Shown piece after piece: positions 1 to 64,000 of a stretch of 64,000 bases of DNA (the first letter of the stretch is position 1; every line of letters begins with the position of its first letter). The DNA is taken from NCBI RefSeq assembly GCF_000026145.1, contig NC_009445.1, positions 992,001 through 1,056,000 on the forward strand, written 5' to 3'. The DNA comes from Bradyrhizobium sp. ORS 278. GTDB taxonomy: Bacteria; Pseudomonadota; Alphaproteobacteria; Rhizobiales; Xanthobacteraceae. The notes below the pieces were generated by a model. That model had not been told where the DNA came from. It saw nothing but the letters and a program-made list of their open reading frames with translations, and did not search any database. The position numbers and the translations under genes were made by a program.

Positions 1-536
1 TCGATCGGATTGCCTTCGAAATCCTTCTTGATTCCCTTCGGCCGTCCGGTGGTGCCCGACGAATACAGCATGTCGTAGCCGGCGACCTGGTCGGCGATCG
101 GCGTCTTGGGCTGCGCGCCGGCCTCCTTGTCCCATGAGCGAAACCCGGGCTCGGGCTCGTCGACCATGAAGAACAGCGGGCCGTCCGCCGCGACGAGATC
201 GCGCACCTGCTCGGCGCATTTCGGCGAGGTGATGAAGACCTTGGCGCCGCAATCCCTGACGATATAGGCGATTTCGTCCTTGGTGAGATAGCGGCTGATC
301 GCGGTGTAGTAGAGGCCGGAGCGCTGCGCGGCCCAGGCGATCTCCATGAAGGCCAGCCGGTTCTCCATCAGGAACGCGACATGGTCGCCGGCCTTGAGGC
401 CGAGCGCGCGAAACAGCTGGGCGCCCTGGTTGGATAGCTCGTCGAGCTCGCGATAGGTGATGGCCTTGCCGGTCCCCGCCATCTGATAGGCGATCTTGTC
501 CGGATGGCTCTGGGCATGAATGGACGGGTGGGTCAT
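1..536 (-). CDS. AMP-binding acyl/aryl-CoA synthetase, N-terminal part (cut by window edge)
   Basis: The first 178 codons of an ANL-superfamily CoA ligase are visible; the rest lies left of the window. The protein begins MTHPSIHAQSHPDK and reaches the ATP-binding P-loop YSSGTTGRPKG at about residues 160-170, the core motif of adenylate-forming ligases, which activate a carboxylate to acyl-AMP and then to acyl-CoA. The ATG at 534-536 is the first Met of the typical N-terminus (a 'Y-x-x-L' segment follows at about residue 28). It lies downstream of the thiolase on the same strand, separated by 173 bp that contain an inverted-repeat element, so the two are probably co-expressed. The substrate cannot be inferred because the binding region is outside the window. 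Confidence 0.9.
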   Translation of the reverse strand, partial: MTHPSIHAQSHPDKIAYQMAGTGKAITYRELDELSNQGAQLFRALGLKAGDHVAFLMENRLAFMEIAWAAQRSGLYYTAISRYLTKDEIAYIVRDCGAKVFITSPKCAEQVRDLVAADGPLFFMVDEPEPGFRSWDKEAGAQPKTPIADQVAGYDMLYSSGTTGRPKGIKKDFEGNPI

Positions 537-568
537 GAGGGCTCACCGCTGCTAAACCAGGAAAAGGC

Positions 569-690
569 GTCGTCCCGGCCTCGAGCCGGGACCCATAACC
601 ACAGGGGGCTGTGGTGAAAGCGAGCTGTGGCTCCAGCTCGCGTAACGTTGGATTCGGTGGCTATGGGTCCCGGCTCAAGGCCGGGACGAC
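569..690. repeat. Intergenic inverted-repeat element, 'gtcccggc' family
   Basis: Arms reading gtcgtcccggcctcgagccg and its near-complement (cggctcaaggccgggacgac) enclose about 70 bp. Same family as the elements at 3516, 6396, 26844, 27658, 53101 and 54584. It contains no gene and no transposase. Confidence 0.85.
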
Positions 691-709
691 ACCATTGATG
701 GAGCGACAG

Positions 710-1882
710 CTAGAGCCGCTCGACGATCGTCACATTCGCCATGCCGCCGCCTTCGCACATGGTCTGCAGGCCGTAGCGCTTGTTGCGCTGTTTCAGCGCA
801 TGCAGCAGCGTCGTCATCAGCTTGGTGCCGGAGCCGCCGAGCGGATGGCCGAGCGCAATCGCACCGCCATTGACGTTGAGACGGCTCGGATCTGCGCCGG
901 TGGTCTTGAGCCAGGCGGTCGGCACCGAGGCGAAGGCCTCGTTGACCTCGTAGAGGTCGATGTCGTCGATCGACATGCCGGCCTTCTGCAGCGCGCGCTG
1001 GGTCGCCGGCAGCGGCGCTTCCAGCATGATGACGGGATCGCCGCCCATCATGGTCATGTGGTGCACGCGGGCCAGCGGCTTGACGCCGAGCGACTTCAGG
1101 CCGCGCTCGTTGACGACCATGACGCCGGAGGCGCCGTCGCAGATCTGGCTCGCGGAGGCAGCGGTCAGCTTGCCGTTCTCGGCGATCAGCTTGACGCCCT
1201 TGATGCCGTCGAGGCTGACGTCGAAGCGGATGCCCTCGTCGATATGATGGGTGTCGGTCGAACCGTCGGCGCGGGTGATCTGCAGCGGGACGATCTCGTC
1301 CTTGAAGTGCCCGGCCTGCGTCGCCGCGATCGCGCGCTGATGGCTGTTATAGGCGTATTCGTCGAGATCATCCTTGGAGAGCCCGTACTTCTCCGCCATC
1401 ATCTCCGCGCCGGTGAACTGGCTGAACTGGATGTTCGGATAGCGGCTCTCCATGCTCGGGCTCTTGTAGTGCCCAAACCCGTTCTTCGCCGGCAAGGTCG
1501 AGGACAGGCCCATCGGCACCCGGGTCATCGACTCCACGCCGGCGGCGATCACCACGTCCATCGCGCCCGACATCACCGCCTGGGCGGCGAAATGCAGCGC
1601 CTGCTGCGACGACCCGCACTGGCGGTCGATCGAGGTGCCCGGGACGCTCTCCGGCAGCTTCGAGGCCAGTACCGCGTTGCGGGCGATGTTGGTCGACTGC
1701 TCGCCGGTCTGCATGACGCAGCCCATGATCACGTCCTCGACCTGGTCCGGCGCGGCGCCGGAGCGCTCGACCAGCGCGTCCAGCACCTTCGCCGCCAGAT
1801 CCGCCGGATGCCAGCCGGCCAGACGCCCGCCCTTTCGGCCGCCGGCCGTGCGCGCAGCCGCGACGATATAGGCTTCCGCCAT
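710..1882 (-). CDS. Thiolase (acetyl-CoA C-acyltransferase)
   Basis: A 390-residue thiolase, normal length for the family. It carries the nucleophilic Cys89 in DRQCGSS, the GGAIALGHPLG motif with His346, and the C-terminal CEGGG motif with Cys376, so the catalytic set is complete. It should cleave a 3-oxoacyl-CoA with CoA to release acetyl-CoA, the last step of beta-oxidation. The start follows a strong Shine-Dalgarno (AGGGAGG) read on the minus strand. It is transcribed divergently from the TetR gene at 2020 and followed by the truncated CoA ligase. With the SDR, crotonase and ligase across the promoter, it completes a side-chain beta-oxidation set. The substrate is unknown. Confidence 0.93.
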   Translation of the reverse strand: MAEAYIVAAARTAGGRKGGRLAGWHPADLAAKVLDALVERSGAAPDQVEDVIMGCVMQTGEQSTNIARNAVLASKLPESVPGTSIDRQCGSSQQALHFAAQAVMSGAMDVVIAAGVESMTRVPMGLSSTLPAKNGFGHYKSPSMESRYPNIQFSQFTGAEMMAEKYGLSKDDLDEYAYNSHQRAIAATQAGHFKDEIVPLQITRADGSTDTHHIDEGIRFDVSLDGIKGVKLIAENGKLTAASASQICDGASGVMVVNERGLKSLGVKPLARVHHMTMMGGDPVIMLEAPLPATQRALQKAGMSIDDIDLYEVNEAFASVPTAWLKTTGADPSRLNVNGGAIALGHPLGGSGTKLMTTLLHALKQRNKRYGLQTMCEGGGMANVTIVERL

Positions 1883-1931
1883 GAGGTTTCCTCCCTAGAC
1901 TTGGTTCGTGATTGGCGCCGATTTAAATGCG

Positions 1932-1952
1932 CGATTGAGCTTTAGTCAATCG
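1932..1952. promoter_or_regulatory. Candidate TetR operator in the divergent promoter
   Basis: A perfect 7-bp inverted repeat, CGATTGA-N7-TCAATCG, lies between the divergent thiolase and TetR genes, 50 bp upstream of the thiolase start and 68 bp upstream of the TetR start. Size and placement suit a TetR dimer that would control both directions. Further half-site-like TCAA elements follow immediately downstream. Confidence 0.55.
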
Positions 1953-2019
1953 ATCAATTAACGCTTGAGATCAACTCCGGCTTCGGCTTATCTGGCCGCA
2001 ACAACCGATAGGAAACGCC

Positions 2020-2679
2020 TTGGGACCTCAGCTGCAAAACAGCGTGCCGGAGAAGCTTGCCGTGGGGCGGAATGCCACCGCGGAAAAGCTGCTGGATGCC
2101 GCCAGCGAGCTGATGATTCAGAGGTCGTCGATCGAGATTTCGCTCAGCGACATCGCGCAGAAGTCCGGCTCCAACGCCGCGCTGGTCAAATACCATTTTG
2201 GCAACAAGGACGGCCTACTGCTGGCGCTGCTTGCGCGCGACGCCGCCACGGAGGTCGCCAATCTCGAATACCTTCTGGCGCAGCCGCTGCCGCCGACCGC
2301 CAAGCTGAAGCTGCACATCAGCGGCATCATCCGCGCCTATCACCGGTTTCCCTACATGAACCGGCTGATCCATTACCTGCTGCACGAAAGCAGTCCCGAG
2401 GCCGCCGACGAGGTATCGAAGTTCTTCGTCGCGCCGCTGTTGGAATTTCATCGCCGCCTGATCGAAGAGGGCGTCGCCAAGGGCGAGTTCCGCGCCGTCG
2501 ACCCCGTGCTGTTCTACACCAGCCTGATCGGCGCCTGCGATCACCTGTTCTTCGGCCGCCACGCGATGTCGCGCGCGATCGGCGTCGGTCCGGTAACCGA
2601 TGATGTCTGCCGCCAGTACATCGCCCATATGGAGGCGCTGATCTGCGGCGGGATACTGAAGAGGGCGAATGGCGAATAG
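2020..2679 (+). CDS. TetR-family transcriptional regulator
   Basis: A 219-residue protein with an N-terminal TetR helix-turn-helix: 'TAEKLLDAASELM' (about 20-32), the helix 'SLSDIAQKSG' (about 41-50) and the recognition region 'ALVKYHFGNKDGLL' (about 54-67). The C-terminal ligand-binding part is poorly conserved, as usual. The chosen start is a TTG preceded by AGGAAA at 2010-2015; an in-frame GTG lies about 14 codons further in. It is divergent from the thiolase and immediately upstream of the SDR, so it is the likely local repressor of the island at 0.7-11 kb. Its effector is probably a pathway acyl- or aryl-CoA, but that is inference. Confidence 0.9.
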   Translation: MGPQLQNSVPEKLAVGRNATAEKLLDAASELMIQRSSIEISLSDIAQKSGSNAALVKYHFGNKDGLLLALLARDAATEVANLEYLLAQPLPPTAKLKLHISGIIRAYHRFPYMNRLIHYLLHESSPEAADEVSKFFVAPLLEFHRRLIEEGVAKGEFRAVDPVLFYTSLIGACDHLFFGRHAMSRAIGVGPVTDDVCRQYIAHMEALICGGILKRANGE

Positions 2680-2743
2680 GGAGTATCTATTCGCTACTCC
2701 CTTTTCGCTATTCGCTAAAAATAAACAAAGGAGGAAACGCACC

Positions 2744-3502
2744 ATGCAACTCAACAACGTCGCCGTTCTGATCACCGGCGGTGGCTCGGGTCTCGGCGCC
2801 GCGACGGCGCGCGCCATGGCGGCCAAGGGCGCCAAGGTCGCCGTGCTCGACCAGAGCCTGGAGAATGCCGAGAAAGTCGCCGCCGAGATCAAGGGCGTCG
2901 CCCTGCATGCCGACGTCACCAACGAGGATCAGGTCAAGGCCGGCATCGCCAAGGCGGAGGCAGCGCACGGCATCGCCCGCGTGCTGGTCAACTGCGCCGG
3001 CATCGGCGGCTCGCAGCGCATCGTCGGCAAGGACGGCGTCTATCCGCTGGCGAAGTTCGCGCGCATCATCAACGTCAACCTGATCGGCACCTTCAACGTG
3101 CTGCGCCTGTTCGCCGAGCGCCTGGTCACCGCGGAAGCGGTCGGCGAGGAGCGCGGCGTCATCATCAACACCGCCAGCGTCGCGGCCTATGAAGGTCAGA
3201 TCGGCCAGATCGCCTATTCGGCCTCGAAGGGCGGTGTCGTCGGCCTCACCCTGCCAGCGGCGCGCGATCTCGCCAGCCAGAAGATCCGCGTCAACACCAT
3301 CGCGCCTGGCCTGTTCCTGACGCCGCTGCTGATGGGCCTGAACGAGGAGGCCCGCAAGAGCCTCGGCGCCCAGGTGCCGCATCCCGCCCGCCTCGGCGAC
3401 GCCTCGGAGTACGGCAACCTCGCCGTCCACATCGTCGAGAACCCGATGCTCAATGGCGAAACCATCCGCCTCGACGGCGCCATCCGCATGGCCCCGCGCT
3501 GA
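2744..3502 (+). CDS. SDR-family dehydrogenase, 3-hydroxyacyl-CoA dehydrogenase type II-like
   Basis: A 252-residue classical short-chain dehydrogenase. It has the cofactor motif TGGGSGLG (11-18), the NCAG motif (83-86), and the catalytic Ser145, Tyr158 and Lys162 (YSASK). The architecture and ending resemble the HSD10/HADH type II subgroup, which oxidises 3-hydroxyacyl-CoA to 3-oxoacyl-CoA with NAD. The ATG at 2744 was chosen because an optimal AAAGGAGG lies just upstream; the frame stays open further upstream without a ribosome site. It is followed by a crotonase and a CoA ligase, giving ligase-hydratase-dehydrogenase, and the thiolase is across the promoter. A close paralogue in an equivalent cassette lies at 31216. 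Confidence 0.92.
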   Translation: MQLNNVAVLITGGGSGLGAATARAMAAKGAKVAVLDQSLENAEKVAAEIKGVALHADVTNEDQVKAGIAKAEAAHGIARVLVNCAGIGGSQRIVGKDGVYPLAKFARIINVNLIGTFNVLRLFAERLVTAEAVGEERGVIINTASVAAYEGQIGQIAYSASKGGVVGLTLPAARDLASQKIRVNTIAPGLFLTPLLMGLNEEARKSLGAQVPHPARLGDASEYGNLAVHIVENPMLNGETIRLDGAIRMAPR

Positions 3503-3515
3503 CGGCGCACTTTAC

Positions 3516-3634
3516 TGTCGTCCCGGCCTTGAGCCGGGACCCAGACTCCGCGGCGCCTGTGAGTGGCAAACTGGCAGACGCCGCGCTCTAACCAATGAAG
3601 CCGGTGGCTATGGATCCCGGCGTTCGCCGGGATG
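3516..3634. repeat. Intergenic inverted-repeat element, 'gtcccggc' family
   Basis: Outer arms tgtcgtcccggccttgagcc and ggcgttcgccgggatgaag flank a variable centre between the SDR and the crotonase. The right end abuts the ribosome site of the next gene. Confidence 0.8.
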
Positions 3635-3655
3635 AAGGTGAGGAGAGAGCGCGCC

Positions 3656-4462
3656 ATGTCCCAACCGCTGCTGATCGAGCATGAGAACGGCGTCGACCGG
3701 GTGACGCTCAATCGTCCGGAGAGCCTGAACGCGCTCGATCCGGCGCTGATCGACGCGCTCAATGCTTATTTTGAAAGCCTGCAGCGAAACCGCGCGACGC
3801 GCGTCGTCGTGCTCAAGGGCGCGGGCAAGAACTTCTGCGCCGGCCTCGATCTCAAGGCCGCCATGCAGCGCCGCGGCGGCGTCAACGAGCCGCCCACTGT
3901 GACCGAATCGCTCGACTCGCAGCGCCGCATCGCCGACATCGTCATGCTGATGCGGCGCTGTCCGCAGCCGATCATCGCGCTTGTGCAGGGCGCGGCCGCG
4001 GGCGGCGGCTTCGCGCTGGCGCTCGCCGCCGACATCCGCATCGCCGCACGCTCGGCGCGCATGAACTGCGCTTTCATCAAGCTCGGCCTCGGGGGCTGCG
4101 ACATCGGCACCAGCTACTTTTTGCCGCGCCTCGTCGGCGTCTCCGTCGCCTCCGAGCTGATTCTCACCGGACGCTTCATCGGCGCCGAACGCGCGCTGAT
4201 GGTCGGGCTGGTGTCGGAGATCGTCGAAGAGGATCAGCTCGATGATGCCGCCGCGCCGATCATCGATGCGATGATGACGGCCTCCCCAGTCGGGCTTCGC
4301 CTGTCGAAGGAATGCCTCAACATGAGCGTCGATGCGTCGTCGATCGAGGCCGTCATCGCGATGGAAGATCGCAACCAGGTGCTGTGCAGCCGCTCGGAAG
4401 ACTTCAAGGAAGGCATTGAAGCCTTCCTCCAGAAGCGCAAGCCGGTCTATACCAACCGCTAG
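3656..4462 (+). CDS. Enoyl-CoA hydratase/isomerase (crotonase) family protein
   Basis: A 268-residue crotonase. The oxyanion-hole segments are FCAGLDL (60-66) and AAAGGGFALALAADIRIA (about 113-130). Aligned by eye to rat hydratase, the first catalytic Glu is replaced by Ile, whereas Asp149 in GCDIGTSYFLPR falls where dienoyl-CoA isomerase has its catalytic Asp; Glu167 occupies the second Glu position. It may therefore be an isomerase-type or atypical hydratase rather than a standard enoyl-CoA hydratase. The ATG at 3656 is preceded by AGGAGAG. It lies between the SDR and the feruloyl-CoA-synthetase-like ligase and probably acts on the CoA ester made by that ligase. Confidence 0.88.
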   Translation: MSQPLLIEHENGVDRVTLNRPESLNALDPALIDALNAYFESLQRNRATRVVVLKGAGKNFCAGLDLKAAMQRRGGVNEPPTVTESLDSQRRIADIVMLMRRCPQPIIALVQGAAAGGGFALALAADIRIAARSARMNCAFIKLGLGGCDIGTSYFLPRLVGVSVASELILTGRFIGAERALMVGLVSEIVEEDQLDDAAAPIIDAMMTASPVGLRLSKECLNMSVDASSIEAVIAMEDRNQVLCSRSEDFKEGIEAFLQKRKPVYTNR

Positions 4463-4503
4463 ATATCAAGATCCGCAAAGGACGATATTTCGGGAGACGC
4501 AAA

Positions 4504-6372
4504 ATGGACGGGACGGCAGCGAAGGTGTTGGAGAAGCCGGCATTCCGCAAGGTCAACTGGCTGGCGCGCGACATCGACGTCGAGCGGCGCGCGGACGGCG
4601 TGATCGTCATCAAGTCGCGCATTCCCCTTCAAGCCTATGAGCCGCATCTCGCCGCGCCGCTGGCGCGCTGGGCCAAGGAAGCGCCGACGCGGACCTGGCT
4701 CGCGCAGCGCAGCGGCCCCGAGCGCCAGTGGCGCAAGCTGCCTTATGCCGAGGCGAAGCGCACCATCGATGGGCTGACGCAAGGGCTGCTCAATCTGAAG
4801 CTTGACGGCCGCCCGGTGGCGATCCTCTCCGGCAATTCCATCGAGCACGCGCTGATGACCTTCGCCGCGATGCAGGCGCGATCGCCGGCGGCGCCGGTGT
4901 CGCCGGCCTATTCGCTCATGAGCCACGACCACCTCAAGCTCAAATATCTCTTCGGGCTGGTGAAGCCGGGCGTGGTCATGGTGCAGGACGGCCCGACCTT
5001 CGAGAAGGCGCTGAAAGCGCTCGATCTCGACGGCGTCACCGTCGTGCATGTCGCGCGTCCCTGCGAGGGCATTCCGAGCGTCAGCTTCGCCGATCTCGCC
5101 GCGACGCCCGTCACCGGCGACGTTGATGCCTCGATCGCGCAGATCACGCCCGAGACTGTGGGCAAGCTGCTGTTCACCTCCGGTTCGACCGGCATGCCCA
5201 AGGCGGTCATCAACACGCAGCGCATGATGTGCGCCAATGCGGCGATGATGATGCAGACGCGTCCGCGCGCGCCGGATGCGCCGGTCTCCACGGTGCTGGA
5301 CTGGATGCCGTGGAATCACACCATGGGCGGCAATGCGGCGTTCAATCCGCTGCTGATCGATGGCGGCACGCTCTACATCGACGACGGCCGGCCGATGCCC
5401 GGCATGTTCGACGAGACGATCAAGAATCTGCGCGAGGTGTCGCCGACCTACTACGCCAACGTTCCCGCAGGCTACGCCGCGCTCGCTGCGGCGATGGAGA
5501 AGGACGACGCGCTGTGCCGCTCGTTCTTCAAGGACCTCGGCATCATGGCGTATGGCGGCGCGCGGCTGCCGGACGATCTCTATGAGCGCATGCAGGCGCT
5601 GGCGGTCAAGACCACCGGCGAGCGCATCGTGTTCTACACCGGCTGGGGCTCGACCGAGACCGCGCCGACCTCGACCGGCACCTATTGGAACACCGAGCGC
5701 GTCGGCCTGATCGGCCTGCCCTTCCCCGGTGTCGAGCTGAAGATGGTTCCGACCGGCGATAAATACGAGCTGCGGCTGCGCGGCATCAACGTGATGCCCG
5801 GCTATTTCGGCCAACCCGAGCTGACCAGGAAGGCGTTCGACGACGAAGGCTTCTACTGCATCGGCGACGCCGGCGTGTTCGTCGATCCCAATGATCCCGC
5901 GCAGGGCATCATCTTCGCCGGCCGTGTCGTCGAGGACTTCAAGTTGACCACCGGCACCTTCGTCCATGTCGGCTCGCTGCGCACCGATGCCATTGCCGCG
6001 GCCACGCCGGCGATCCATGACGCGCTCGTGGCGGGGCAGGACCGCGAATATATCGGCCTGCTGGCGTGGCCGAACCTGCACGCCTGCCGGCAACTAGTCG
6101 GCAATCCCCAAGCGACCTTCGAGGACGTGGTGAAGCATCCGGCTGTCATCGATTGCGTCCGTCGCGGACTTCAGGCGCACAACAAGGAGTGCGAGGGCGC
6201 CAGCAGCCGGCGCATCGGCCGCGCGATGCTGATGGTCGAGCCGCCGTCGATCGACGGCCACGAGCTGACCGACAAGGGCTACATCAACCAGCGCGCCGGC
6301 CTGGAACGCCGCGCCGCCCTGGTCGAGCGTCTCTATGCTGAAACGCCCGACAGCGAGGTGATCGTGCTGTGA
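4504..6372 (+). CDS. Feruloyl-CoA synthetase-type CoA ligase
   Basis: A 622-residue adenylate-forming ligase, the long form characteristic of feruloyl-CoA synthetases (about 590-630 residues). The P-loop FTSGSTGMPK is at 224-233, DWMPWNHTMGGN near 262-273, GWGSTETAP near 380-388 and GRVVEDFKLTTGTFV near 473-487. The C-terminal catalytic-lysine region is TDKGYINQR with Lys near 591, as in other members. Expected reaction: aromatic propenoic or related acid + ATP + CoA to aryl-CoA + AMP + PPi, in the cytoplasm. It follows the crotonase by 41 bp. It is a paralogue of CouB at 29290 and shares the VINTQRM segment, so the two probably differ in substrate range. Confidence 0.9.
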   Translation: MDGTAAKVLEKPAFRKVNWLARDIDVERRADGVIVIKSRIPLQAYEPHLAAPLARWAKEAPTRTWLAQRSGPERQWRKLPYAEAKRTIDGLTQGLLNLKLDGRPVAILSGNSIEHALMTFAAMQARSPAAPVSPAYSLMSHDHLKLKYLFGLVKPGVVMVQDGPTFEKALKALDLDGVTVVHVARPCEGIPSVSFADLAATPVTGDVDASIAQITPETVGKLLFTSGSTGMPKAVINTQRMMCANAAMMMQTRPRAPDAPVSTVLDWMPWNHTMGGNAAFNPLLIDGGTLYIDDGRPMPGMFDETIKNLREVSPTYYANVPAGYAALAAAMEKDDALCRSFFKDLGIMAYGGARLPDDLYERMQALAVKTTGERIVFYTGWGSTETAPTSTGTYWNTERVGLIGLPFPGVELKMVPTGDKYELRLRGINVMPGYFGQPELTRKAFDDEGFYCIGDAGVFVDPNDPAQGIIFAGRVVEDFKLTTGTFVHVGSLRTDAIAAATPAIHDALVAGQDREYIGLLAWPNLHACRQLVGNPQATFEDVVKHPAVIDCVRRGLQAHNKECEGASSRRIGRAMLMVEPPSIDGHELTDKGYINQRAGLERRAALVERLYAETPDSEVIVL

Positions 6373-6395
6373 TGCTGTCATTGCCAGTCGCTCGG

Positions 6396-6512
6396 TGTCG
6401 TCCCCGCGAACGCGGGGACCCATACTCCCAGGCTCATCCGTATGCCGCCGAAGCCCGTTCCGGGCCCATCGAATCGCCGGTGGCTATGGGTCCCGGCTTT
6501 CGCCGGGACGAC
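6396..6512. repeat. Intergenic inverted-repeat element, 'gtccccgcgaac' variant
   Basis: Arms ggtgtcgtccccgcgaac and tttcgccgggacgacc flank about 75 bp between the ligase and the first acyl-CoA dehydrogenase. The adjacent 'tatgggtccc' is also seen in sibling elements. Confidence 0.8.
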
Positions 6513-6546
6513 CACCAAGAGACTTTCCAACAATAGAGTTGATCCC

Positions 6547-7674
6547 ATGAACTTCGATTTTTCCGACGACCAGAAGCAGCTGCGGGACCAGGCGCGGAAA
6601 TTCCTCGCCGAGAAGTGCCCGCCGAAAGCCGTGCGCGTCGTGCTCGACGGCAAGGAGCCGTATGACCGCGCGCTGTGGAAGGGCTTTGCCGAGATGGGGT
6701 TCCTCGGCGTGGCCATTCCGGAAGAATATGGCGGCGCGGGCGCTGGCCATCTCGAGCTGTGCGTGCTCGCCGAGGAGGTGGGCCGCGCGCTGGCGCCGGT
6801 GCCGTTCTCGTCGACCGTCTATCTCGCGGCCGAGGCTTTGATGCTGGCCGGCAGCGACGCGCAGAAGCAGGCCTGGCTGCCGAAGATCGCAAACGGCGAG
6901 ACGATCGGCACCCTTGCGCTGTTCGAGGGCACCGGCAATCCTTCGCCGAAGGCGATCAAGCTCGAAGCTGGCAACGGCTTGCTCAACGGCACCAAGAAGC
7001 CGGTCGCCGATGGCGCCATCGCCGATCTCATCATCGTGGCGGCGCGCACGGCCTCAACCGGCCGCGACAGCGACATCTCGCTGTTCCTGGTCGACACCAA
7101 GGCCGGCGGCGTGGAGGCGAAGGCGCTGACCAATCTCGATCCGACCCGCGGCCAGGCCGAGCTTACCTTTGCGAATTGCAAGGCCGAGCCGCTCGGCGCG
7201 GCCGGCGAGGGCTGGAGCATCCTCACCCAGGTGCTCGACCGCGCCGCCGTGCTGACCGCGTTCGAGCAGGTCGGCGGCTCCGATCGCGCGCTGGAAATGG
7301 GCCGCGACTACGCGCTCGACCGCATCGCCTTCGGCCGGCCGATCGGCTCGTTCCAGGCGGTCAAGCACATGCTGGCCGACATGTATGTCTCGGCGACCTT
7401 GGCGCGCTCCAACGCCTATTACGGCGCCTGGGCGCTCTCGACCAATGCGCCGGAATTGCCGGAGGCCGCGGCCTCGGCGCGCATCAGCGCGACGCAGGCC
7501 TATCAGCATTGCGGCAAGAACAACATCCAGGTCCATGGCGGCATGGGCTTCACCTGGGAGTTCGACTGTCACATGTACTACCGCCGCGCCAACGCGCTCG
7601 CGCTCGGGCTGGGCAGCCTGTCCTACTGGGAAGACCAGCTGATCGACCGCATGCGCAAGCGCAACGCGGCGTGA
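6547..7674 (+). CDS. Acyl-CoA dehydrogenase family protein (short, partner-type subunit)
   Basis: A 375-residue acyl-CoA dehydrogenase with the N-terminal helical domain (DDQKQLRDQARKFL), the C-terminal FAD-binding segment FGRPIGSFQAVKHMLADM (about 263-280) and the VHGGMGFTWE motif near 339-348. The usual IYEGT-type segment near the C-terminus is absent (YYRRANALALGLG), as in the smaller subunits of heteromeric enzymes such as FadE28/29-type pairs. The ATG at 6547 gives the standard MNFDFSDDQ start. It precedes two larger dehydrogenases at 7927 and 9292, so a mixed tetramer is plausible. Likely role: alpha,beta-desaturation of an acyl- or arylpropanoyl-CoA. Confidence 0.88.
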   Translation: MNFDFSDDQKQLRDQARKFLAEKCPPKAVRVVLDGKEPYDRALWKGFAEMGFLGVAIPEEYGGAGAGHLELCVLAEEVGRALAPVPFSSTVYLAAEALMLAGSDAQKQAWLPKIANGETIGTLALFEGTGNPSPKAIKLEAGNGLLNGTKKPVADGAIADLIIVAARTASTGRDSDISLFLVDTKAGGVEAKALTNLDPTRGQAELTFANCKAEPLGAAGEGWSILTQVLDRAAVLTAFEQVGGSDRALEMGRDYALDRIAFGRPIGSFQAVKHMLADMYVSATLARSNAYYGAWALSTNAPELPEAAASARISATQAYQHCGKNNIQVHGGMGFTWEFDCHMYYRRANALALGLGSLSYWEDQLIDRMRKRNAA

Positions 7675-7682
7675 GGCAAGCC

Positions 7683-7811
7683 CGTCATTCCGGGGCGCTC
7701 GCGCGCGCCGAAATGGCTACGCCATTTTGCGCGGAGCGAGCGAACCCGGAATCCAGAGGTTATCTCGTCGAGATTCCGGGTTCGATGCTGCGCATCGCCC
7801 CGGAATGACGG
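7683..7811. repeat. Intergenic inverted-repeat element, 'gtcattccgggg' family
   Basis: Outer arms cgtcattccggggcg and cgccccggaatgacgg, with inner complementary segments around cccggaatc and gattccggg, give a long foldable palindrome between two acyl-CoA dehydrogenase genes. A shorter sibling is at 22304. Confidence 0.85.
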
Positions 7812-7820
7812 AACAAGATC

Positions 7821-7909
7821 GTAGGGTGGGCAAAGCGAAGCGTGCCCACCATCGAAGCCGCGGATTGGGATTGGTGGGCACGGCGCGTTGCGCCTTTGCC
7901 CACCCTACG
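7821..7909. repeat. Intergenic inverted-repeat element, 'gtagggtgggcaaagcg' family
   Basis: Arms gtagggtgggcaaagcg and cgcctttgcccaccctac flank an inner pair (gcgtgcccacc and ggtgggcacggcg). A near-identical copy is at 32075. Confidence 0.9.
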
Positions 7910-7926
7910 AGATGAGAGGTTGAGCC

Positions 7927-9171
7927 ATGAACTTCGATGACACCCCGCACGAGGCCGCGTTTCGCGCCGAGGCGCGTGCCTGGATCGCCGCGAACGCGCC
8001 CAAGCAATACGAGGACGAACTGCGAGCGTCCTCGCTCGGACGCACCGCGCTGAAGAACGCCAACATTCTCGAGGTCGCAAAAGCCTGGCAGAAGAAGAAG
8101 GCCGATGCCGGCTGGGCCTGCCTGCACTGGCCGAAGGAGTATGGCGGCCGCGGCGCCTCGCCGATCGAGCGCGTGATCTGGCAGCAGGAGGAGGGGCCGT
8201 TCGGCAAGCTCTCCGCGATGTTCATCATCGGCCACGGCATGTGCGGCCCGACCGTGATGGCCTATGCCTCCGAGGAGCATAAGCGGCAATACCTGCCGCC
8301 GCTCGCCTCGGGCGAGAAGGTGTGGTGCCAGCTGTTCTCCGAGCCGGCGGGCGGCTCCGACGTCGCCGGCCTTCGCACCCGCGCCGAAAAGCGCGGTGAC
8401 GAGTGGGTGATCAACGGCCAGAAGATCTGGACGTCCGGCGCGCACTATTCCGACTACGGCATCCTGCTGACGCGCACCGATCCGACCGTGCCGAAGCACA
8501 AGGGCCTCACCATGTTCTTCCTGGACATGAAGAGCCCTGGTGTCGAGGTCCGCCCGATCAAGCAGGCGAGCGGGCATTCGGACTTCAACGAGGTCTATTT
8601 CACCGATGTCGTGATCCCGGATTCGCAGCGGCTCGGCGCCGTGAATGACGGCTGGAACGTCGCGCTCACCACCCTGATGAACGAGCGCATGTCGATCGGC
8701 GCCGGTGTTGCCACCGGCTTTCCCGAGCTGTTCGACTTCTGCTCCAACATCATGCTGGACGATCGCCCCGCGATCGAGGACCGCAACGTGCGCTCGAAGC
8801 TGGCGAACTGGGCGGTGAAGGCGAGCGGGCTGAAATACACCAGCATGCGCGCGATCTCGGCGCTGTCCAGGGGCGAGCGTCCGGGGCCGGAGAACTCGAT
8901 CGGCAAGCTGGTCGCGGGCTCGATGGTGCAGGACGTCGCGACCTACGCGCTGGATTTGCAAGGCGCCGCCGGCGTGCTCAGCGGTCCCGAGGCTGATGTC
9001 GCCGGCAAATTCCAGGCGATGCTGCTGCGCGCGCCGGGTACCCGCGTCGAGGGCGGCACCGACGAGATCATGCGCAACATCATCGCCGAGCGCGTGCTCG
9101 GCCTGCCAGGCGACATCCGCGTCGACAAGGACCTGCCGTTCAACCAGGTCCCGACCAAGGGACGCGCGTAG
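7927..9171 (+). CDS. Acyl-CoA dehydrogenase (large subunit type), first tandem copy
   Basis: A 414-residue acyl-CoA dehydrogenase with WPKEYGGRG (about 61-69), the flavin/substrate segment CQLFSEPAGGSDVAGLRTRAE (about 138-158), WVINGQKIWTSGAH (about 160-173) and the C-terminal GGTDEIMRNIIAERVLG (about 378-394). The MCAD-type catalytic Glu position reads Gly, as in many members of this subgroup. The ATG at 7927 follows GAGAGG. The next gene is a paralogue about four-fifths identical by eye with the same start and end, so this is a tandem duplication. Probable role: desaturation of an acyl- or arylacyl-CoA, perhaps with the 375-residue subunit upstream. Confidence 0.92.
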   Translation: MNFDDTPHEAAFRAEARAWIAANAPKQYEDELRASSLGRTALKNANILEVAKAWQKKKADAGWACLHWPKEYGGRGASPIERVIWQQEEGPFGKLSAMFIIGHGMCGPTVMAYASEEHKRQYLPPLASGEKVWCQLFSEPAGGSDVAGLRTRAEKRGDEWVINGQKIWTSGAHYSDYGILLTRTDPTVPKHKGLTMFFLDMKSPGVEVRPIKQASGHSDFNEVYFTDVVIPDSQRLGAVNDGWNVALTTLMNERMSIGAGVATGFPELFDFCSNIMLDDRPAIEDRNVRSKLANWAVKASGLKYTSMRAISALSRGERPGPENSIGKLVAGSMVQDVATYALDLQGAAGVLSGPEADVAGKFQAMLLRAPGTRVEGGTDEIMRNIIAERVLGLPGDIRVDKDLPFNQVPTKGRA

Positions 9172-9181
9172 TAATCAGAGC

Positions 9182-9270
9182 CGTAGGGCGGGTTAGCGCC
9201 GCGTAACCCGCCGATGGCTTAACGAAGCCAGGGATTTGGCGGGTTACGCCTTCGGCTAATCCGCTCTACG
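9182..9270. repeat. Intergenic inverted-repeat element, 'gtagggcgggttagcg' family
   Basis: Arms cgtagggcgggttagcgccg and the imperfect complement ttcggctaatccgctctacg flank inner cgtaacccgcc and ggcgggttacg. Found between the two tandem dehydrogenase genes. Confidence 0.8.
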
Positions 9271-9291
9271 AATACAAGTGAGGGCTGAGGC

Positions 9292-10539
9292 ATGAACTTC
9301 GACGACACCCCGCAGGAAGCCGCCTTTCGCGAGACCGCGCGCGCCTGGGTCGCGGCGAATGCGCCGAAGGAGCTGGAGGTGGAGCTTGCGAGCTCCTCGC
9401 TCGGACGCATTCGGCTGAAGCACGCCGACATCGTCGAGGTCGGCAAGGCCTGGCAGAAGAAGAAGTCCGACGCCGGCTGGGCCTGCCTGCACTGGCCGAA
9501 GGAGTATGGCGGCCGCGGCGCGACGCCGATCGAGCGGGTGATCTGGCAGCAGGAGGAGGGCGTCTACGGCAAGCTGACGCAGCCGTTTCAGATCGGCGAG
9601 GGCATGTGCGGCCCGACCGTGATGGCCTATGGCAGCGAAGAGCACAAGCGCCGCTATCTGCCGAAGCTCGCCTCGGGCGAGGAGATCTGGTGCCAGCTGT
9701 TCTCCGAGCCGGCCGGCGGTTCGGACGTTGCGGGCCTGCGCACCCGCGCCGAGAAGCGCGGCGACGACTGGGTCATCAACGGCCAGAAGATCTGGACGTC
9801 CGGCGCGCATTACTCCGACTACGGCCTCTTGATCACGCGCACCGATCCCAACGTGCCGAAGCACAAGGGGCTCACGATGTTCTTCCTGGACATGAAGAGC
9901 CCCGGCGTCGAGGTCCGCCCGATCAAGCAGGCCAACGGCATGCAGGAGTTCAACGAGGTCTATTTCACCGACGTCGTGATTCCGGACTCGCAGCGCCTCG
10001 GAGCGGTCGGCGACGGCTGGAACGTATCGCTGACCACCTTGATGAACGAGCGCATGTCGATCGGCGCGCGGCTCGCCACCGGCTTCCCCGAGATGTTCGA
10101 GTTCTGCGCCAACCTGATGACCGACAACGGTCTCGCCATCGACGATCGCGCCACGCGCTCCAGGCTCGCGTCGTGGGCGGTGAAGGCGAGCGGACTGAAA
10201 TATACGAGCTACCGCGCGATCTCGGCGCTGTCCAAAGGCGATCGGCCGGGGCCAGAAAATTCGATCGGCAAGCTGGTCGCCGGCGTCATGCTGCAGGACA
10301 TCGCGACCTACGCGATGGACCTCGAAGGCGCGGCCGGCGTGCTCACCGGTGCGGACGAGGCGGAGACGCAGGGACAGTTCCAGCAGATGCTGCTGACGTC
10401 GCCCTCGATGCGCATCGCCGGCGGCACCGACGAGATCCTGCGCAACATCATCGCCGAGCGCGTGCTCGGCCTGCCCGGCGATATCCGCGTCGACAAGGAT
10501 GTGCCGTTCAACAAGGTCCCGACCAAGGGACGTAGTTAG
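9292..10539 (+). CDS. Acyl-CoA dehydrogenase (large subunit type), second tandem copy
   Basis: A 415-residue paralogue of the preceding gene, with the same motif order: WPKEYGGRG, CQLFSEPAGGSDVAGLRT, NGQKIWTSGAHYSDYG and GGTDEILRNIIAERVLG. Differences cluster in the segment after GGRGA and in the region around residues 260-300, where the substrate pocket would be expected, so the copies may have diverged in specificity. The C-termini are nearly identical (VPTKGR). It is the third dehydrogenase in a row on this strand. Each gene is separated by an inverted-repeat element, so it is unclear whether all three share one transcript. Confidence 0.92.
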   Translation: MNFDDTPQEAAFRETARAWVAANAPKELEVELASSSLGRIRLKHADIVEVGKAWQKKKSDAGWACLHWPKEYGGRGATPIERVIWQQEEGVYGKLTQPFQIGEGMCGPTVMAYGSEEHKRRYLPKLASGEEIWCQLFSEPAGGSDVAGLRTRAEKRGDDWVINGQKIWTSGAHYSDYGLLITRTDPNVPKHKGLTMFFLDMKSPGVEVRPIKQANGMQEFNEVYFTDVVIPDSQRLGAVGDGWNVSLTTLMNERMSIGARLATGFPEMFEFCANLMTDNGLAIDDRATRSRLASWAVKASGLKYTSYRAISALSKGDRPGPENSIGKLVAGVMLQDIATYAMDLEGAAGVLTGADEAETQGQFQQMLLTSPSMRIAGGTDEILRNIIAERVLGLPGDIRVDKDVPFNKVPTKGRS

Positions 10540-10540
10540 A

Positions 10541-10640
10541 CCCTCATCCTGAGGAACTGCGCAGCAGCGTCTCGAAGGATGAGGCCCGCGATGTGGCCTC
10601 ATGGTTCGAGACGGCGCTGCGCGCCTCCTCACCATGAGGG
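10541..10640. repeat. Intergenic inverted-repeat element, 'ccctcatcctgagg' family
   Basis: Arms ccctcatcctgagg... and ...cctcaccatgagggg, with internal gtctcgaaggatgaggcc and ggcctcatggttcgagac complements, form a nested palindrome between the dehydrogenase and the nitroreductase. Only copy of this family noticed in the window. Confidence 0.75.
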
Positions 10641-10664
10641 GTAGGATCGACGAGAGCCAGTCAG

Positions 10665-11369
10665 ATGGAAGCGAAAGCCGTGGCCGCCTACCCAGACCTG
10701 ATCTCCACCCTCGAACACCTCATGGCCGCGCGGTTCTCCTGCCGCAGCTTTCGCGCCGAGCCGGTGCCGCGGCCGACGATCGAGCGCATCCTGACGGCCG
10801 CGCAGACAACCGCGTCCTGGTGCAACAGCCAGCCCTGGCGCGTGGAGATCACCTCGGGAGCCGCGACCGAGGCGTTTCGCAAGATCATGTATGCGGCCGC
10901 GTCAAGCGGCAAGCCGCCGTCGGGCGATTTCCCGTTTCCGCGCGAATACAACGGCGTCTATCTCGACCGGCGCCGGGAGAGCGGTTTCCAGCTCTACAAC
11001 GCGCTCGGGATCGAGCGCGGCGACAAGGCCGGCTATGCGCGGCAGGCGCTGGAGAACTATAATCTGTTCGGCGCTCCGCATGTCGCGATCATCCATAGCG
11101 ACGAGGCGCTCGGCACCTACGGTGCGATCGACTGCGGCGGCTATGTCACGAGTTTCATGCTGGCGGCGCAGGCGCTCGGCATCGCCACCGTGCCGCAGGC
11201 GGCACTCGCGTTTCACTCCGATCTGGTCCGTCAGCATTTCGGCCTCGGTGACGATCGCAAGGTGGTCTGTGGCATCTCGTTCGGCTATCCGGACCTCGCC
11301 CATCAAGCGAACTCCTATCGGACCAGCCGCGCCGCCATCGCCGACACGGTCCGTTTCGTCGATGAATAG
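10665..11369 (+). CDS. Nitroreductase-family flavoprotein
   Basis: A 234-residue nitroreductase-like protein. N-terminal MAARFSCRSFRAEPV (about 20-34) contains the FMN-phosphate-binding Arg-x-Ser-x-Arg-type motif. TTASWCNSQPWR (about 47-58) matches the family's P-S-x-x-N-x-Q-P-W segment. GALGIATVPQAAL-type residues (about 169-180) and the C-terminal GISFGYPD (about 207-214) are typical. Family members use FMN and NAD(P)H to reduce nitro groups, quinones or enones. It is the last gene of the plus-strand island, after an inverted-repeat element. Its link to the CoA pathway is positional only. Confidence 0.88.
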   Translation: MEAKAVAAYPDLISTLEHLMAARFSCRSFRAEPVPRPTIERILTAAQTTASWCNSQPWRVEITSGAATEAFRKIMYAAASSGKPPSGDFPFPREYNGVYLDRRRESGFQLYNALGIERGDKAGYARQALENYNLFGAPHVAIIHSDEALGTYGAIDCGGYVTSFMLAAQALGIATVPQAALAFHSDLVRQHFGLGDDRKVVCGISFGYPDLAHQANSYRTSRAAIADTVRFVDE

Positions 11370-11826
11370 GCGCGTCTTGTGGAAACGAGTTCCGATGGAG
11401 AGAACCGAACGCGTCATCTTCGTTGCGGCCGCAGTCTGCGGCATCAAGGCGCGCATCGAGCTGAATGATGAATAACTGTTTCTGTCGAGTGGTCGGGATC
11501 GTCGAGGACGGGGCCCTTCAATTGAGGCCGCTCGATGTGGCCGCGCGCGCTTCATTGGATTGTGCGGTGTGAAGCGGCTCTGAAATCACTGCTTTGCCAT
11601 TCGACCATCGATCCGACTTTCAGCATTCATGACTAATGACTGCTGTTCGATGGCTTTGGCGCGCATTTTTCCTTGAGTTCGTGGGCTTCGAGCAATGATA
11701 TTGACAAAATCCTTTCCAACATTTTGAGTTGCATGGCGCGAGCGTCTACGATGCAGAATTGCAGACGCTCGATGATCTTCTCGAGTGAAGGTTCCGTCAC
11801 GGCTCAAAACCTGAAGTGTGTCAGCG
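11370..11826. other. Gene-poor, AT-richer spacer downstream of the nitroreductase
   Basis: About 460 bp with lower GC than its surroundings. A 26-codon open frame starts at 11395 (MERTERVIF) and an 88-codon frame runs on the minus strand from 11852, but neither has a convincing ribosome site or recognisable motif. No repeat element, tRNA or clear terminator was seen. It could hold a small RNA, but nothing specific supports that. Confidence 0.4.
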
Positions 11827-12012
11827 ATGGATTCCATGAACACGCCGTCCAACCTCTATGCCCTCGAGGTCGACGAGGCGACGCTCCTCGGTCACCGCCT
11901 CTTGAAGGCGTTCCATAGGCTCAGGCTGACGCGGCACCGGGAGCAGATCATTGCGCTGGCTGAACGGCTGGCGGAAGATGAAGAAAGATATCCGGCAGGG
12001 CCTGGCGGCTGA
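11827..12012 (+). CDS. Possible small protein (61 aa)
   Basis: A small frame coding for a hydrophilic, probably helical peptide (…LGHRLLKAFHRLRLTRHREQIIALAERLAEDEERYP…). It ends 65 bp inside the 3' end of the convergent LuxI gene. Composition is protein-like (Leu/Arg/Glu helix), but the ribosome site is weak; an alternative ATG is at 11836. It was not recognised as any family. The overlap with luxI makes it uncertain. Confidence 0.35.
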   Translation: MDSMNTPSNLYALEVDEATLLGHRLLKAFHRLRLTRHREQIIALAERLAEDEERYPAGPGG

Positions 12013-12631
12013 CCTCTTCGAGTCCCTGCCATGTCAGCGTCGGCCGCGTCAGACCGATCTGAGTGCATAACGACTTCCACGTCGTCTCGTCGCAATCGAC
12101 CAGGACCGCCAGCACCGACATCCCGTCCATGATGTGGGGGACACCCAAAGGCCTCGCTTTCCAGCCACACTTTTCGAACCGTGGCAGCCACCAGCTCTCC
12201 AGCACGATCGAGAAGCCGGTGAGGCCGATGGAGATGCCGTACTCCATGATGGCGGTCAGCAGCAGCATGTCGATGCGCGGCCCGGCATGCTCGCCGCGTC
12301 GCTCCGGGATTACGAAGATGCGTGACAGCTCATACACGTCCGGCCGCTGAACCGGGCCGCGCAGATTGAGATATGGAAAGATGTCGCTCATCAGCGTCGG
12401 CAGCACCGTCGGCACGGCGCGCATCGAGCCGATCAACTGACCGTTGTCGATGCAGAACAGATAGACGGCATCCTCGGTATCGAACTGGTCGATCTCACGT
12501 CCGTCCGGACGATCGAGATCCATCCACTTGCGCTGCTTGACGTAGATCTCGTGACGCAGCCTGTAATAGGGATCGAAATATTTTTCGTAGAGCGCGCGAT
12601 TATCTTTTCGAACGACATGAATCTCAGGCAT
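11948..12631 (-). CDS. LuxI-family N-acyl-homoserine lactone synthase
   Basis: A 227-residue autoinducer synthase. The conserved LuxI positions are recognisable: Arg26 in YRLRHEIY (Tyr30 replaces the usual Phe), Trp36 in RKWMDLD, Asp48 and Asp51 in EIDQFD, Arg71 in GSMRAV, and Glu101/Arg104 in YELSRI. It should join S-adenosylmethionine to an acyl donor to form an acyl- or aryl-homoserine lactone. In Bradyrhizobium and Rhodopseudomonas, BjaI, BraI and RpaI use CoA thioesters (isovaleryl, cinnamoyl, p-coumaroyl) rather than acyl-ACP; membership of that group is inferred from host type and neighbourhood, not proven. The gene follows its LuxR receptor by 82 bp on the same strand. Its Shine-Dalgarno lies in a predicted stem (12634-12666). 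Confidence 0.92.
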   Translation of the reverse strand: MPEIHVVRKDNRALYEKYFDPYYRLRHEIYVKQRKWMDLDRPDGREIDQFDTEDAVYLFCIDNGQLIGSMRAVPTVLPTLMSDIFPYLNLRGPVQRPDVYELSRIFVIPERRGEHAGPRIDMLLLTAIMEYGISIGLTGFSIVLESWWLPRFEKCGWKARPLGVPHIMDGMSVLAVLVDCDETTWKSLCTQIGLTRPTLTWQGLEEVSRQALPDIFLHLPPAVQPAQ

Positions 12632-12633
12632 CG

Positions 12634-12666
12634 AAACCCCCGGTCGTCTGAATCAACTTGGGGTTT
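12634..12666 (-). promoter_or_regulatory. Predicted hairpin sequestering the luxI ribosome-binding site
   Basis: Read on the minus strand, AAACCCC, a 19-nt loop and GGGGTTT form a perfect 7-bp stem ending 2 nt before the luxI ATG. The G-run of the 3' arm is the only Shine-Dalgarno candidate, so folding would mask it. A purely transcriptional role as a dyad is possible, but the spacing is larger than a 20-bp lux box. Confidence 0.45.
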
Positions 12667-12713
12667 GGAATTTGCCGATGTACTCGAAATGATCCAGTGG
12701 GAGAAAAGCCAGA

Positions 12714-13448
12714 TCAGATCGAGATCTCGCCGTTGACAAGAGCGGTCGCAACGGTCGCCGTCTTGTTCTTGGTCGCGAGCTTGCGCTGCGCCTCTTCGAG
12801 GTGCCAGCGAACGTTGCGCTCAGAGACGCCCAGAATGCGCGCCGTCTCCCATGCCGTCTTGCCGCGCGCCGCCCAGCTCAGCACCTCGGCCTCGATCCGC
12901 GACAGGCGGCGACCCGGGTTGCCCGCGGTCGCGCGGGCCAGCGCGCGCAGCCGCGAATGCGTGAAGATGCTGATCAGGTGCAGCGCGCCGCGGGCGTCGG
13001 GCGCGAGATTGGGGTGCTCGCCGGCGATGCTGACGGCGCCGACCGCATCGTCATAATGGATCGGCACGCAGAAACCTTCGTTCAATCGGAAATCGCGCGC
13101 CCGCATCATGACCTCATGCGCACCCGGATCGTCCTCGCGGTCATAGGGCACTTCGGACCAGGCGAACGGATTCAGCGTCGACACGCAGTGCCGCGGAATC
13201 GGATCGCAGCGGTGAAACTGCTCCCGGGCATACATCTCGAACCACTCCCGCGGCCAGCCATTGGCCAGGATCGTCTGCTGCAGCGATTGGCCCGGCGCCG
13301 GCACGCCCGCCATGATGTAGGCATGGAAGCCCAGATCGCAGATCATCTTCTCGAATTGGGTAATCACGCTCGCGCTGGTCTTCGACGCTTCGATCGCATC
13401 GACGTAGTCCAGAGCCCGCCGGCCCCAATACGCGTCTATCACTTGCAT
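12714..13448 (-). CDS. LuxR-family quorum-sensing transcriptional regulator
   Basis: A 244-residue regulator. The N-terminal autoinducer-binding domain shows the conserved ligand residues in order: Trp-x-x-x-Tyr in EWFEMY (about 75-80), Asp-Pro in CDPI (about 88-91) and the later Trp in FAWSE (about 106). The C-terminal GerE helix-turn-helix is RRLSRIEAEVLSWAARGKTAWETARILGV followed by SERNVRWHL. The ATG at 13448 follows GGAG at 8 nt; the frame stays open further upstream without ribosome sites. It lies directly upstream of luxI on the same strand, so it is the cognate receptor. The C-terminal region matches BjaR/RpaR-type receptors in general layout. Confidence 0.92.
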   Translation of the reverse strand: MQVIDAYWGRRALDYVDAIEASKTSASVITQFEKMICDLGFHAYIMAGVPAPGQSLQQTILANGWPREWFEMYAREQFHRCDPIPRHCVSTLNPFAWSEVPYDREDDPGAHEVMMRARDFRLNEGFCVPIHYDDAVGAVSIAGEHPNLAPDARGALHLISIFTHSRLRALARATAGNPGRRLSRIEAEVLSWAARGKTAWETARILGVSERNVRWHLEEAQRKLATKNKTATVATALVNGEISI

Positions 13449-13605
13449 GTGAGAGTCTCCGCCCAAAGCCAAGCTAGCCACGGACAAAAGGCTGTCAACC
13501 GCAAATTGGAGCTTTAGGTCGATAGTTCGTTGAACGTGTGGCGGAACACCGGCTGCATACCGCGGGATGCATGCAATCCTGATCGGACAGATCGCTGCAT
13601 TGCCG

Positions 13606-14403
13606 TCAAAACCGCGGTGCCCTTTTTTCTGCAAACGATTTCATGCCCTCCTGGATCTCCGATCCGCTCAGGCTGTCCTGATGTCTGCGGCGAGCCGCCG
13701 CATCGTCCAGCATGCCGCGGGCAAACTCGTTGATCGCGCGCTTCATGCCGCGCATCGCGGCCGGCGCGTTGCCGGCCAGCAGCGCAGCTAATCGTTCGAC
13801 CTCGGCATCGAGCGCGTCGGCCGCCACCATGCCGGTGAGGTAGCCGATCCGCAGCATTTCGGCGGCGCCGATCTTCTCGGCGGTGAGAAAGAGGTGCTTG
13901 GCATTATCGACGCCAAGGCGGGAGACGTAACGCTTGATGCCGTTCGGGTAGTAGTGCAGCCCGAGCCGCGCGGCCGGCATGAACATTTCTGCGGTGTCGA
14001 CTCCGATCCGGAAATCGCATGCCAGCGCGAGGTCGGTCGACCCGCCATAGACACCGCCATTGAGCCGGCAGATCGTCGGCAGCGCCAGGTCCTCCAGCCG
14101 GTCCACGACCGCTTCGAACGATGGGCCCGCGCCACCTGCCGGGCTGGTCTCCGGCCCGCCCCCGATCGCGCCGAGATCGAAACCGGCGCTGAACGCGCGC
14201 CCGGTCCCGGTCAGGACGAGCACGCGCAATCCGGCGTCGGCTTCGACGCGGTCGAACAGCGCCATCAACGCGCCGAGGTCCTCGGGCTGCAGGCGGTTGA
14301 GATGGCGCGGCCGGTTGAGCCGGATGGTGGCGCGCGGCCCTTCGATCGTCAGAACCGGCGTGCTTGGCGCATCGCCACCTTGGCTGCTCGGTCCGTCGGT
14401 CAT
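13606..14403 (-). CDS. Crotonase-family protein lacking canonical catalytic glutamates
   Basis: A 265-residue enoyl-CoA hydratase/isomerase homologue. It has the oxyanion-hole segments FSAGFDLGAI (about 71-80) and GGVYGGSTDLALACDFRIG (about 116-134). At the positions of the two catalytic glutamates of enoyl-CoA hydratase it reads PAARLGLHYYP and AKHLFLTA, so neither Glu is present. Ordinary hydration is unlikely; another crotonase-fold reaction (isomerisation, hydrolysis, C-C cleavage) or CoA-ester binding is possible. Its ATG overlaps the stop of the ion channel gene (ATGA), so the two are translationally coupled, and luxR follows 157 bp downstream on the same strand. The C-terminus (EIQEGMKSFAEKRAPRF) is a normal crotonase ending. 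Confidence 0.85.
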   Translation of the reverse strand: MTDGPSSQGGDAPSTPVLTIEGPRATIRLNRPRHLNRLQPEDLGALMALFDRVEADAGLRVLVLTGTGRAFSAGFDLGAIGGGPETSPAGGAGPSFEAVVDRLEDLALPTICRLNGGVYGGSTDLALACDFRIGVDTAEMFMPAARLGLHYYPNGIKRYVSRLGVDNAKHLFLTAEKIGAAEMLRIGYLTGMVAADALDAEVERLAALLAGNAPAAMRGMKRAINEFARGMLDDAAARRRHQDSLSGSEIQEGMKSFAEKRAPRF

Positions 14404-15515
14404 GTCCTGTTCTCCAAGGTTCGGCGCACGGCCTCGGCATCGATGCTCTGCGCCAGATCGGGGTGGCGTGCCATCAGCACGCGAAAATCGACGAGATCGA
14501 GCACCAGCAGCTTCGACAGGCTGGTGGTGACGATGTTGGCTGAGCGCAGATTATTCCCGAGCAGCGCCATCTCGCCGAAGAACGCGCCCTCGCCGAGGCG
14601 GATCTTCTTGGTGGGCAGGTCGACCTCGACCTCCCCGGCGGCAATGAAATACATGCAGTCGCCGGGCTCGCCCTTGCGGATCACGGTGGCGCGCGGCGGC
14701 AGGTCGATGGTGCGCAGCATCTGGGTCACGTCGGCGATGGTCGCTGGGCCGAGGCTGGCGAAGAACGGCACCCGGCCGACCAGCTCCCACGTCTTGAGGA
14801 AATTGTCGCGCCGGGTCTCGTCGGCGAAGCTGGTGGCCAGGATACCGGTCCACAGGCCGAACACGCCGAGGCCCGAGATCATCACCATCGACGCCACGAG
14901 CCGCCCCAGCGGCGTGACCGGTACCACGTCGCCATAGCCGGTCGTGGTGAGGGTCACGACGGCCCACCACATCGCGGAGGGGATGTTGCCGAATGTGGCG
15001 GGCTGGTCGTCATGCTCCAGCGCATATTCGGCGACGGAGCCGAGAAACAGCACCAGCAGGAACAGCACCAGCACCGCCAGCAGCGGACGTGCCTGCACCA
15101 CCATCACCCGCCGCAGCCGACGCAGGCCGGGAACGCCGGGAACGACCTTGAGCGCCCAGGTGAACGCCAGCAGCCAGGCCGAGCGCGGCTCGACGCCGGC
15201 GATCAGGGCCGTGGGAACGGCGACCGTGCAGGCGGTGTCGACCAGGCCGCGCCCCGAGGTGAGATAGGCGATGACCCGGTGCATGCGGGCCGCCGCCTGA
15301 ACCCGCACCGCCCATTCGGCGACGAAGAAGGCAAGGCACCCCCATAACAGGGCATAGATCCACCGCTGCGCCGCTGCATAGGTCGCGTCGAGCGTCAGCA
15401 GCACCATGGCGGTCGTGCCGAGGAGCATCGCCGCGTAGGCCGCGCCGGTCATGTCGCGTCCGGCCGTGGCTGCAACGAACCTCGCCAGGGCAGGAGGTAA
15501 CGACGATTTGGCCAT
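14400..15515 (-). CDS. Cyclic-nucleotide-gated potassium channel (MloK1-like)
   Basis: A 371-residue membrane protein with several hydrophobic helices (about residues 20-190), a pore loop with the potassium filter TTTGYGD (near 210), an S6-like helix (VASMVMISGLGVFGLWTGIL) and a C-terminal cyclic-nucleotide-binding domain (about 245-365) with GEGAFFGEMALLG and, after it, LRSANIVTT in the phosphate-binding cassette. The design and length match the rhizobial channel MloK1 (about 355 residues), which is gated by cAMP and lacks a C-linker. The Met at 15513-15515 was chosen because it directly precedes the first helix; the ribosome site is weak and the frame is open to 15707. It is coupled by an ATGA overlap to the crotonase. 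Confidence 0.88.
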   Translation of the reverse strand: MAKSSLPPALARFVAATAGRDMTGAAYAAMLLGTTAMVLLTLDATYAAAQRWIYALLWGCLAFFVAEWAVRVQAAARMHRVIAYLTSGRGLVDTACTVAVPTALIAGVEPRSAWLLAFTWALKVVPGVPGLRRLRRVMVVQARPLLAVLVLFLLVLFLGSVAEYALEHDDQPATFGNIPSAMWWAVVTLTTTGYGDVVPVTPLGRLVASMVMISGLGVFGLWTGILATSFADETRRDNFLKTWELVGRVPFFASLGPATIADVTQMLRTIDLPPRATVIRKGEPGDCMYFIAAGEVEVDLPTKKIRLGEGAFFGEMALLGNNLRSANIVTTSLSKLLVLDLVDFRVLMARHPDLAQSIDAEAVRRTLENRT

Positions 15516-15819
15516 GGGAGAGCTGGCGCCTTTGGCTGAGGAGTCCGGGGAGGGGCGGTGCCGGCAAAGTGCCCCGATCGGGGAACCTCCGTCAACGATG
15601 CCGGAGAGCTCGCGCCACGGGCTTCGTCGGGCCGTTCGCCTGTCGGATCTGGTCGGCCGCTCTGCTCCGACGGGAATTTTGCGCGCCCCGCTCAAATACC
15701 GGTTCAATCGTCGTCTGTTCGCCGTATATCAAAACCGGGCGCGGACACGCTAAATTGGGCAAGAAACGGCCGAACGCGCGTTCGCCCGTCCGAGCAGCAA
15801 AGGGTCTGGTTGATCCCCG

Positions 15820-16488
15820 ATGGATACGTCTCACCTGGTCGAACATGCAGGCGCCGCCGGCAGCCTCTTCGCATCGATCTTCGTGGTCGCCACGCTGTCG
15901 ATGCGGACGATGATTCCGCTGCGCGTTTTCGCGATTCTCACCAATGTCGTGCTGATCGCGACCGCGATCCCGATGCACAACTACCCGGTCCTGATCCTGC
16001 ACGGCGTGCTGCTCCCCCTCAACAGCTACCGCCTGCACCAGATGCTGCAGCTGGTCCGCGACGTGAAGCAGTCGGTCAACAGCGACCTCTCGATGGAATG
16101 GCTGAAGCCGTTCATGACCGAACGCAAATGCGGTCCAGGCGAGGTCCTGTTCTACAAGGACGAGAAGGCCGACAGCATGTACTACATCGTCAGCGGCCGT
16201 TTCCGTCTGGTCGAATCCGGCATCGAGCTGCCGGTCGGCGCCATCGTCGGCGAATTCGGCATGATCTCGCCGTCCAATACGCGCACGCAAACGCTGGAAT
16301 GCGTCGAGGGCGGCCTGATCCTGTCGGTCTCCTATGACCAGGTCGAGCAGCTTTACGTCCAGAACCCCGCCTTTGCCTTCTATTTCCTTCGCCTGGCCAG
16401 CGCCCGGCTGTTCCAGAACATCGAAACGCTCGAGCGGCGGCTGGCGCAGCAGACGGCGGCCGCTGCGCCCGTGGCCAAGTCGGCATGA
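15820..16488 (+). CDS. Membrane-anchored cyclic-nucleotide-binding protein
   Basis: A 222-residue protein. Two or three N-terminal hydrophobic helices (about residues 8-70, including VFAILTNVVLIATAIP) precede a cNMP-binding beta-roll (about 90-205) with GEVLFYKDEKADSMYYIVSGRFRL and VGAIVGEFGMISPSNTRTQTLEC. The phosphate-binding Arg-Ser/Thr-Ala signature is imperfect (NTRTQT), so nucleotide binding is uncertain. It is transcribed divergently from the cNMP-gated channel, 304 bp apart, and followed 20 bp later by the DUF6537 gene. It has no DNA-binding domain. The role is not known; a Crp-like fold fixed to the membrane suggests a sensor. Confidence 0.8.
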   Translation: MDTSHLVEHAGAAGSLFASIFVVATLSMRTMIPLRVFAILTNVVLIATAIPMHNYPVLILHGVLLPLNSYRLHQMLQLVRDVKQSVNSDLSMEWLKPFMTERKCGPGEVLFYKDEKADSMYYIVSGRFRLVESGIELPVGAIVGEFGMISPSNTRTQTLECVEGGLILSVSYDQVEQLYVQNPAFAFYFLRLASARLFQNIETLERRLAQQTAAAAPVAKSA

Positions 16489-16508
16489 CCTGAAGGGCTC
16501 GGAGCACC

Positions 16509-17390
16509 GTGGAAAGCGTCCGGTCTTCGCTGCGCTACCTGTTCGCCGACCTGATCGGCGACCATGACGGCGAGCCGCCTTTTCTGCCCGATGGCCTGCC
16601 CGAGGCTGCTGCGGCGGCGGTGAGCGAGGGCATCCATCTCCTGATGGAATATCAGGGTGCCAGCTACGCCCAGCTCTATGTCGATCGGATCAGGCGGTTT
16701 GTTCGCCGGTCGAACGTCGATGCCGCCATGCTCGGCGAGATTGCCAAGCATCTGGCCGCTCGCATGGCCTATGAGGACCCGGTCCGGATTGCGCAGCTGA
16801 GGCTGATGAGCCTGCACGGCGGGCGCAGACCGGGCGGCCGCGATACCGATGACGTCAGGCGGTTTCGGCTCGACGAACTGATCGGCGCGCTGCCACAGGC
16901 CCTCGCCGATTACATGCTGACCGGCTTCGAGCAGGTCGGCTGGCTTGGCCGGCGCCGCATCAAGGTGCGCTACTCTGTCCGGTCCCGGTTCGCGGTGCGG
17001 CGTCTCAAGCTGATCGCGGGGCTGCGGCGCTGGCGGCTGCAATCGGTGCGCTATGGCGAGGAGCGCGCCTGGGTCGAACGTTGGCTGCACATGATCGCGC
17101 GGGCGCTGGACAAGCAGCCCGCCGCGGCTCCGGCCGTGATCGCCACCGCCGAGATGATTCAAGGGCAGGGCGATGCCTACCGGCAAGGACTCGCCGATTG
17201 GCACGCCATCATCGACGGTCTGGCCAAGCCGACCTTCGACGGCACGCTGCCGCTGCACGACCTTTCCGCTGCCATCGCCGAGGCCCGCGCCGTCGCCTTG
17301 GCGGAGCCGGGCCAGGGCGCCTTGAAGCGGAGCATTGCCCAGATCCGCGCGCGGGCGATGGCCGCACCGAACAGCAACGCCGCGGAGTGA
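16509..17390 (+). CDS. Stand-alone DUF6537 protein (C-terminal module of IorB-type indolepyruvate oxidoreductase)
   Basis: A 293-residue protein that aligns by eye with the C-terminal half of proteobacterial IorB-like subunits (about 500 residues). Shared landmarks are LLMEYQGASYAQLYVDRI (about 38-55), AKHLAARMAYEDPVRIAQLR (about 79-98), GFEQVGWLGRRR near 140, the RRLKLIAGLRRWR stretch near 165 and RYGEERAWVERWL near 183. The N-terminal oxidoreductase gamma-type domain is missing and no partner alpha subunit is nearby, so it is unlikely to act as an oxidoreductase by itself. The start is a GTG with GGAG just upstream. It lies 20 bp after the cNMP-binding protein and probably shares its transcript. 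Function unknown. Confidence 0.8.
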   Translation: MESVRSSLRYLFADLIGDHDGEPPFLPDGLPEAAAAAVSEGIHLLMEYQGASYAQLYVDRIRRFVRRSNVDAAMLGEIAKHLAARMAYEDPVRIAQLRLMSLHGGRRPGGRDTDDVRRFRLDELIGALPQALADYMLTGFEQVGWLGRRRIKVRYSVRSRFAVRRLKLIAGLRRWRLQSVRYGEERAWVERWLHMIARALDKQPAAAPAVIATAEMIQGQGDAYRQGLADWHAIIDGLAKPTFDGTLPLHDLSAAIAEARAVALAEPGQGALKRSIAQIRARAMAAPNSNAAE

Positions 17391-17632
17391 GCTCCGCGGC
17401 CGGCGTTGCCGCGGCTGTGGGAACCGCGTCACATAGGTAACCTTACCTCCCACCGGAGCTGTGCGAAGGGTAGCGGAGTGCGATTGGCGGTTCCCTTTCG
17501 CGTGCAATTCGCCACCAGAGATGTCATAAGCGTCGCTTACGCGTCGAATTGGCCGGGTATTCTCATCAGATTGCGCTGAACGCCTCCAGTTCCCGGTGCG
17601 TCCAAGGGTTAGTCGTAGCGAGAGCGTCAGCT

Positions 17633-18037
17633 TTGTCTTTTCCCGCTTTGTCGTCGCAGGTCCCGGTTGGTGCGCTGGTCGGCTGGATGCTGCTGCTCAC
17701 CTTCAAGCATATCATCGCCGACTTCGTTCTGCAGAACGCCTGGATGGCCCACGGCAAGGACCAGCGGAAAGGCTGGGCGCTGCCCCTTTTGGTGCATTGC
17801 CTGATCCATTTCGCGGTCGCGACGGTGCTGATCCTGATCGTGGCGCCGAAATTCTGGTTCGTCGCGATGATCGATTTCGCAATCCACATCACCATCGACC
17901 GCATCAAGGGCATCTGCTCTTCGCGCTTCGGCATGACCCTCGAGCATCCCTGGTTCTGGACGCTGATCGGCGTCGACCAGGCGCTGCATCACCTCACCGG
18001 ATTCGGGCTGTCGATCTTCATGGCTGCGAACGGCTGA
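17633..18037 (+). CDS. DUF3307-like small integral membrane protein
   Basis: A polytopic membrane protein of about 134 residues with three or four hydrophobic segments: VGALVGWMLLLTFKHIIADFVLQ, LLVHCLIHFAVATVLILIV, WFVAMIDFAIHITIDRIKG and ALHHLTGFGLSIFMAA. The H-x-x-x-D-F pattern in helix 1 and the repeated His and Asp in later helices (HCLIH, HITIDR, DQALHH) are typical of DUF3307 proteins, whose function is not established. The start is uncertain: the TTG at 17633 gives the expected length; ATG 17687 and a TTG at 17549 are alternatives. The 240 bp upstream contain a short GGTAA-CC-TTACC dyad but no gene. Confidence 0.65.
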   Translation: MSFPALSSQVPVGALVGWMLLLTFKHIIADFVLQNAWMAHGKDQRKGWALPLLVHCLIHFAVATVLILIVAPKFWFVAMIDFAIHITIDRIKGICSSRFGMTLEHPWFWTLIGVDQALHHLTGFGLSIFMAANG

Positions 18038-18161
18038 TCGCCGCGCAGGCGCGCTGGAGCCAGCGCCTCGAGGCCTGCGGGCCGACATCATGCCCCTCTT
18101 CGCTATGGTTAACCCCGCGTTAGCGATTCGCGCTGCATCCTAGATCCAAGAGGATCAACAG

Positions 18162-18554
18162 ATGCTTCCAAGCCGTAGCGCCTTCGACAGCGATGCCTGC
18201 CCGGTCGGCGAGGAACTGCTCGGGGCGCTCTATCGCGCCGACGAGAACGGCCTGCCGGCGCTGGTGGAGAGCGTGTCGGCGGATGTCAGGGCCATGCTGG
18301 CGCTGTTCTGCTACCGGCGCACCCATCTGCATTCACTAGCGCTGGCGATTGCCTCGACCTGCACAGAGCAGGATCTGTTGCACTTCGGCGGACGTGTCGG
18401 CACCGCGCTCTATGCGCAATCGCGCAACAGCAGCAGCGGGCGCGCAGCCCCGCTGTCCAGCAAGAAGCCCATCTCGTTGTCCACAAAGCCGTTGTCGGCG
18501 GTGGCGCCGCTGGATGACGATCTCGACGACGATCTCGCCCCCGTCACCGTCTGA
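18162..18554 (+). CDS. Hypothetical protein, 130 aa
   Basis: A free-standing gene of 130 codons between convergent and same-strand neighbours, with AAGAGG upstream of the ATG. The N-terminal 90 residues look folded and helical (EELLGALYRADENGLPALVESVSADVRAM…). The C-terminal 40 residues are Ser/Asp-rich and end in an acidic tail (DDDLDDDLAPVTV). It was not recognised. It is separated by 9 bp from the convergent YkgJ-type gene. Confidence 0.6.
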   Translation: MLPSRSAFDSDACPVGEELLGALYRADENGLPALVESVSADVRAMLALFCYRRTHLHSLALAIASTCTEQDLLHFGGRVGTALYAQSRNSSSGRAAPLSSKKPISLSTKPLSAVAPLDDDLDDDLAPVTV

Positions 18555-18563
18555 GCCGCATTC

Positions 18564-18896
18564 TCAGCTGAGCACAGGCAGTCCGAACTTGCGCCGCGCC
18601 ATCGCGCATTCATCGTCGCCCGGCATGCAGGTCCGGCACACGTCGGGGCGGATCGCGTAGATCCGGCAGGCGACGGCACGGGCGATCTCGCCGTCCAGCG
18701 CGCAGCAGCGGTCGCCGTCGCAGCGCATCCCCGAGAGCCGCTCATTCACCAGCTCGGCCGGGATCAGATCCAGCGCGGCATCCTCCTCGATCGTGAAGCG
18801 TGGCCAGTTCGCTGAATAGGCGCAGCAGGCGCCGCAGCTTTGACACGGGCTGTTGTCGGTTTCGCCGGACAGGGGCTCGGAGGTCGGCTCAGACAT
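18564..18896 (-). CDS. YkgJ-family cysteine-cluster protein
   Basis: A 110-residue protein with the N-terminal C-x-x-C-x-x-C-C cluster (CQSCGACC, about 18-25) and further Cys residues at CDGDRCCALD, ACRIYAIRPDVCRTC and DECA. This is the usual arrangement of the YkgJ (zinc- or iron-chelating) family, whose members carry eight or more conserved Cys that bind a metal. The biological role is not established. Its start overlaps the end of the WYL regulator by 8 bp, so it is translated from the same mRNA and may be autoregulated with it. Confidence 0.85.
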   Translation of the reverse strand: MSEPTSEPLSGETDNSPCQSCGACCAYSANWPRFTIEEDAALDLIPAELVNERLSGMRCDGDRCCALDGEIARAVACRIYAIRPDVCRTCMPGDDECAMARRKFGLPVLS

Positions 18897-19587
18897 CCTT
18901 CGGCACCTCCCAGACCAGGCTGCGCCGCCATTTGGCGCGCAGCGCCTCGCGCCTTTCAGGATATTTGTCGTCCAGATACGTCGCCTCGACGACGCGATCG
19001 GTCCTGAAGCTGCGGAAGTCGCGGCGCAGCTCGCACCAGGCGGCGAGGATGCGGACCGCGTCGTGATAGCCGATCGCGATCGGCCAGATCACGCGCTCGC
19101 TGTCGCGGCCCTGCTCGTCGCGATAGCGCAATTTGATCTTGCGGCCCTCGTGAATCTGCGAGCGCGTACGCGACATGTCGATGCGGTCGGGCTCGCGGGT
19201 CCACGGCCGCGGCGCCCGGCTGGCCGGCTCCAGCACGAACGGCCGCAGCCGTTCCGGCACGGTGTCGGCGATCTTGGCCATGAGATCCTCGGCCGCCCGC
19301 GCCAGCACCGGATCGGCATTGACGGAGACCCATTGCGCACCCAGCACCGCCGCCTCGATCTCGTCCGGCGTCAGCATCAAGGGCGGCAGGTCGAAACCCT
19401 TTTCCAGAATATAGCCCATGCCGGCCTCGCCGCGGATCGGCACGCGCTGGCCGATCAAAGTGGCGATGTCGCGATAGATCGTGCGCTTCGACGTTTCCAG
19501 CTCGGCCGCGATCGCGTCGGCGGTCAGTGGCCGGCGCGTGCGCCTCAGCACCTGGATGATCTGGAACAGCCGGTCGGCGCGTCTCAT
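18889..19587 (-). CDS. YafY-type HTH/WYL-domain transcriptional regulator
   Basis: A 232-residue regulator. The N-terminal winged helix-turn-helix (LFQIIQVLRRTRRPLTADAIAAELETSKRTIYRDIATL) is at about residues 7-44. The central/C-terminal WYL-type domain includes IKLRYRDEQGRDSERVIWPIAIGYHDAVRILAAWCELRRDFRSFRTDRV, with the family's W-P/Y-x-x-L region degenerate (WPIAIGYHDAVRILAAW). Related proteins such as YafY and DriD bind small ligands or ssDNA through WYL. It diverges from the small ORF/GST pair at 19684-20534, with two matching 25-bp dyads in the shared region, so it likely controls both directions. Confidence 0.9.
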   Translation of the reverse strand: MRRADRLFQIIQVLRRTRRPLTADAIAAELETSKRTIYRDIATLIGQRVPIRGEAGMGYILEKGFDLPPLMLTPDEIEAAVLGAQWVSVNADPVLARAAEDLMAKIADTVPERLRPFVLEPASRAPRPWTREPDRIDMSRTRSQIHEGRKIKLRYRDEQGRDSERVIWPIAIGYHDAVRILAAWCELRRDFRSFRTDRVVEATYLDDKYPERREALRAKWRRSLVWEVPKDV

Positions 19588-19618
19588 GGTGTGTCCCCGC
19601 GGAAGCGATCACCCCGCC

Positions 19619-19643
19619 GCTGCTGACACGATGCTGGCAGCAG
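19619..19643. promoter_or_regulatory. Imperfect palindrome, copy 1 of 2, candidate WYL-regulator operator
   Basis: GCTGCTGACA - CGATGC - TGGCAGCAG, a 25-bp imperfect dyad (outer arms CTGCTG and CAGCAG). It lies 32 bp upstream of the WYL regulator start and is nearly identical to the copy at 19734. Confidence 0.6.
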
Positions 19644-19683
19644 CCCGTCCTTATACCGGGCCAACAACGAGAATGAAGGGGTG

Positions 19684-19809
19684 ATGTCGATGATGATGCT
19701 TTATGGCCTGGACCTGGCCACCACGCTATTGCCGCTGCTGACAGCATGGTGGCAGCAGCATGTTCGTAGCGTTCGCCGTCTGCTCAGGAAGTCGGGAGTG
19801 CTGTCATGA
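19684..19809 (+). CDS. Small hydrophobic peptide (41 aa) coupled to the GST gene
   Basis: The ATG at 19684 follows GAAGGGG. The peptide starts MSMMMLYGLDLATTLLPLL, continues with an aromatic segment (TAWWQQH) and ends with a basic tail (VRSVRRLLRKSGVLS), the layout of a single-pass or amphipathic membrane peptide. Its stop TGA overlaps the ATG of the downstream GST gene (ATGA), suggesting translational coupling. The second operator-like dyad (19734-19758) lies inside this frame, so the apparent coding could be fortuitous. Confidence 0.4.
   Translation: MSMMMLYGLDLATTLLPLLTAWWQQHVRSVRRLLRKSGVLS
19734..19758. promoter_or_regulatory. Imperfect palindrome, copy 2 of 2, candidate WYL-regulator operator
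   Basis: GCTGCTGACA - GCATGG - TGGCAGCAG, the same arms as copy 1 with different central bases, centred 115 bp from it. It lies 48 bp upstream of the GST start. Paired sites flanking a divergent promoter suggest looping or dual repression. Confidence 0.6.
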
Positions 19810-20534
19810 TCACGTTGTTCGGTCTGGGCGCGGGTTTCGGCCTGCCGGAGATCAGCCCCTTCGTCACCAAGACGGAGGTGCAGCTGAAGATGGCCGGATT
19901 GGCCTATCGGAAGCAGCGCGCGATGCCGCCGGCCTCGCCGAAGGGACAACTGCCCTTCATCGACGACGGCGGTGAGCTGATCGCCGACAGCACCTTCATC
20001 CGCGCGCATGTCGAGCGCAAATATGACTTCGATTTCGATACTGGCCTCGACATGCGCGCCCGGGCTCAAGCCTGGGCGTTCGAGCGCATGATCGAGCATC
20101 ATCTGTATTTCGCCCTCGTCGGTTCTCGCTGGGTCGATCCGGTCAACTTCGCCAAGGGGCCGGCGCATTTCTTCGACGGCGTGCCGGCCGACCGCCGCGA
20201 GAAGCTGCGCGAGGACGCGCAGTTTCGCGTCGCCGAGAACTATTTGATCTCCGGGCTCGGCCGCCACGCCCCCGACGAGGACATCGACCTCGCGGCGCGC
20301 TCGCTGCGCGCGTTGTCGGTGCAACTCGGCGAGCGGCCCTATCTGATGGGCGACCGCCCCTGCGGCACCGACGCCACGGCGTTCGCCGTCATCGCCGGCA
20401 TCCTCACGCCGTTCTTCGACTCCGAGCTGCGGCGCCGGACGGAGGGCTTCGGCAACCTCTTGGCCTACGTCGATCGCGTGATGGCGACGTACTTTCCGGA
20501 GTTCGAGTGGGGCAGGGCGGCCGAGGCAGCGTAA
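19806..20534 (+). CDS. Glutathione S-transferase-like protein
   Basis: A 242-residue protein with a thioredoxin-fold N-terminus (MITLFGLGAGFGLPEISPFVTKTEVQLKMAGLAY), the cis-Pro region KGQLPFIDDGGELIADSTFI (about 56-75) and a helical C-terminal domain with the ERPYLMGDRPCGTDATAFAVI segment (about 176-196). This organisation resembles the failed-axon-connections/metaxin-type GST branch more than the classical bacterial GSTs. The start ATG is preceded by GGGAG and overlaps the stop of the small ORF. It diverges from the WYL regulator, which probably controls it. The substrate is unknown. Confidence 0.85.
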   Translation: MITLFGLGAGFGLPEISPFVTKTEVQLKMAGLAYRKQRAMPPASPKGQLPFIDDGGELIADSTFIRAHVERKYDFDFDTGLDMRARAQAWAFERMIEHHLYFALVGSRWVDPVNFAKGPAHFFDGVPADRREKLREDAQFRVAENYLISGLGRHAPDEDIDLAARSLRALSVQLGERPYLMGDRPCGTDATAFAVIAGILTPFFDSELRRRTEGFGNLLAYVDRVMATYFPEFEWGRAAEAA

Positions 20535-20648
20535 GCTTGACGACCGCTTCCAGATGCTTGGCACATCATCAATGGACATCCAGCTGTCATCGCCCGCGAA
20601 AGCGGGCGATCCAGTACGCCGTGTCCGCGGTTCTCAGGAAACGCTCAT

Positions 20649-21281
20649 CTAAACGGTGGCGGCTCCTTCGCCCTTCAACTTCGCCACCTCCGCCTCGAGC
20701 TCCGCGATCCTGGTATCGCGCATCGCCAGCGCCTCCGCGACATCACCGGCATCGAACTTCTGCGGAATGTGCTGCGGACAATTGGTGTCCCAGGCCTCGA
20801 TCGTGAACAGGATCACCTGCTCGGGCCGCGCCTTGTAGCCTTTGGGCATCAGCGAGGCCGTGAGCGCGGCATCGTCCTCGACCACCCGCGCCGTGCCCCA
20901 GATCTTCACCCGGCGGCGATGCGCATAGTCCATGACGAAGATGTAGGCGCGCGGGTTCTCCGACAGATTGCCTTGGGTGATGTACTGCTTGTTCCCGCTG
21001 AAGTCCGCGAAGGCCAGCGTGCGGCTGTCGAGCACCTTCAGAAACCCCTTCGGTCCGCCGCGGTGCTGGATATAGGGCTGTCCGTCGGCCGATGCCGTGG
21101 CGAGATAGAAGCTCGTGGCCTCGGCGAGGCGGCCGGCGAGATCGGCATCGACCTCGTGGCGAAAGCCGCGGGTCTCCTCCACATGCGCATAGCTTTCCCG
21201 CGAGCCCTTGCGCGCCTGGATCGTCCTCGCGGCGGGTGAGAACATGACGTCGCCGGGCGTGCGGATGGTTGCCTGGGTCAT
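20649..21281 (-). CDS. Pyridoxamine 5'-phosphate oxidase-family (FMN-binding split-barrel) protein
   Basis: A 210-residue protein. The split-barrel core includes FYLATASADGQPYIQHRGGPKGFLKVLDSRTLAFADFSGNKQY (about 77-120), then NLSENPRAYIFVMDYAHRRRVKIWGTARVVED (about 123-154), the layout of flavin-dependent oxidase-like proteins of this family. The C-terminus ends in a short coiled-coil-like tail (TRIAELEAEVAKLKGEG). The ATG at 21281 has AAGGAG at 7 nt. It is divergent from the LysR gene at 21397 with a palindrome between, the usual arrangement for LysR control. Cofactor and substrate are not determined. Confidence 0.85.
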   Translation of the reverse strand: MTQATIRTPGDVMFSPAARTIQARKGSRESYAHVEETRGFRHEVDADLAGRLAEATSFYLATASADGQPYIQHRGGPKGFLKVLDSRTLAFADFSGNKQYITQGNLSENPRAYIFVMDYAHRRRVKIWGTARVVEDDAALTASLMPKGYKARPEQVILFTIEAWDTNCPQHIPQKFDAGDVAEALAMRDTRIAELEAEVAKLKGEGAATV

Positions 21282-21370
21282 CGCAATGACTCCTTGTCCT
21301 GCGGCAGTGCCGCTGTCACGCCAATATGGCCTCAACGCCCAACAGAAATAATCAGGCCAGTTGACACTGG

Positions 21371-21393
21371 ATCATTGCAAATGCTGCAATGAT
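21371..21393. promoter_or_regulatory. Perfect palindrome in the LysR divergent promoter
   Basis: ATCATTGCA - N5 - TGCAATGAT: a 23-bp dyad with perfect 9-bp arms, ending 3 bp before the LysR ATG. It contains the T-N11-A pattern expected of a LysR recognition site. At this position binding should also repress the lysR gene itself. Confidence 0.65.
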
Positions 21394-21396
21394 GGA

Positions 21397-22281
21397 ATGG
21401 ACCGCATCGATGCCATGCAAGCGTTCGTCACCGTTGCCGAGCTGAACGGCTTCGCGCCGGCCGCGCGGCGGTTGAAGCTGTCGCCATCGGCGATCACGCG
21501 CCTGGTCGCCGGGCTCGAAGAGCACCTGGGAGTTCGCCTGCTGCAGCGCACGACGCGCTCGGTGACGCTGACCGATGCCGGCCGTCGCTATCTCGAACGC
21601 GTCAGGCGCATCCTGACCGATCTCGAGGAGGCCGAGCTCGCTGCCGCAAGCGAGCGCCTGCAGCCGGTCGGGCGACTGGTGGTCTCCGCGCCGGTCGGCT
21701 TTGGCCGCCTTCACGTCGGTCCTGTCATGGCGGCCTATCTCAGCCGATATCCGGAGGTCGCCGGCGAACTGCGGCTGGAAGACCGTCAGATCAATCTCGT
21801 GGACGATGGGGTCGATTGTGCCGTGCGCATCGGCCATCTCCAGGATTCCTCGCTGGTCGCCCGCCAGGTCGGCAGCATGCGGCGGATCGTGGTCGGCGCG
21901 CCCGCCTACTTCAAGGCGCATGGCGAGCCGCGGGCTCCGGAGGCGGTGGCGAAGCACCAGACGATTCAGTTCGGGCCTGCCGACGAATGGCAGTTCGTCA
22001 AGGAGGGCAGGGAGCTGCGGATCGCGGTCAGCCCTCGGCTCGTCACCAACAACGCCGATGCCGCGATCCAATATGCGGAGGCGGGCGGCGGCGTCACCCG
22101 GGTGATGGCCTATCAGGCCGCGGAGATGCTGCGGGCCGGCCGATTGAGGCGGGTGATGACGAAATTCGAGCCGGCGCCGGTCCCGATCCACATCGTGTTT
22201 CCGAGTTCACGCCTGCTCTCCGCCAAGGTGCGCGCCTTCGTCGACCTCGTCACCGAAACCTGCAATTGGCGCTTCGGCTGA
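21397..22281 (+). CDS. LysR-family transcriptional regulator
   Basis: A 294-residue LysR protein. The winged HTH starts MDRIDAMQAFVTVAELNGF and includes ARRLKLSPSAITRLVAGLEEHLGVRLLQRTTRSVTLTDAGRRYL (about 22-65). The rest is the periplasmic-binding-like co-inducer domain (VVSAPVGFGRLHVGPVM… to the C-terminus). The ATG at 21397 gives the usual family start; the frame extends a little further upstream to a TTG. It belongs to the 'A-x-x-L-x-x-S-P-S-A-[IV]-[ST]-R' subgroup common in alphaproteobacteria. The likely target is the divergent flavin-oxidase-like gene and itself. Confidence 0.92.
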   Translation: MDRIDAMQAFVTVAELNGFAPAARRLKLSPSAITRLVAGLEEHLGVRLLQRTTRSVTLTDAGRRYLERVRRILTDLEEAELAAASERLQPVGRLVVSAPVGFGRLHVGPVMAAYLSRYPEVAGELRLEDRQINLVDDGVDCAVRIGHLQDSSLVARQVGSMRRIVVGAPAYFKAHGEPRAPEAVAKHQTIQFGPADEWQFVKEGRELRIAVSPRLVTNNADAAIQYAEAGGGVTRVMAYQAAEMLRAGRLRRVMTKFEPAPVPIHIVFPSSRLLSAKVRAFVDLVTETCNWRFG

Positions 22282-22303
22282 CACCGGCTGCGGGCCACAC
22301 GTC

Positions 22304-22348
22304 CGTCATTCCGGGGCAAGGCCGAAGGCCTTGAACCCGGAATGACGG
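22304..22348. repeat. Short hairpin element, 'gtcattccgggg' family
   Basis: Arms ccgtcattccgggg and cccggaatgacgg around a central aaggccgaaggcctt palindrome. It lies between the convergent LysR and thioesterase genes and may also act as a bidirectional terminator. Confidence 0.8.
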
Positions 22349-22397
22349 AGGTGTGGCGCGACGACGCCAATCCTGACGCGCAGGCGGACTGGCCCGG

Positions 22398-22811
22398 TCA
22401 CTCCTTCTTCGGCACCACGCGAAACGTCGCATTCGCCCGCGCGATGACCGCGTCGTCGGCGAGCACAAGGCTCTGCGCGAAGCACACCGTGCGTCCGCTC
22501 TTGATGACGTCGCTCTCGACGCTGAGCCACTGTCCGATGCCGGCGCTGCCGATATAGTCGACGGCGAGGTTGATCGTGACCAGCGAGACCTCCCAGCCCA
22601 GCGCCTGGGCGCAGCTGTAGCCCATCGCATTGTCGGCGAGCGAGGCGATCAGCCCGCCATGGATCAGGCCGCGCGAATTGGTGTGCGGCATGGCCAGCCG
22701 CAGGCCGAGGATGACGGCCTTGTCGGTCCTCCTGGCGTAAAGCGGCTCCCAGGGATCGGTGAACGGGCTCTTGCGAAAATGCGGCTCGAAGCCGGCGGGA
22801 ATGCTGCTCAT
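22398..22811 (-). CDS. PaaI-type hotdog thioesterase
   Basis: A 137-residue hotdog-fold protein with the diagnostic H-G-G-x-I/x-x-x-x-D motif (LIHGGLIASLADNAMGY, about 49-65) and the later VTINLAVDYIGSAGIGQWLSVESDVIKSGRTVCFAQSLV segment. Family members hydrolyse acyl- or aryl-CoA thioesters and often guard CoA pools in aromatic catabolism. It is the last gene before the cou/tar locus and is transcribed away from it. The upstream region has a 33-bp dyad (22882-22914) and, further up, the tarP promoter. Confidence 0.88.
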   Translation of the reverse strand: MSSIPAGFEPHFRKSPFTDPWEPLYARRTDKAVILGLRLAMPHTNSRGLIHGGLIASLADNAMGYSCAQALGWEVSLVTINLAVDYIGSAGIGQWLSVESDVIKSGRTVCFAQSLVLADDAVIARANATFRVVPKKE

Positions 22812-22881
22812 GCAGGTCTCGATCGTTGCTGGCGATGTCGGCAGTCAACGACGTCCGCGCGTATTTTGCACCGCCTACAAA

Positions 22882-22914
22882 GTTTCAAACGTGTTTTGCG
22901 CCGATGTTTGAAAC
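22882..22914. promoter_or_regulatory. Inverted repeat in the thioesterase/tarP intergenic region
   Basis: GTTTCAAAC - N15 - GTTTGAAAC, perfect 9-bp arms, 71 bp upstream of the thioesterase start and 288 bp upstream of tarP. Unrelated in sequence to the CouR-type boxes. The rest of this 390-bp spacer shows no supported gene. Candidate operator for the minus-strand gene. Confidence 0.45.
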
Positions 22915-23137
22915 ATGCGCGGCTGCGGCCGGCTGCGCACGATGTCGCAGGTCCGGCGGCAATTCCGTGGTGTGCCGATACAGCCCTGCAATTTCGGGTG
23001 CAGGCCAAATCCTTAACGTGTTAATGAATCGGCCATGCGCCTGCAACTTTCGTCTGCCAGACTTGCCTCTGCCGCGACGATCGGCTCCGCTCGGCGCGTG
23101 CAGCGGCGGCAGGCCTGCCGTCCCGCTTGCAATGATG

Positions 23138-23152
23138 GTTATATGCTATAAC
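23138..23152. promoter_or_regulatory. CouR-type box upstream of tarP
   Basis: GTTAT-ATGCT-ATAAC (15 bp; in fact palindromic as GTTATA-TGC-TATAAC). It lies 49 bp upstream of the tarP ATG and resembles an overlapping -10 (TATAAC), a repressor position. The same GTTAT-N5-ATAAC pattern occurs before couA and, relaxed, between couR and the ABC operon. Confidence 0.65.
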
Positions 23153-23201
23153 AATGAAGCAAAGGGCCCTCGAAGGCCCGCGATGGAAGGAGACGACCCC
23201 G

Positions 23202-24221
23202 ATGAGGAAGACGCTTCTGGCGTTGGCGCTGGCTGCCGGTGTGACCACCCCCGCGCTCGCGCAGGACAAGACGTTCGATCTGAAGATTTCGCACTGGGTC
23301 CCTGCCAGCCATCCGCTGCAGAAGGCGCTGGAAGATTGGGCCGCGTCGGTCGAGAAGGCCTCCGGCGGCACCATCAAGGGCAAGGTGTTCCCGGCGCAGC
23401 AGCTCGGCAAGGCGTTCGATCATTACGACATGGCGCGCGACGGCATCGCGGATGTCACTTATGTGAATCCCGGCTATCAGCCCGGCCGCTTCCCGATCAT
23501 CGGCGCCGGCGAGCTGCCGTTCCTGGTCTCCGACGCCAAGGGCGGCTCGGAAGGCCTCGACGCGTGGTACCGCAAATATGCCGAGAAGGAGATGAAGGAC
23601 GTCAAATACTGCCTCGCCTTCGTGCATACGCCGTCGTCGCTGCATACGCGCACCAAGAAGGTGACGATGCCGGAGGATCTCAAGGGCATGAAGATCCGCC
23701 CCGCGGATGCGACGATCGCGAACTTCGTCACCCAGCTCGGCGGCACCAACGTGCAGTCGTCGGCGCCGGAAGTGCGCGACATCATCGAGCGTGGCGTCGC
23801 CGACGGCGTGTTCTTCCCGGCCGGCTCGCTGGTGCTGTTCGGCGTCGACAAGGTCACCAAATTCCACATCGACGCGCCGATGTATGTGACGACCTTCGTG
23901 TTCGTCATGAACAAGGACAAGTACAACCAGATGTCGGCGATGCAGAAGAAGGCGATCGACGACAACTGCAACACGGAGACCGCCGGCAAGGTCGGCGAGC
24001 CCTGGGGCAAGTTCGAGGATGCCGGCGTCGACAAGATCAAGGCGGAGTCAGGCCAGGAGGTCTACAAGCTGACGCCGGAGCAGACCGCGGCCTGGAAGAA
24101 GGCCTCCGAGCCGCTCTTCAAGACCTGGGCCGACGGCGTCAAGAAGACCGGTATCGACGCCGACGCCGCCATGACCGAGCTGAAGGCCTCGCTCGCCAAG
24201 TACAACGCGCTGGCGCAGTAG
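23202..24221 (+). CDS. tarP: TRAP transporter solute-binding protein (TarP-like)
   Basis: A 339-residue periplasmic DctP-type protein with a signal peptide (MRKTLLALALAAG…ALAQ, about residues 1-21). The mature part has the TRAP binding-protein landmarks: ISHWVPASHPLQKALEDWAASVEKASGG and, later, MKIRPADATIANFVTQLGGTNVQSSAPEVRDIIERGVADGVFFPAGSL, containing the Arg that grips the ligand carboxylate. The ATG at 23202 follows GGAAGGAGA. The named symbol is based on gene order (TRAP P-Q-M beside couA/couB and a cou-type ABC operon), as for TarPQM in R. palustris, which takes up p-coumarate and related aromatics. It is controlled by a CouR-type box. Confidence 0.88.
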   Translation: MRKTLLALALAAGVTTPALAQDKTFDLKISHWVPASHPLQKALEDWAASVEKASGGTIKGKVFPAQQLGKAFDHYDMARDGIADVTYVNPGYQPGRFPIIGAGELPFLVSDAKGGSEGLDAWYRKYAEKEMKDVKYCLAFVHTPSSLHTRTKKVTMPEDLKGMKIRPADATIANFVTQLGGTNVQSSAPEVRDIIERGVADGVFFPAGSLVLFGVDKVTKFHIDAPMYVTTFVFVMNKDKYNQMSAMQKKAIDDNCNTETAGKVGEPWGKFEDAGVDKIKAESGQEVYKLTPEQTAAWKKASEPLFKTWADGVKKTGIDADAAMTELKASLAKYNALAQ

Positions 24222-24261
24222 CTCTCATCGCATTCAACTGTTGCGCGGCGGACGGTGCGCC

Positions 24262-24290
24262 CCCTCTCCCCGTTCTTCACGGGGAGAGGG
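24262..24290 (+). terminator. Strong hairpin between tarP and tarQ
   Basis: CCCTCTCCCCGT - tctt/c - ACGGGGAGAGGG forms a stem of about 12 bp with a tiny loop, 41 bp after the tarP stop. No U-run follows, so it may be a partial terminator or an mRNA stabiliser that raises the ratio of binding protein to membrane subunits. The arm sequence also appears in the element at 61031. Confidence 0.55.
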
Positions 24291-24364
24291 AGTTCACCGA
24301 CAGCTGCGCAGCAGCTCGCTCCACACTCTGCGAGAAGCACCAAACTTTCTGGAACGGGGACGCC

Positions 24365-24874
24365 ATGCAGCGCGCCTTCATGGATCGGATCATCGACGCG
24401 ATCGAGTGGATCGCCGCGTTCTTCGTCGGCATCGTCGCGCTCGACATCTTCCTGTCGGTGCTGCTGCGCAACACGCTGAACTACGCGATCCCGGATTCGT
24501 TCGACATCGGCCGCATGCTGCTCGGCATCCTGATCTTCTGGGGCATCGCTGCGACATCTTACCGCGGCACCCACATCACGGTCGATCTCGTCTGGGGCAA
24601 TGTCGGCCCGCGCCAACAGCGCTGGATCGACATCTTCGCCACCCTGGTGCTGCTGTTCGTCGTCACGGTGCAGACCTGGACCCTGTTCGACAAGGTGCGC
24701 GGCACCTATGAGGACAACGTCCTCACCTACGATCTGCACATGCCGACCTGGCCGTTCTTCGCCATTGCCTGGATCGGCGACGTCTCGGCGGTGCTGTTGA
24801 TCGCCATCCGGACCTATCGCCTGATCTTCCATCCCGAGGAGATTCATGAACCTCACGTCAAGCCCACGGAGTAG
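24365..24874 (+). CDS. tarQ: TRAP transporter small membrane subunit (TarQ-like)
   Basis: A 169-residue DctQ-type protein with four transmembrane segments: about 14-36 (IEWIAAFFVGIVALDIFL), 48-66 (MLLGILIFWGIAATSY), 88-108 (FATLVLLFVVTVQTWTLF) and 130-152 (FAIAWIGDVSAVLLIAIRTY). It links the binding protein to the large permease. The chosen ATG follows a GGGGACGCC stretch; the same frame is open far upstream but without a ribosome site and overlapping tarP, so upstream reading was rejected. Gene order P-Q-M supports the assignment. Confidence 0.88.
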   Translation: MQRAFMDRIIDAIEWIAAFFVGIVALDIFLSVLLRNTLNYAIPDSFDIGRMLLGILIFWGIAATSYRGTHITVDLVWGNVGPRQQRWIDIFATLVLLFVVTVQTWTLFDKVRGTYEDNVLTYDLHMPTWPFFAIAWIGDVSAVLLIAIRTYRLIFHPEEIHEPHVKPTE

Positions 24875-24880
24875 GGCCGC

Positions 24881-26200
24881 ATGAGCACGGATGCGGTCGC
24901 CGTCATCGGCTTCGTTGCCCTGTTCGCCCTGATGCTCTTGCGCGTGCCGGTCGGCATGGCGATGGGGCTCGTCGGCGTCTCCGGCTTCGCTTATCTCGTC
25001 AACGGCACGGCGGCGCTGAAGCTGGTCGGCCAGACCTCGATGCGCACGGTCACGGACTACACCTTCGGCGTCATCCCGATGTTCCTGCTGATGGGAACGT
25101 TCGTCTCCAACTCCGGCATGAGCCGCGAGCTGTTCCGCGCCGCCAACGGCTTCGTCGGCCATCTGCGCGGCGGCCTGGGCATCGCTACCGTGGCGGCCTG
25201 CGGCGGCTTCGCCGCGATCTGCGGCTCGTCGGTCGCGACCGCCGCGACGTTCTCCGCGGTGGCCTATCCGGAGATGCGCCGCTTCGGCTATCCGCAATCC
25301 TTCGCCACCGGCGTCATCGCCGCCGGCGGCACGCTCGGCGCCATGTTGCCGCCGTCCACCGTGCTCGCCGTCTACGGTATCATCACCGAGCAGGACATCG
25401 GCAAGCTGTTCATCGCCGGCATCATCCCGGGCCTGCTGGCGATGACCATGTACATGATCACCATCACGGTGATCGGCAAGGTCAGGCCGGACTTCCTGCC
25501 GAAGGGCGAGGCGCCGCCGTGGCGCGAGCGCATCGCGGGGCTGAAGGGCATCTGGGCGCCGGTGCTGCTGTTCCTGTTCGTGATCGGCGGCCTCTATGGT
25601 CTCCCATTCTTGCCGCGCTTCACGCCGACCGAGGCCGGCGGCGTCGGCGCCACCGGCGCGTTCCTGATCGGCGTGTTCACCGGCCGGCTGAACAAGGAGA
25701 AGATCCTGGCCTCGCTGCTGCAGGCGACGCGCACCGCGGCGGCCGTCTTCACCGTGCTGATCGGCGCGCTGATCTTCGGCTACTTCCTCACGGTGACGCA
25801 GACGCCGCAGAAGGTGACGGAATTCCTCACCGGCCTCGGCCTCGGCCCCTACGGCGTGCTGGCGCTGATCATGGTGATGTATCTCGTGCTCGGCTGCCTG
25901 ATGGACGCCATGGCGATGATCATTCTCACCGTGCCGATCATCTTCCCGGTGATCTCGCATCTCGGCTTCGATCCGATCTGGTTCGGCGTCATCATCGTGA
26001 TGACTGTCGAGCTCGGCCTGATCCATCCGCCGGTCGGCATGAACGTCTTCGTGATCAAATCCGTGGTGAAGGACGTGTCATTCTCGACGATCTTCAAGGG
26101 CGTGCTGCCCTTTGTCGCCACCGACCTGATCCGCCTGGTGATCCTGATCGCCTTCCCGCTGCTCGCCACCTGGCTGCCGCAACAGATGATGAACCGATGA
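24881..26200 (+). CDS. tarM: TRAP transporter large permease subunit (TarM-like)
   Basis: A 439-residue DctM-type permease with about 12 hydrophobic segments. Landmarks include GVSGFAYLVNG and FGVIPMFLLMGTFVSNSGMSRELF, the ACGGFAAICGSSVATAATFSAVAYPEMRRFGY segment (family signature for the transport core), and the C-terminal TVELGLIHPPVGMNVFVIKSVVKDV. It is 6 bp after tarQ and its stop overlaps the DUF3237 start (ATGA), so the four genes form one unit. Probable role: sodium- or proton-driven uptake of aromatic acids. Confidence 0.92.
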   Translation: MSTDAVAVIGFVALFALMLLRVPVGMAMGLVGVSGFAYLVNGTAALKLVGQTSMRTVTDYTFGVIPMFLLMGTFVSNSGMSRELFRAANGFVGHLRGGLGIATVAACGGFAAICGSSVATAATFSAVAYPEMRRFGYPQSFATGVIAAGGTLGAMLPPSTVLAVYGIITEQDIGKLFIAGIIPGLLAMTMYMITITVIGKVRPDFLPKGEAPPWRERIAGLKGIWAPVLLFLFVIGGLYGLPFLPRFTPTEAGGVGATGAFLIGVFTGRLNKEKILASLLQATRTAAAVFTVLIGALIFGYFLTVTQTPQKVTEFLTGLGLGPYGVLALIMVMYLVLGCLMDAMAMIILTVPIIFPVISHLGFDPIWFGVIIVMTVELGLIHPPVGMNVFVIKSVVKDVSFSTIFKGVLPFVATDLIRLVILIAFPLLATWLPQQMMNR

Positions 26201-26676
26201 CCGCGCCCGTTCTCGAAACCCGCTATGTCTTCACCCTCACCGTGATGATCGGCGCCGTCACCTCGGCCGGCGAGACCGGCATCGGCGTGCGCCGGATCAT
26301 CCCGATCCATGGCGGCGAGGTGAAGGGCCCCGGCCTGAACGGCGAGGGCGTCAGCGGCCGGATCTGCGATTTCGGCGCCGACTTCCAGGTCATCCGGCCG
26401 AGCGAGCTGATCGACCTCGAAGCCAAATACGGCTTCGAGACCGACGACGGCGCGACGATCTATGTCGAGAACCGCGGCATCCGCTTCGGGCCGATCGACC
26501 TCTTGCAGAAGCTCAAGCGCGGCGAGCCGGTGGAGCCTGCGCTGATCTACTTCCGCACCCACCCGCGCTTTGAGACCGGCCATGACAAATATCGTTGGCT
26601 GATGGAGCACGTCTTCGTCGGCTCCGCCGCCAGGCATGCCGATCGCGTCATCATCGACGTGCATGTGGTGCTGTAG
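26197..26676 (+). CDS. DUF3237-family protein
   Basis: A 159-residue protein of the DUF3237 beta-barrel family. It opens ETRYVFTLTVMIGAVTSAGETGIGVRRIIPIHGGEVKGPGLNGEG and ends FVGSAARHADRVIIDVHVVL, typical of the family. The function of DUF3237 proteins is not known; they often occur with aromatic degradation genes, and here the gene is translationally coupled to the TRAP permease. It may act on a pathway CoA ester or its product, but this is speculation. Confidence 0.85.
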   Translation: MTAPVLETRYVFTLTVMIGAVTSAGETGIGVRRIIPIHGGEVKGPGLNGEGVSGRICDFGADFQVIRPSELIDLEAKYGFETDDGATIYVENRGIRFGPIDLLQKLKRGEPVEPALIYFRTHPRFETGHDKYRWLMEHVFVGSAARHADRVIIDVHVVL

Positions 26677-26701
26677 GTCGGGCTGTCTGCCTCACACTCC
26701 C

Positions 26702-26813
26702 TCATTGCGAGCGCAGCGAAGCAATCCAGGGCCGGGGCGGGACTTAAGATTGCGTCTTGGCGGATGTCATCGGGCCGCGCTTTGCGCGGACCCGTTGGCT
26801 GCTCGCAATGACG
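26702..26813. repeat. Intergenic inverted-repeat element, 'cattgcgagcgcagcgaagcaa' family
   Basis: Left arm ctcattgcgagcgcagc and right arm gctgctcgcaatgac are inverted, with an inner ccgggg/gcgcgg variation. Same family as 31988 and the short hairpin at 55903. Confidence 0.75.
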
Positions 26814-26843
26814 ATGTCAGCGCGAGATATCGCTCCGACCACC

Positions 26844-26963
26844 GCTGTCGTCCCTGCGAACGCAGGGACCCATACCGCGGAATCCATCGGTAAGGCGCCA
26901 CTGTCAGTCATCGTCCCATTCGGGCCGGTGGTTATGGGTCCCTGCGTTCGCGGGGACGACAGC
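26844..26963. repeat. Intergenic inverted-repeat element, 'gtccctgcgaacgcag' variant
   Basis: Arms ctgtcgtccctgcgaacgca and tgcgttcgcggggacgacag, with ggtggttatgggtccc and ggacccata motifs also inverted. A near-identical element follows at 27658. It lies between the DUF3237 gene and the secreted protein. Confidence 0.85.
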
Positions 26964-27078
26964 GAAATATGAGGCTGACGGTTTTGCCTGACCGACAGCG
27001 CTGCGAACGGCAGGACGTCCGGACGCCATGGCGTAGTGCCGGGCTATCCGGACGTCAGAAATCCCCCGAGACCGACGC

Positions 27079-27441
27079 TTAATCCTCGTCGTCCCAATCC
27101 GACACCCGGCCGTAGCCGCCGTGGTCGCAATTGCGATAGCGGGGAGCCGGCGTGTAGCGGTAACCCTCATAGCCATAACCGTCATACGCCGCGTCGCGAT
27201 AGTGGGAGCGGTATTGGTATTGCGGCCGGTATTGGTATTGCGAGCGGTACACCGGAGCCGGCTCATAGGCTTGCGCTTCCGACGCGATGGCGCCGCCGAC
27301 GAGGGCGCCGACCAGGAGACCGCCGATGAGCGCCGCGTTGCGGCCGTCATGCGCCTGGGCCGGCGCCGCGCCGGCGAGCAGGGTAGCGGTTACGGCAAGC
27401 GCGGCGACGCCGCCGGCGAGAGATGTCTTCAGCGAAACCAT
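27079..27441 (-). CDS. Small secreted Tyr/Arg-rich protein
   Basis: A 120-residue protein with an N-terminal signal peptide (MVSLKTSLAGG…APAQA, about residues 1-31), a hydrophobic Gly/Ala segment (IGGLLVGALVGGAIAS) and a Tyr-rich tail with repeated Y-R-x-x-Y units (YRSQYQYRPQYQYRSHY) ending in an acidic WDDED. Similar small periplasmic or outer-envelope proteins of unknown function are common in bradyrhizobia. The ATG at 27441 follows GGAGGGG. An upstream in-frame Met (27453) is also possible. It is flanked on both sides by inverted-repeat elements. Confidence 0.7.
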   Translation of the reverse strand: MVSLKTSLAGGVAALAVTATLLAGAAPAQAHDGRNAALIGGLLVGALVGGAIASEAQAYEPAPVYRSQYQYRPQYQYRSHYRDAAYDGYGYEGYRYTPAPRYRNCDHGGYGRVSDWDDED

Positions 27442-27657
27442 GGTCCCCTCCATTGGGAAGTTTGGTGACGGGAGACGTTCTACGCGGTGGGCTTTGAAGC
27501 GGTGCTGAATGTGATGTTGTCGGCCGTTCATGTGCCCCACCGAGCTGGCTGGAGGTGAGCAAGACATTTCGCCTTCGTCCAGGGCAGGCCTTGGCGGCCA
27601 GCCGGGGTTCGACGAGCGCGAAGGTGCTGTGGGCGACGCTGTCGGCCCAAAACATTG

Positions 27658-27783
27658 GTGTCGTCCCTGCGAACGCAGGGACCCATAATCCCGGTCACCT
27701 ATTGGGATACGAAGCTGGTCCGGCAGCTTGCCTCACAACATCTCCCTGGGGTTATGGGTCCCTGCGTTCGCAGGGACGACAGC
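27658..27783. repeat. Intergenic inverted-repeat element, 'gtccctgcgaacgcag' variant
   Basis: Arms gtgtcgtccctgcgaacgca and tgcgttcgcagggacgacag, almost the same as 26844, with a centre of about 85 bp that is not conserved. Confidence 0.85.
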
Positions 27784-27899
27784 GGAGGACTGCGAGGCGC
27801 CGGTAGGCGACATCCGGCGTATTCGATAAAAAATAAATATGTTGCGGTTTGTCGGAATTCATGGTTCACTTCCGCCATCCCGTCCCAAGCCGAGGGGCG

Positions 27900-28265
27900 T
27901 TGCGCGCGATCGTCACGACACGCGGGGCGGGGAGCGGTGGCCGCGATCATGTTGCAGCGTGAGTGAGATCTCGCGCGGACGAACGGCATGGCGCGGACGT
28001 GAAGTCGCAGCGTGCTGGCACCCCGATGCTGGTGCTACGTTCGCGACGGCGCTTGCGCGCCGCGCGGGCAATGGTGGCCAACAAGCCCGGCGCACCAGGC
28101 AGACTGCGTATAAGCGTGAAAACCATCGCGCAGGGAAGGCCGGGCGTTCTCCGGCTGCACCTGTGGTACCTGCTGCCTGCATTTGTGTTAGCAGGCGGGC
28201 CGCAGGCGTCAGTCGGCGCCTGGCCTTCCCTGCGCCCTCTGCACGAGAGCGTGAACGCGAGCGGA
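27900..28265. repeat. Probable large dispersed bradyrhizobial repeat
   Basis: Non-coding stretch between the inverted repeat and couA. It includes long internal complements GCGCAGGGAAGGCC (28128-28141) and GGCCTTCCCTGCGC (28222-28235) around a region beginning 'cgttctccggctgcacctg'. I recognise this 'cgcgcagggaaggccggg … ccttccctgcgccctct' pattern as a repeat that recurs in Bradyrhizobium genomes, from memory only. Several open frames run through it but look spurious. The remaining 220 bp upstream of couA hold the promoter. Confidence 0.55.
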
Positions 28266-28446
28266 TGAACGATCAGCAAGCCCCGGGCGCGAATTCGCCG
28301 CGGGAATGCCGCATCATGTCATTTGCCTTTGCGTCGATGCGCCTTACGATGCGGCCTGCGCGCCTCATGTAGTTCATGCGAGGCACCGCTCATTTTGCAT
28401 TGCACAACACGTTGTCCGGCGCCGCTTATTGACTCCTGGCAAGATC

Positions 28447-28461
28447 GTTATAAAACATAAC
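28447..28461. promoter_or_regulatory. CouR-type box upstream of couA
   Basis: GTTAT-AAAAC-ATAAC, a perfect 5-bp-arm dyad 26 bp upstream of the couA ATG and just downstream of a TTGACT at 28429-28434 that could be the -35. The box overlaps the -10 region, suiting repression by the MarR-type CouR, which in R. palustris binds near couAB and is released by p-coumaroyl-CoA. A second dyad, ACAAC-AC-GTTGT, lies at 28404-28415. Confidence 0.7.
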
Positions 28462-28487
28462 TATTCTGAACAGGACACAATCGAACG

Positions 28488-29288
28488 ATGGGAAACGCCG
28501 ACACCACGCCAGCGGGCGATCCGTCGCTGCTGCAGATCGAACAGCAGGGCGCCGTCCTGACCATCGGGCTCAACCGGCCCGCCAAGCGCAACGCGCTGAA
28601 TGACGGCATCATCCTCGCGATCGGCGAGTGCTTCACCAGCCTGCCCGATGATATCCGCTGCGTCGTGATCCACGGCCTCGGCGACAATTTCTCCTCCGGC
28701 CTCGATCTCTCCGAACTGCGCGAGCGCGACGCCACCGAAGGCCTGGTGCATTCGCAGATGTGGCACCGCGTGTTCGACCGCATCCAATATTGCCGTGTGC
28801 CGGTGATCGCCGCGCTGAAGGGCGCCGTCATCGGCGGCGGCCTCGAGCTCGCCTGCGCCGCGCATATCCGCGTCGCCGAGCCCTCGGCCTATTTCGCGCT
28901 GCCCGAGGGCCAGCGCGGCATCTTCGTCGGCGGTGGCGGCTCGGTGCGGCTGCCGCGCCTGATCGGCGTCGCCCGCATGATGGACATGATGCTGACCGGC
29001 CGCGTCTATTCCGCGACCGAAGGCTCGTCCTATGGCTTCGCGCAATACCTCGTCGAAGCCGGCGCGGCGACGACCAAGGCGCTGGAACTCGCGGCCAAGA
29101 TCGCCAATAACGCGCCGCTGACGAATTTCGCAGTGCTGCAGGCGCTGCCGATGATTGCGGAAGCCAATCCGCAGACCGGTCTCTTGATGGAATCGCTGAT
29201 GGCCACCGTCGCGCAGAGCGACAAGGAGGCCAAGGGCCGCATCCGCGCCTTTCTCGATCACAAGACAGCCAAAGTGAAGCCGACGTGA
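28488..29288 (+). CDS. couA: Enoyl-CoA hydratase (CouA-like)
   Basis: A 266-residue crotonase with FSSGLDLSEL (68-77) and KGAVIGGGLELACAAHIRVAE (111-131) for the oxyanion hole. Glu140 in LPEGQRGIFVGGGGSVRLPRLIG sits at the first catalytic Glu position; the second reads Asp166. It should hydrate p-coumaroyl- or feruloyl-CoA to the 3-hydroxy ester (or cleave it in the lyase branch), acting with CouB. The gene starts the couAB operon, with 1 bp to couB, downstream of a CouR-type box. It is distinct in sequence from the crotonase at 3656. Symbol by locus synteny with R. palustris; not verified by search. Confidence 0.88.
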   Translation: MGNADTTPAGDPSLLQIEQQGAVLTIGLNRPAKRNALNDGIILAIGECFTSLPDDIRCVVIHGLGDNFSSGLDLSELRERDATEGLVHSQMWHRVFDRIQYCRVPVIAALKGAVIGGGLELACAAHIRVAEPSAYFALPEGQRGIFVGGGGSVRLPRLIGVARMMDMMLTGRVYSATEGSSYGFAQYLVEAGAATTKALELAAKIANNAPLTNFAVLQALPMIAEANPQTGLLMESLMATVAQSDKEAKGRIRAFLDHKTAKVKPT

Positions 29289-29289
29289 C

Positions 29290-31191
29290 ATGACCGCGCA
29301 AACAACAAAAATCACACAGGGAGGAACGGACAGCACGGCGCGGAGCGCCAGTGTTCATCCGTTGCGCGCCATCTCCTTCAATGATCCCGTCGTCGACGTC
29401 GAGCGCCGCGACGACGGCACCATCTATCTCCGGCCGACGCGTCCGCTCGGCGACTTTCCGCAGCGGATCACCGATCGGCTGCATCACTTCGCCAAGGAAA
29501 CGCCGGAGCGCGTGTTCATGGCCGAGCGCGTCGGCCCCGAAGGCTGGCGCGAGCTGAGCTATGGCACCTTGCTGGCGGCAAGCCGGCATATCGCCTCCGG
29601 CCTGCTCGCCCGCGGCCTGTCGCCGGACCGCCCGGTGATGATCCTGTCCGGCAATTCGATCGACCACGCGCTAGTCGCGTTCGGCTCGCTCTATGCCGGC
29701 GTGCCGTTCTGCCCGGTGTCGCCGGCCTATTCGCTGGTGTCGCGCGATTACGGCAAGCTCGCCTACCTGATGAAGCTGCTGACGCCGGGTCTCGTCTTCG
29801 TCGACGACGCCGACAAGTTTGCCGACGCGCTGATCGCCAACGCGCCGGAAGGCACCGAGATCGTCGCATCCTTCGGCGAAGTCCCGGGCCGCAAGATCAC
29901 GATGCTGTCGGAGCTGATCGCCTCGCCGCTGTTCGCCGGTCTCGATGCTGTCCATGACAAGATCGGCCCGGACACGATCGCGAAATTCCTGCTGACCTCG
30001 GGCTCGACCGGCAATCCCAAGGCCGTCATCAACACCCAGCGCATGATCTGCGCCAACCAGGTGATGATCCGCGAGACGCTCGCCTTCCTGAAGGACGAGC
30101 CGCCCGTCATCGTCGACTGGCTACCGTGGAACCACACCTTCGGTGGCAACCACAACATCGGTCTCACGCTGTTCAACGGCGGCTCGATGTATCTCGACCA
30201 GGGCAAGCCGGTGCCCGGCGGCATCGAGGAGACCGTGCGCAACCTGCGGGAGATCTCGCCGACGGTCTATTTCAACGTCCCCAAGGGCTACGAGTCGCTG
30301 CTGCCCTATTTCCGCGAGGACCCCAATCTGCGGAAGACGTTCTTCCGCCGGCTGCATGCGATGTTCTTCTCCGGCGCCGCGCTCGCGCCGCACGTCTGGA
30401 ACGAGCTCGACGAGCTCTCCGTGGCCGAAACGGGGTATCGCGTGCCGATGCTGACGGGACTCGGCTCGACCGAGACCGCGCCGTTCTTCATGTCGGTCAA
30501 TCCGCGCACCAGCCGCTCCGGCCATGTCGGCCTTCCCGTGCCAGGCAACGAGGCCAAGCTCGTGCCGAACAACGGCAAGATGGAAGTGCGCGCCAAGGGC
30601 CCGAACGTGACGCCCGGATATTGGCGTCTTCCCGAAGTCTCGGCCGCCGCCTTCGACTCCGAGGGCTACTACCAGATGGGCGACGCGCTGAAGCCCGCCG
30701 ATCCCAACGACTTCAATGCCGGGTTCGATTTCGACGGCCGCGTCGCCGAGGACTTCAAGCTGGCGTCGGGCACCTGGGTGTCGGTCGGCCCCTTGCGCGC
30801 GCGCTTCGTCGCGGCCTGCGCACCGCTGGCGCGCGACGTCATCATCGCCGGCATCAACCGCGACGAGATCGCGGCCATCGTCGTGCTCGACCTCGACGGC
30901 TGCCGCCTGATCAACGCGACATTGCCGTTCGATGATCTCGCCGAAACCGCGTCGGATCCGCTGATCGTGGCCGCGTTCCGCGAGCGCTTCACGAAATTCC
31001 TGAAGACCGCGACCGGCTCCTCGACGCGGATCACGCGCGCGGTGCTGCTCGGCCTGCCCTTGTCGATCGACAAGGGCGAGGTCACCGACAAGGGCTCGAT
31101 CAACCAGCGCGCCGTGCTGGAGAACCGCAAGGACCTGATCGAGCGCATCTACGCGTCGACACCGGACGACGACATCATCATCGCCGGCTGA
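29290..31191 (+). CDS. couB: Hydroxycinnamate-CoA ligase (CouB-like feruloyl-CoA synthetase)
   Basis: A 633-residue adenylate-forming ligase. The P-loop LLTSGSTGNPK lies near 234-244, DWLPWNHTFGGN near 276-287, TGLGSTETAP near 390-399, GRVAEDFKLASGTWVS near 485-500, and the catalytic-lysine region VTDKGSINQR near 598-607. Expected reaction: p-coumarate (or ferulate, caffeate) + ATP + CoA to the hydroxycinnamoyl-CoA. In R. palustris the product of this enzyme is also the effector of CouR. The ATG overlaps nothing but is only 1 bp after couA, so expression depends on coupling. Paralogue at 4504. Confidence 0.9.
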   Translation: MTAQTTKITQGGTDSTARSASVHPLRAISFNDPVVDVERRDDGTIYLRPTRPLGDFPQRITDRLHHFAKETPERVFMAERVGPEGWRELSYGTLLAASRHIASGLLARGLSPDRPVMILSGNSIDHALVAFGSLYAGVPFCPVSPAYSLVSRDYGKLAYLMKLLTPGLVFVDDADKFADALIANAPEGTEIVASFGEVPGRKITMLSELIASPLFAGLDAVHDKIGPDTIAKFLLTSGSTGNPKAVINTQRMICANQVMIRETLAFLKDEPPVIVDWLPWNHTFGGNHNIGLTLFNGGSMYLDQGKPVPGGIEETVRNLREISPTVYFNVPKGYESLLPYFREDPNLRKTFFRRLHAMFFSGAALAPHVWNELDELSVAETGYRVPMLTGLGSTETAPFFMSVNPRTSRSGHVGLPVPGNEAKLVPNNGKMEVRAKGPNVTPGYWRLPEVSAAAFDSEGYYQMGDALKPADPNDFNAGFDFDGRVAEDFKLASGTWVSVGPLRARFVAACAPLARDVIIAGINRDEIAAIVVLDLDGCRLINATLPFDDLAETASDPLIVAAFRERFTKFLKTATGSSTRITRAVLLGLPLSIDKGEVTDKGSINQRAVLENRKDLIERIYASTPDDDIIIAG

Positions 31192-31215
31192 TCAACGAAA
31201 TAAGGGAGAGACGAC

Positions 31216-31980
<765 letters not shown>

Positions 31981-31987
31981 GAATTCA

Positions 31988-32067
31988 TCATTGCGAGGAG
32001 CGAAGCGACGAAGCAATCCAGAGTCCCGATGGGACCCTGGATTGCTTCGCTTCGCTCGCAATGACGG
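31988..32067. repeat. Intergenic inverted-repeat element, 'cattgcgaggagcgaagc' family
   Basis: Arms tcattgcgaggagcgaagc and cgcttcgctcgcaatgacgg around a second pair (gcaatccagagtcc and ggaccctggattgc), forming a nearly continuous 80-nt palindrome downstream of the SDR. Confidence 0.9.
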
Positions 32068-32074
32068 AGAGAAA

Positions 32075-32154
32075 CGTAGGGTGGGCAAAGCGCAGCGTGC
32101 CCACCGCCGCTGGAAATGGTGGGCACGGCGCTGAGCGCCTTTGCCCACCCTACG
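32075..32154. repeat. Intergenic inverted-repeat element, 'gtagggtgggcaaagcg' family
   Basis: Second copy of the family seen at 7821: arms cgtagggtgggcaaagcgca and gcgcctttgcccaccctacg, inner cgtgcccacc/ggtgggcacg. Confidence 0.9.
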
Positions 32155-32189
32155 GACCGCCATCGGCGATGCAGTGAGGCTTCCAAGAC

Positions 32190-32609
32190 ATGTTCGTCAA
32201 CCGTCGCGACGTGCAAATCCAGTGGGGTGACTGCGATCCCGCCAATATCGTTTACTACCCGCGCTACTTCGCGATGTTCGATGATGCAACCTCGGTCATG
32301 TTCGAGGCGGCCGGCTTCTCCAAGCAGGACATCGTCCGCCGCTACGGGCTGGTCGGCATCCCCATGGTTGACACCCGCGCCAAGTTCTACATCCCCTCGA
32401 CCTATGGCGACTGGATCACGATCGAAAGCCGGGTCGAGAGCATCAAGCGCTCGTCCTTCGACGTCACCCACAAGGTGTTCAAGGGCGAGGCGCTTGCGAT
32501 CGAGGGTTTCGAGACGCGGGTGCTGGTCGGGCGCGATCCGGCCGATCCGGACAAGTTGAAATCGGCGCCATTTCCGGAGGAGATGCGGGCGAAATTCCTC
32601 GGCGAATGA
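32190..32609 (+). CDS. 4-hydroxybenzoyl-CoA thioesterase-like hotdog protein
   Basis: A 139-residue hotdog-fold thioesterase. WGDCDPANIVYYPRYF (about 11-26) contains the catalytic Asp of the 4HBT family (D-C-D-P-A-G/N-I-V). It should hydrolyse an aryl-CoA such as 4-hydroxybenzoyl-CoA, the expected product of side-chain beta-oxidation of p-coumarate, giving 4-hydroxybenzoate and recycling CoA. It lies after couA-couB-SDR, separated by two inverted repeats, and before couP. The ATG starts the standard MFVNRRDVQIQWGD N-terminus. Confidence 0.9.
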   Translation: MFVNRRDVQIQWGDCDPANIVYYPRYFAMFDDATSVMFEAAGFSKQDIVRRYGLVGIPMVDTRAKFYIPSTYGDWITIESRVESIKRSSFDVTHKVFKGEALAIEGFETRVLVGRDPADPDKLKSAPFPEEMRAKFLGE

Positions 32610-32693
32610 GGCGAAGGAATGGGTGCGACACGCGGCGGTCTTAAGGATGTTCAGCTGTCGTGCTTTGGTCGGATGGAGAGGCGTGATCTTCTC

Positions 32694-32723
32694 GTGTTCA
32701 ATGCTATGATCACGGTTGAACAC
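32694..32723. promoter_or_regulatory. Inverted repeat upstream of couP
   Basis: GTGTTCAA - N14 - TTGAACAC, perfect 8-bp arms, about 100 bp before the couP start. It does not match the GTTAT-N5-ATAAC box. The rest of this 215-bp spacer has a small frame at 32619 that lacks support. Confidence 0.4.
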
Positions 32724-32824
32724 ATGATCGGCCGGCCCAACTGGAAGGCGCCCTGGTTGAGGGCGGAACTGCAAACAGGATCGGCGGATCACGAGCTGAA
32801 CCGAAAAGATTGAGGGAGGATTTG

Positions 32825-33970
32825 ATGAGGAAGGCCTATCTGGCTGCGGCTGGCGTCATTGCGATGCTGGCGTCGGCGCCGGCGCTGGCGCAGACCAGCG
32901 AGATCACCATCGGCATCACCACGACCACGACGGGTCCGGGCGCAGCCCTCGGTATCCCCGAGCGCAACGCGCTGGAATTCGTGCCGAAGGAGATCGGCGG
33001 CGTACCGCTGAAGGTGATCGTGCTCGATGACGGCGGCGATCCGACCACGGCGACCACCAACGCCCGCCGCTTCGTGACGGAGTCGAAGGCCGACATCATC
33101 ATGGGCTCGGCGCTGACCCCGCCGACCATCGCGGTGTCCAACGTCGCCAACGAAGCCGGCATTCCGCATTTCGGCCTGGCGCCGTTCCCGGTCACCCCTG
33201 AGCGCACCAAATGGTCGGTAGTGATGCCGCAGCCGGTGCCGATCATGGGCAAGGTGCTCTACGAGCACATGAAGGCGCACAACATCAAGACCGTCGGCTA
33301 TATCGGCTATTCCGATTCCTACGGCGATCTCTGGTTCAACGATCTCAAGAACCAGGCCGTGCCGATGGGCATCACCATCGCCGACGAGGAGCGCTTCGCG
33401 CGTCCCGACACGTCGGTGACCGGCCAGGTGCTGAAGCTGGTCGCCGCCAATCCCGACGCGATCCTGGTCGGCGCTTCCGGCACCGCGGCGGCGCTGCCGC
33501 AGACCGAACTGCGCGAGCGCGGCTACACCGGTCTGATCTATCAGACCCATGGTGCGGCGAGCATGGACTTCATCCGCATCGCCGGCAAGGCGGCGGAGGG
33601 CGTGATCATGGCCTCGGGCCCGGTGATGTCGCCGGAAACGCAAGATGACAGCGCGCTGACCAAGAAGCCCGGCCTCGAGCTCAACAAGGCCTATGAGGCC
33701 AAGTACGGCCCGAACAGCCGCAGCCAGTTCGCCGGTCACTCCTTCGACGCGTTCGAGATCCTCAAGCGCGTCATCCCGGTGGCGCTCAAGACCGCGAAGC
33801 CCGGCACGCCGGAGTTCCGCGAGGCGATCCGCCAGGCGCTCCTGAGCGAGAAGGATCTCGCGGCCTCGCAGGGCGTCTACAACTTCACCGAAAAGGATCG
33901 CTCGGGCCTCGACGACCGCGCCCGCATCATCCTGACCGTGAAGGACGGCAAATACGTTCCCGCGAAGTGA
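32825..33970 (+). CDS. couP: ABC transporter substrate-binding protein (CouP-like)
   Basis: A 381-residue periplasmic binding protein of the branched-chain-amino-acid type (Peripla_BP_6), with a signal peptide (MRKAYLAAAGVIAML…ALAQ, about 1-23). Landmarks: EITIGITTTTTGPGAALGIPERNALEFVPKEIGG (N-lobe) and the DDGGDPTTATTNARRFV segment. CouP in R. palustris binds p-coumarate and related compounds; assignment here rests on locus synteny and family. The start ATG is preceded by GAGGGAGGA. The ABC permease/ATPase genes are on the opposite strand downstream, an unusual arrangement that needs two promoters. Confidence 0.9.
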   Translation: MRKAYLAAAGVIAMLASAPALAQTSEITIGITTTTTGPGAALGIPERNALEFVPKEIGGVPLKVIVLDDGGDPTTATTNARRFVTESKADIIMGSALTPPTIAVSNVANEAGIPHFGLAPFPVTPERTKWSVVMPQPVPIMGKVLYEHMKAHNIKTVGYIGYSDSYGDLWFNDLKNQAVPMGITIADEERFARPDTSVTGQVLKLVAANPDAILVGASGTAAALPQTELRERGYTGLIYQTHGAASMDFIRIAGKAAEGVIMASGPVMSPETQDDSALTKKPGLELNKAYEAKYGPNSRSQFAGHSFDAFEILKRVIPVALKTAKPGTPEFREAIRQALLSEKDLAASQGVYNFTEKDRSGLDDRARIILTVKDGKYVPAK

Positions 33971-33995
33971 GCGAACGGACCATAGCTTCGTTTGA

Positions 33996-34024
33996 GAAAG
34001 GCCGGCTCGGTGAGCCGGCCTTTC
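33996..34024 (+). terminator. Hairpin terminator after couP
   Basis: GAAAGGCCGGCTC - GGT - GAGCCGGCCTTTC: a perfect 13-bp stem with a 3-nt loop, 26 bp after the couP stop. No long T-run follows. It should separate couP from the shikimate-dehydrogenase-like gene. Confidence 0.75.
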
Positions 34025-34065
34025 GGCCATCTGGACGGAGCGTTTCTTTTTCTCGGAGGCCTGCG

Positions 34066-34872
34066 ATGATCTTCGCCCCCACCGGCGCCACCCGGCTCCA
34101 CATCATCATCGGCGATCCGATCGCGCAGGTGCGCGCGCCGGCCGGTGTCAGCGAAGCCTTCGCGGATCGCGAGAGCGACGCGATCCTGGTGGCTGTGCAA
34201 GTCGCGTCGGCCGATCTCGCCGACTTCCTGGCGACAATGACGCGGGTGAAGAATCTCGATGGCATCGTCGCCACGATCCCGCACAAATTCGCCTGCTACC
34301 GCGCTTGCGTCACGGCGACCGAGCGCGCGCACTTCATCGGCGCCGTGAACCTGATGCGGCGTGGTGCGAACGGCCGTTGGCATGGCGACATGGTCGACGG
34401 CCTCGGCTTCGTCGGCGCGGCGAAGGCGGCAGGCTTTGATCCGGCCGGTGTTCGCGCCTTGCAGATCGGGGCCGGCGGCGCCGGTTCGGCTATCGCGCTG
34501 GCCCTGATCGACGCCGGCGTGCGCGAGCTCGCCATTCACGACAGCGATGCAGGCCGTCGCGATGCCCTGATCGCGCGCCTCAACGAGCGCGGCAAAGGCC
34601 GCGCGGTCGTCGGCAGCACTGACGCGGATGGATTTGACATGGTCGCGAATGCGAGCCCGGCGGGCATGCAGTCCAGTGATCCCCTGCCCATCGACATGGC
34701 GACCGTCAGCCCGTCAGCCTATTGCGGCTGCGTCATCACCAAGCCGGAGGTGTCGCCGTTCATCGCCGCTGCACGAGAGCTTGGCTGCCTGACGGCGACC
34801 GGCATCGACATGTACCGGGCGCTGGAGCGTGTGATGGTCGACTTCCTGCTGTCGAAGGAGGCACCATCCTGA
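34066..34872 (+). CDS. Shikimate dehydrogenase-like oxidoreductase (AroE-fold), substrate unknown
   Basis: A 268-residue AroE-fold protein. It has ATIPHK (Lys near 73) and the NAD(P)-binding GAGGAGSAIALAL (about 136-148), plus GRWHGDMVDGLGF and a C-terminal GIDMYRALERVMVDFLL. The usual shikimate carboxylate-binding S-x-S is replaced (GDPIAQVRAP instead of G-x-P-I-x-H-S-x-S-P), and the GDNTDG motif reads GDMVDG, so ordinary shikimate is an unlikely substrate. The ATG at 34066 follows CGGAGG. It sits inside the aromatic uptake locus, between couP and the convergent ABC genes; a quinate- or aryl-linked alicyclic substrate is plausible but unproven. Confidence 0.85.
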   Translation: MIFAPTGATRLHIIIGDPIAQVRAPAGVSEAFADRESDAILVAVQVASADLADFLATMTRVKNLDGIVATIPHKFACYRACVTATERAHFIGAVNLMRRGANGRWHGDMVDGLGFVGAAKAAGFDPAGVRALQIGAGGAGSAIALALIDAGVRELAIHDSDAGRRDALIARLNERGKGRAVVGSTDADGFDMVANASPAGMQSSDPLPIDMATVSPSAYCGCVITKPEVSPFIAAARELGCLTATGIDMYRALERVMVDFLLSKEAPS

Positions 34873-34901
34873 GACGGCGCCGTCCCATCCAGCTGTCCGG
34901 C

Positions 34902-35627
34902 TCAGCTCGCCGCCGTCTCGGCAAAGCCGAGATAGCTCGCCGCGACGCGCTGGTCGGTCGCGATTTCCGAGGCTTTGCCGCTCAGCACGAACTCGCCGAG
35001 CTCCATGACATAGGCGCGGTCGGCGACCTTGAGCGCGGCCTTGGCGTTCTGTTCGACCAGCAGCACCGAGACGCCTTCCTCGCGCAGCTTGGCGACGATC
35101 TCGAAGATGCCGGCGACGATGATCGGAGCGAGGCCGAGGCTGGGCTCGTCGAGCATCAGCATCTTCGGCGAGCCCATCAGCGCGCGGCCCATCGCCAGCA
35201 TCTGCTGCTCGCCGCCGGACAGCGTGCCGGCGAGCTGCTTGCGCCGCTCCTTCAGCTTAGGGAACAGCGTGTAGACGTGCTCGAAGCCGCGCGCCGCATG
35301 CGCTTTCGACATTCTGAAGGCCCCAAGCTGCAGATTGTCCTCGACGTTCATGGTCGCGAACAGCTCGCGATGCTCCGGCACCAGGCAGAGGCCGCGCGCG
35401 ACGCGGTCCTCGATCTCGTAGCGGGCCAGGTCCTCGCCCAGGAAGGAGACGCGGCCCTTGAGCGGGAACACGCCCATGATGGCGCTGAGCAGAGTTGTCT
35501 TGCCGGCGCCGTTGGCGCCGATGATGGTGACGATCTCGTTCTCCACCACGGTGAGCGAGACCGAGCGGACCGCCTCGACCTTGCCGTAGGAGACGTGAGC
35601 GTCGGTGACTTCCAGCAGGGTGCTCAT
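34902..35627 (-). CDS. ABC transporter ATP-binding protein (LivF-type), cou system
   Basis: A 241-residue ATPase with Walker A GANGAGKTTLL (about 37-47), the signature LSGGEQQMLAMGRAL and Walker B LMLDEPSLGLAP, and the H-loop in LLVEQNAK. The N-terminus (STLLEVTDAHVSYGKVEAV) is the LivF form for branched-chain/aromatic-acid transporters. Its start overlaps the stop of the fused permease-ATPase gene upstream by 4 bp, so it ends the operon. It is convergent with the AroE-like gene, 29 bp away. Confidence 0.93.
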   Translation of the reverse strand: MSTLLEVTDAHVSYGKVEAVRSVSLTVVENEIVTIIGANGAGKTTLLSAIMGVFPLKGRVSFLGEDLARYEIEDRVARGLCLVPEHRELFATMNVEDNLQLGAFRMSKAHAARGFEHVYTLFPKLKERRKQLAGTLSGGEQQMLAMGRALMGSPKMLMLDEPSLGLAPIIVAGIFEIVAKLREEGVSVLLVEQNAKAALKVADRAYVMELGEFVLSGKASEIATDQRVAASYLGFAETAAS

Positions 35628-37393
35628 GCGGCGGCTCCGAGATACGCCTTGATCACCTCGGGATTGGTCTTGATCGCGGCTGGTGTGCCCTCGGCGATCT
35701 TGGTGCCGAAATCGAGCACCACGATGCGGTCGGCGAGATCCATGACGAAGCCCATGTCGTGCTCGACAAGCAGCACCGACATGCCGCCGGCGCGCAGATC
35801 GCGCAGCAGCGCGCCGAGGCGCTGCTTCTCCATGTGGCGCAGGCCGGCGGCGGGCTCATCGAGCAGCAGCAGCATCGGATCGACGCACAGCGCGCGGGCG
35901 ATCTCGACGATGCGTTGCTGGCCCAGGGACAGGGAGCCGGCGAGCTGGTGCATCTGGTCGCCGAGGCCGACGCGCTCGATCTGCCGCGCGGCTTCCGCGA
36001 GCAGCCTGGCCTCGTCGGCGCGGTCGAGCCTGAACATGCTGGACAGCGCGCCGGAATGGCCGCGCAGATGCGCGCCGATCGCGACGTTCTCGAGCACGGT
36101 CATGTCGGGCACCAGCTTGACGTGCTGGAAGGTGCGGGAAATGCCGAGCTTGACGACGTCCTGCGGCGGCGCGTTGCCGACGGCCTTGCCGAGCACCGAG
36201 ATGTTGCCGGAGGTCGGCGGCAGCACGCCGGTGATCAGATTGAAGGTCGTGCTCTTGCCGGCGCCGTTCGGCCCGATCAGCGCGACGATCTCGCGCGCCT
36301 GGACGTCGAACGAGACATTGTTGACCGCGACCACGCCGCCGAACTGTTTGCGGGCGTTGTCGACCTGCAAGAGCACGCTCGGCGTGCCCGCGGAGCGCTC
36401 GCGGGACGGCAGCTTGATCGTGGTGTCCGGCTTCTTGGCGGCAGGCTTGAACGGCAGCCGCGCCGTCAGCCACGGCCACAGGCCGGTCGGTGCGAGCTGC
36501 AGCAGGGTGACGAGCAGGATGCCGAACACGATGGTCTCGAGCTGGCCCTCGCCATGCAGCAGAAGCGGGAGATAGCTTTGCAGCACCTCCTTCAGGATCA
36601 CGACGATCGCCGCACCGAGCACGCCGCCCCAGACATAACCGGCGCCGCCGACCACGGCGACGAACAGATATTCGATGCCGGCCTGGGCACCGAACGGCGT
36701 CGGGTTCACGGCGCGGGTGAAGTGCGCATAGAGCCAGCCGGACAGGCCGGCGAGCACGGCCGCGTAGATGAACACCAGGAGCTTGGCGCGCGGCGAATAC
36801 ACGCCGAACGCTTCGGCAGCGATGTGGCCGCGGCGCAGCGCGCGGATGGCGCGGCCGGTGCGGGAGTCCAGCAGATTCATCGTCAGCAGGGCCGCGATTA
36901 GCACGGCGGCCCAGATCGCGAAATAGATCGTGCCGGGATCGAGCATCTTGAGGCTGCCGATCGACAGCGGCGGGATGCCGGAGACACCGTCGTTGCGGCC
37001 GAGAAAGGCGAGCTTGCTGAAGAGATAATAGAGGCCGAGACCCCAGGCGAGCGTGCCGAGCGGCAGGTAGTGACCGGACAGCCTGACCGTGACGAGGCCG
37101 AGCAGCACGGCAGCGACACCCGACACCAGCAGCGACAGCGGCAGTGTCAGCCACGGCGAGACGCCATACTGCGCCGACAGCACCGCGGTCGTGTAGGCGC
37201 CGAAGCCGACGAAGGCAGCCTGGCCGAACGAGGTGAGGCCGCCGACACCGGTCAGCAGCACCAGACCCATCGCCACCAGCGCGGACAGGCCGATATTGTC
37301 GAGCAGCACGATCCAGAACGGCGGCATGCCCGGGATGAACGGGATCGCCGCGACGAGGACGGCAAAGATGATGAGAGGCCAACGCTCGCGCAC
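35624..37393 (-). CDS. Fused ABC permease-ATPase (LivM-LivG type), cou system
   Basis: A 589-residue fusion. The N-terminal about 320 residues are a LivM permease (GVGGLTSFGQAAFVGFGAYT and the LLDSRTGRAIRALRRGHIAAEAFGV loop). The C-terminal about 250 residues are a LivG ATPase: Walker A GPNGAGKSTTFN near 373-384, signature LSLGQQRIVEIARAL, Walker B LLLLDEPAAGL, and LLVEHDMGFV. A short linker (PFKPAAKKPDTTIKLPSRERSAG) joins them. Such fusions occur in cou-type transporters, which makes the complex a homodimer-like assembly of this chain with LivH and LivF. It lies 3 bp after the LivH gene on the same strand. Confidence 0.93.
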   Translation of the reverse strand: MRERWPLIIFAVLVAAIPFIPGMPPFWIVLLDNIGLSALVAMGLVLLTGVGGLTSFGQAAFVGFGAYTTAVLSAQYGVSPWLTLPLSLLVSGVAAVLLGLVTVRLSGHYLPLGTLAWGLGLYYLFSKLAFLGRNDGVSGIPPLSIGSLKMLDPGTIYFAIWAAVLIAALLTMNLLDSRTGRAIRALRRGHIAAEAFGVYSPRAKLLVFIYAAVLAGLSGWLYAHFTRAVNPTPFGAQAGIEYLFVAVVGGAGYVWGGVLGAAIVVILKEVLQSYLPLLLHGEGQLETIVFGILLVTLLQLAPTGLWPWLTARLPFKPAAKKPDTTIKLPSRERSAGTPSVLLQVDNARKQFGGVVAVNNVSFDVQAREIVALIGPNGAGKSTTFNLITGVLPPTSGNISVLGKAVGNAPPQDVVKLGISRTFQHVKLVPDMTVLENVAIGAHLRGHSGALSSMFRLDRADEARLLAEAARQIERVGLGDQMHQLAGSLSLGQQRIVEIARALCVDPMLLLLDEPAAGLRHMEKQRLGALLRDLRAGGMSVLLVEHDMGFVMDLADRIVVLDFGTKIAEGTPAAIKTNPEVIKAYLGAAA

Positions 37394-37396
37394 GGC

Positions 37397-38437
37397 TCAA
37401 TCCTTCTCTTCTTCGACCGCGGGCGCGGCGAGCGAACGCAGCAGCAGGACCGGGATCAGCAGTGTGAAGACGATCACTTCCTTGAAGTTCGAGGCGTAGA
37501 ACGAGGAGAACGCCTCGACGATGCCAACGACGATCGCGGCCACGGCGGTCAGCGGATAGCTGATGAGACCGCCGATGATCGCGGCGATGAAGCCCTTCAG
37601 GCCGATCAGGAAGCCGGTGTCGTAATAGAGCGTCGTGATCGGGACGATCAGGATGCCGGAGAGCGCGCCGATGGTGGAGGCCAGCAGGAACGCGATCTGG
37701 CCGGACAGCGTGGTGCGGATGCCGACCAGGCGGGCGCCGAGCCGGTTGACGGCGGTGGCGCGCAGCGCCTTGCCGTACAAGGTCAAGCCGAAGAACAGCC
37801 AGAGGCCGATGATGAACGCAACGGTGATGCCGTAGACCGCCATGCCCTGGCCGGTGAAGCGGAGCGAGCCGAGCGTTGCGCTGGCGGTCAGGAGCGTCGG
37901 GCCGCGCTGCCCTTCGGCGCCGAAGAACAACAGGCCAAGGCCCTGCAGCGCGAGGTGGACGCCGACCGAGGCGATCAGCAGCACCAGCACCGAGGTGTGG
38001 GCGAGCGGCTGGAATACGATGCGGTACAGCGACAGGCCGATGCTCGCCACGATCATCAGCGACAGCACCAGGCTGACGCCCGCTGGCATGCGTTGGTCGG
38101 CAGCCCACATGCTGGCGAGCAGTACGACGACCGGAAAGGCGACGTGAAGGGCGAAGGCGCGCGCGATCTTTGGCGCGTGCAGCGTCTTGCGCATCGCATA
38201 GAGGTCAAAGGCAAAGGCGACGAGGCCGATCACGACCGCAAGCTTGGCGGTCCCGGGCATGCGGCCGGCGGCAAGCGAGGCGTAGGTGAGCGCGCCGTAG
38301 GTGACGAATTCGCCCTGCGGGATGAGGATGACGCGCGTGACGGCGAATACCAGCACCAGCGCCAGCCCGAGCAGGGCGTAGATCGCGCCGTTGGTAATGC
38401 CGTCCTGCAACAGGAACAGCAAGATCGTTGTGTTCAA
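37397..38437 (-). CDS. ABC transporter permease (LivH-type), cou system
   Basis: A 346-residue LivH permease with about nine hydrophobic segments and the family's ITNGAIYALLGLALVLVFAVTRVILIPQGEFVTYGALTYA start. Between the second and later helices there is an additional block of about 90 residues (about 63-150: AFDLYAMRKTLHAPKIARAFALH…) lengthening it relative to classical LivH (about 290-310). The start is a TTG with GGGGGAG 9 nt upstream, giving MNTTILLFLLQDG; longer in-frame starts run into the operator region and were rejected. First gene of the minus-strand ABC operon, divergent from couR. Confidence 0.88.
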   Translation of the reverse strand: MNTTILLFLLQDGITNGAIYALLGLALVLVFAVTRVILIPQGEFVTYGALTYASLAAGRMPGTAKLAVVIGLVAFAFDLYAMRKTLHAPKIARAFALHVAFPVVVLLASMWAADQRMPAGVSLVLSLMIVASIGLSLYRIVFQPLAHTSVLVLLIASVGVHLALQGLGLLFFGAEGQRGPTLLTASATLGSLRFTGQGMAVYGITVAFIIGLWLFFGLTLYGKALRATAVNRLGARLVGIRTTLSGQIAFLLASTIGALSGILIVPITTLYYDTGFLIGLKGFIAAIIGGLISYPLTAVAAIVVGIVEAFSSFYASNFKEVIVFTLLIPVLLLRSLAAPAVEEEKD

Positions 38438-38527
38438 GACAGGACGCTCCCCCTCAATGGTGACCGCACGCCGCGGGGTGCCTTGCGCCCGCGGCTGGTC
38501 GGAGCAGTTGAATGGCTGCCCGTGTTT

Positions 38528-38558
38528 GATATAGTGGATAACAATTATCGAATATAAT
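38528..38558. promoter_or_regulatory. Two tandem CouR-type boxes in the couR/ABC divergent promoter
   Basis: GATAT-AGTGG-ATAAC (38528-38542) and ATTAT-CGAAT-ATAAT (38544-38558), both near-matches to GTTAT-N5-ATAAC, 16 bp apart centre to centre. Between them also sits GATAA-CAA-TTATC (38537-38549). They lie 73 bp upstream of the couR ATG and 91 bp upstream of the permease start, ideal for auto- and operon regulation. Confidence 0.6.
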
Positions 38559-38630
38559 CTCAAGGCCGCTGTTCCGGCTGCGGCATTCGAGACCGAGGGA
38601 TGGAAGCAGAGATGAATTTGGCGGACCGCG

Positions 38631-39137
38631 ATGTCCGATAGCGCCAAGCCCGTCAGCAAGCGCGACAGCCGCCGGGAAGCTGCCGTAGCCGTCGAGGAGA
38701 CGCAAGCGGTCCAGCTCGGCGAGCTCTCGGATCTGCTCGGCTATGTGCTGAAACGGGCGCAGTTGAAGGTGTTCGAGGACTTCCTGCGCTGCGTTGCACC
38801 CTTGCAGCTGACGCCCGCGCAGTTCTCGGTGCTGCTGCTGCTCGACGCCAATCCCGGCCGCAACCAGACCGAGATCGCCAACACGCTCGGCATCCTCCGG
38901 CCCAACTTCGTATCGCTTTTGGACAGCCTGGAAGGCCGCGACCTCTGCATCCGCGTCCGCTCGGCCAATGACCGGCGCTCCCACATCCTGCTCCTCACCG
39001 AGAAGGGCAAGGGCGTGCTCGCCCGCGCCAAGAAGCTGGTGATGTCGAAGCACGAGGCGCGGCTGAACGAGCTGCTCGGCCCGGATGGGCGCGAGACGCT
39101 GCTGGCGATGCTGACCAAGATCGCGGAGGAGTTCTGA
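38631..39137 (+). CDS. couR: MarR-family transcriptional repressor (CouR-like)
   Basis: A 168-residue MarR protein with an N-terminal 25-residue extension, the dimer helix LSDLLGYVLKRAQLKVFEDFL, and the winged-HTH (TPAQFSVLLLLDANPGRNQTEIANTLGILRPNFVSLLDSLEGRDLCIRVRSANDRRSHILLLTEKGKGVL, about 61-130). CouR in R. palustris represses couAB and is relieved by p-coumaroyl-CoA; assignment here comes from its position at the end of the locus. The ATG at 38631 overlaps a 9-codon upstream frame (38612-38641). Divergent from the ABC operon. Likely targets are the GTTAT-N5-ATAAC boxes listed. Confidence 0.9.
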   Translation: MSDSAKPVSKRDSRREAAVAVEETQAVQLGELSDLLGYVLKRAQLKVFEDFLRCVAPLQLTPAQFSVLLLLDANPGRNQTEIANTLGILRPNFVSLLDSLEGRDLCIRVRSANDRRSHILLLTEKGKGVLARAKKLVMSKHEARLNELLGPDGRETLLAMLTKIAEEF

Positions 39138-39150
39138 AGGGGTGGCGCCC

Positions 39151-40431
39151 TCACTCGACCAGGATCACCCTGACGTCGTTGACGTTGGTCAGCGTCGGGC
39201 CGGTCTGCAGCAGACCGCCGGTGGCCGCGAAGAAGGCGGTGGCGTCGTTGTTGGCGAGATAGGCCGGCGGATCGAGCTTCTGGACCCGCATCGCCGCGAT
39301 GACCTCGGCATCGACCAGCGCGCCGGCCGGATCGGAGGCGCTGCCGCCGCCGCCATCGGCGCCGTCGGTGTCGCCGGCCAGCGCCGCGACGCCGTCCATG
39401 TCCTGGAGCAGGTCGGCGAGCGCGAGCGCATATTCCTGGTTCGGCCCGCCGCGGCCCTGGCCGCGGACGGTCACCGTGAGCTCGCCGCCGGAAATGATCG
39501 CCATGCGGCGGCCGAGCGAACGGGCCTCGCGTGCCAGCTTGGCGTGATCGGCGGCGACCTCTCGGGCCTCGCCTTCGAGATCGGCGCCGAGGTCGAGCAC
39601 GTCGTAGCCGGCGGCCTTCACGGCGGCCACGGCAGCCGCGAGCGAGCTCGCCGGGCGCGCGATCAGCTCGAACGAGGCGCGGGCGAAGGCGGGGTCGCCG
39701 GGCTTGCAGCTCTCATTGGCGGCATCGTCGAGCGCCCGCGCGATCGCCGGGTCGACCTCAAGCCTGTATTTGGCGACGATCGCGCGGGCATCCGCCAGCG
39801 TCGTCGGATCCGGCACCGTCGGCCCGGAGGCGATGGCGGAGGGATCGTCATGCGGTACGTCGGAGATCGCCAGCGTGACGATCTCGGCCTTCTGACCCGC
39901 CCGCGCCAGCCGACCGCCCTTGATCCGCGACAGATGCTTGCGGACGATGTTCATCTCGCCGATCGGCGCGCCCGAGCGCAGCAGCGCCCGCGTCAGCTGC
40001 TGCTTCTGCGCGAAGCTGACGCCATGCGCCGGCGCGACCCAGTTGGCGGAGCCGCCGCCGGAGATCAACACCAGCATCAGATCGTCGGCTTGGGCGGTCG
40101 CCGCCAATTGCAGGGTGTCGTCGGCGGCCTTCAGTCCGGCCTCGTCCGGCATCGGGTGGCCGGCCTCGATCACCTTGACGCGGCGGGTCGGCACGCCATG
40201 GCCATGGCGGGTGGTCGCAATGCCGACGAGCTTCGCCGGATCGACCCCCAGCGTGTCCAAGTAATGTCGCTCCGCCGCCACCGCCATCGCCGCCGCGCCC
40301 TTGCCAGCGGCGAGGCAGATGATCCGTCCCTTGGGCGACGCCGGCAGGAACGCAGGCAGCACCACGTCGGGATGGGCCGCGGCGACGGCGGCGTCGAAGA
40401 TGGCACGCAACAGTGGACGGCGGTCGATCAT
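39151..40431 (-). CDS. Glycerate 2-kinase / hydroxypyruvate reductase-like protein (MOFRL type)
   Basis: A 426-residue protein with an N-terminal DUF4147 domain (AAGKGAAAMA near 42-51; LVLISGGGSANWVAP near 121-135) and a C-terminal MOFRL domain (GGELTVTVRGQGRGGPNQEYALALA near 321-345; ALAGDTDGADGGGGSASDPAGA near 355-376). Family members phosphorylate glycerate to 2-phosphoglycerate; several were earlier named hydroxypyruvate reductase (TtuD). Convergent with couR, 14 bp away. No partner genes of a glyoxylate or tartrate pathway are adjacent, so its role in this locus is unclear. Confidence 0.9.
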   Translation of the reverse strand: MIDRRPLLRAIFDAAVAAAHPDVVLPAFLPASPKGRIICLAAGKGAAAMAVAAERHYLDTLGVDPAKLVGIATTRHGHGVPTRRVKVIEAGHPMPDEAGLKAADDTLQLAATAQADDLMLVLISGGGSANWVAPAHGVSFAQKQQLTRALLRSGAPIGEMNIVRKHLSRIKGGRLARAGQKAEIVTLAISDVPHDDPSAIASGPTVPDPTTLADARAIVAKYRLEVDPAIARALDDAANESCKPGDPAFARASFELIARPASSLAAAVAAVKAAGYDVLDLGADLEGEAREVAADHAKLAREARSLGRRMAIISGGELTVTVRGQGRGGPNQEYALALADLLQDMDGVAALAGDTDGADGGGGSASDPAGALVDAEVIAAMRVQKLDPPAYLANNDATAFFAATGGLLQTGPTLTNVNDVRVILVE

Positions 40432-40493
40432 CGAATTCCTGCAAGGCTGGAGGCGTCTCGTCTCCTTAGCCCGGCCAAGATGAAGAAGGCAAA

Positions 40494-40516
40494 CCCCGCA
40501 GGTCGAGCCTGCGGGG
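40494..40516 (-). terminator. Terminator downstream of the frameshifted binding-protein gene
   Basis: On the minus strand CCCCGCAGG - CTCGA - CCTGCGGGG followed by TTTGCCTTC, a 9-bp GC stem with a T-rich tail. It lies 27 bp past the stop. Confidence 0.75.
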
Positions 40517-40542
40517 CCATGTTCGCGCCGGCCGCCGGCGCC

Positions 40543-41765
40543 TCAGCCGCCGACGTCGGCCGAGATCACGTCGCCGAACAGCTCCCACTTGTCCCCTTGA
40601 AGCGCATGAGCTGCAGCTGGCTGACGGGCGCGAAGTCTGTCGCCGACGTATTGATGCTGATGCCCGGCAGCAGCATCTCGGTGCGGAAGTTGCGCAAGCT
40701 CGCTGCCTGCTTCATGACGTTCTCGCGGGTGAGATCGTCGCCGCACTGCTTCAACACCTGCACCAGGGTCTGCGCCACGCCGTAGCCGACGACGGCACCG
40801 CCATCGAGCTTGTCACCTTCCGGGAAGTCCTTGGCCATGAAGTCCAGGAACTGCTTCATCCCGGCATCGTCCTTCCACTGCGGGTCGGAGACGTCCTTCA
40901 GATAGGCTGCCGAGATGATGTCCTGCGAGTTCTCGTAGCCGGCCGGCTTCAGCACGCTGCCGACCGAGGCCGAGACGTTGTTGAGGAGGTGCAGCGCCTT
41001 CCAGTCGATCTCCTTGACCTTCTTGATCGCCTGCGCGGCGAATTTCGGCGTCGTGATGTTCATGAAGACGTCGGCGCCGGTCGACTTCAGCTTGACGATA
41101 TGGCTGTCGATCGTCGGCTCCGTGGTCTCATAGCTCTCCTCCATGACGATCATGCTCGCCGCCTTGGCGCCGAGCCCGTCCTTGAGGCCCTTGAGATAGT
41201 CCTTGCCGTAATCGTCGTTCTGATACAGTACGGCGATCTTGGCGTCGGGCTTCTCCTTCAGGAGATATTTGGCGTAGATCCGCGACTCCGCCTGATAGCT
41301 CGGCTGCCAGCCCATGGTCCACGGGAAGTTCGACGGGTCGTTCCACTTGGTGGCGCCGGTCGCGACGAACAGCTGCGGCACCTTCTTGGCATTCATGTAC
41401 TTCTGAATCGCGCTGTTCGACGGCGTGCCGAGCGAGTTGAAGATCAGCAGGACCTCGTCACTCTCGACCAGCTTGCGCGCCTGCTCGACGGCCTTCGGCG
41501 GCGAATAAGCGTCGTCATAGGAGATGAAGTTGATCTTGCGGCCGTTGATGCCGCCCTCGGCGTTGATCTTCTTGAAGTAGGCAGCCTCCGTCTTGCCGAT
41601 GATACCGTAGGCCGAGGCCGGCCCGCTATACGGCATGATGTTGCCGATCTTGATCTCGGTATCGGAGGTGCCGGTGTCGTATTTCTTGTCGGCGGCGAAT
41701 GCGCCTGACGAGGCGAGGACGATGGCGGCGACCGAGGCGAGGGCGGCTCTGCGCGTGATCATCAT
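40543..41765 (-). CDS. ABC substrate-binding protein with a C-terminal frameshift (first of two paralogues)
   Basis: A periplasmic Peripla_BP_6 protein with a signal peptide (MMITRRAALASVAAIVLA…AFA), KIGNIMPYSGPASAYG and a long match to the gene at 42117. As sequenced, the frame ends at 40566 (399 residues) in the non-homologous tail TSGSCSAT. Reading one base off downstream of the C4 run at 40593-40596 restores DKWELFGDVISADVGG to a stop at 40543, matching the paralogue's EKWELFGEAISGAVE. So one G was lost from a poly-G in the coding strand, either a real mutation or a sequencing error; the last about 18 residues are affected. The ATG follows GGGAGA. Confidence 0.88.
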
Positions 41766-42035
41766 TGTGCGTGTCTCCCGTGTTGCTCTGGATGATGTGT
41801 CATGGCCTCCTTGGTGGAGGCTCTCTTTGTGACCGGGAAACTATAGCAGAGCCGGTGCGGCGCGGCTGCGACATCGCGGCACGGGCCATGGTTTCGCGGT
41901 CTGCCCAACCGTTGGTCTGTTGTGCAACTGCGAGGGGTAACGCAATCTCTGCGGGATCTTGCCTTGCAACAACAGCCTGAAATGACGGGCCGGTGTTCAT
42001 TCACCGTTGCGAAGGGAAGCTGCGCGCATGAAAAA
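41766..42035. other. Promoter-bearing spacer upstream of the first binding-protein gene
   Basis: About 270 bp between the first binding-protein gene and the terminator of the second. It contains a GTTG-TG-CAAC dyad near 41919-41928 and no supported gene, so the first binding protein probably has its own promoter. Confidence 0.5.
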
Positions 42036-42062
42036 GCCCTCCGTGCCGGTAGCACGGAGGGC
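42036..42062 (-). terminator. Rho-independent terminator after the second binding-protein gene
   Basis: On the minus strand GCCCTCCGTGC - TACCG - GCACGGAGGGC followed by TTTTTC: a perfect 11-bp stem plus T-run, a textbook intrinsic terminator. It ends the IclR-LivG-F-H-M-SBP transcript. Confidence 0.9.
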
Positions 42063-42116
42063 CAGTGTAGATCGGCATCGCTTTCTGCGGCGATGCACGA
42101 TGGCTCGCTTCTTCGG

Positions 42117-43340
42117 TTACTCGACGGCGCCGCTGATGGCCTCGCCGAACAGCTCCCACTTCTCGCCCTTGAACCGCATCATCTGCAGCTGCTCGATCGG
42201 GGCGAAGTCGGTGGCCGAGGTGTTGATCTTGACGCCGGGCAGCAGCGTGTCCGGCGCGAAATCCTTCAGGCTCGCGGCCTGCTTCATGACGTTGGCGCGG
42301 GTGAGGTCGTCGCCGCACATCTGCAGCACCTTCACCAGCGTCTGCGCGGCGCCGTAGCCATAGACGGTCGAGCTGTCGAGCTTGTTGGCATCGGGCGCGT
42401 ACTGCGCGAGGAAGTCGAAGAACTTCTTCATGCCGGGATCATTGTCCCACTGCGCATCGGCGGCGTCCTTGGCGTAGGCGGCCGAGAGAATGCCCTGCGC
42501 GTTCTCGAAGCCCGCCGGCTTGATCACGCTGCCGACCGAAGCCGAGACGTTCACCACCAGATGCAGCGGATGCCAGTCGATCTCGGCGAGCTTCTTGATC
42601 GCCTGCGCCGCGAATTTCGGCGTGGTGACGCTGAAGAAGGTATCTGCGCCGGAAGCCTTCAGCTTGACGATATGGCCGTCGATCGACGGTTCGGAGGTCT
42701 CGTAGCTCTCCTCCATCACGATCATCGACGCAGCCTTGTCGCCGAGACCGTCCTTGAGGCCCTTCAGATAGTCCTTGCCGAAATCGTCGTTCTGGAACAG
42801 CACGCCGATCTTGGCGCCGGGCTTCTCCTTGAGCAGGTACTTCGCATAGATACGGCCCTCGCTCTGGTAGCTCGGCTGCCAGCCCATGGTCCAGGGGAAG
42901 TTCTTGGGATCGTTCCACTTGGTGGCGCCGGTCGCGACGAACAGCTGCGGGATCTTCTTGCCGTTGAGATATTTCTGGATCGCCGAGTTCGACGGCGTGC
43001 CCAGCGGGTTGAAGACGACCAGGACCTCATCGCTCTCGACCAGCTTGCGAACCTGCTCCACGGCCTTCGGCGGCGAGTAGGCGTCATCGTAGGTGACGAA
43101 GTTGATCTTGCGGCCGTTGATGCCGCCCTCGGCGTTGATCTTCTTGAAATAGGCCTCCTCGGTCTTTCCGATCACGCCGTAGGCAGACGCGGGTCCGCTG
43201 TAGGGCATGATGTTGCCGATCTTGATCTCGGTATCGGATGCGCCGGTGTCATACTTCTTCTGGGCGAGTGCCGCGCCCGACGTGAGGGCGATGACCGCCG
43301 TCGCGAGGGCGGCGATACGTAGTTGTTGAACGACCTGCAA
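42117..43340 (-). CDS. ABC substrate-binding protein (second paralogue), dicarboxylate-type uptake system
   Basis: A 407-residue periplasmic binding protein with signal peptide (MQVVQQLRIAALATAV…ALAQ) and the Peripla_BP_6 fold (KKYDTGASDTEIKIGNIMPYSGPASAYGVIGKTEEAYFKKINAEGG). The TTG start was chosen because a perfect AAGGAGG lies 5 nt upstream and overlaps the stop of the permease gene; the same frame is open further upstream, but over the permease gene. It is the last gene of the ABC operon. By comparison with the R. palustris pim locus, its ligand may be a dicarboxylic or fatty acid; not demonstrated here. Confidence 0.88.
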   Translation of the reverse strand: MQVVQQLRIAALATAVIALTSGAALAQKKYDTGASDTEIKIGNIMPYSGPASAYGVIGKTEEAYFKKINAEGGINGRKINFVTYDDAYSPPKAVEQVRKLVESDEVLVVFNPLGTPSNSAIQKYLNGKKIPQLFVATGATKWNDPKNFPWTMGWQPSYQSEGRIYAKYLLKEKPGAKIGVLFQNDDFGKDYLKGLKDGLGDKAASMIVMEESYETSEPSIDGHIVKLKASGADTFFSVTTPKFAAQAIKKLAEIDWHPLHLVVNVSASVGSVIKPAGFENAQGILSAAYAKDAADAQWDNDPGMKKFFDFLAQYAPDANKLDSSTVYGYGAAQTLVKVLQMCGDDLTRANVMKQAASLKDFAPDTLLPGVKINTSATDFAPIEQLQMMRFKGEKWELFGEAISGAVE

Positions 43341-43350
43341 GAATTCCTCC

Positions 43351-44367
43351 TTAGTTCTTCCTGAGTTTGCCGAGCAGCTGCTGGGCCACCATCGCCACCT
43401 GCCGCGAACCGTGCGGCACGAGGAAGATGACGAGGAACAGCAGCACGCCGAACACCGCGCCCGACAGGCCCTTGGAGATGCCTTCGGCGATATTGGGGAC
43501 GAAAATGATGAAGGCGGCGCCCACGAAAGAGCCGGGCAGCCAGCCAACGCCGCCGACGACCATGCCGAGGAACAGCGAGATCGCGAGCACGATCGTGTAG
43601 CTGTCGGGCGCGACGAACTGCACCGCGATGGCACCGAGCCCACCGGCCACGCCGGTGATGCCGGCACTGACGCCGAACGCCAGCGTCTTGTAGGTCGCCA
43701 CGTCGATGCCCATGGCTGAGGCGGCGATCTCATTGTCACGGATCGCCATGAAGGCGCGGCCGGAGCGCGAGCGCAGCAGGTTCACCGAGAAGATGTAGAT
43801 CGCGATCGTGATCGCGAGCGTAAAGTAGTAAAGCCACATATCTTGCGACATCGGCAGGCCGAACGGCGCATCGGGCTTGGTGACGACGAGGCCCTGCACG
43901 CCGCCGGTCCAGTGCTCGAAGAAGCCGAGCTTGAGGATCTGGGGCATCGCTGTGGCGAGTGCGAAGGTGGCGAGCGCGAGATAGACGCCGGACAGCCGCA
44001 GCGCCGGCTGTCCGAACAGGAAGCCGAAGCCGAAGCAGATGACGCCCGCGATCGGCAGGGTCAGCGCATAGTTGACGTTGTATTGCTCCATCAGGATCGC
44101 AGACGTGTAAGCGCCGACGGCGTAGAACGCGCTCTGCCCAAGCGAGAACTGTCCGGAGCCGCCGGTCAGGATGTTCAGCGCCAGCACGGCCAGGCCATAG
44201 ATCAGGAGCATCGTCATCTGGAAGATGATGAAGTTCTTGACGAACAGCGGAACGATTAGAAGCAGAAGCACGACGACGAAGGTTGTGCCCGAGCTCAGTG
44301 TCATGGCCCGCTTCGGAACGGCCTCGACCGCGGGCGCCTGGGATGCGATTTCCTCGACTGCGCTCAT
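43351..44367 (-). CDS. ABC transporter permease (LivM-type), pim-associated
   Basis: A 338-residue permease with about 10 hydrophobic segments. The LivM landmarks are LNILTGGSGQFSLGQSAFYAVGAYTSAILMEQ and the conserved cytoplasmic loop SRSGRAFMAIRDNEIAASAMGIDVATYKTLAFGVSAG. It is 2 bp after the LivH gene and its stop is 10 bp before the start of the binding-protein gene, all in one operon. Unlike the cou system, the LivM and LivG parts are separate proteins here. Confidence 0.93.
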   Translation of the reverse strand: MSAVEEIASQAPAVEAVPKRAMTLSSGTTFVVVLLLLIVPLFVKNFIIFQMTMLLIYGLAVLALNILTGGSGQFSLGQSAFYAVGAYTSAILMEQYNVNYALTLPIAGVICFGFGFLFGQPALRLSGVYLALATFALATAMPQILKLGFFEHWTGGVQGLVVTKPDAPFGLPMSQDMWLYYFTLAITIAIYIFSVNLLRSRSGRAFMAIRDNEIAASAMGIDVATYKTLAFGVSAGITGVAGGLGAIAVQFVAPDSYTIVLAISLFLGMVVGGVGWLPGSFVGAAFIIFVPNIAEGISKGLSGAVFGVLLFLVIFLVPHGSRQVAMVAQQLLGKLRKN

Positions 44368-44369
44368 GA

Positions 44370-45248
44370 TCAGACTCGCTTCACGATGTTGCGACCGAAC
44401 AGGCCGGCGGGTTTGATGACCAGGACCGAGATGATCAGCGCCAGCGCGATCGGCAGCTTCATCTCATTGCCCACGTGTGGGATGTAGGTGCCGGCGAGGT
44501 TCTCGAAGATGCCCACCAGGAAGCCGCCGAGCACGGCGCCGAACGGGCTGGTGAGGCCGCCGAGCACCGCCGCGGCAAATCCGTAGATCAGCACGCCGCC
44601 CATCATGTTGGGCTCGAGGAACACCACGGGCGCGATCAGCATGCCGGCGATCGAGCCGATCGCCGCCGCCATGCCCCAGCCGAGCGCAATCATCCAGGAC
44701 GTGTTGATGCCGACCAGCCGCGCGGATTCAGGGAGCGCTGCTGCCGCCCGCATGGCGAGGCCGACGCGGGTGTACTGGAAGAAGAAGTACAGCCCGACCA
44801 GGAGAAGAAGCGTAATGCCGATCATGCCCGCCTGGTGGGTCGAGATCAGCTGGCTGCCCAGAAACGGCGAGGAGCCGAACGGGGTCGGATATTGCTTGAT
44901 CGTGAAGTCCCAGATCAGTCCGGCGCAGGAGTTGATGATCGAGAACAGCGCGATGAAGCCGGCGACCTGGGTCAGGATCGGTGCCTTGGCGAGCGGCTTG
45001 AACAGCACGCGCTCGATCGCGATGCCGCCGATAAAGGAGAACGCGAGCGTGACGACGAAGGCCGCCCAATAGGGCAGGCCCCATTGCATCAGCTGCCACG
45101 AGATGAATGTCGAGAACATCGCCATCTCGCCCTGCGCGAAATTGAGATGGTCGATGGCCTGGTAGATCATCACGACGGCGAGCGCCATGCAGGCATAGAT
45201 CGCGCCGGTCGCGATACCGGCCAGGACCTGGTTGGTGAAAAGCTCCAT
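44370..45248 (-). CDS. ABC transporter permease (LivH-type), pim-associated
   Basis: A 292-residue LivH permease of normal length. Landmarks: QVLAGIATGAIYACMALAVVMIYQAIDHLNFAQGEMAMFSTFISWQL, the cytoplasmic loop TRVGLAMRAAAALPESARLVGINTSWMIALGWG and the C-terminal LALIISVLVIKPAGLFGRNIVKRV. It is 13 bp downstream of livF on the minus strand and 2 bp upstream of livM. Confidence 0.93.
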   Translation of the reverse strand: MELFTNQVLAGIATGAIYACMALAVVMIYQAIDHLNFAQGEMAMFSTFISWQLMQWGLPYWAAFVVTLAFSFIGGIAIERVLFKPLAKAPILTQVAGFIALFSIINSCAGLIWDFTIKQYPTPFGSSPFLGSQLISTHQAGMIGITLLLLVGLYFFFQYTRVGLAMRAAAALPESARLVGINTSWMIALGWGMAAAIGSIAGMLIAPVVFLEPNMMGGVLIYGFAAAVLGGLTSPFGAVLGGFLVGIFENLAGTYIPHVGNEMKLPIALALIISVLVIKPAGLFGRNIVKRV

Positions 45249-45261
45249 TGTCCTGACTCCG

Positions 45262-45975
45262 TCAGTAGCCCAGATAGGATTTGCGGACGTTCTCGTCGTT
45301 CGCGATGTCGGATGCCGCGCCCGACATGACGATGCGACCGGTCTCGATCACATAGGCCTGGTCGGCGAGCTCGAGTGCGAGCTGCGCGTTCTGCTCGACG
45401 ACAAGGATCGAGACCTTCTCATCCCGATTGATCTTGCCGAGAATGCCGAAGAGATCGCGCACCACCAGCGGTGCAAGGCCGAACGACGGTTCGTCGAGCA
45501 GCATCAGCCGGGGACGCAGCATCAGCGCCCGCGCCACAGCGAGCATCTGCTGCTCGCCGCCCGACAGCGTGCCGGCCTGCTGGGTATGACGTTCCTTCAG
45601 CTTCGGGAAGTAGGAGTACATCCGCTCGATGTCGGCGACGATAGCCGCCTTGTCGCTGCGGGTGATGGCGCCGAGTTGCAGGTTTTCCTCCACCGTCATG
45701 TTGGTGAAGGTGCCGCGGCCCTGCGGGACGTGGGCGATGCCGAAGCGGACGATGCTCTCGGTCGACTTGTTGTTGAGCGGCTTGCCCTCGAACTCGATCG
45801 CACCGGTCGAGCGCACCATGTTGCAGATCGCGCGCAAGGTCGTGGTCTTGCCGGCGCCGTTGGCGCCAAGCAAGGTCGTCAGCGAGCCCTCGTTGAGCGA
45901 GAAGGAGAGGCCGTGCAGGGCCTGGACCTGGCCGTAAAAGGCCCTGAGATCCTTGACGTTAAGAAGCGCCGTCAT
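45262..45975 (-). CDS. ABC transporter ATP-binding protein (LivF-type), pim-associated
   Basis: A 237-residue ATPase with Walker A GANGAGKTTTLR (about 38-49), signature LSGGEQQMLAVARAL, Walker B LMLLDEPSFGLAP and H-loop LVVEQNAQ. The start ATG overlaps the stop of LivG (ATGA). It pairs with LivG as the second ATPase of the transporter. Confidence 0.93.
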   Translation of the reverse strand: MTALLNVKDLRAFYGQVQALHGLSFSLNEGSLTTLLGANGAGKTTTLRAICNMVRSTGAIEFEGKPLNNKSTESIVRFGIAHVPQGRGTFTNMTVEENLQLGAITRSDKAAIVADIERMYSYFPKLKERHTQQAGTLSGGEQQMLAVARALMLRPRLMLLDEPSFGLAPLVVRDLFGILGKINRDEKVSILVVEQNAQLALELADQAYVIETGRIVMSGAASDIANDENVRKSYLGY

Positions 45976-46769
45976 TGATCCTTGCTCCCGAGATAGGCCT
46001 TGATGACGTCGGGATTGGCCTGCACCTGGGCCGGCGTGCCCTCGGCGAGCTTGCGGCCGAAATTCAGCGCCACGACGTGGTTGGCGATCGACATCACGAG
46101 ACCCATGTGATGCTCGACCAGCAGCACGGTGATGTGGCGGTCGTCGCGGATGCGGCGGATCAGGTCCCCGAGTACATAGACTTCCTCGTGATTGAGGCCG
46201 CCGGCAGGCTCGTCGAGCAACAGGATCTTCGGATCGGCGGCCAGCGCGCGCGCCAGTTCGACGCGCTTCTGGGTGCCGAACGGCAGGCCGGACACGGTCT
46301 TGTGCGCCACCTCCTCGAGATTGAGATAGGCCAGGATCTCGTGAACCTTGGTGTTCACGGCAGTCTCGCTGCGGCGGATCCAGGCCAGCCGCAGCGAATC
46401 CGAGATGATGTCGCTCGAGGTCCGCGCATGCGTGCCGACGCGGACGTTGTCGAGCACGGACAGGTTCGGGAACAACGCGACGTTCTGGAACGTGCGGCCG
46501 ATGCCGATCTCGGCAATGCGGTGCGGCGGCCGGCTCAGGATGCTGCGGCCTTCCATCAGGATGTCGCCGGAGCTCGGCTGATAGAGGCGGCTGAGGCAAT
46601 TGAACAGTGTGGTCTTGCCGGCGCCGTTCGGACCGATGAGGCCGAGGATCTGGCCCTTCTGCATGTCGAACGACACGCCGTTCAGCGCCACGATGCCGCC
46701 GAACACGACGCTGACATCGCGGACCGCGAGCAGCGGGTCGTTGGTCTGGGCGAGTTGTGCCTGCGTCAT
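45972..46769 (-). CDS. ABC transporter ATP-binding protein (LivG-type), pim-associated
   Basis: A 265-residue ATPase with Walker A GPNGAGKTTLFN (about 42-53), signature LPFGTQKRVELARALA (a Liv-type variant), Walker B ILLLDEPAGGLNHEE and the H-loop LLVEHHMGLVMSI. A strong GGGAGGGG precedes the ATG. It is translationally coupled on both sides: its ATG overlaps the stop of the IclR regulator and its stop overlaps the LivF start. Confidence 0.93.
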   Translation of the reverse strand: MTQAQLAQTNDPLLAVRDVSVVFGGIVALNGVSFDMQKGQILGLIGPNGAGKTTLFNCLSRLYQPSSGDILMEGRSILSRPPHRIAEIGIGRTFQNVALFPNLSVLDNVRVGTHARTSSDIISDSLRLAWIRRSETAVNTKVHEILAYLNLEEVAHKTVSGLPFGTQKRVELARALAADPKILLLDEPAGGLNHEEVYVLGDLIRRIRDDRHITVLLVEHHMGLVMSIANHVVALNFGRKLAEGTPAQVQANPDVIKAYLGSKDQ

Positions 46770-47731
46770 CTCGTCTCGCCCCTCCCGAAATCGTTCAGGT
46801 GAAGGCGCGGCGCCAGCCGACCGCGATGATGCAGGCTATCTGATACCCTCGGCAACACGGGCAACTTTTCCTCCTGGCTTCGGCTTTTTATTGAGGTCTT
46901 TGTGAGACGATTGGCTCGTCTGATTATTGGTCTGATTAGTTTGCGGCGCGAGTCCGCCAAGGCTGCTTCGATTTTTCTTACCATCGCGACGAGGCGAGGT
47001 CCAATGTCGGTCAGCAGACGCTCTTCCGTGAAGCGGAATGCGGGCGCGCCGCAATTGATCGCATAGGGACCCGTTCCATCGTTGAGCCTCAGCGCCGCGC
47101 CGACGGCGTGGACGTCGTCCTGCCATTCGCCGGCCGAGATGGTGAAGCCGTGCCTGGCGACGGTCTCGCCGGCGCGCTCGATGCCGTCGCGGATTTTCGG
47201 CCAGCGGTTGCCGTAATGCTCGCGCATCTCGCGCATCAGCGCGGTGCGTTCCTCCTCGGGCAACGCCCAAAGATAGGCCCGGCCCATGGCGGTGGTGGCG
47301 ATCGGAATGCGTGAGCCGACGTCGAGTTCGACGTTGACGACACCGTGACGGCTCTGCCCGATATAGATCATGCTGAGCCGGTCGCGGCCGCCGATCGCCA
47401 CCGCGCCGCCGGTCTCGCGCATCAACTGCTCGCGGAACGGTTCGGAGAGTTGGCGCACGCCGAGATTGGCGAGCGCGGCGTAGCCGAGCAGCAGGGCTGA
47501 TGGCGCCAATTGATATTTCTCGAAACGAGGAACTGGGGTGAGATAACCAAGCTTGGTCAGCGTATAGGTCAGTCGCGACACCGTGGCCTTGGGCAGATTG
47601 GTGCGTGCCGCGATCTCCTGGTTGCCCAGCAGGCCGTCATTGGGCCGGAAAGCCCTGAGCACCTCGAGGCCGCGTGACAGCGCAACCACGAAGTTGCGAT
47701 CGGTCGCGGGTTTCTTCCCTGGGCGTTTCAT
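46766..47731 (-). CDS. IclR-family transcriptional regulator with long C-terminal tail
   Basis: A 321-residue IclR protein. The N-terminal HTH (LSRGLEVLRAFRPNDGLLGNQEIAARTNLPKATVSRLTYTLTKLGYL, about 18-64) and effector domain (to about 258, ending RLVAMVRKIEAALA) are normal. A basic, AT-rich tail of about 60 residues (RRKLIRPIIRRANRLTK…GRGETR) follows, which is unusual for the family and overlaps the livG start. It may be a genuine extension or the result of loss of the native stop. It heads the ABC operon and is divergent from pimF, so it likely senses the pathway substrate and controls both. Confidence 0.9.
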   Translation of the reverse strand: MKRPGKKPATDRNFVVALSRGLEVLRAFRPNDGLLGNQEIAARTNLPKATVSRLTYTLTKLGYLTPVPRFEKYQLAPSALLLGYAALANLGVRQLSEPFREQLMRETGGAVAIGGRDRLSMIYIGQSRHGVVNVELDVGSRIPIATTAMGRAYLWALPEEERTALMREMREHYGNRWPKIRDGIERAGETVARHGFTISAGEWQDDVHAVGAALRLNDGTGPYAINCGAPAFRFTEERLLTDIGPRLVAMVRKIEAALADSRRKLIRPIIRRANRLTKTSIKSRSQEEKLPVLPRVSDSLHHRGRLAPRLHLNDFGRGETR

Positions 47732-47813
47732 GTCATCGGCTGTTGATTGATGAGCCTCGTTGACAACGCTCGTGCTTCAAAATAACCCTGGCTGTCAAGA
47801 TGTGGAATTACGT

Positions 47814-47828
47814 TTCGCACTGCGGAAT
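47814..47828. promoter_or_regulatory. Candidate IclR operator between iclR and pimF
   Basis: TTTCGCA-C-TGCGGAA, a 15-bp dyad with 6 of 7 arm positions complementary, 83 bp upstream of the IclR start and 117 bp upstream of pimF. Its layout suits an IclR site controlling both directions. Confidence 0.5.
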
Positions 47829-47944
47829 TGATGTTCGGCAGCGGGTAGACGCAAGCAAGGCTGATACTCTGCGCAAATGAAGACCCAAGAATGGGCTGGT
47901 GCGTTAACCGGCCGCAAAGAAACGACATCCCAAGGAGCTTACGC

Positions 47945-50038
<2,094 letters not shown>

Positions 50039-50071
50039 GGCGGCTCGACGGCCGCTCCGCGCATCGGTCTA

Positions 50072-50174
50072 CTCCCCTCCCCCTTGCGGGGAGAGGTCGG
50101 GGGTGGGGGTCCCCACAGGCGGTCTCGCCCGGAGCACCCCCCCTCCCTGACCCTCCCCCACAAGGGGGGAGGGA
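50072..50174. repeat. Intergenic inverted-repeat element, 'ctcccctcccccttgcgggg' family
   Basis: Arms actcccctcccccttg and caaggggggagggaac, with inner gtcgggggtgggggtcccc and ggtggg-type runs. It lies between pimF and pimA; similar in design to the element at 56857. Confidence 0.8.
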
Positions 50175-50219
50175 ACGGAAGCAGCGGGGCTGTCTTACGC
50201 GAACGGAAGTCGAACTTGC

Positions 50220-51884
50220 ATGACCCATCCCGGCGAACAGTTCTATCCCGAAGGCGTCCGCTGGGACGCGCCGCTCGCGCAAGGTACATTGCCGGATCTG
50301 CTGGCGAAGTCCGTCAGCGATTTCGGCGATCGCGCCGCGCTGGAATTCCGCGACCGGCCGATCACCTTCAATCGGCTCTCTGAGCTTGTCGATCAGGCCG
50401 CCGCAGCGTTCCTGCGCGCGGGCTACGGCAAGGGCGCCTCGATCGCGCTGTTTCTCGGCAACTCGCCGGATCATCCGATCAACTTTTTCGGCGCGCTCAA
50501 GGCCGGCGCCCGCGTCGTGCATCTGTCGCCGCTCGATGGCGAGATCGCGCTGTCGCACAAGCTCAGCGATTCCGGCGCGCGCATCCTGGTGACGTCGAAT
50601 CTGTCGGCGCTGCTGCCGATGGCACTGAAGTTCCTGGCGAAGGGTCTGCTCGACCGCCTGATCGTCTGCGAGGACGATGATTGGGGCAAGGTCGGCACGC
50701 CGCAGACGCCGCTGCCGGACAGTCCGGCGGTGATCACCCACCGTGCCTTCGTCGATGGCGCCGTGCCGCCCGCGGCGTGGCCCACGATCTCGCCCGATGA
50801 CATCGCGCTGCTGCAATACACCGGCGGCACCACCGGACTGCCCAAGGGCGCGATGCTGACGCATGGCAACCTCACCTCCGCCGTCTCGATCATCGAGATC
50901 TGGAGCCGCGCCACCCGGACCCAGCATGACGGCGGCGACCGCGTCATCTGCGTGCTGCCGCTTTTCCATATTTATGCGCTCACGGTCGTGCTGCTGACGG
51001 CGCTGCGCATTGGCAGCCTGGTGTCGCTGCATCAGCGCTTCGACGTCGAGGCGGTCATGCGCGACATCGAGGTGAAGCGCGCGACTTACTTTCCGGGCGT
51101 GCCGACGATGTGGATCGCGATCGCCAATCTGCCGGATCTCGACAAGCGCGATCTGTCGTCGCTGACCAGCGTCGGTTCTGGCGGCGCGCCGCTGCCCGTC
51201 GAGGTCGCGCGCATCCTGGAACGCCGCGTCGGCATGAAGCTGAAGAGCGGCTGGGGCATGACCGAGACCTGCTCGCCCGGCACCAGCCATCCGAAGGAGG
51301 GGCCGGACAAGCCGGGCTCGATCGGCATCGCGCTGCCCGGCATCGAGATGGACGTCGTGTCGCTCGAAGATCCATCGAAGGTGCTCAGCATCAACGAGGT
51401 CGGCGAGATCCGCGTCAAGGGACCGAACGTCACCAGGGGCTATTGGAACAGGCCCGAGGAATCGGCGCAGTCGTTCGTCGGCGATCATTTCCTGACCGGC
51501 GACATCGGCTATGTCGATGCCGACGGCTTCTACTTCCTGGTCGATCGCAAGAAGGACATGATCATCTCCGGCGGCTTCAACGTCTATCCGCAGATGATCG
51601 AGCAGGCGATCTACACTCATCCTGCGGTGCAGGAGGTGATCGTGATCGGCATCCCCGACGCCTATCGCGGCGAGGCCGCCAAGGCCTTCATCAAGCTGCG
51701 CGATGGCTTTGCGCCGTTCCCGGTCGAGGAGCTGCGTGACTTCCTCACCGGCAAGCTCGGCAAGCATGAGCTGCCGGCGGCGGTCGAGTTCGTCGACGAG
51801 CTGCCGCGCACGCCGGTCGGCAAATTGTCGCGTCACGAATTACGCCAGCAGCAATCATCAACATCTCACAGCAAACAATCGTAA
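50220..51884 (+). CDS. pimA: Acid-CoA ligase (PimA-like)
   Basis: A 554-residue AMP-binding ligase. The P-loop [11 protein letters not shown] lies near 200-210, GSGGAPLP near 320, GWGMTETC near 345, [35 protein letters not shown] near 427-461, and the catalytic Lys in [11 protein letters not shown] near the C-terminus. In the pim operon it activates pimelate and other dicarboxylates to CoA esters. The start ATG is preceded only by a weak site. It follows pimF, separated by an inverted-repeat element. Confidence 0.9.
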
Positions 51885-51903
51885 CACCAACAGGAGGTCG
51901 CCC

Positions 51904-53091
51904 ATGACCGATGCCGTCATCGTTTCCACCGCCCGCACGCCGATCGGCAAGGCCTATCGCGGCGCGCTCAACGCCACCGGCGGCGCGACGCTGCTCGGCC
52001 ACGCCATCGGCGAAGCCGTCAAGCGCGCCAAGATCGATCCGGCCGAGGTCGAGGACGTCGTGATGGGCGCGGCCCTGCAGCAGGGCTCGACCGGCGGCAA
52101 CATCGCACGCAAGGCGCTGTTGCGCGCCGGCCTGCCGGTGTCGGTCGGCGGCACCACCATCGACCGGCAATGCGCTTCGGGTCTGCAGGCGATCGCGCTC
52201 GCGGCGCGCTCGGTGATCTTCGACGGCGTCGAGATCGCGGTCGGCGGCGGCGGCGAGTCGATCTCGCTGGTCCAGAACGACAAGATGAACAGCTTTCAGG
52301 CCACCGATGCGGCGCTGCTTGAGATCAAGGGCGACGTCTACATGCCGATGATCGACACCGCCGAGGTGGTCGCCAAGCGCTACGGCATCTCGCGCGAGAA
52401 GCAGGACGAATATGCGCTGGAGAGCCAGCGCCGCACCGCGGCCGCGCAGCAGGGCGGCAAGTTCAACGAGGAACTGGCGCCGATCTCGACCAAGATGGCG
52501 GTGACAGACAAGGCGACCGGCAACATCTCGTTCAAGGACATCACGCTGTCGCAAGATGAGGGCCCGCGCCCGGAGACCACCGCCGAAGGTCTCGCCGGCC
52601 TCAAGGCCGTGCGCGGCGACGGCTTCACCATCACCGCCGGCAATGCCAGCCAGCTGTCGGACGGCGCCTCGGCCTCGGTGATCATGAGCGACAAGGAAGC
52701 CGCCAAGCGCGGCCTGCAGCCGCTCGGCATCTTCCGCGGCTTCGTCGCGCATGGCTGCGAGCCGGACGAGATGGGCATCGGCCCGGTGTTCGCGGTGCCG
52801 CGCCTGCTGAAGCGCCACGGCCTCACCGTCGACGACATCGGCCTGTGGGAGCTCAACGAGGCCTTCGCAGTGCAAGTGTTGTATTGCCGCGACAAGCTCG
52901 GCATCGACCCCGACAAGATCAACGTCAATGGCGGCGCCATCTCGGTCGGCCATCCCTACGGCATGTCGGGCGCGCGCCTCACCGGCCACGCCCTGATCGA
53001 GGGCCGCCGCCGCAAGGCCAAATACGCCGTCGTCACCATGTGCGTCGGCGGCGGCATGGGCGCCGCCGGCCTATTCGAGGTGCTGCAATAA
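51904..53091 (+). CDS. pimB: Thiolase (PimB-like acetyl-CoA acyltransferase)
   Basis: A 395-residue thiolase with nucleophilic Cys90 (DRQCASG), His350 in [11 protein letters not shown] and Cys380 in MCVGGG, all present. It should cleave 3-oxopimeloyl- and related 3-oxoacyl-CoAs. The ATG at 51904 follows AGGAGG; it is 19 bp after pimA, with which it is clearly co-transcribed. Less similar to the thiolase at 710 than the two are to general thiolases, so the pathways are separate. Confidence 0.93.
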
Positions 53092-53100
53092 CAAAGACAG

Positions 53101-53330
53101 CTGTCGTCCCGGGCGAAGCTCGCGCGGGATTTCAAACAATTGTCGTCCCCGGGCCAAGGTCGCGCGGGATTCAAAACAGGTGTCGTCCCGGACAAGCCTG
53201 CAAGCGCTACAGCGCTTGCAGGCGCAGATCCGGGACCCATACCGCGTGATGTCGCTTGTGGCACGATGGCCGACGCCTTCCGTCCCAACGTCCGCCGGTG
53301 GTTATGGGTCCCGGCTTTCGCCGGGACGAC
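53101..53330. repeat. Composite inverted-repeat element, 'gtcccggc' family with internal duplication
   Basis: A 230-bp element between pimB and pimC. Three tandem left-type arms (ctgtcgtcccgggcgaagct, ttgtcgtccccgggccaagg, gtgtcgtcccggacaagc) precede one right-type arm (ggctttcgccgggacgacg), suggesting partial duplication. An inner palindrome caagcgctacagcgcttg (about 53202-53219) and gggacccata / tatgggtccc are also inverted. Confidence 0.8.
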
Positions 53331-53380
53331 GTCGGAGCGAGACGAACTAACAGGACCATACGACACACGGGAGCGATCCA

Positions 53381-54571
53381 ATGGATCTTGCATTCACGAG
53401 GGAAGAGCAGGCGTTCCGCGAGGAAGTTCGGCAGTTCTTCAGGGACAACGTGCCGCCGGAAACGCGCCGGAAAATGGTCGAGGGCCGGCATCTGTCGAAG
53501 GACGAGATGGTGACCTGGTGGCGCATCCTCAACAAGAAGGGCTGGGGCGTCTCGCATTGGCCGAAGGAATATGGCGGCACCGGCTGGACCTCGGTGCAGC
53601 ACTACATCTTCAATGAGGAGCTGCAGGCCTATCCGGCGCCGCAGCCGCTCGCCTTCGGCGTCAGCATGGTCGGCCCGGTCATCTACACCTTCGGCAATGA
53701 GGAGCAGAAGAAGAAGTACCTGCCGCGCATCGCCAATGTCGACGATTGGTGGTGCCAGGGCTTCTCCGAGCCGGGCTCGGGCTCCGACCTCGCCTCGCTG
53801 AAGACCAAGGCCGAGCGCCGCGGCGACAAGTGGATCATCAACGGCCAGAAGACCTGGACGACGCTCGCCCAGCACGCCGACATGATCTTCTGCCTGTGCC
53901 GCACCGATCCCTCCGCCAAGAAGCAGATGGGCATCTCCTTCATCGTCTTCAGCATGAAGTCGAAGGGCGTCACGGTGCGTCCTATCCAGACCATCGACGG
54001 CGGCCACGAGGTCAACGAGGTGTTCTTCGACGACGTCGAGGTGCCGATCGAGAACCTGATCGGCGAGGAGAACAAGGGCTGGGACTACGCAAAATTCCTG
54101 CTCGGCAATGAGCGCACCGGCATCGCCCGGGTCGGCGTCTCCAAGGAGCGCATCCGCCGCATCAAGGAGCTCGCCGCCAAGGTCGAATCCGGCGGCCGTC
54201 CCGTGCTGGAGGATCCGTCGTTCCGCGAGAAGCTGACGGCCTGCGAGGTCGAGCTGAAGGCGCTGGAGCTGACGCAGCTGCGCGTCGTCGCCGACGAGGG
54301 CAAGCACGGCAAGGGTAAGCCCAATCCCGCGTCCTCGGTGCTGAAGATCAAGGGCTCCGAGATCCAGCAGACCACGACCGAGCTGCTGATGGAAGTGATC
54401 GGCCCGTTCGCCGCGCCCTACGACATCCATGGCGACGACGACAGCAACGAGACCATGGATTGGACCGCCCAGATCGCGCCGAGCTACTTCAACAACCGCA
54501 AGGTCTCGATCTACGGCGGCTCCAACGAGATTCAGCGCAACATCATCGCCAAGGCGGTGCTGGGGCTGTAG
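53381..54571 (+). CDS. pimC: Acyl-CoA dehydrogenase, large subunit (PimC-like)
   Basis: A 396-residue acyl-CoA dehydrogenase with WPKEYGGTGWT, CQGFSEPGSGSDLASLKTKAERRGDKWIINGQKTWTT (about 125-161) and the C-terminal IYGGSNEIQRNIIAKAVLGL. The MCAD-type Glu position is Gly in this subfamily. With PimD it should form the pimeloyl-CoA dehydrogenase that introduces the alpha,beta double bond. It is followed by PimD after an inverted repeat. It is a paralogue of the tandem pair at 7927 and 9292, but from a separate cassette. Confidence 0.9.
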   Translation: MDLAFTREEQAFREEVRQFFRDNVPPETRRKMVEGRHLSKDEMVTWWRILNKKGWGVSHWPKEYGGTGWTSVQHYIFNEELQAYPAPQPLAFGVSMVGPVIYTFGNEEQKKKYLPRIANVDDWWCQGFSEPGSGSDLASLKTKAERRGDKWIINGQKTWTTLAQHADMIFCLCRTDPSAKKQMGISFIVFSMKSKGVTVRPIQTIDGGHEVNEVFFDDVEVPIENLIGEENKGWDYAKFLLGNERTGIARVGVSKERIRRIKELAAKVESGGRPVLEDPSFREKLTACEVELKALELTQLRVVADEGKHGKGKPNPASSVLKIKGSEIQQTTTELLMEVIGPFAAPYDIHGDDDSNETMDWTAQIAPSYFNNRKVSIYGGSNEIQRNIIAKAVLGL

Positions 54572-54583
54572 CAACATACACAG

Positions 54584-54684
54584 GTGTCGTCCCCCGCGCA
54601 GGCGGGGGACCCAGTACGCCGCGGCGGTCGTGATGAAGCACTGGCGCCGGTGATTACTGGATCCCCGCTTTCGCGGGGATGACG
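54584..54684. repeat. Intergenic inverted-repeat element, 'gtcgtcccccgcgcaggcg' variant
   Basis: Arms gtgtcgtcccccgcgcaggc and gctttcgcggggatgacgag with a variable centre between pimC and pimD. A single left-type arm of the same design (gtcatcgcccgcgaaagc) occurs near 20588. Confidence 0.8.
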
Positions 54685-54745
54685 AGTGAATGAATGGCGA
54701 CAACGGCGCCGACAACAAACGCACGCGTTCGAGAGAGCAACTCAC

Positions 54746-55888
54746 ATGGATTTTGATCTCACCGAGGAGCAGCGCCTCCTCAAGGACAGCATCGACGGCC
54801 TGCTGGCGGATGCTTACGACTTCGACAAGCGCAAGCTGTACATGAAGGAGAAGGGCGGCTGGAGCCGCGCGATCTGGTCCAAGCTCGCAGAGCAGGGCCT
54901 GCTCGGCCTGCCGTTCTCCGAGGAGGACGGCGGCTTCGGCGCCGGCGGCGTCGAGACCATGATCGTGATGGAGGCGATGGGCCGCGCGCTGGTGCTCGAG
55001 CCGTATCTCGCGACCGTGGTGCTGTCGGGCGGCTTCCTCCGTCACGGCGGCTCGGCGGCGCAGAAGGAAGCGCATCTGCCCGGCATCATCGACGGCAGCA
55101 AGACTTTTGCGTTTGCACAGCTCGAGAAGCAGTCGCGCTATGACCTGTTCGATGTCGCGACGTCAGCCAAGAAGAAGGGCGACGGCTATGTCATCGACGG
55201 CGAGAAGTTCGTCGTGCTCAACGGCGAGAACGCCGACACCCTGATCGTGACCGCGCGCACGTCAGGCGGCCAGCGCGACAAGTCGGGCATCGGCGTGTTC
55301 ATCGTGCCGGCGGACGCGAAGGGCGTCACCCGCAAGGGCTATCCGACCCAGGACGGCCTGCACGCCGCCGACGTCACCTTCACCGGCGTCGAGGTCGGCG
55401 CTGACGCTGCGATCGGCGACCCCGCCAACGGCCTGCCGCTGATCGAGCGCGTCGTCGACGAGGCCCGCATCGCGCTGTGCGCCGAGGCCGTCGGGCTGAT
55501 GGACGAGTCTCTCAAGACCACGGTCGAGTACATCAAGACGCGCAAGCAGTTCGGCGTCGCGATCGGCTCGTTCCAGTCGTTGCAGCACCGGGCGTCCGAC
55601 ATGTTCGTGGCGCTGGAGCAGGCCCGCTCGATGTCGATGTTCGCCACCATGGCCGCCGAGTTCGACGACGCCAAGGAGCGCGCCACCTCGATCGCCGCGG
55701 CCAAAGTGCAGATCGGCAAATCGGCCAAGTTCGTCGGCCAGCAGTCGATCCAGCTCCACGGCGGCATCGGCATGACCATGGAGGCCAGGATCGGCCACTA
55801 CTTCAAGCGCCTGACCATGATCGAGAGCAGCTTCGGCGACACCGACTACCACACCCGCCGCGTCAGCGAAGCGGGCGGGTTGATCTAG
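54746..55888 (+). CDS. pimD: Acyl-CoA dehydrogenase, small subunit (PimD-like)
   Basis: A 380-residue acyl-CoA dehydrogenase-family protein of the partner-subunit type: MDFDLTEEQRLLKDSIDGLL start, GLPFSEEDGGFGAGG (about 54-68), FAQLEKQSRYDLF, KQFGVAIGSFQSLQHRASDM (about 268-287), LHGGIGMTMEARIGHYFKRLTMIESSFGDTDYH. The flavin-site and C-terminal segments deviate from PimC, as expected for the second chain of a heteromer. The ATG at 54746 gives the standard MDFDLTEEQ start; ribosome site GAGAGAG. Last of the pimFABCD run. Confidence 0.88.
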   Translation: MDFDLTEEQRLLKDSIDGLLADAYDFDKRKLYMKEKGGWSRAIWSKLAEQGLLGLPFSEEDGGFGAGGVETMIVMEAMGRALVLEPYLATVVLSGGFLRHGGSAAQKEAHLPGIIDGSKTFAFAQLEKQSRYDLFDVATSAKKKGDGYVIDGEKFVVLNGENADTLIVTARTSGGQRDKSGIGVFIVPADAKGVTRKGYPTQDGLHAADVTFTGVEVGADAAIGDPANGLPLIERVVDEARIALCAEAVGLMDESLKTTVEYIKTRKQFGVAIGSFQSLQHRASDMFVALEQARSMSMFATMAAEFDDAKERATSIAAAKVQIGKSAKFVGQQSIQLHGGIGMTMEARIGHYFKRLTMIESSFGDTDYHTRRVSEAGGLI

Positions 55889-55902
55889 CTCACAAGTGAC
55901 CC

Positions 55903-55942
55903 CGTCATTGCGAGGAGCGAAGCGCTTCGCTCGCAATGACGG
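55903..55942. repeat. Short hairpin element, 'cattgcgaggagcgaagc' family
   Basis: Arms ccgtcattgcgaggagcg… and …cgcttcgctcgcaatgacgg: a 40-bp palindrome 15 bp after the pimD stop that may act as a terminator. Confidence 0.8.
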
Positions 55943-55954
55943 CAGTGCAGGTTT

Positions 55955-56039
55955 CGTAGCCCGGATGAGCGCAGCGATATCCGGGTTCATCGCCAGAGCT
56001 CGTGAGACCCCGGATGTCGCTACGCTCATCCGGGCTACG
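55955..56039. repeat. Intergenic inverted-repeat element, 'gtagcccggatgagcgcagc' family
   Basis: Arms cgtagcccggatgagcgcag and gctacgctcatccgggctac, with a second inner pair (gatatccggg and cccggatgtc). It lies between pimD and the SDR gene. Confidence 0.9.
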
Positions 56040-56061
56040 TTGTCGGTGCGGAGCAATCATC

Positions 56062-56835
56062 ATGACCCCCAACCCCTTCAATCTCGCCGGCCAGGTCGCC
56101 GTGATCACCGGCTCCAGCCGCGGCATCGGCCGGGCGTCGGCGGAGTTGCTCGCGCAACTCGGCGCCAAGGTCGTGATCTCCAGCCGCAAGGTCGACGTCT
56201 GCGAGGAGGTCGCCGCCGGCATACGCGCCAATGGCGGCGACGCCCATGTCATCCCCTGCAACATCTCGCGCCGGTCCGAGGTCGACGCGCTGATCGACGG
56301 CGCGGTGAAGCACTACGGCCAGGTCGACATCCTCGTCTGCAACGCCGCGGTGAACCCTTACTATGGTCCGCTGCTCGACATCACCGACGAGGCCTTCGAC
56401 AAGATCATGGCCTCCAACGTGAAGAGCAACCTGTGGCTCTGCGCCAAGGCGATCCCGCCGATGGCCGCGCGCGGCAAAGGCTCGGTCGTCATCGTCTCCT
56501 CGATCGGCGGCCTGCGCGGCTCCACCGTGATCGGCGCCTATGGCATTTCCAAAGCAGCCGACTTTTCGCTGTGCCGCAGCCTCGCCGGCGAATGGGGCCC
56601 GCAAGGCGTGCGCGTCAACTGCGTCGCGCCCGGCCTGGTCAAGACCGACTTCGCCCGCGCGCTGTGGGAGGACGAAGCCCGCCTGAAGCAGCGCTGCGCA
56701 ACGACACCGCTCCGCCGCATCGGCGAACCGCACGAGATCGCCGGCGCGGTGGCGTATCTGGCGTCGGATGCGTCCACCTTCATGACGGGCCAGACGATCG
56801 TGGTCGATGGCGGTGTGACGACGGCGGCGGTGTAG
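56062..56835 (+). CDS. SDR-family oxidoreductase downstream of the pim operon
   Basis: A 257-residue classical SDR: TGSSRGIG (16-23), the CNAA segment near 93-96, catalytic Ser in VSSIGG near 152-157 and YGISK near 166-170. It resembles the DHRS4/FabG-like branch, so the substrate could be a ketone, a 3-hydroxyacyl compound or an alcohol. It follows pimD by 173 bp with two inverted repeats, so it may be a separate unit rather than the sixth pim gene. The ATG at 56062 gives a normal N-terminus (MTPNPFNLAGQVAVITG). Confidence 0.88.
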   Translation: MTPNPFNLAGQVAVITGSSRGIGRASAELLAQLGAKVVISSRKVDVCEEVAAGIRANGGDAHVIPCNISRRSEVDALIDGAVKHYGQVDILVCNAAVNPYYGPLLDITDEAFDKIMASNVKSNLWLCAKAIPPMAARGKGSVVIVSSIGGLRGSTVIGAYGISKAADFSLCRSLAGEWGPQGVRVNCVAPGLVKTDFARALWEDEARLKQRCATTPLRRIGEPHEIAGAVAYLASDASTFMTGQTIVVDGGVTTAAV

Positions 56836-56856
56836 TCTCTCTCCGCACGACGGCTG

Positions 56857-57020
56857 CACCCTCTCCCCTTGTGGGAGAGGGTGGCTTCGATGCAAAGCAT
56901 CGAAGCCGGGTGAGGGGTCTCTTTCCTCATACTCACAGCGTGATCGTGGCACGAACCCCTCACCCGAGCGACCGCGTGGCTGCCGTCAGCGTAGCCCTCT
57001 CCCACAAGGGGAGAGGGCGC
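56857..57020. repeat. Intergenic inverted-repeat element, 'ccctctccccttgtgggagagg' family
   Basis: Left part caccctctccccttgtgggagagggt and right part ccctctcccacaaggggagagg form outer hairpins; between them gaggggtctctttc…cacgaacccctcacc gives a second pair. About 165 bp, the longest of the simple elements; sibling at 61031. The rest of the 320-bp spacer to glpK shows no gene. Confidence 0.85.
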
Positions 57021-57158
57021 AGTCATGCGCAGCGGTGCCGAGTCTGGCGGGCAGCTTAGGTGAAGCGGCGCACCTTGCGCACCCTCCAACCACCTTGACC
57101 TTCCCCCGCCAATCCGCTTGCTTGTCGGCCCAACGTCAACCTTCCGGGAAGAAGCCCC

Positions 57159-58661
57159 ATGTCCTTCGTGCTGGCCATCGATCAGGGCACCACGTCCTCG
57201 CGCGCGATGGTGTTCCGCTCCGACATCTCGATCGCCGCGGTGGCGCAGCAGGAATTCCCGCAGCATTTCCCGGCCTCGGGCTGGGTCGAGCACGAGCCGG
57301 AGGACATCTGGACCTCGACCGTGATGACCTGCCGCGACGCGCTGGAGAAGGCGGGGCTCGCGGCCAAGGACATCGCCGCGATCGGCATCACCAATCAGCG
57401 CGAGACCACCGTGGTGTGGGACCGCGCCACCGGACAGGCGGTGCATCGCGCCATCGTCTGGCAGGACCGCCGCACCGCCGATATCTGCGCGAAGCTCAAG
57501 GCCGAGGGCCACGAGCCCGACGTCAGCGCCCGGACCGGCCTGATCATCGATCCCTATTTCTCCGGCACCAAGGTCGCCTGGATCCTCGACCATGTGCCCG
57601 GCGCGCGCGAGCGCGCCGAGCGCGGCGAGCTCCTGTTCGGCACCGTCGACTGCTATCTGCTGTGGCGGCTGACCGGCGGCCGCGTGCACGCGACCGACGC
57701 CACCAACGCCTCGCGCACCCTGCTGTTCAACATCCACACCGGCCAGTGGGACGACACGCTGCTGAAGCTGCTGCGCGTGCCGCGTTCGATGCTGCCCGAG
57801 GTGAAGGATTCCTCCGCCGATTTCGGCACCACCACGCCCGATTTGTTCGGCGGCCCGATCAAGGTGGCGGGCATCGCCGGCGACCAGCAGGCGGCGACGA
57901 TCGGCCAGGCCTGCTTCACGCCGGGCATGATGAAGTCGACCTACGGCACCGGCTGCTTCGCGCTGCTCAACACCGGCGCGACGCCGGTGAAGTCGAACAA
58001 CAAGCTGCTGACGACCATCGCCTATCAGCTCAACGGTATCAGAACCTACGCGCTCGAAGGCTCGATCTTCGTCGCCGGCTCCGCGGTGCAGTGGCTGCGC
58101 GACGGGCTCGGAATCATCAAGCACGCCGCCGAGACCGGCCCGCTTGCCGATAAATCCGATTCGATGCAGTCGGTCTATCTGGTGCCGGCCTTCGTCGGCC
58201 TGGGCGCACCCTATTGGAATCCGCGCGTGCGCGGCGCGCTGTTCGGCCTCACCCGCAACACCGGCCCTGCCGAGCTCGCCCATGCGACGCTCGAAAGCGT
58301 CTGCTACCAGACCTACGACCTCTGGGCGGCGATGCGCGCCGACTGGCCGGATGCGTCGGCCGCGACCATCGTGCTGCGCGTCGACGGCGGCATGACGGCG
58401 TCGGACTGGACCATGCAGCGCCTCGCCGATCTGCTCGACGCGCCGGTCGACCGCCCGATGATCCAGGAGACGACGGCGCTCGGCGCCGCCTATCTCGCCG
58501 GCCTGAATGCGGGCGTCTATCCGGAGCCGGAGAAATTCGCCGACAATTGGCGCCTCGAGCACCGCTTCAGGCCGGCGATGAGCGCGGCCACGCGGCAGCG
58601 CAAGCTCGCGGGCTGGGCGCGCGCGGTGAAGGGCGTGCTGGCAAGCGACGAAGGCGAGTAG
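57159..58661 (+). CDS. glpK: Glycerol kinase
   Basis: A 500-residue glycerol kinase of normal length. It has the N-terminal phosphate-binding [14 protein letters not shown] (about 6-19), [16 protein letters not shown] (about 78-93), WQDRRT (glycerol-site region), [11 protein letters not shown], the [13 protein letters not shown] segment and [15 protein letters not shown] in the C-terminal domain. It phosphorylates glycerol to sn-glycerol 3-phosphate in the cytoplasm. The start ATG follows GGAAGAAGC. No glpD, glpF or glpR is adjacent, so it stands alone. Confidence 0.95.
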
Positions 58662-58683
58662 GGCACGGCGCCCGCAGCGTCGG

Positions 58684-59571
58684 TCAGCTCGCGAAGGCGG
58701 CCAGGTCGGCATTGATCTGCGCCATATGGGTCACGAACAATCCGTGCGGTCCGCCAGGATAGACCTTCAGCTCGGCGCCCTTGATGCCTTTCGCCGTCGG
58801 CCGGCCCGTGGTGTCGAGCGGTGCCGAGACGTCGCTGTCGCCATGCAGGATCAGCACGGGACGATCGATCTTCGGCAGAACCGGCCGCAGATCGGTCGCG
58901 ATCAGCGCACGGTTGGTGGCGACCGCCACCTGGATCGGCATCTGCCGCATCATCCCCGCGACCCAGTCCATCATCTGCGGCGAGGTGTCCTTGGTGAAGA
59001 ACGGTAGCTTGTTGTCCTCGATCCATTTCGGAAAGTCGCTCTGCCATGCCGCCCAGCACTGCTCGAAATAGGCCCGGGGCGCGCCGAGCGCATTGTCCGC
59101 GGTCTGCAACGGAAATGGAGTGGTCGGCCCGAGCATCGCGATCCGCGCAATGCGCGCGGTGCCGTGGCGGGCGATGTAGTTGAGGATCTCGTTGCAACCC
59201 ATGGACATGCCGACCAGCGCGACATCGTTCAGATCCAGTTGCGCGATCACCTCGGCGATGTCGTCCGCGAGCCGATCGAGACCATAGCCGTCGCCCGGGA
59301 CCTCGCTGCGCCCATGGCCGCGGCGGTCGAAGGCGATGCAGCGCAGCCCGCGCCGGCTGAGATCCGAGATCTGATAGGTCCACATCGCGCTCGTCAACGA
59401 CCAGGCATGCACGAACAGCACCGGCCTGCCGCTGCCCCACTCCTCATGATGGAGCGTCACGCCGTCGCTGCAGCGAATCCGGGGGCGCGGCACGGCCGTT
59501 GCCGCGGCTCGCGCGCCGGTCGTGGCCAGGGCCGCAGTCGCTGCAGTCAGCAGCACATCTCGTCGTTGCAT
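58684..59571 (-). CDS. Exported alpha/beta hydrolase (haloperoxidase/esterase-like)
   Basis: A 295-residue protein. The N-terminus MQRRDVLLTAATAALATTG has adjacent arginines and a hydrophobic run, consistent with a twin-arginine signal. The hydrolase fold follows: VLFVHAWSLTSAMW (oxyanion region), FDRRGHGRSE, nucleophile Ser in GMSMGCN (about 137-143), acid Asp in LHGDSDV and the C-terminal His in GGPHGLFVTH. Such proteins are often named non-heme haloperoxidase but are usually esterases. The Met at 59571 has AGGAG at 8 nt; an upstream ATG is 6 bp away. Convergent with glpK, 22 bp apart. Confidence 0.88.
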   Translation of the reverse strand: MQRRDVLLTAATAALATTGARAAATAVPRPRIRCSDGVTLHHEEWGSGRPVLFVHAWSLTSAMWTYQISDLSRRGLRCIAFDRRGHGRSEVPGDGYGLDRLADDIAEVIAQLDLNDVALVGMSMGCNEILNYIARHGTARIARIAMLGPTTPFPLQTADNALGAPRAYFEQCWAAWQSDFPKWIEDNKLPFFTKDTSPQMMDWVAGMMRQMPIQVAVATNRALIATDLRPVLPKIDRPVLILHGDSDVSAPLDTTGRPTAKGIKGAELKVYPGGPHGLFVTHMAQINADLAAFAS

Positions 59572-59686
59572 GGGCATCGCTCCTGATGTTGAATGTGCGC
59601 CGAGCATGCGCGCTGGGCTGCGGCGATCCAATTACGTCGGGAGTAAGCGCGCCTGTCGATCGGCTCTGACAGAGATCGCGCTGCGA

Positions 59687-60280
59687 ATGTCCCTTCCCGA
59701 CGGCACCGTCGATATCCCGCCCGGCAAGATCGCCGCCGTGGTGACCTCGCTCGAGATGCTGGCGCCGCCGGTGATCCCGCCCGATCCGGTTGGCGATTGG
59801 AAGCTGCGCCGCGTCGCGCGGCCCGATCCGGGCTGGTACCGTGACCTCTACGCGCGCGTCGGACATGAGTGGTTGTGGACGCAGCGATTGCGCATGAGTA
59901 AAGCCGAGCTTGCCAGGACGATCGGTGCCGACGGCGTCGAAATCACCACGCTCGAACACGACGGCGGCGATGAAGCCCTGCTCGAGCTCGATTTTCGCAA
60001 GACAAACGAATGCGAGCTGGTGCTGTTCGGCGTCACGTCGAAACTGATCGGCACCGGCGCCGGTCGCCTGCTGATGAATCACGCCCTGCGCCGCGCCTGG
60101 GCGCAGCCCTTGACGCGGCTCTGGGTCCACACCTGCAGCTTCGATCACCCGCGCGCGCTCGCCTTCTATCAGCGCTCCGGCTTCCGCCCGTTCCGCCGCC
60201 AGATCGAGATCGCCCCGGATCCGCGCCTCGACGGCACGCTGCCGCGGGATGTCGCACGTCACGTGCCGCTGCTGGCCTGA
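59687..60280 (+). CDS. GNAT-like acetyltransferase
   Basis: A 197-residue protein that looks like a GCN5-type acetyltransferase. The acetyl-CoA-binding segment is LIGTGAGRLLMNHALRRAW (about 124-142) and the C-terminal motif HPRALAFYQRSGFRPF (about 156-171) is family-typical. The N-terminal 40 residues are proline-rich (PPVIPPDPVGDWKL). The ATG at 59687 was chosen as the first Met in the frame after the hydrolase promoter; an upstream start is possible. Substrate not inferred. Confidence 0.8.
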   Translation: MSLPDGTVDIPPGKIAAVVTSLEMLAPPVIPPDPVGDWKLRRVARPDPGWYRDLYARVGHEWLWTQRLRMSKAELARTIGADGVEITTLEHDGGDEALLELDFRKTNECELVLFGVTSKLIGTGAGRLLMNHALRRAWAQPLTRLWVHTCSFDHPRALAFYQRSGFRPFRRQIEIAPDPRLDGTLPRDVARHVPLLA

Positions 60281-60340
60281 ACTTGGCAGCTGACAACCTG
60301 GTCGAATGACGCTTCAATGTCGGGAGCAGGAGGATGCCTC

Positions 60341-60973
60341 ATGTTCCTGATCGGCCAATACGACTCGCCCTTCGTCCGCCGTACCGCCATCGCGCTCCGG
60401 CTGTACGGCATTCCGTTCGAGCACAAGCCGTGGTCGACGTTCGGCGACGCCGACAAGATCGCACCTTACAATCCGCTGCTGCGCGTGCCGGTGCTGGTGC
60501 TCGACGGCGGCGAGGCGTTGATCGATTCGACGGCGATTCTCGATCATCTCGACGAGGCGGTCGGGCCGGAGCGTGCGATGCTGGCGCCGCGCGGCGCGTT
60601 GCGCCGCCAGCAGCTGCACACGATCGCGCTCGCCACCGGGCTCGGCGACAAGGCGGTCAGCCTGATCTACGAGCGGGTGCTGCGCAAGGACCAGCTCGCG
60701 CTGTGGGTGGAGCGCTGCGAGGCGCAGATCGCCGGCGTGCTGGCGATGCTGGAGGCGCAGCGTGCGCCGGTCTCGACGGAGTATTGGTACGGCGGGCAGA
60801 TCGGCCACGCCGACATCGCCGTCGCCTGCGTGCTGCGCTTCACGCGCGAGGCGCATCCGCAGCTGTTCGACGCGACGCGCTATCCGGCACTTGCCGCCCA
60901 CGCCGCGCGCTGCGAGGCGCTGCCGCCGTTCCAGGAGATCGTGCAGCCACTGGCTCCGCCGAGCGGGAATTGA
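60341..60973 (+). CDS. Glutathione S-transferase family protein
   Basis: A 210-residue GST. The thioredoxin-like domain is FLIGQYDSPFVRRTAIALRLYGIPFEHKPW (Ser near 9 in the catalytic position) with RVPVLVLDGGEALIDSTAILDHLDE (about 47-71, cis-Pro and the glutathione-binding Glu/Ser). The C-terminal helical domain ends GHADIAVACVLRFTREAHPQL…. The ATG at 60341 has AGGAGG at 7 nt. A separate subtype from the GST-like protein at 19806. It follows the GNAT gene by 60 bp and could be co-transcribed with it. Confidence 0.9.
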   Translation: MFLIGQYDSPFVRRTAIALRLYGIPFEHKPWSTFGDADKIAPYNPLLRVPVLVLDGGEALIDSTAILDHLDEAVGPERAMLAPRGALRRQQLHTIALATGLGDKAVSLIYERVLRKDQLALWVERCEAQIAGVLAMLEAQRAPVSTEYWYGGQIGHADIAVACVLRFTREAHPQLFDATRYPALAAHAARCEALPPFQEIVQPLAPPSGN

Positions 60974-61030
60974 TGCTGTCGGAGGGCGTTCACTATCGTT
61001 TTGGCGCGACCACCGCGCAGCTGGCTCGGT

Positions 61031-61174
61031 GCACCTCGCCCCGCTTGCGGGGAGAGGTCGGATCGCATCGTCAGATGCGATCCGGGTGAGGGGGTACAGG
61101 TCTAACCATTCGCACTTCCCGTGCGTCTGCCCCTCACCCCAACCCTCTCCCCGTGAAGAACGGGGAGAGGGAGC
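61031..61174. repeat. Intergenic inverted-repeat element, 'ctctccccgtgaagaacgggg' family
   Basis: Left half cctcgccccgcttgcggggagag and right half ccctctccccgtgaagaacg are each hairpins; ggatcgcatcgtcagatgcgatccg forms a palindrome between them, and gggtgagggg pairs with cccctcaccc. Sibling of 56857. Confidence 0.85.
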
Positions 61175-61207
61175 GGACTGCCGCCGTGGAAGCAGCGAAG
61201 TCACTAC

Positions 61208-62227
61208 TCACGGCCTGAAATACACATCCACCTTCATGCCCACCGCGAACGGGCCGGGCTCGGCGAGATCGACCAGCACCTCGACGACGTCGACATCGGT
61301 CATGTTGCGCTGGCTGAGCGCAGCCGTGCGGCTGCTCTCGACCAGCGGGGCAACGGACGCGACCTTGCCGGCGACGTCGCGGCCGCGGAAGGCGTCGGAG
61401 CGGACCACGGCCTGCTGGCCCACCTTGATCTTGTCGAGGTCGCGCTGATCGAGTTCGGCGCGGACGCGCAAGGACGACATGTCGCCGAGCAGCACCAGCG
61501 GCTGCGATCCTTGCGGCGAGGCGATCTCGCCGGCACGCGCGTTGACCTGCAGGATGGTGCCGTCGAGCGGCGCACGGAGTGTGAGCTTCTCCAGCGTGGC
61601 GCGCGCGGCCTGCAGATCGGCGCGGGCGACGTTGAGCTGGCCTTCGGCGCCGATCGGCAGCGGCGCGTCGGCCGTGACCTTGCGCAACTCTTCGGTCTGC
61701 TGCTCCAGCTTCGCCTGTGCATTCGTCGCTTGCGTGCGCGCACTCTCCACGTCGGCATCGGCGCCGCGCCCGGCGCGCCGCTCGGCCACCGCCTTGTCGA
61801 GCGCAACGCGCGCGTCGAACACCGCGGCTTGCGCATCGGCGACGCCATCCTCGGCGCGTCGCCGGGGCCCTGCGCCCGACGGCGTCGTTTCCTTGTTGCG
61901 CACGCGCTTGCGCATCGCCGCCTGCGCCTCGGCGCTGGCGAGCTGCGCGCGCGCCTCGGCGTCAGAGAGCCGCACCAGGGCCTGGCCGGCGAACACGCTG
62001 TCGCCGGGCTTTACCAGCACCTCCTGGATCGCGCCGACCACGGGCACGCCCAGCTTGATCAGGCCGGACGCCGGCTCGACACGCCCGGGCGCGACCGCGA
62101 GCCATCGCTCCTCCTGGGCGTTGGCGGCGCGCGCCTCCTGGGTGATCAAGCGCGGCGCGGCCGCGAGCACCGTCGACGCCGCCAGCAGCAGCGCGACAAC
62201 GTAGGGAGCTCGACCGGGCTTGTTCAT
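61208..62227 (-). CDS. HlyD-family membrane fusion protein (DevB-like)
   Basis: A 339-residue periplasmic adaptor. It has one N-terminal membrane anchor (YVVALLLAASTVLAAA), a biotinyl-like segment (VPVVGAIQEVLVKPGDSVFAGQALVRLSD), a coiled-coil hairpin (about 90-190, with alternating Ala/Glu/Arg) and the second lipoyl half (LRAPLDGTILQVNARAGEIASPQGSQPLVLLGDMSSLRVRAELDQRDLDKIKVGQ). It pairs with the ATPase and permease downstream in the transcription order, as in DevBCA exporters of cyanobacteria. No outer-membrane channel is in the window. It is translated from a start overlapping the ATPase stop (ATGA). Confidence 0.9.
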   Translation of the reverse strand: MNKPGRAPYVVALLLAASTVLAAAPRLITQEARAANAQEERWLAVAPGRVEPASGLIKLGVPVVGAIQEVLVKPGDSVFAGQALVRLSDAEARAQLASAEAQAAMRKRVRNKETTPSGAGPRRRAEDGVADAQAAVFDARVALDKAVAERRAGRGADADVESARTQATNAQAKLEQQTEELRKVTADAPLPIGAEGQLNVARADLQAARATLEKLTLRAPLDGTILQVNARAGEIASPQGSQPLVLLGDMSSLRVRAELDQRDLDKIKVGQQAVVRSDAFRGRDVAGKVASVAPLVESSRTAALSQRNMTDVDVVEVLVDLAEPGPFAVGMKVDVYFRP

Positions 62228-62943
62228 GCGTTCGAGACCTTCTTCATCGAGTCTGTCACTGCCTCCTCGCGGACGATCCGGCCGTCCTCGATATGAACGA
62301 CGCGGCTGGCGAACGGCAGGATGCGCGGATCGTGTGTCACGACAAGAACAGCGCGCGACGGGTCTTTGGCGATGTCGGCCAGCAAGGTCATGATCGCCTG
62401 GCCATTGGAAGTGTCGAGCGCGCCGGTCGGCTCGTCGGCGAGAATGACCTGGGTCTTGCCGACGATGGCACGCGCGATCGCGACGCGCTGCTGCTCGCCG
62501 CCGGACAGCTCGCGCGGCAGCGATCTGCGCTTCTGGCCGAGACCGACGGTGGCCAGCACCTCGCGCGCTGCGGCCTTTGCTGTCCGCGCCCGCTCGCCGC
62601 GCACATCGAGCGCGAGGCGGACATTGTCCTCGGCATTCAACGTAGGAAACAGATGATAGGACTGGAAGATGAAGCCGATGCGCTCGCGCCGGAGCTTGGC
62701 CAGCGCCTCCGCATCGAGCCCGGCGACCGCCTGGCCGCCGACATGCACCGTCCCGGCGTCCGGCGTCATCAGGCAGCCGAGGATCGACAGCAGCGTGGTC
62801 TTACCGCTACCCGACGGGCCCATCAGCAGCACCAGCTCGCCGCCTTTCAACGCCAGGCTTACGCCCTTCAGCGCCTGCACCCGGCCGGCGCCCTGGCCGA
62901 GGTGGTGGACGAGATCGGTGGCCGCGAGCACGACGTCGCTCAT
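62224..62943 (-). CDS. ABC transporter ATP-binding protein (DevA/LolD-like)
   Basis: A 239-residue ATPase with Walker A GPSGSGKTTLLS (about 43-54), QSYHLFPTLNAEDNV (Q-loop), signature LSGGEQQRVAIARAI, Walker B VILADEPTGALDT and H-loop VVTHDPRI. This is the MacB/LolD/DevA type, which works with FtsX-like permeases. The ATG at 62943 overlaps the permease stop. Same operon as the HlyD protein. Confidence 0.93.
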   Translation of the reverse strand: MSDVVLAATDLVHHLGQGAGRVQALKGVSLALKGGELVLLMGPSGSGKTTLLSILGCLMTPDAGTVHVGGQAVAGLDAEALAKLRRERIGFIFQSYHLFPTLNAEDNVRLALDVRGERARTAKAAAREVLATVGLGQKRRSLPRELSGGEQQRVAIARAIVGKTQVILADEPTGALDTSNGQAIMTLLADIAKDPSRAVLVVTHDPRILPFASRVVHIEDGRIVREEAVTDSMKKVSNA

Positions 62944-64000
62944 CGCGAGAACACCATGGCTGGATCGATACGCATCACCTTGACGATCGCGGCGATCGCC
63001 GAGCCGACGCACATCGTCACCGTCAGGGCGAGCAGCGCGACGGTCAGCAGCGGCGTCATGATGACGGGCAGCGCGGACTCCGCCGTCGCGGTCGCCACGA
63101 TCTTGCCGATGCCGGCGGCGCCGGCGAAGCCGACGATGGCGCTGAGCAGCGCCTGCCAGATGATGACTGTGTAGATGTAGCGGCTCGACGAGCCGATCGC
63201 GCGCAAGGTGGCGAATTCGTTGAGATGGTCCTTGGTACTGGAATAGAGCGTCTGCGCGACGATCACGGTGCCGACGATGACCCCCAGCAGCGCGCCGGCG
63301 AACAGCGCCGCGCCCGCGCCGGTGCCGAACAGCCAGAACGAGCGGCTGCGGTTGCGGAACTCGGCCGCGGTCAGCACCTCCACATTCCCCAGACTGTCGC
63401 GCAGCGCCTGCTGCGTCTTCCAGAGATCGGCATCGGATGCCAGCCGCACCAGCAGATACGATGCCTTGCTCGCCGGCGTTCCGGTGAAGCTGCGGGCCCG
63501 CTCGACATCGGTGAACACGTATGGCGTTGTCGTGAACGAGCGGATGCCCTTGCTGACCGCCATCACCTGCACCTTGCGGTCACGCAGCTCGGCGGCCTGC
63601 TCCACGCCCGAGATGCCGAGCCGTTCGAAATAGGTCTGGTCGATGGCGACAGCACCGGGCACCGAGAGGTCGTCGAGCCGACCTTCGACCACGTTCCAGG
63701 GATGCAGGCCTAGTCCGCGCAGCTCCGAGCCGACCACAAAGACGGGCGTCGTGGTGCCCTGCGGCAGCCGCCATTGCGCATAGCCGATCACCAGCGGCGT
63801 CGCCTCGGTGACCCCGGGGACGGCCAGCGCCCGGAACCGCTGCCGCTCGTCGAGCAGCGATGGATCCTCGAAGCACTTGGTGCCGACCGGCATGATCCAC
63901 AGCTGCGCCGGCGCATGGTCGATCATGGTCGTCACCATGCGGCGGAAGCCGACATAGAGGCCCATCTGCACGGTCACCAGCACGATCGAGAAGATGATGC
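62940..64000 (-). CDS. ABC transporter permease (DevC-like, FtsX fold), cut by window edge
   Basis: At least 353 residues of an FtsX/MacB-type permease; the N-terminus lies right of the window. A membrane helix is partly cut at the edge (IIFSIVLVTVQMGLYVGF). A large periplasmic region (about residues 25-220) follows, then three C-terminal helices (AGAALFAGALLGVIVGTVIVAQTLY, VIIWQALLSAIVGFAGAAGIGKIVA, LLALTVTMCVGSAIAAIVKVM). The layout of one N-terminal and three C-terminal helices is DevC/FtsX-like. The permease, ATPase and HlyD genes are coupled by ATGA overlaps, so the system is probably expressed as one unit, exporting an unknown lipid or peptide. Confidence 0.92.
   Translation of the reverse strand, partial: IIFSIVLVTVQMGLYVGFRRMVTTMIDHAPAQLWIMPVGTKCFEDPSLLDERQRFRALAVPGVTEATPLVIGYAQWRLPQGTTTPVFVVGSELRGLGLHPWNVVEGRLDDLSVPGAVAIDQTYFERLGISGVEQAAELRDRKVQVMAVSKGIRSFTTTPYVFTDVERARSFTGTPASKASYLLVRLASDADLWKTQQALRDSLGNVEVLTAAEFRNRSRSFWLFGTGAGAALFAGALLGVIVGTVIVAQTLYSSTKDHLNEFATLRAIGSSSRYIYTVIIWQALLSAIVGFAGAAGIGKIVATATAESALPVIMTPLLTVALLALTVTMCVGSAIAAIVKVMRIDPAMVFSR

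Follow-up and report, generated by a model that had tools for sequence, protein, structure and literature searches.

CouR of Rhodopseudomonas palustris is a MarR repressor of the couAB genes that is released by p-coumaroyl-CoA, and the cou/tar locus of Bradyrhizobium sp. ORS 278 raises the question of how many of its genes, and which genes elsewhere, answer to the CouR protein encoded there. The window analyzed herein is the whole stretch of 64,000 nucleotides, and its positions are used throughout unless a genome coordinate is given. The original prediction was that copies of one palindrome, GTTAT-N5-ATAAC, place the TRAP transporter, couAB, the ABC transporter and couR itself under CouR, and that couP may be regulated separately. 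On the evidence of conservation the first part is well supported for tarPQM, couAB, the ABC operon and couR, and the couP clause is not supported. We propose that the boxes are very probably operators through which CouR (38631-39137) controls TRAP uptake, couAB, the ABC transporter and couR, a reading drawn from sequence comparison.

Genes and boxes of the cou/tar locus

The cou and tar gene names are taken from the R. palustris genes and the products from protein family searches. On the plus strand the TRAP transporter is represented by tarP, encoding the solute-binding protein (DctP, 23202-24221), tarQ, encoding the small permease (DctQ, 24365-24874, start codon uncertain), and tarM, encoding the large permease (DctM, 24881-26200). 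The same strand carries couA (enoyl-CoA hydratase family, 28488-29288), couB (AMP-binding CoA ligase, 29290-31191), a short-chain dehydrogenase gene (SDR, 31216-31980) that has no box of its own and whose relatives, among the matches listed, bear generic names, a 4HBT-type thioesterase gene (32190-32609) and couP, which encodes an ABC solute-binding protein (Peripla_BP_6, 32825-33970). The ABC operon, comprising a permease, a permease-ATPase fusion and an ATPase (34902-38440, minus strand), is transcribed away from couR (plus strand), which encodes the MarR-family repressor orthologous to R. palustris CouR. The family searches also place a shikimate dehydrogenase-like gene among the locus genes, and the named loci close to the window include those of Bradyrhizobium sp. 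BTAi1 and B. aeschynomenes. Two further ABC solute-binding proteins and two permeases adjoin the couR locus on the minus strand (40566-45248), with no preceding box at up to two mismatches. In many Bradyrhizobium (L055-L058 and further named loci) the ABC genes are on the plus strand and precede tarP, unlike the arrangement behind couP in the window, and hence the locus has been rearranged with its boxes retained.

All four of the predicted boxes are present. The box before tarP, GTTATATGCTATAAC (23138-23152), is perfect and starts 64 bp before the tarP ATG, and that before couA, GTTATAAAACATAAC (28447-28461), is also perfect and covers the -10 region expected there. A doublet separates couR from the ABC operon; its first box, GATATAGTGGATAAC (38528-38542), has one mismatch and the second, ATTATCGAATATAAT (38544-38558), has two and starts 16 bp after the first.

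The genome-wide search with one mismatch allowed agrees with the prediction that such boxes do not occur at random frequency. In the genome of 7,456,587 bases a perfect GTTAT-N5-ATAAC is found at two places, both in the cou/tar locus, and a sequence with at most one mismatch at eight, three of them inside the 15.4-kb stretch of the window that holds the four boxes. The binomial probability of at least three of eight places falling there is about 5e-7, for a stretch that was itself chosen because it bears boxes. The reversed pattern gives, in this genome, 37 matches at up to one mismatch and no perfect one. When the half-sites are permuted, a scan at up to one mismatch finds a mean of at most 1.53 promoters per set, and the best single permutation (half-site ATTGT) reaches 21/43 at couR; the real box in the same scan is found at 63/75 tarP, 80/80 couA and 43/43 couR promoters. 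Chance origin of the strict boxes is rejected on the genome counts, the permuted half-sites and the binomial calculation. Taken by itself, the relaxed count within the window does not reach significance, since the five matches at up to two mismatches compare with a shuffle mean of 2.45 and 12 of 100 shuffles reach five. Nor is the motif alone specific: of 198 family genomes, 114 have a perfect box at some place and 63 have CouR at E up to 1e-35. The argument rests on the position and conservation of the box, not on the motif alone.

Conservation and geometry of the promoters

Three sets of loci were scanned from -300 to +30 for [AG]TTAT-N5-ATAA[CT] or a sequence with at most one mismatch to GTTAT-N5-ATAAC: the best 80 named couB loci, 29 couR loci from 60 other genus genomes searched, and, from the 52 family genomes outside the genus that bear CouR, the couR regions of 40. 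The named and genus sets share at least three genomes, and loci too short upstream were left out; the counts are not independent, given the relatedness of the loci and the double entry of some genomes. With the best named couB loci included, the box precedes couA in 110/110 promoters (79/79 and 31/31), tarP in 96/99 (73/74 and 23/25) and the couR/ABC pair in 81/81 (12/12, 29/29 and 40/40), and the conservation before orthologous genes that had been called for is therefore borne out at all three positions. The other gene starts of the loci present a different picture under the same criterion, with no box before SDR (0/78 and 0/16), tarM (0/77 and 0/26), ABC1 (0/41 and 0/40), ABC2 (0/12, 0/28 and 0/40) or mofrl (0/6, 0/1 and 0/5), and with single cases in the family set before tarQ (1/26, and 0/75) and couB (1/32, and 0/80 of the best named loci). 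The boxes are not equally strict, as perfect copies are found at 8/75 tarP promoters versus 80/80 couA promoters (best named loci, window included). The usual Bradyrhizobium tarP box is ATTATATCATATAAC, with one mismatch, and most begin with ATTAT. The distance from box to start codon ranges from 22 to 89 bp at couA and from 61 to 217 bp at tarP.

The geometry of the couA promoter suggests how such a box might act and also what else it might be. The likely -35 element of couA is TTGACT (28429-28434, plus strand), and in 100 of 111 couA promoters a TTGAC starts 18 bp upstream of the box, so that the box covers the expected -10 and a block to polymerase is the simple inference. By the same token the palindromes might be ordinary -10 elements (TATAAT-like) that are symmetrical by chance, as the right half-site does resemble a -10 hexamer and the spacing from TTGAC is the one just given. 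We regard this as very improbable. Across the family loci and the window both half-sites are conserved at 0.93-0.97, compared with 0.55-0.67 for the 5-bp spacer and 0.64-0.74 for the flanks (at tarP the spacer, at 0.67, is about equal to the flanks, at 0.64), and a single side would suffice for a -10 element. The near absence of the pattern at the other gene starts also argues against plain -10 elements, as do the two boxes in fixed register in the couR-ABC region. This 16-bp register is kept in 69 of 71 sequences, the locus of the window being counted twice, and the exceptions, L218 and L223, have one box each. The left half of the first box is always deviant and is GATAT or GGTAT in most loci. 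We infer from this arrangement that the doublet would hold a pair of dimers, on opposite sides of the helix.

The boxes, taken as putative CouR operators, can be compared with what is known of CouR in R. palustris. The CouR protein of the window matches the solved R. palustris structure (PDB 6c28; also 6c2s and 6c9t) at E 4.8e-69 and is 70% identical to the CouR of L199, probably R. palustris PS3, and its helix-turn-helix segment LRPNFV is conserved at 0.98 versus 0.68 for the whole protein (71 sequences). The L199 locus has GTTATGATCTATAAC before couA and GTTATAACCTATAAC before tarP; an SDR gene between couB and the thioesterase gene is present in the window and was not found at the L199 locus. 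The R. palustris CouR footprint of Hirakawa from 2012 reportedly overlaps the couAB start site. An inverted repeat is present in the couAB promoter here (28447-28461), and the main text of PMC9594313 gives no operator letters for R. palustris CouR. The accessible part of PMC3610893 (citing Hirakawa 2012 and its reference 16) places TRAP and ABC genes in the R. palustris CouR regulon, so that the target classes predicted here, couAB and the TRAP and ABC transporters, are the same, and Phattarasukol 2012, cited in the accessible part of PMC4943940 and entered there as PMC3457485, is titled as a study of the p-coumarate degradation regulon. With boxes present and conserved at the TRAP and ABC genes here, the predicted regulon would extend a known system, since it is already reported for R. 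palustris (PMC3610893, accessible part).

couP and the couAB transcript

The proposal that couP may be regulated separately came from its boxless leader, a feature that is confirmed in the window, in 75/75 named loci (from the best 80 named couB loci) and, among the family loci, in 32 of 38. Its position points the other way. In the window couP lies downstream of couA, couB, the SDR gene and the thioesterase gene on the same strand, and in 31 of the 38 family loci couB precedes couP and shares its strand, none of these loci (0/31) having a couP box. The six family loci that do have one (L194, L206, L207, L210, L213 and L219) all belong to a single genus, g25, and are without couAB at the locus; the remaining locus, L224, has neither a couP box nor couB, and its contig ends there. 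A whole-genome search for CouA in the six g25 genomes finds no match in five and a 44% match in one. These six loci have couR, couP and the ABC genes but lack couAB, the predicted source of the CoA ligand, and one event may lie behind all six couP boxes.

Two strong inverted repeats, at 32009-32049 and 32075-32154, lie between the SDR and thioesterase genes; they are possibly repeat elements and could weaken read-through to couP, which would favor separate control. A simple scan, however, finds no terminator-like site in 28380-35000, and the accessible part of PMC3610893 counts R. palustris rpa1789 (couP) among the CouR-controlled genes. Regulation of couP apart from couAB is thus unlikely, and on the simplest reading of the gene order couP is normally served by the couA operator, from which transcription would read through to it; couP has its own box only where couAB is missing.

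An unlinked amidohydrolase and the reach of the proposed regulon

Beyond the locus, RNTATNNNNNATAAY is found at 13 places in the genome, five within the proposed regulon and eight elsewhere. The genome places at up to one mismatch also include L004 and L006, and one of the eight off-locus places, L003, lies inside a predicted peptidase gene. Two others of the eight were rejected on comparison with relatives: that before yeiH has no [AG]TTAT-N5-ATAA[CT] in any of ten relatives (three have some two-mismatch sequence), and that before an epimerase gene has no counterpart at up to two mismatches in any of eleven. In two g25 genomes (L310 and L311) a common box, ATTATCTCATATAAC, is found near a LysR-type gene and may belong to that regulator.

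What is new here is an unlinked box before a PF04909 amidohydrolase. The box, GTTATATGGTATAAT (G000:C1:6363270-6363284), starts 54 bp before the start (6363324) of the amidohydrolase gene (place L008, 6363270-6364205), which matches PF04909 at E 8.1e-61 and belongs to the amidohydrolase superfamily. It is separated from couA by 5.3 Mb in contig coordinates, or, should the chromosome be circular, by about 2.1 Mb in the opposite direction. A tRNA-editing-domain gene lies 15 bases behind the amidohydrolase gene. The amidohydrolase gene is found in 58 of 60 genus genomes, and the strict box precedes it in all 30 of the loci fetched from those 58 (its own included). Of 48 loci drawn across the family from CouR-bearing genomes, 33 have the strict box, made up of 10/10 in Bradyrhizobium (40/40 for that genus overall) and 23/38 outside. 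The 15 loci without it fall in g26 (ten), g6 (two), g43 (two) and g25 (one), and up to about 1.5 kb upstream of these there is only one two-mismatch sequence, at -1368. None of 12 amidohydrolase homologues from genomes without CouR has the strict box, an imperfect control because these proteins are less similar (55-76%), and one of them, L280, has at -45 a sequence with one mismatch, GTTGTGCCGCATAAC, that does not fit the strict form. A close form of the protein (at least 84% identity) is found in 48 of 197 other family genomes, all of which have CouR, and 14 genomes have CouR without the close form; shared descent accounts for part of this co-occurrence. From the placement and conservation of its box, the distal amidohydrolase gene is a probable further CouR target.

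These data also bear on whether the boxes might be the operators of another MarR protein. At E up to 1e-3 a search of the genome finds 14 CouR-like proteins, including a CouR paralogue of 39% identity at G000:C1:1172485-1172961, and a paralogue could bind a similar box. Against this, the family loci examined have couR and the ABC operon in divergent orientation on either side of the doublet, R. palustris is reported to exert this control through CouR (PMC3610893, accessible part), and the strict amidohydrolase box is seen in 33 of 48 loci where CouR is present and in none of 12 where it is absent, a comparison the weak point of which is the greater distance of the control proteins and the one-mismatch sequence in one of them. 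We therefore consider another MarR protein, such a paralogue included, an improbable owner of the boxes and retain CouR as the predicted regulator.

The function of the amidohydrolase can be approached by analogy. In Rhodococcus jostii RHA1, according to the accessible part of PMC4737184, CouR is a MarR repressor of hydroxycinnamate genes that is released by p-coumaroyl-CoA, and the last side-chain step is catalyzed by CouO, a member of the amidohydrolase superfamily. The likeness extends to an operator that is an inverted repeat with a 5-bp spacer and to a pathway with an amidohydrolase, but the RHA1 box, cATTGA-N5-TCAATg, overlaps the -35 (PMC4737184), whereas here GTTAT-N5-ATAAC lies over the -10 region, and none of the four boxes has the RHA1-type form. 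The RHA1 and R. palustris CouR proteins are given as about 25% identical in the accessible part of PMC4737184 and as 36% identical in that of PMC9594313. In Agrobacterium fabrum the MarR repressor HcaR controls a CoA ligase, a hydratase, the dehydrogenase Atu1415 and the beta-keto enzyme Atu1421 (PMC7797058, accessible part), and it resembles the present system by description, as a MarR repressor over like steps; the A. fabrum SpG8-1b genes form one region, whereas the candidate equivalent of Atu1421 is unlinked here. Two of the 120 matches listed for the distal amidohydrolase are named 4-hydroxyphenyl-beta-ketoacyl-CoA hydrolase (77-78% identity) and most of the other named ones amidohydrolase or TIM-barrel hydrolase, and no NCBIfam model matches it, nor does any family model give it the former name. 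The accessible text of PMC13289028 has a single mention of an amidohydrolase, which is another enzyme, and that of PMC12366328 has none; among the literature matches listed, to which subscription papers mostly did not belong, no title concerns these boxes or an amidohydrolase as a CouR target.

A CouO-like role for the distal amidohydrolase is plausible by analogy. Rather more tentatively, and with the balance of probability slightly on the other side, CouR of Bradyrhizobium, Rhodopseudomonas and their relatives may control an unlinked CouO-type amidohydrolase and with it the beta-oxidative removal of the p-coumarate side chain, so that a beta-oxidative route (CouB, CouA, SDR and hydrolase) would stand beside the CouA aldehyde route of R. 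palustris.

In the mechanism that we propose, a CouR dimer would occupy each GTTAT-N5-ATAAC palindrome, and at couA, where the box lies over the -10 region, bound CouR would block transcription. When p-coumarate enters, CouB would convert it to p-coumaroyl-CoA, the ligand known for R. palustris CouR, and this would release the repressor. TRAP uptake, couAB with its downstream genes, the ABC permease operon and couR would then be switched on jointly. The doublet would probably bind two dimers, spaced by about 1.5 helical turns, and serve both divergent promoters, and the amidohydrolase outside the window would be a further probable target.

From the regulon of one model strain our analysis derives a prediction that can be tested throughout a family of bacteria living in soil or with plants. 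Two features represent natural experiments on the wiring of the regulon, namely the tandem doublet in its fixed register and the presence of a couP box where couAB is missing. The box before the distal amidohydrolase points to a specific new candidate target, and with it comes the question of which side-chain pathway these organisms use.
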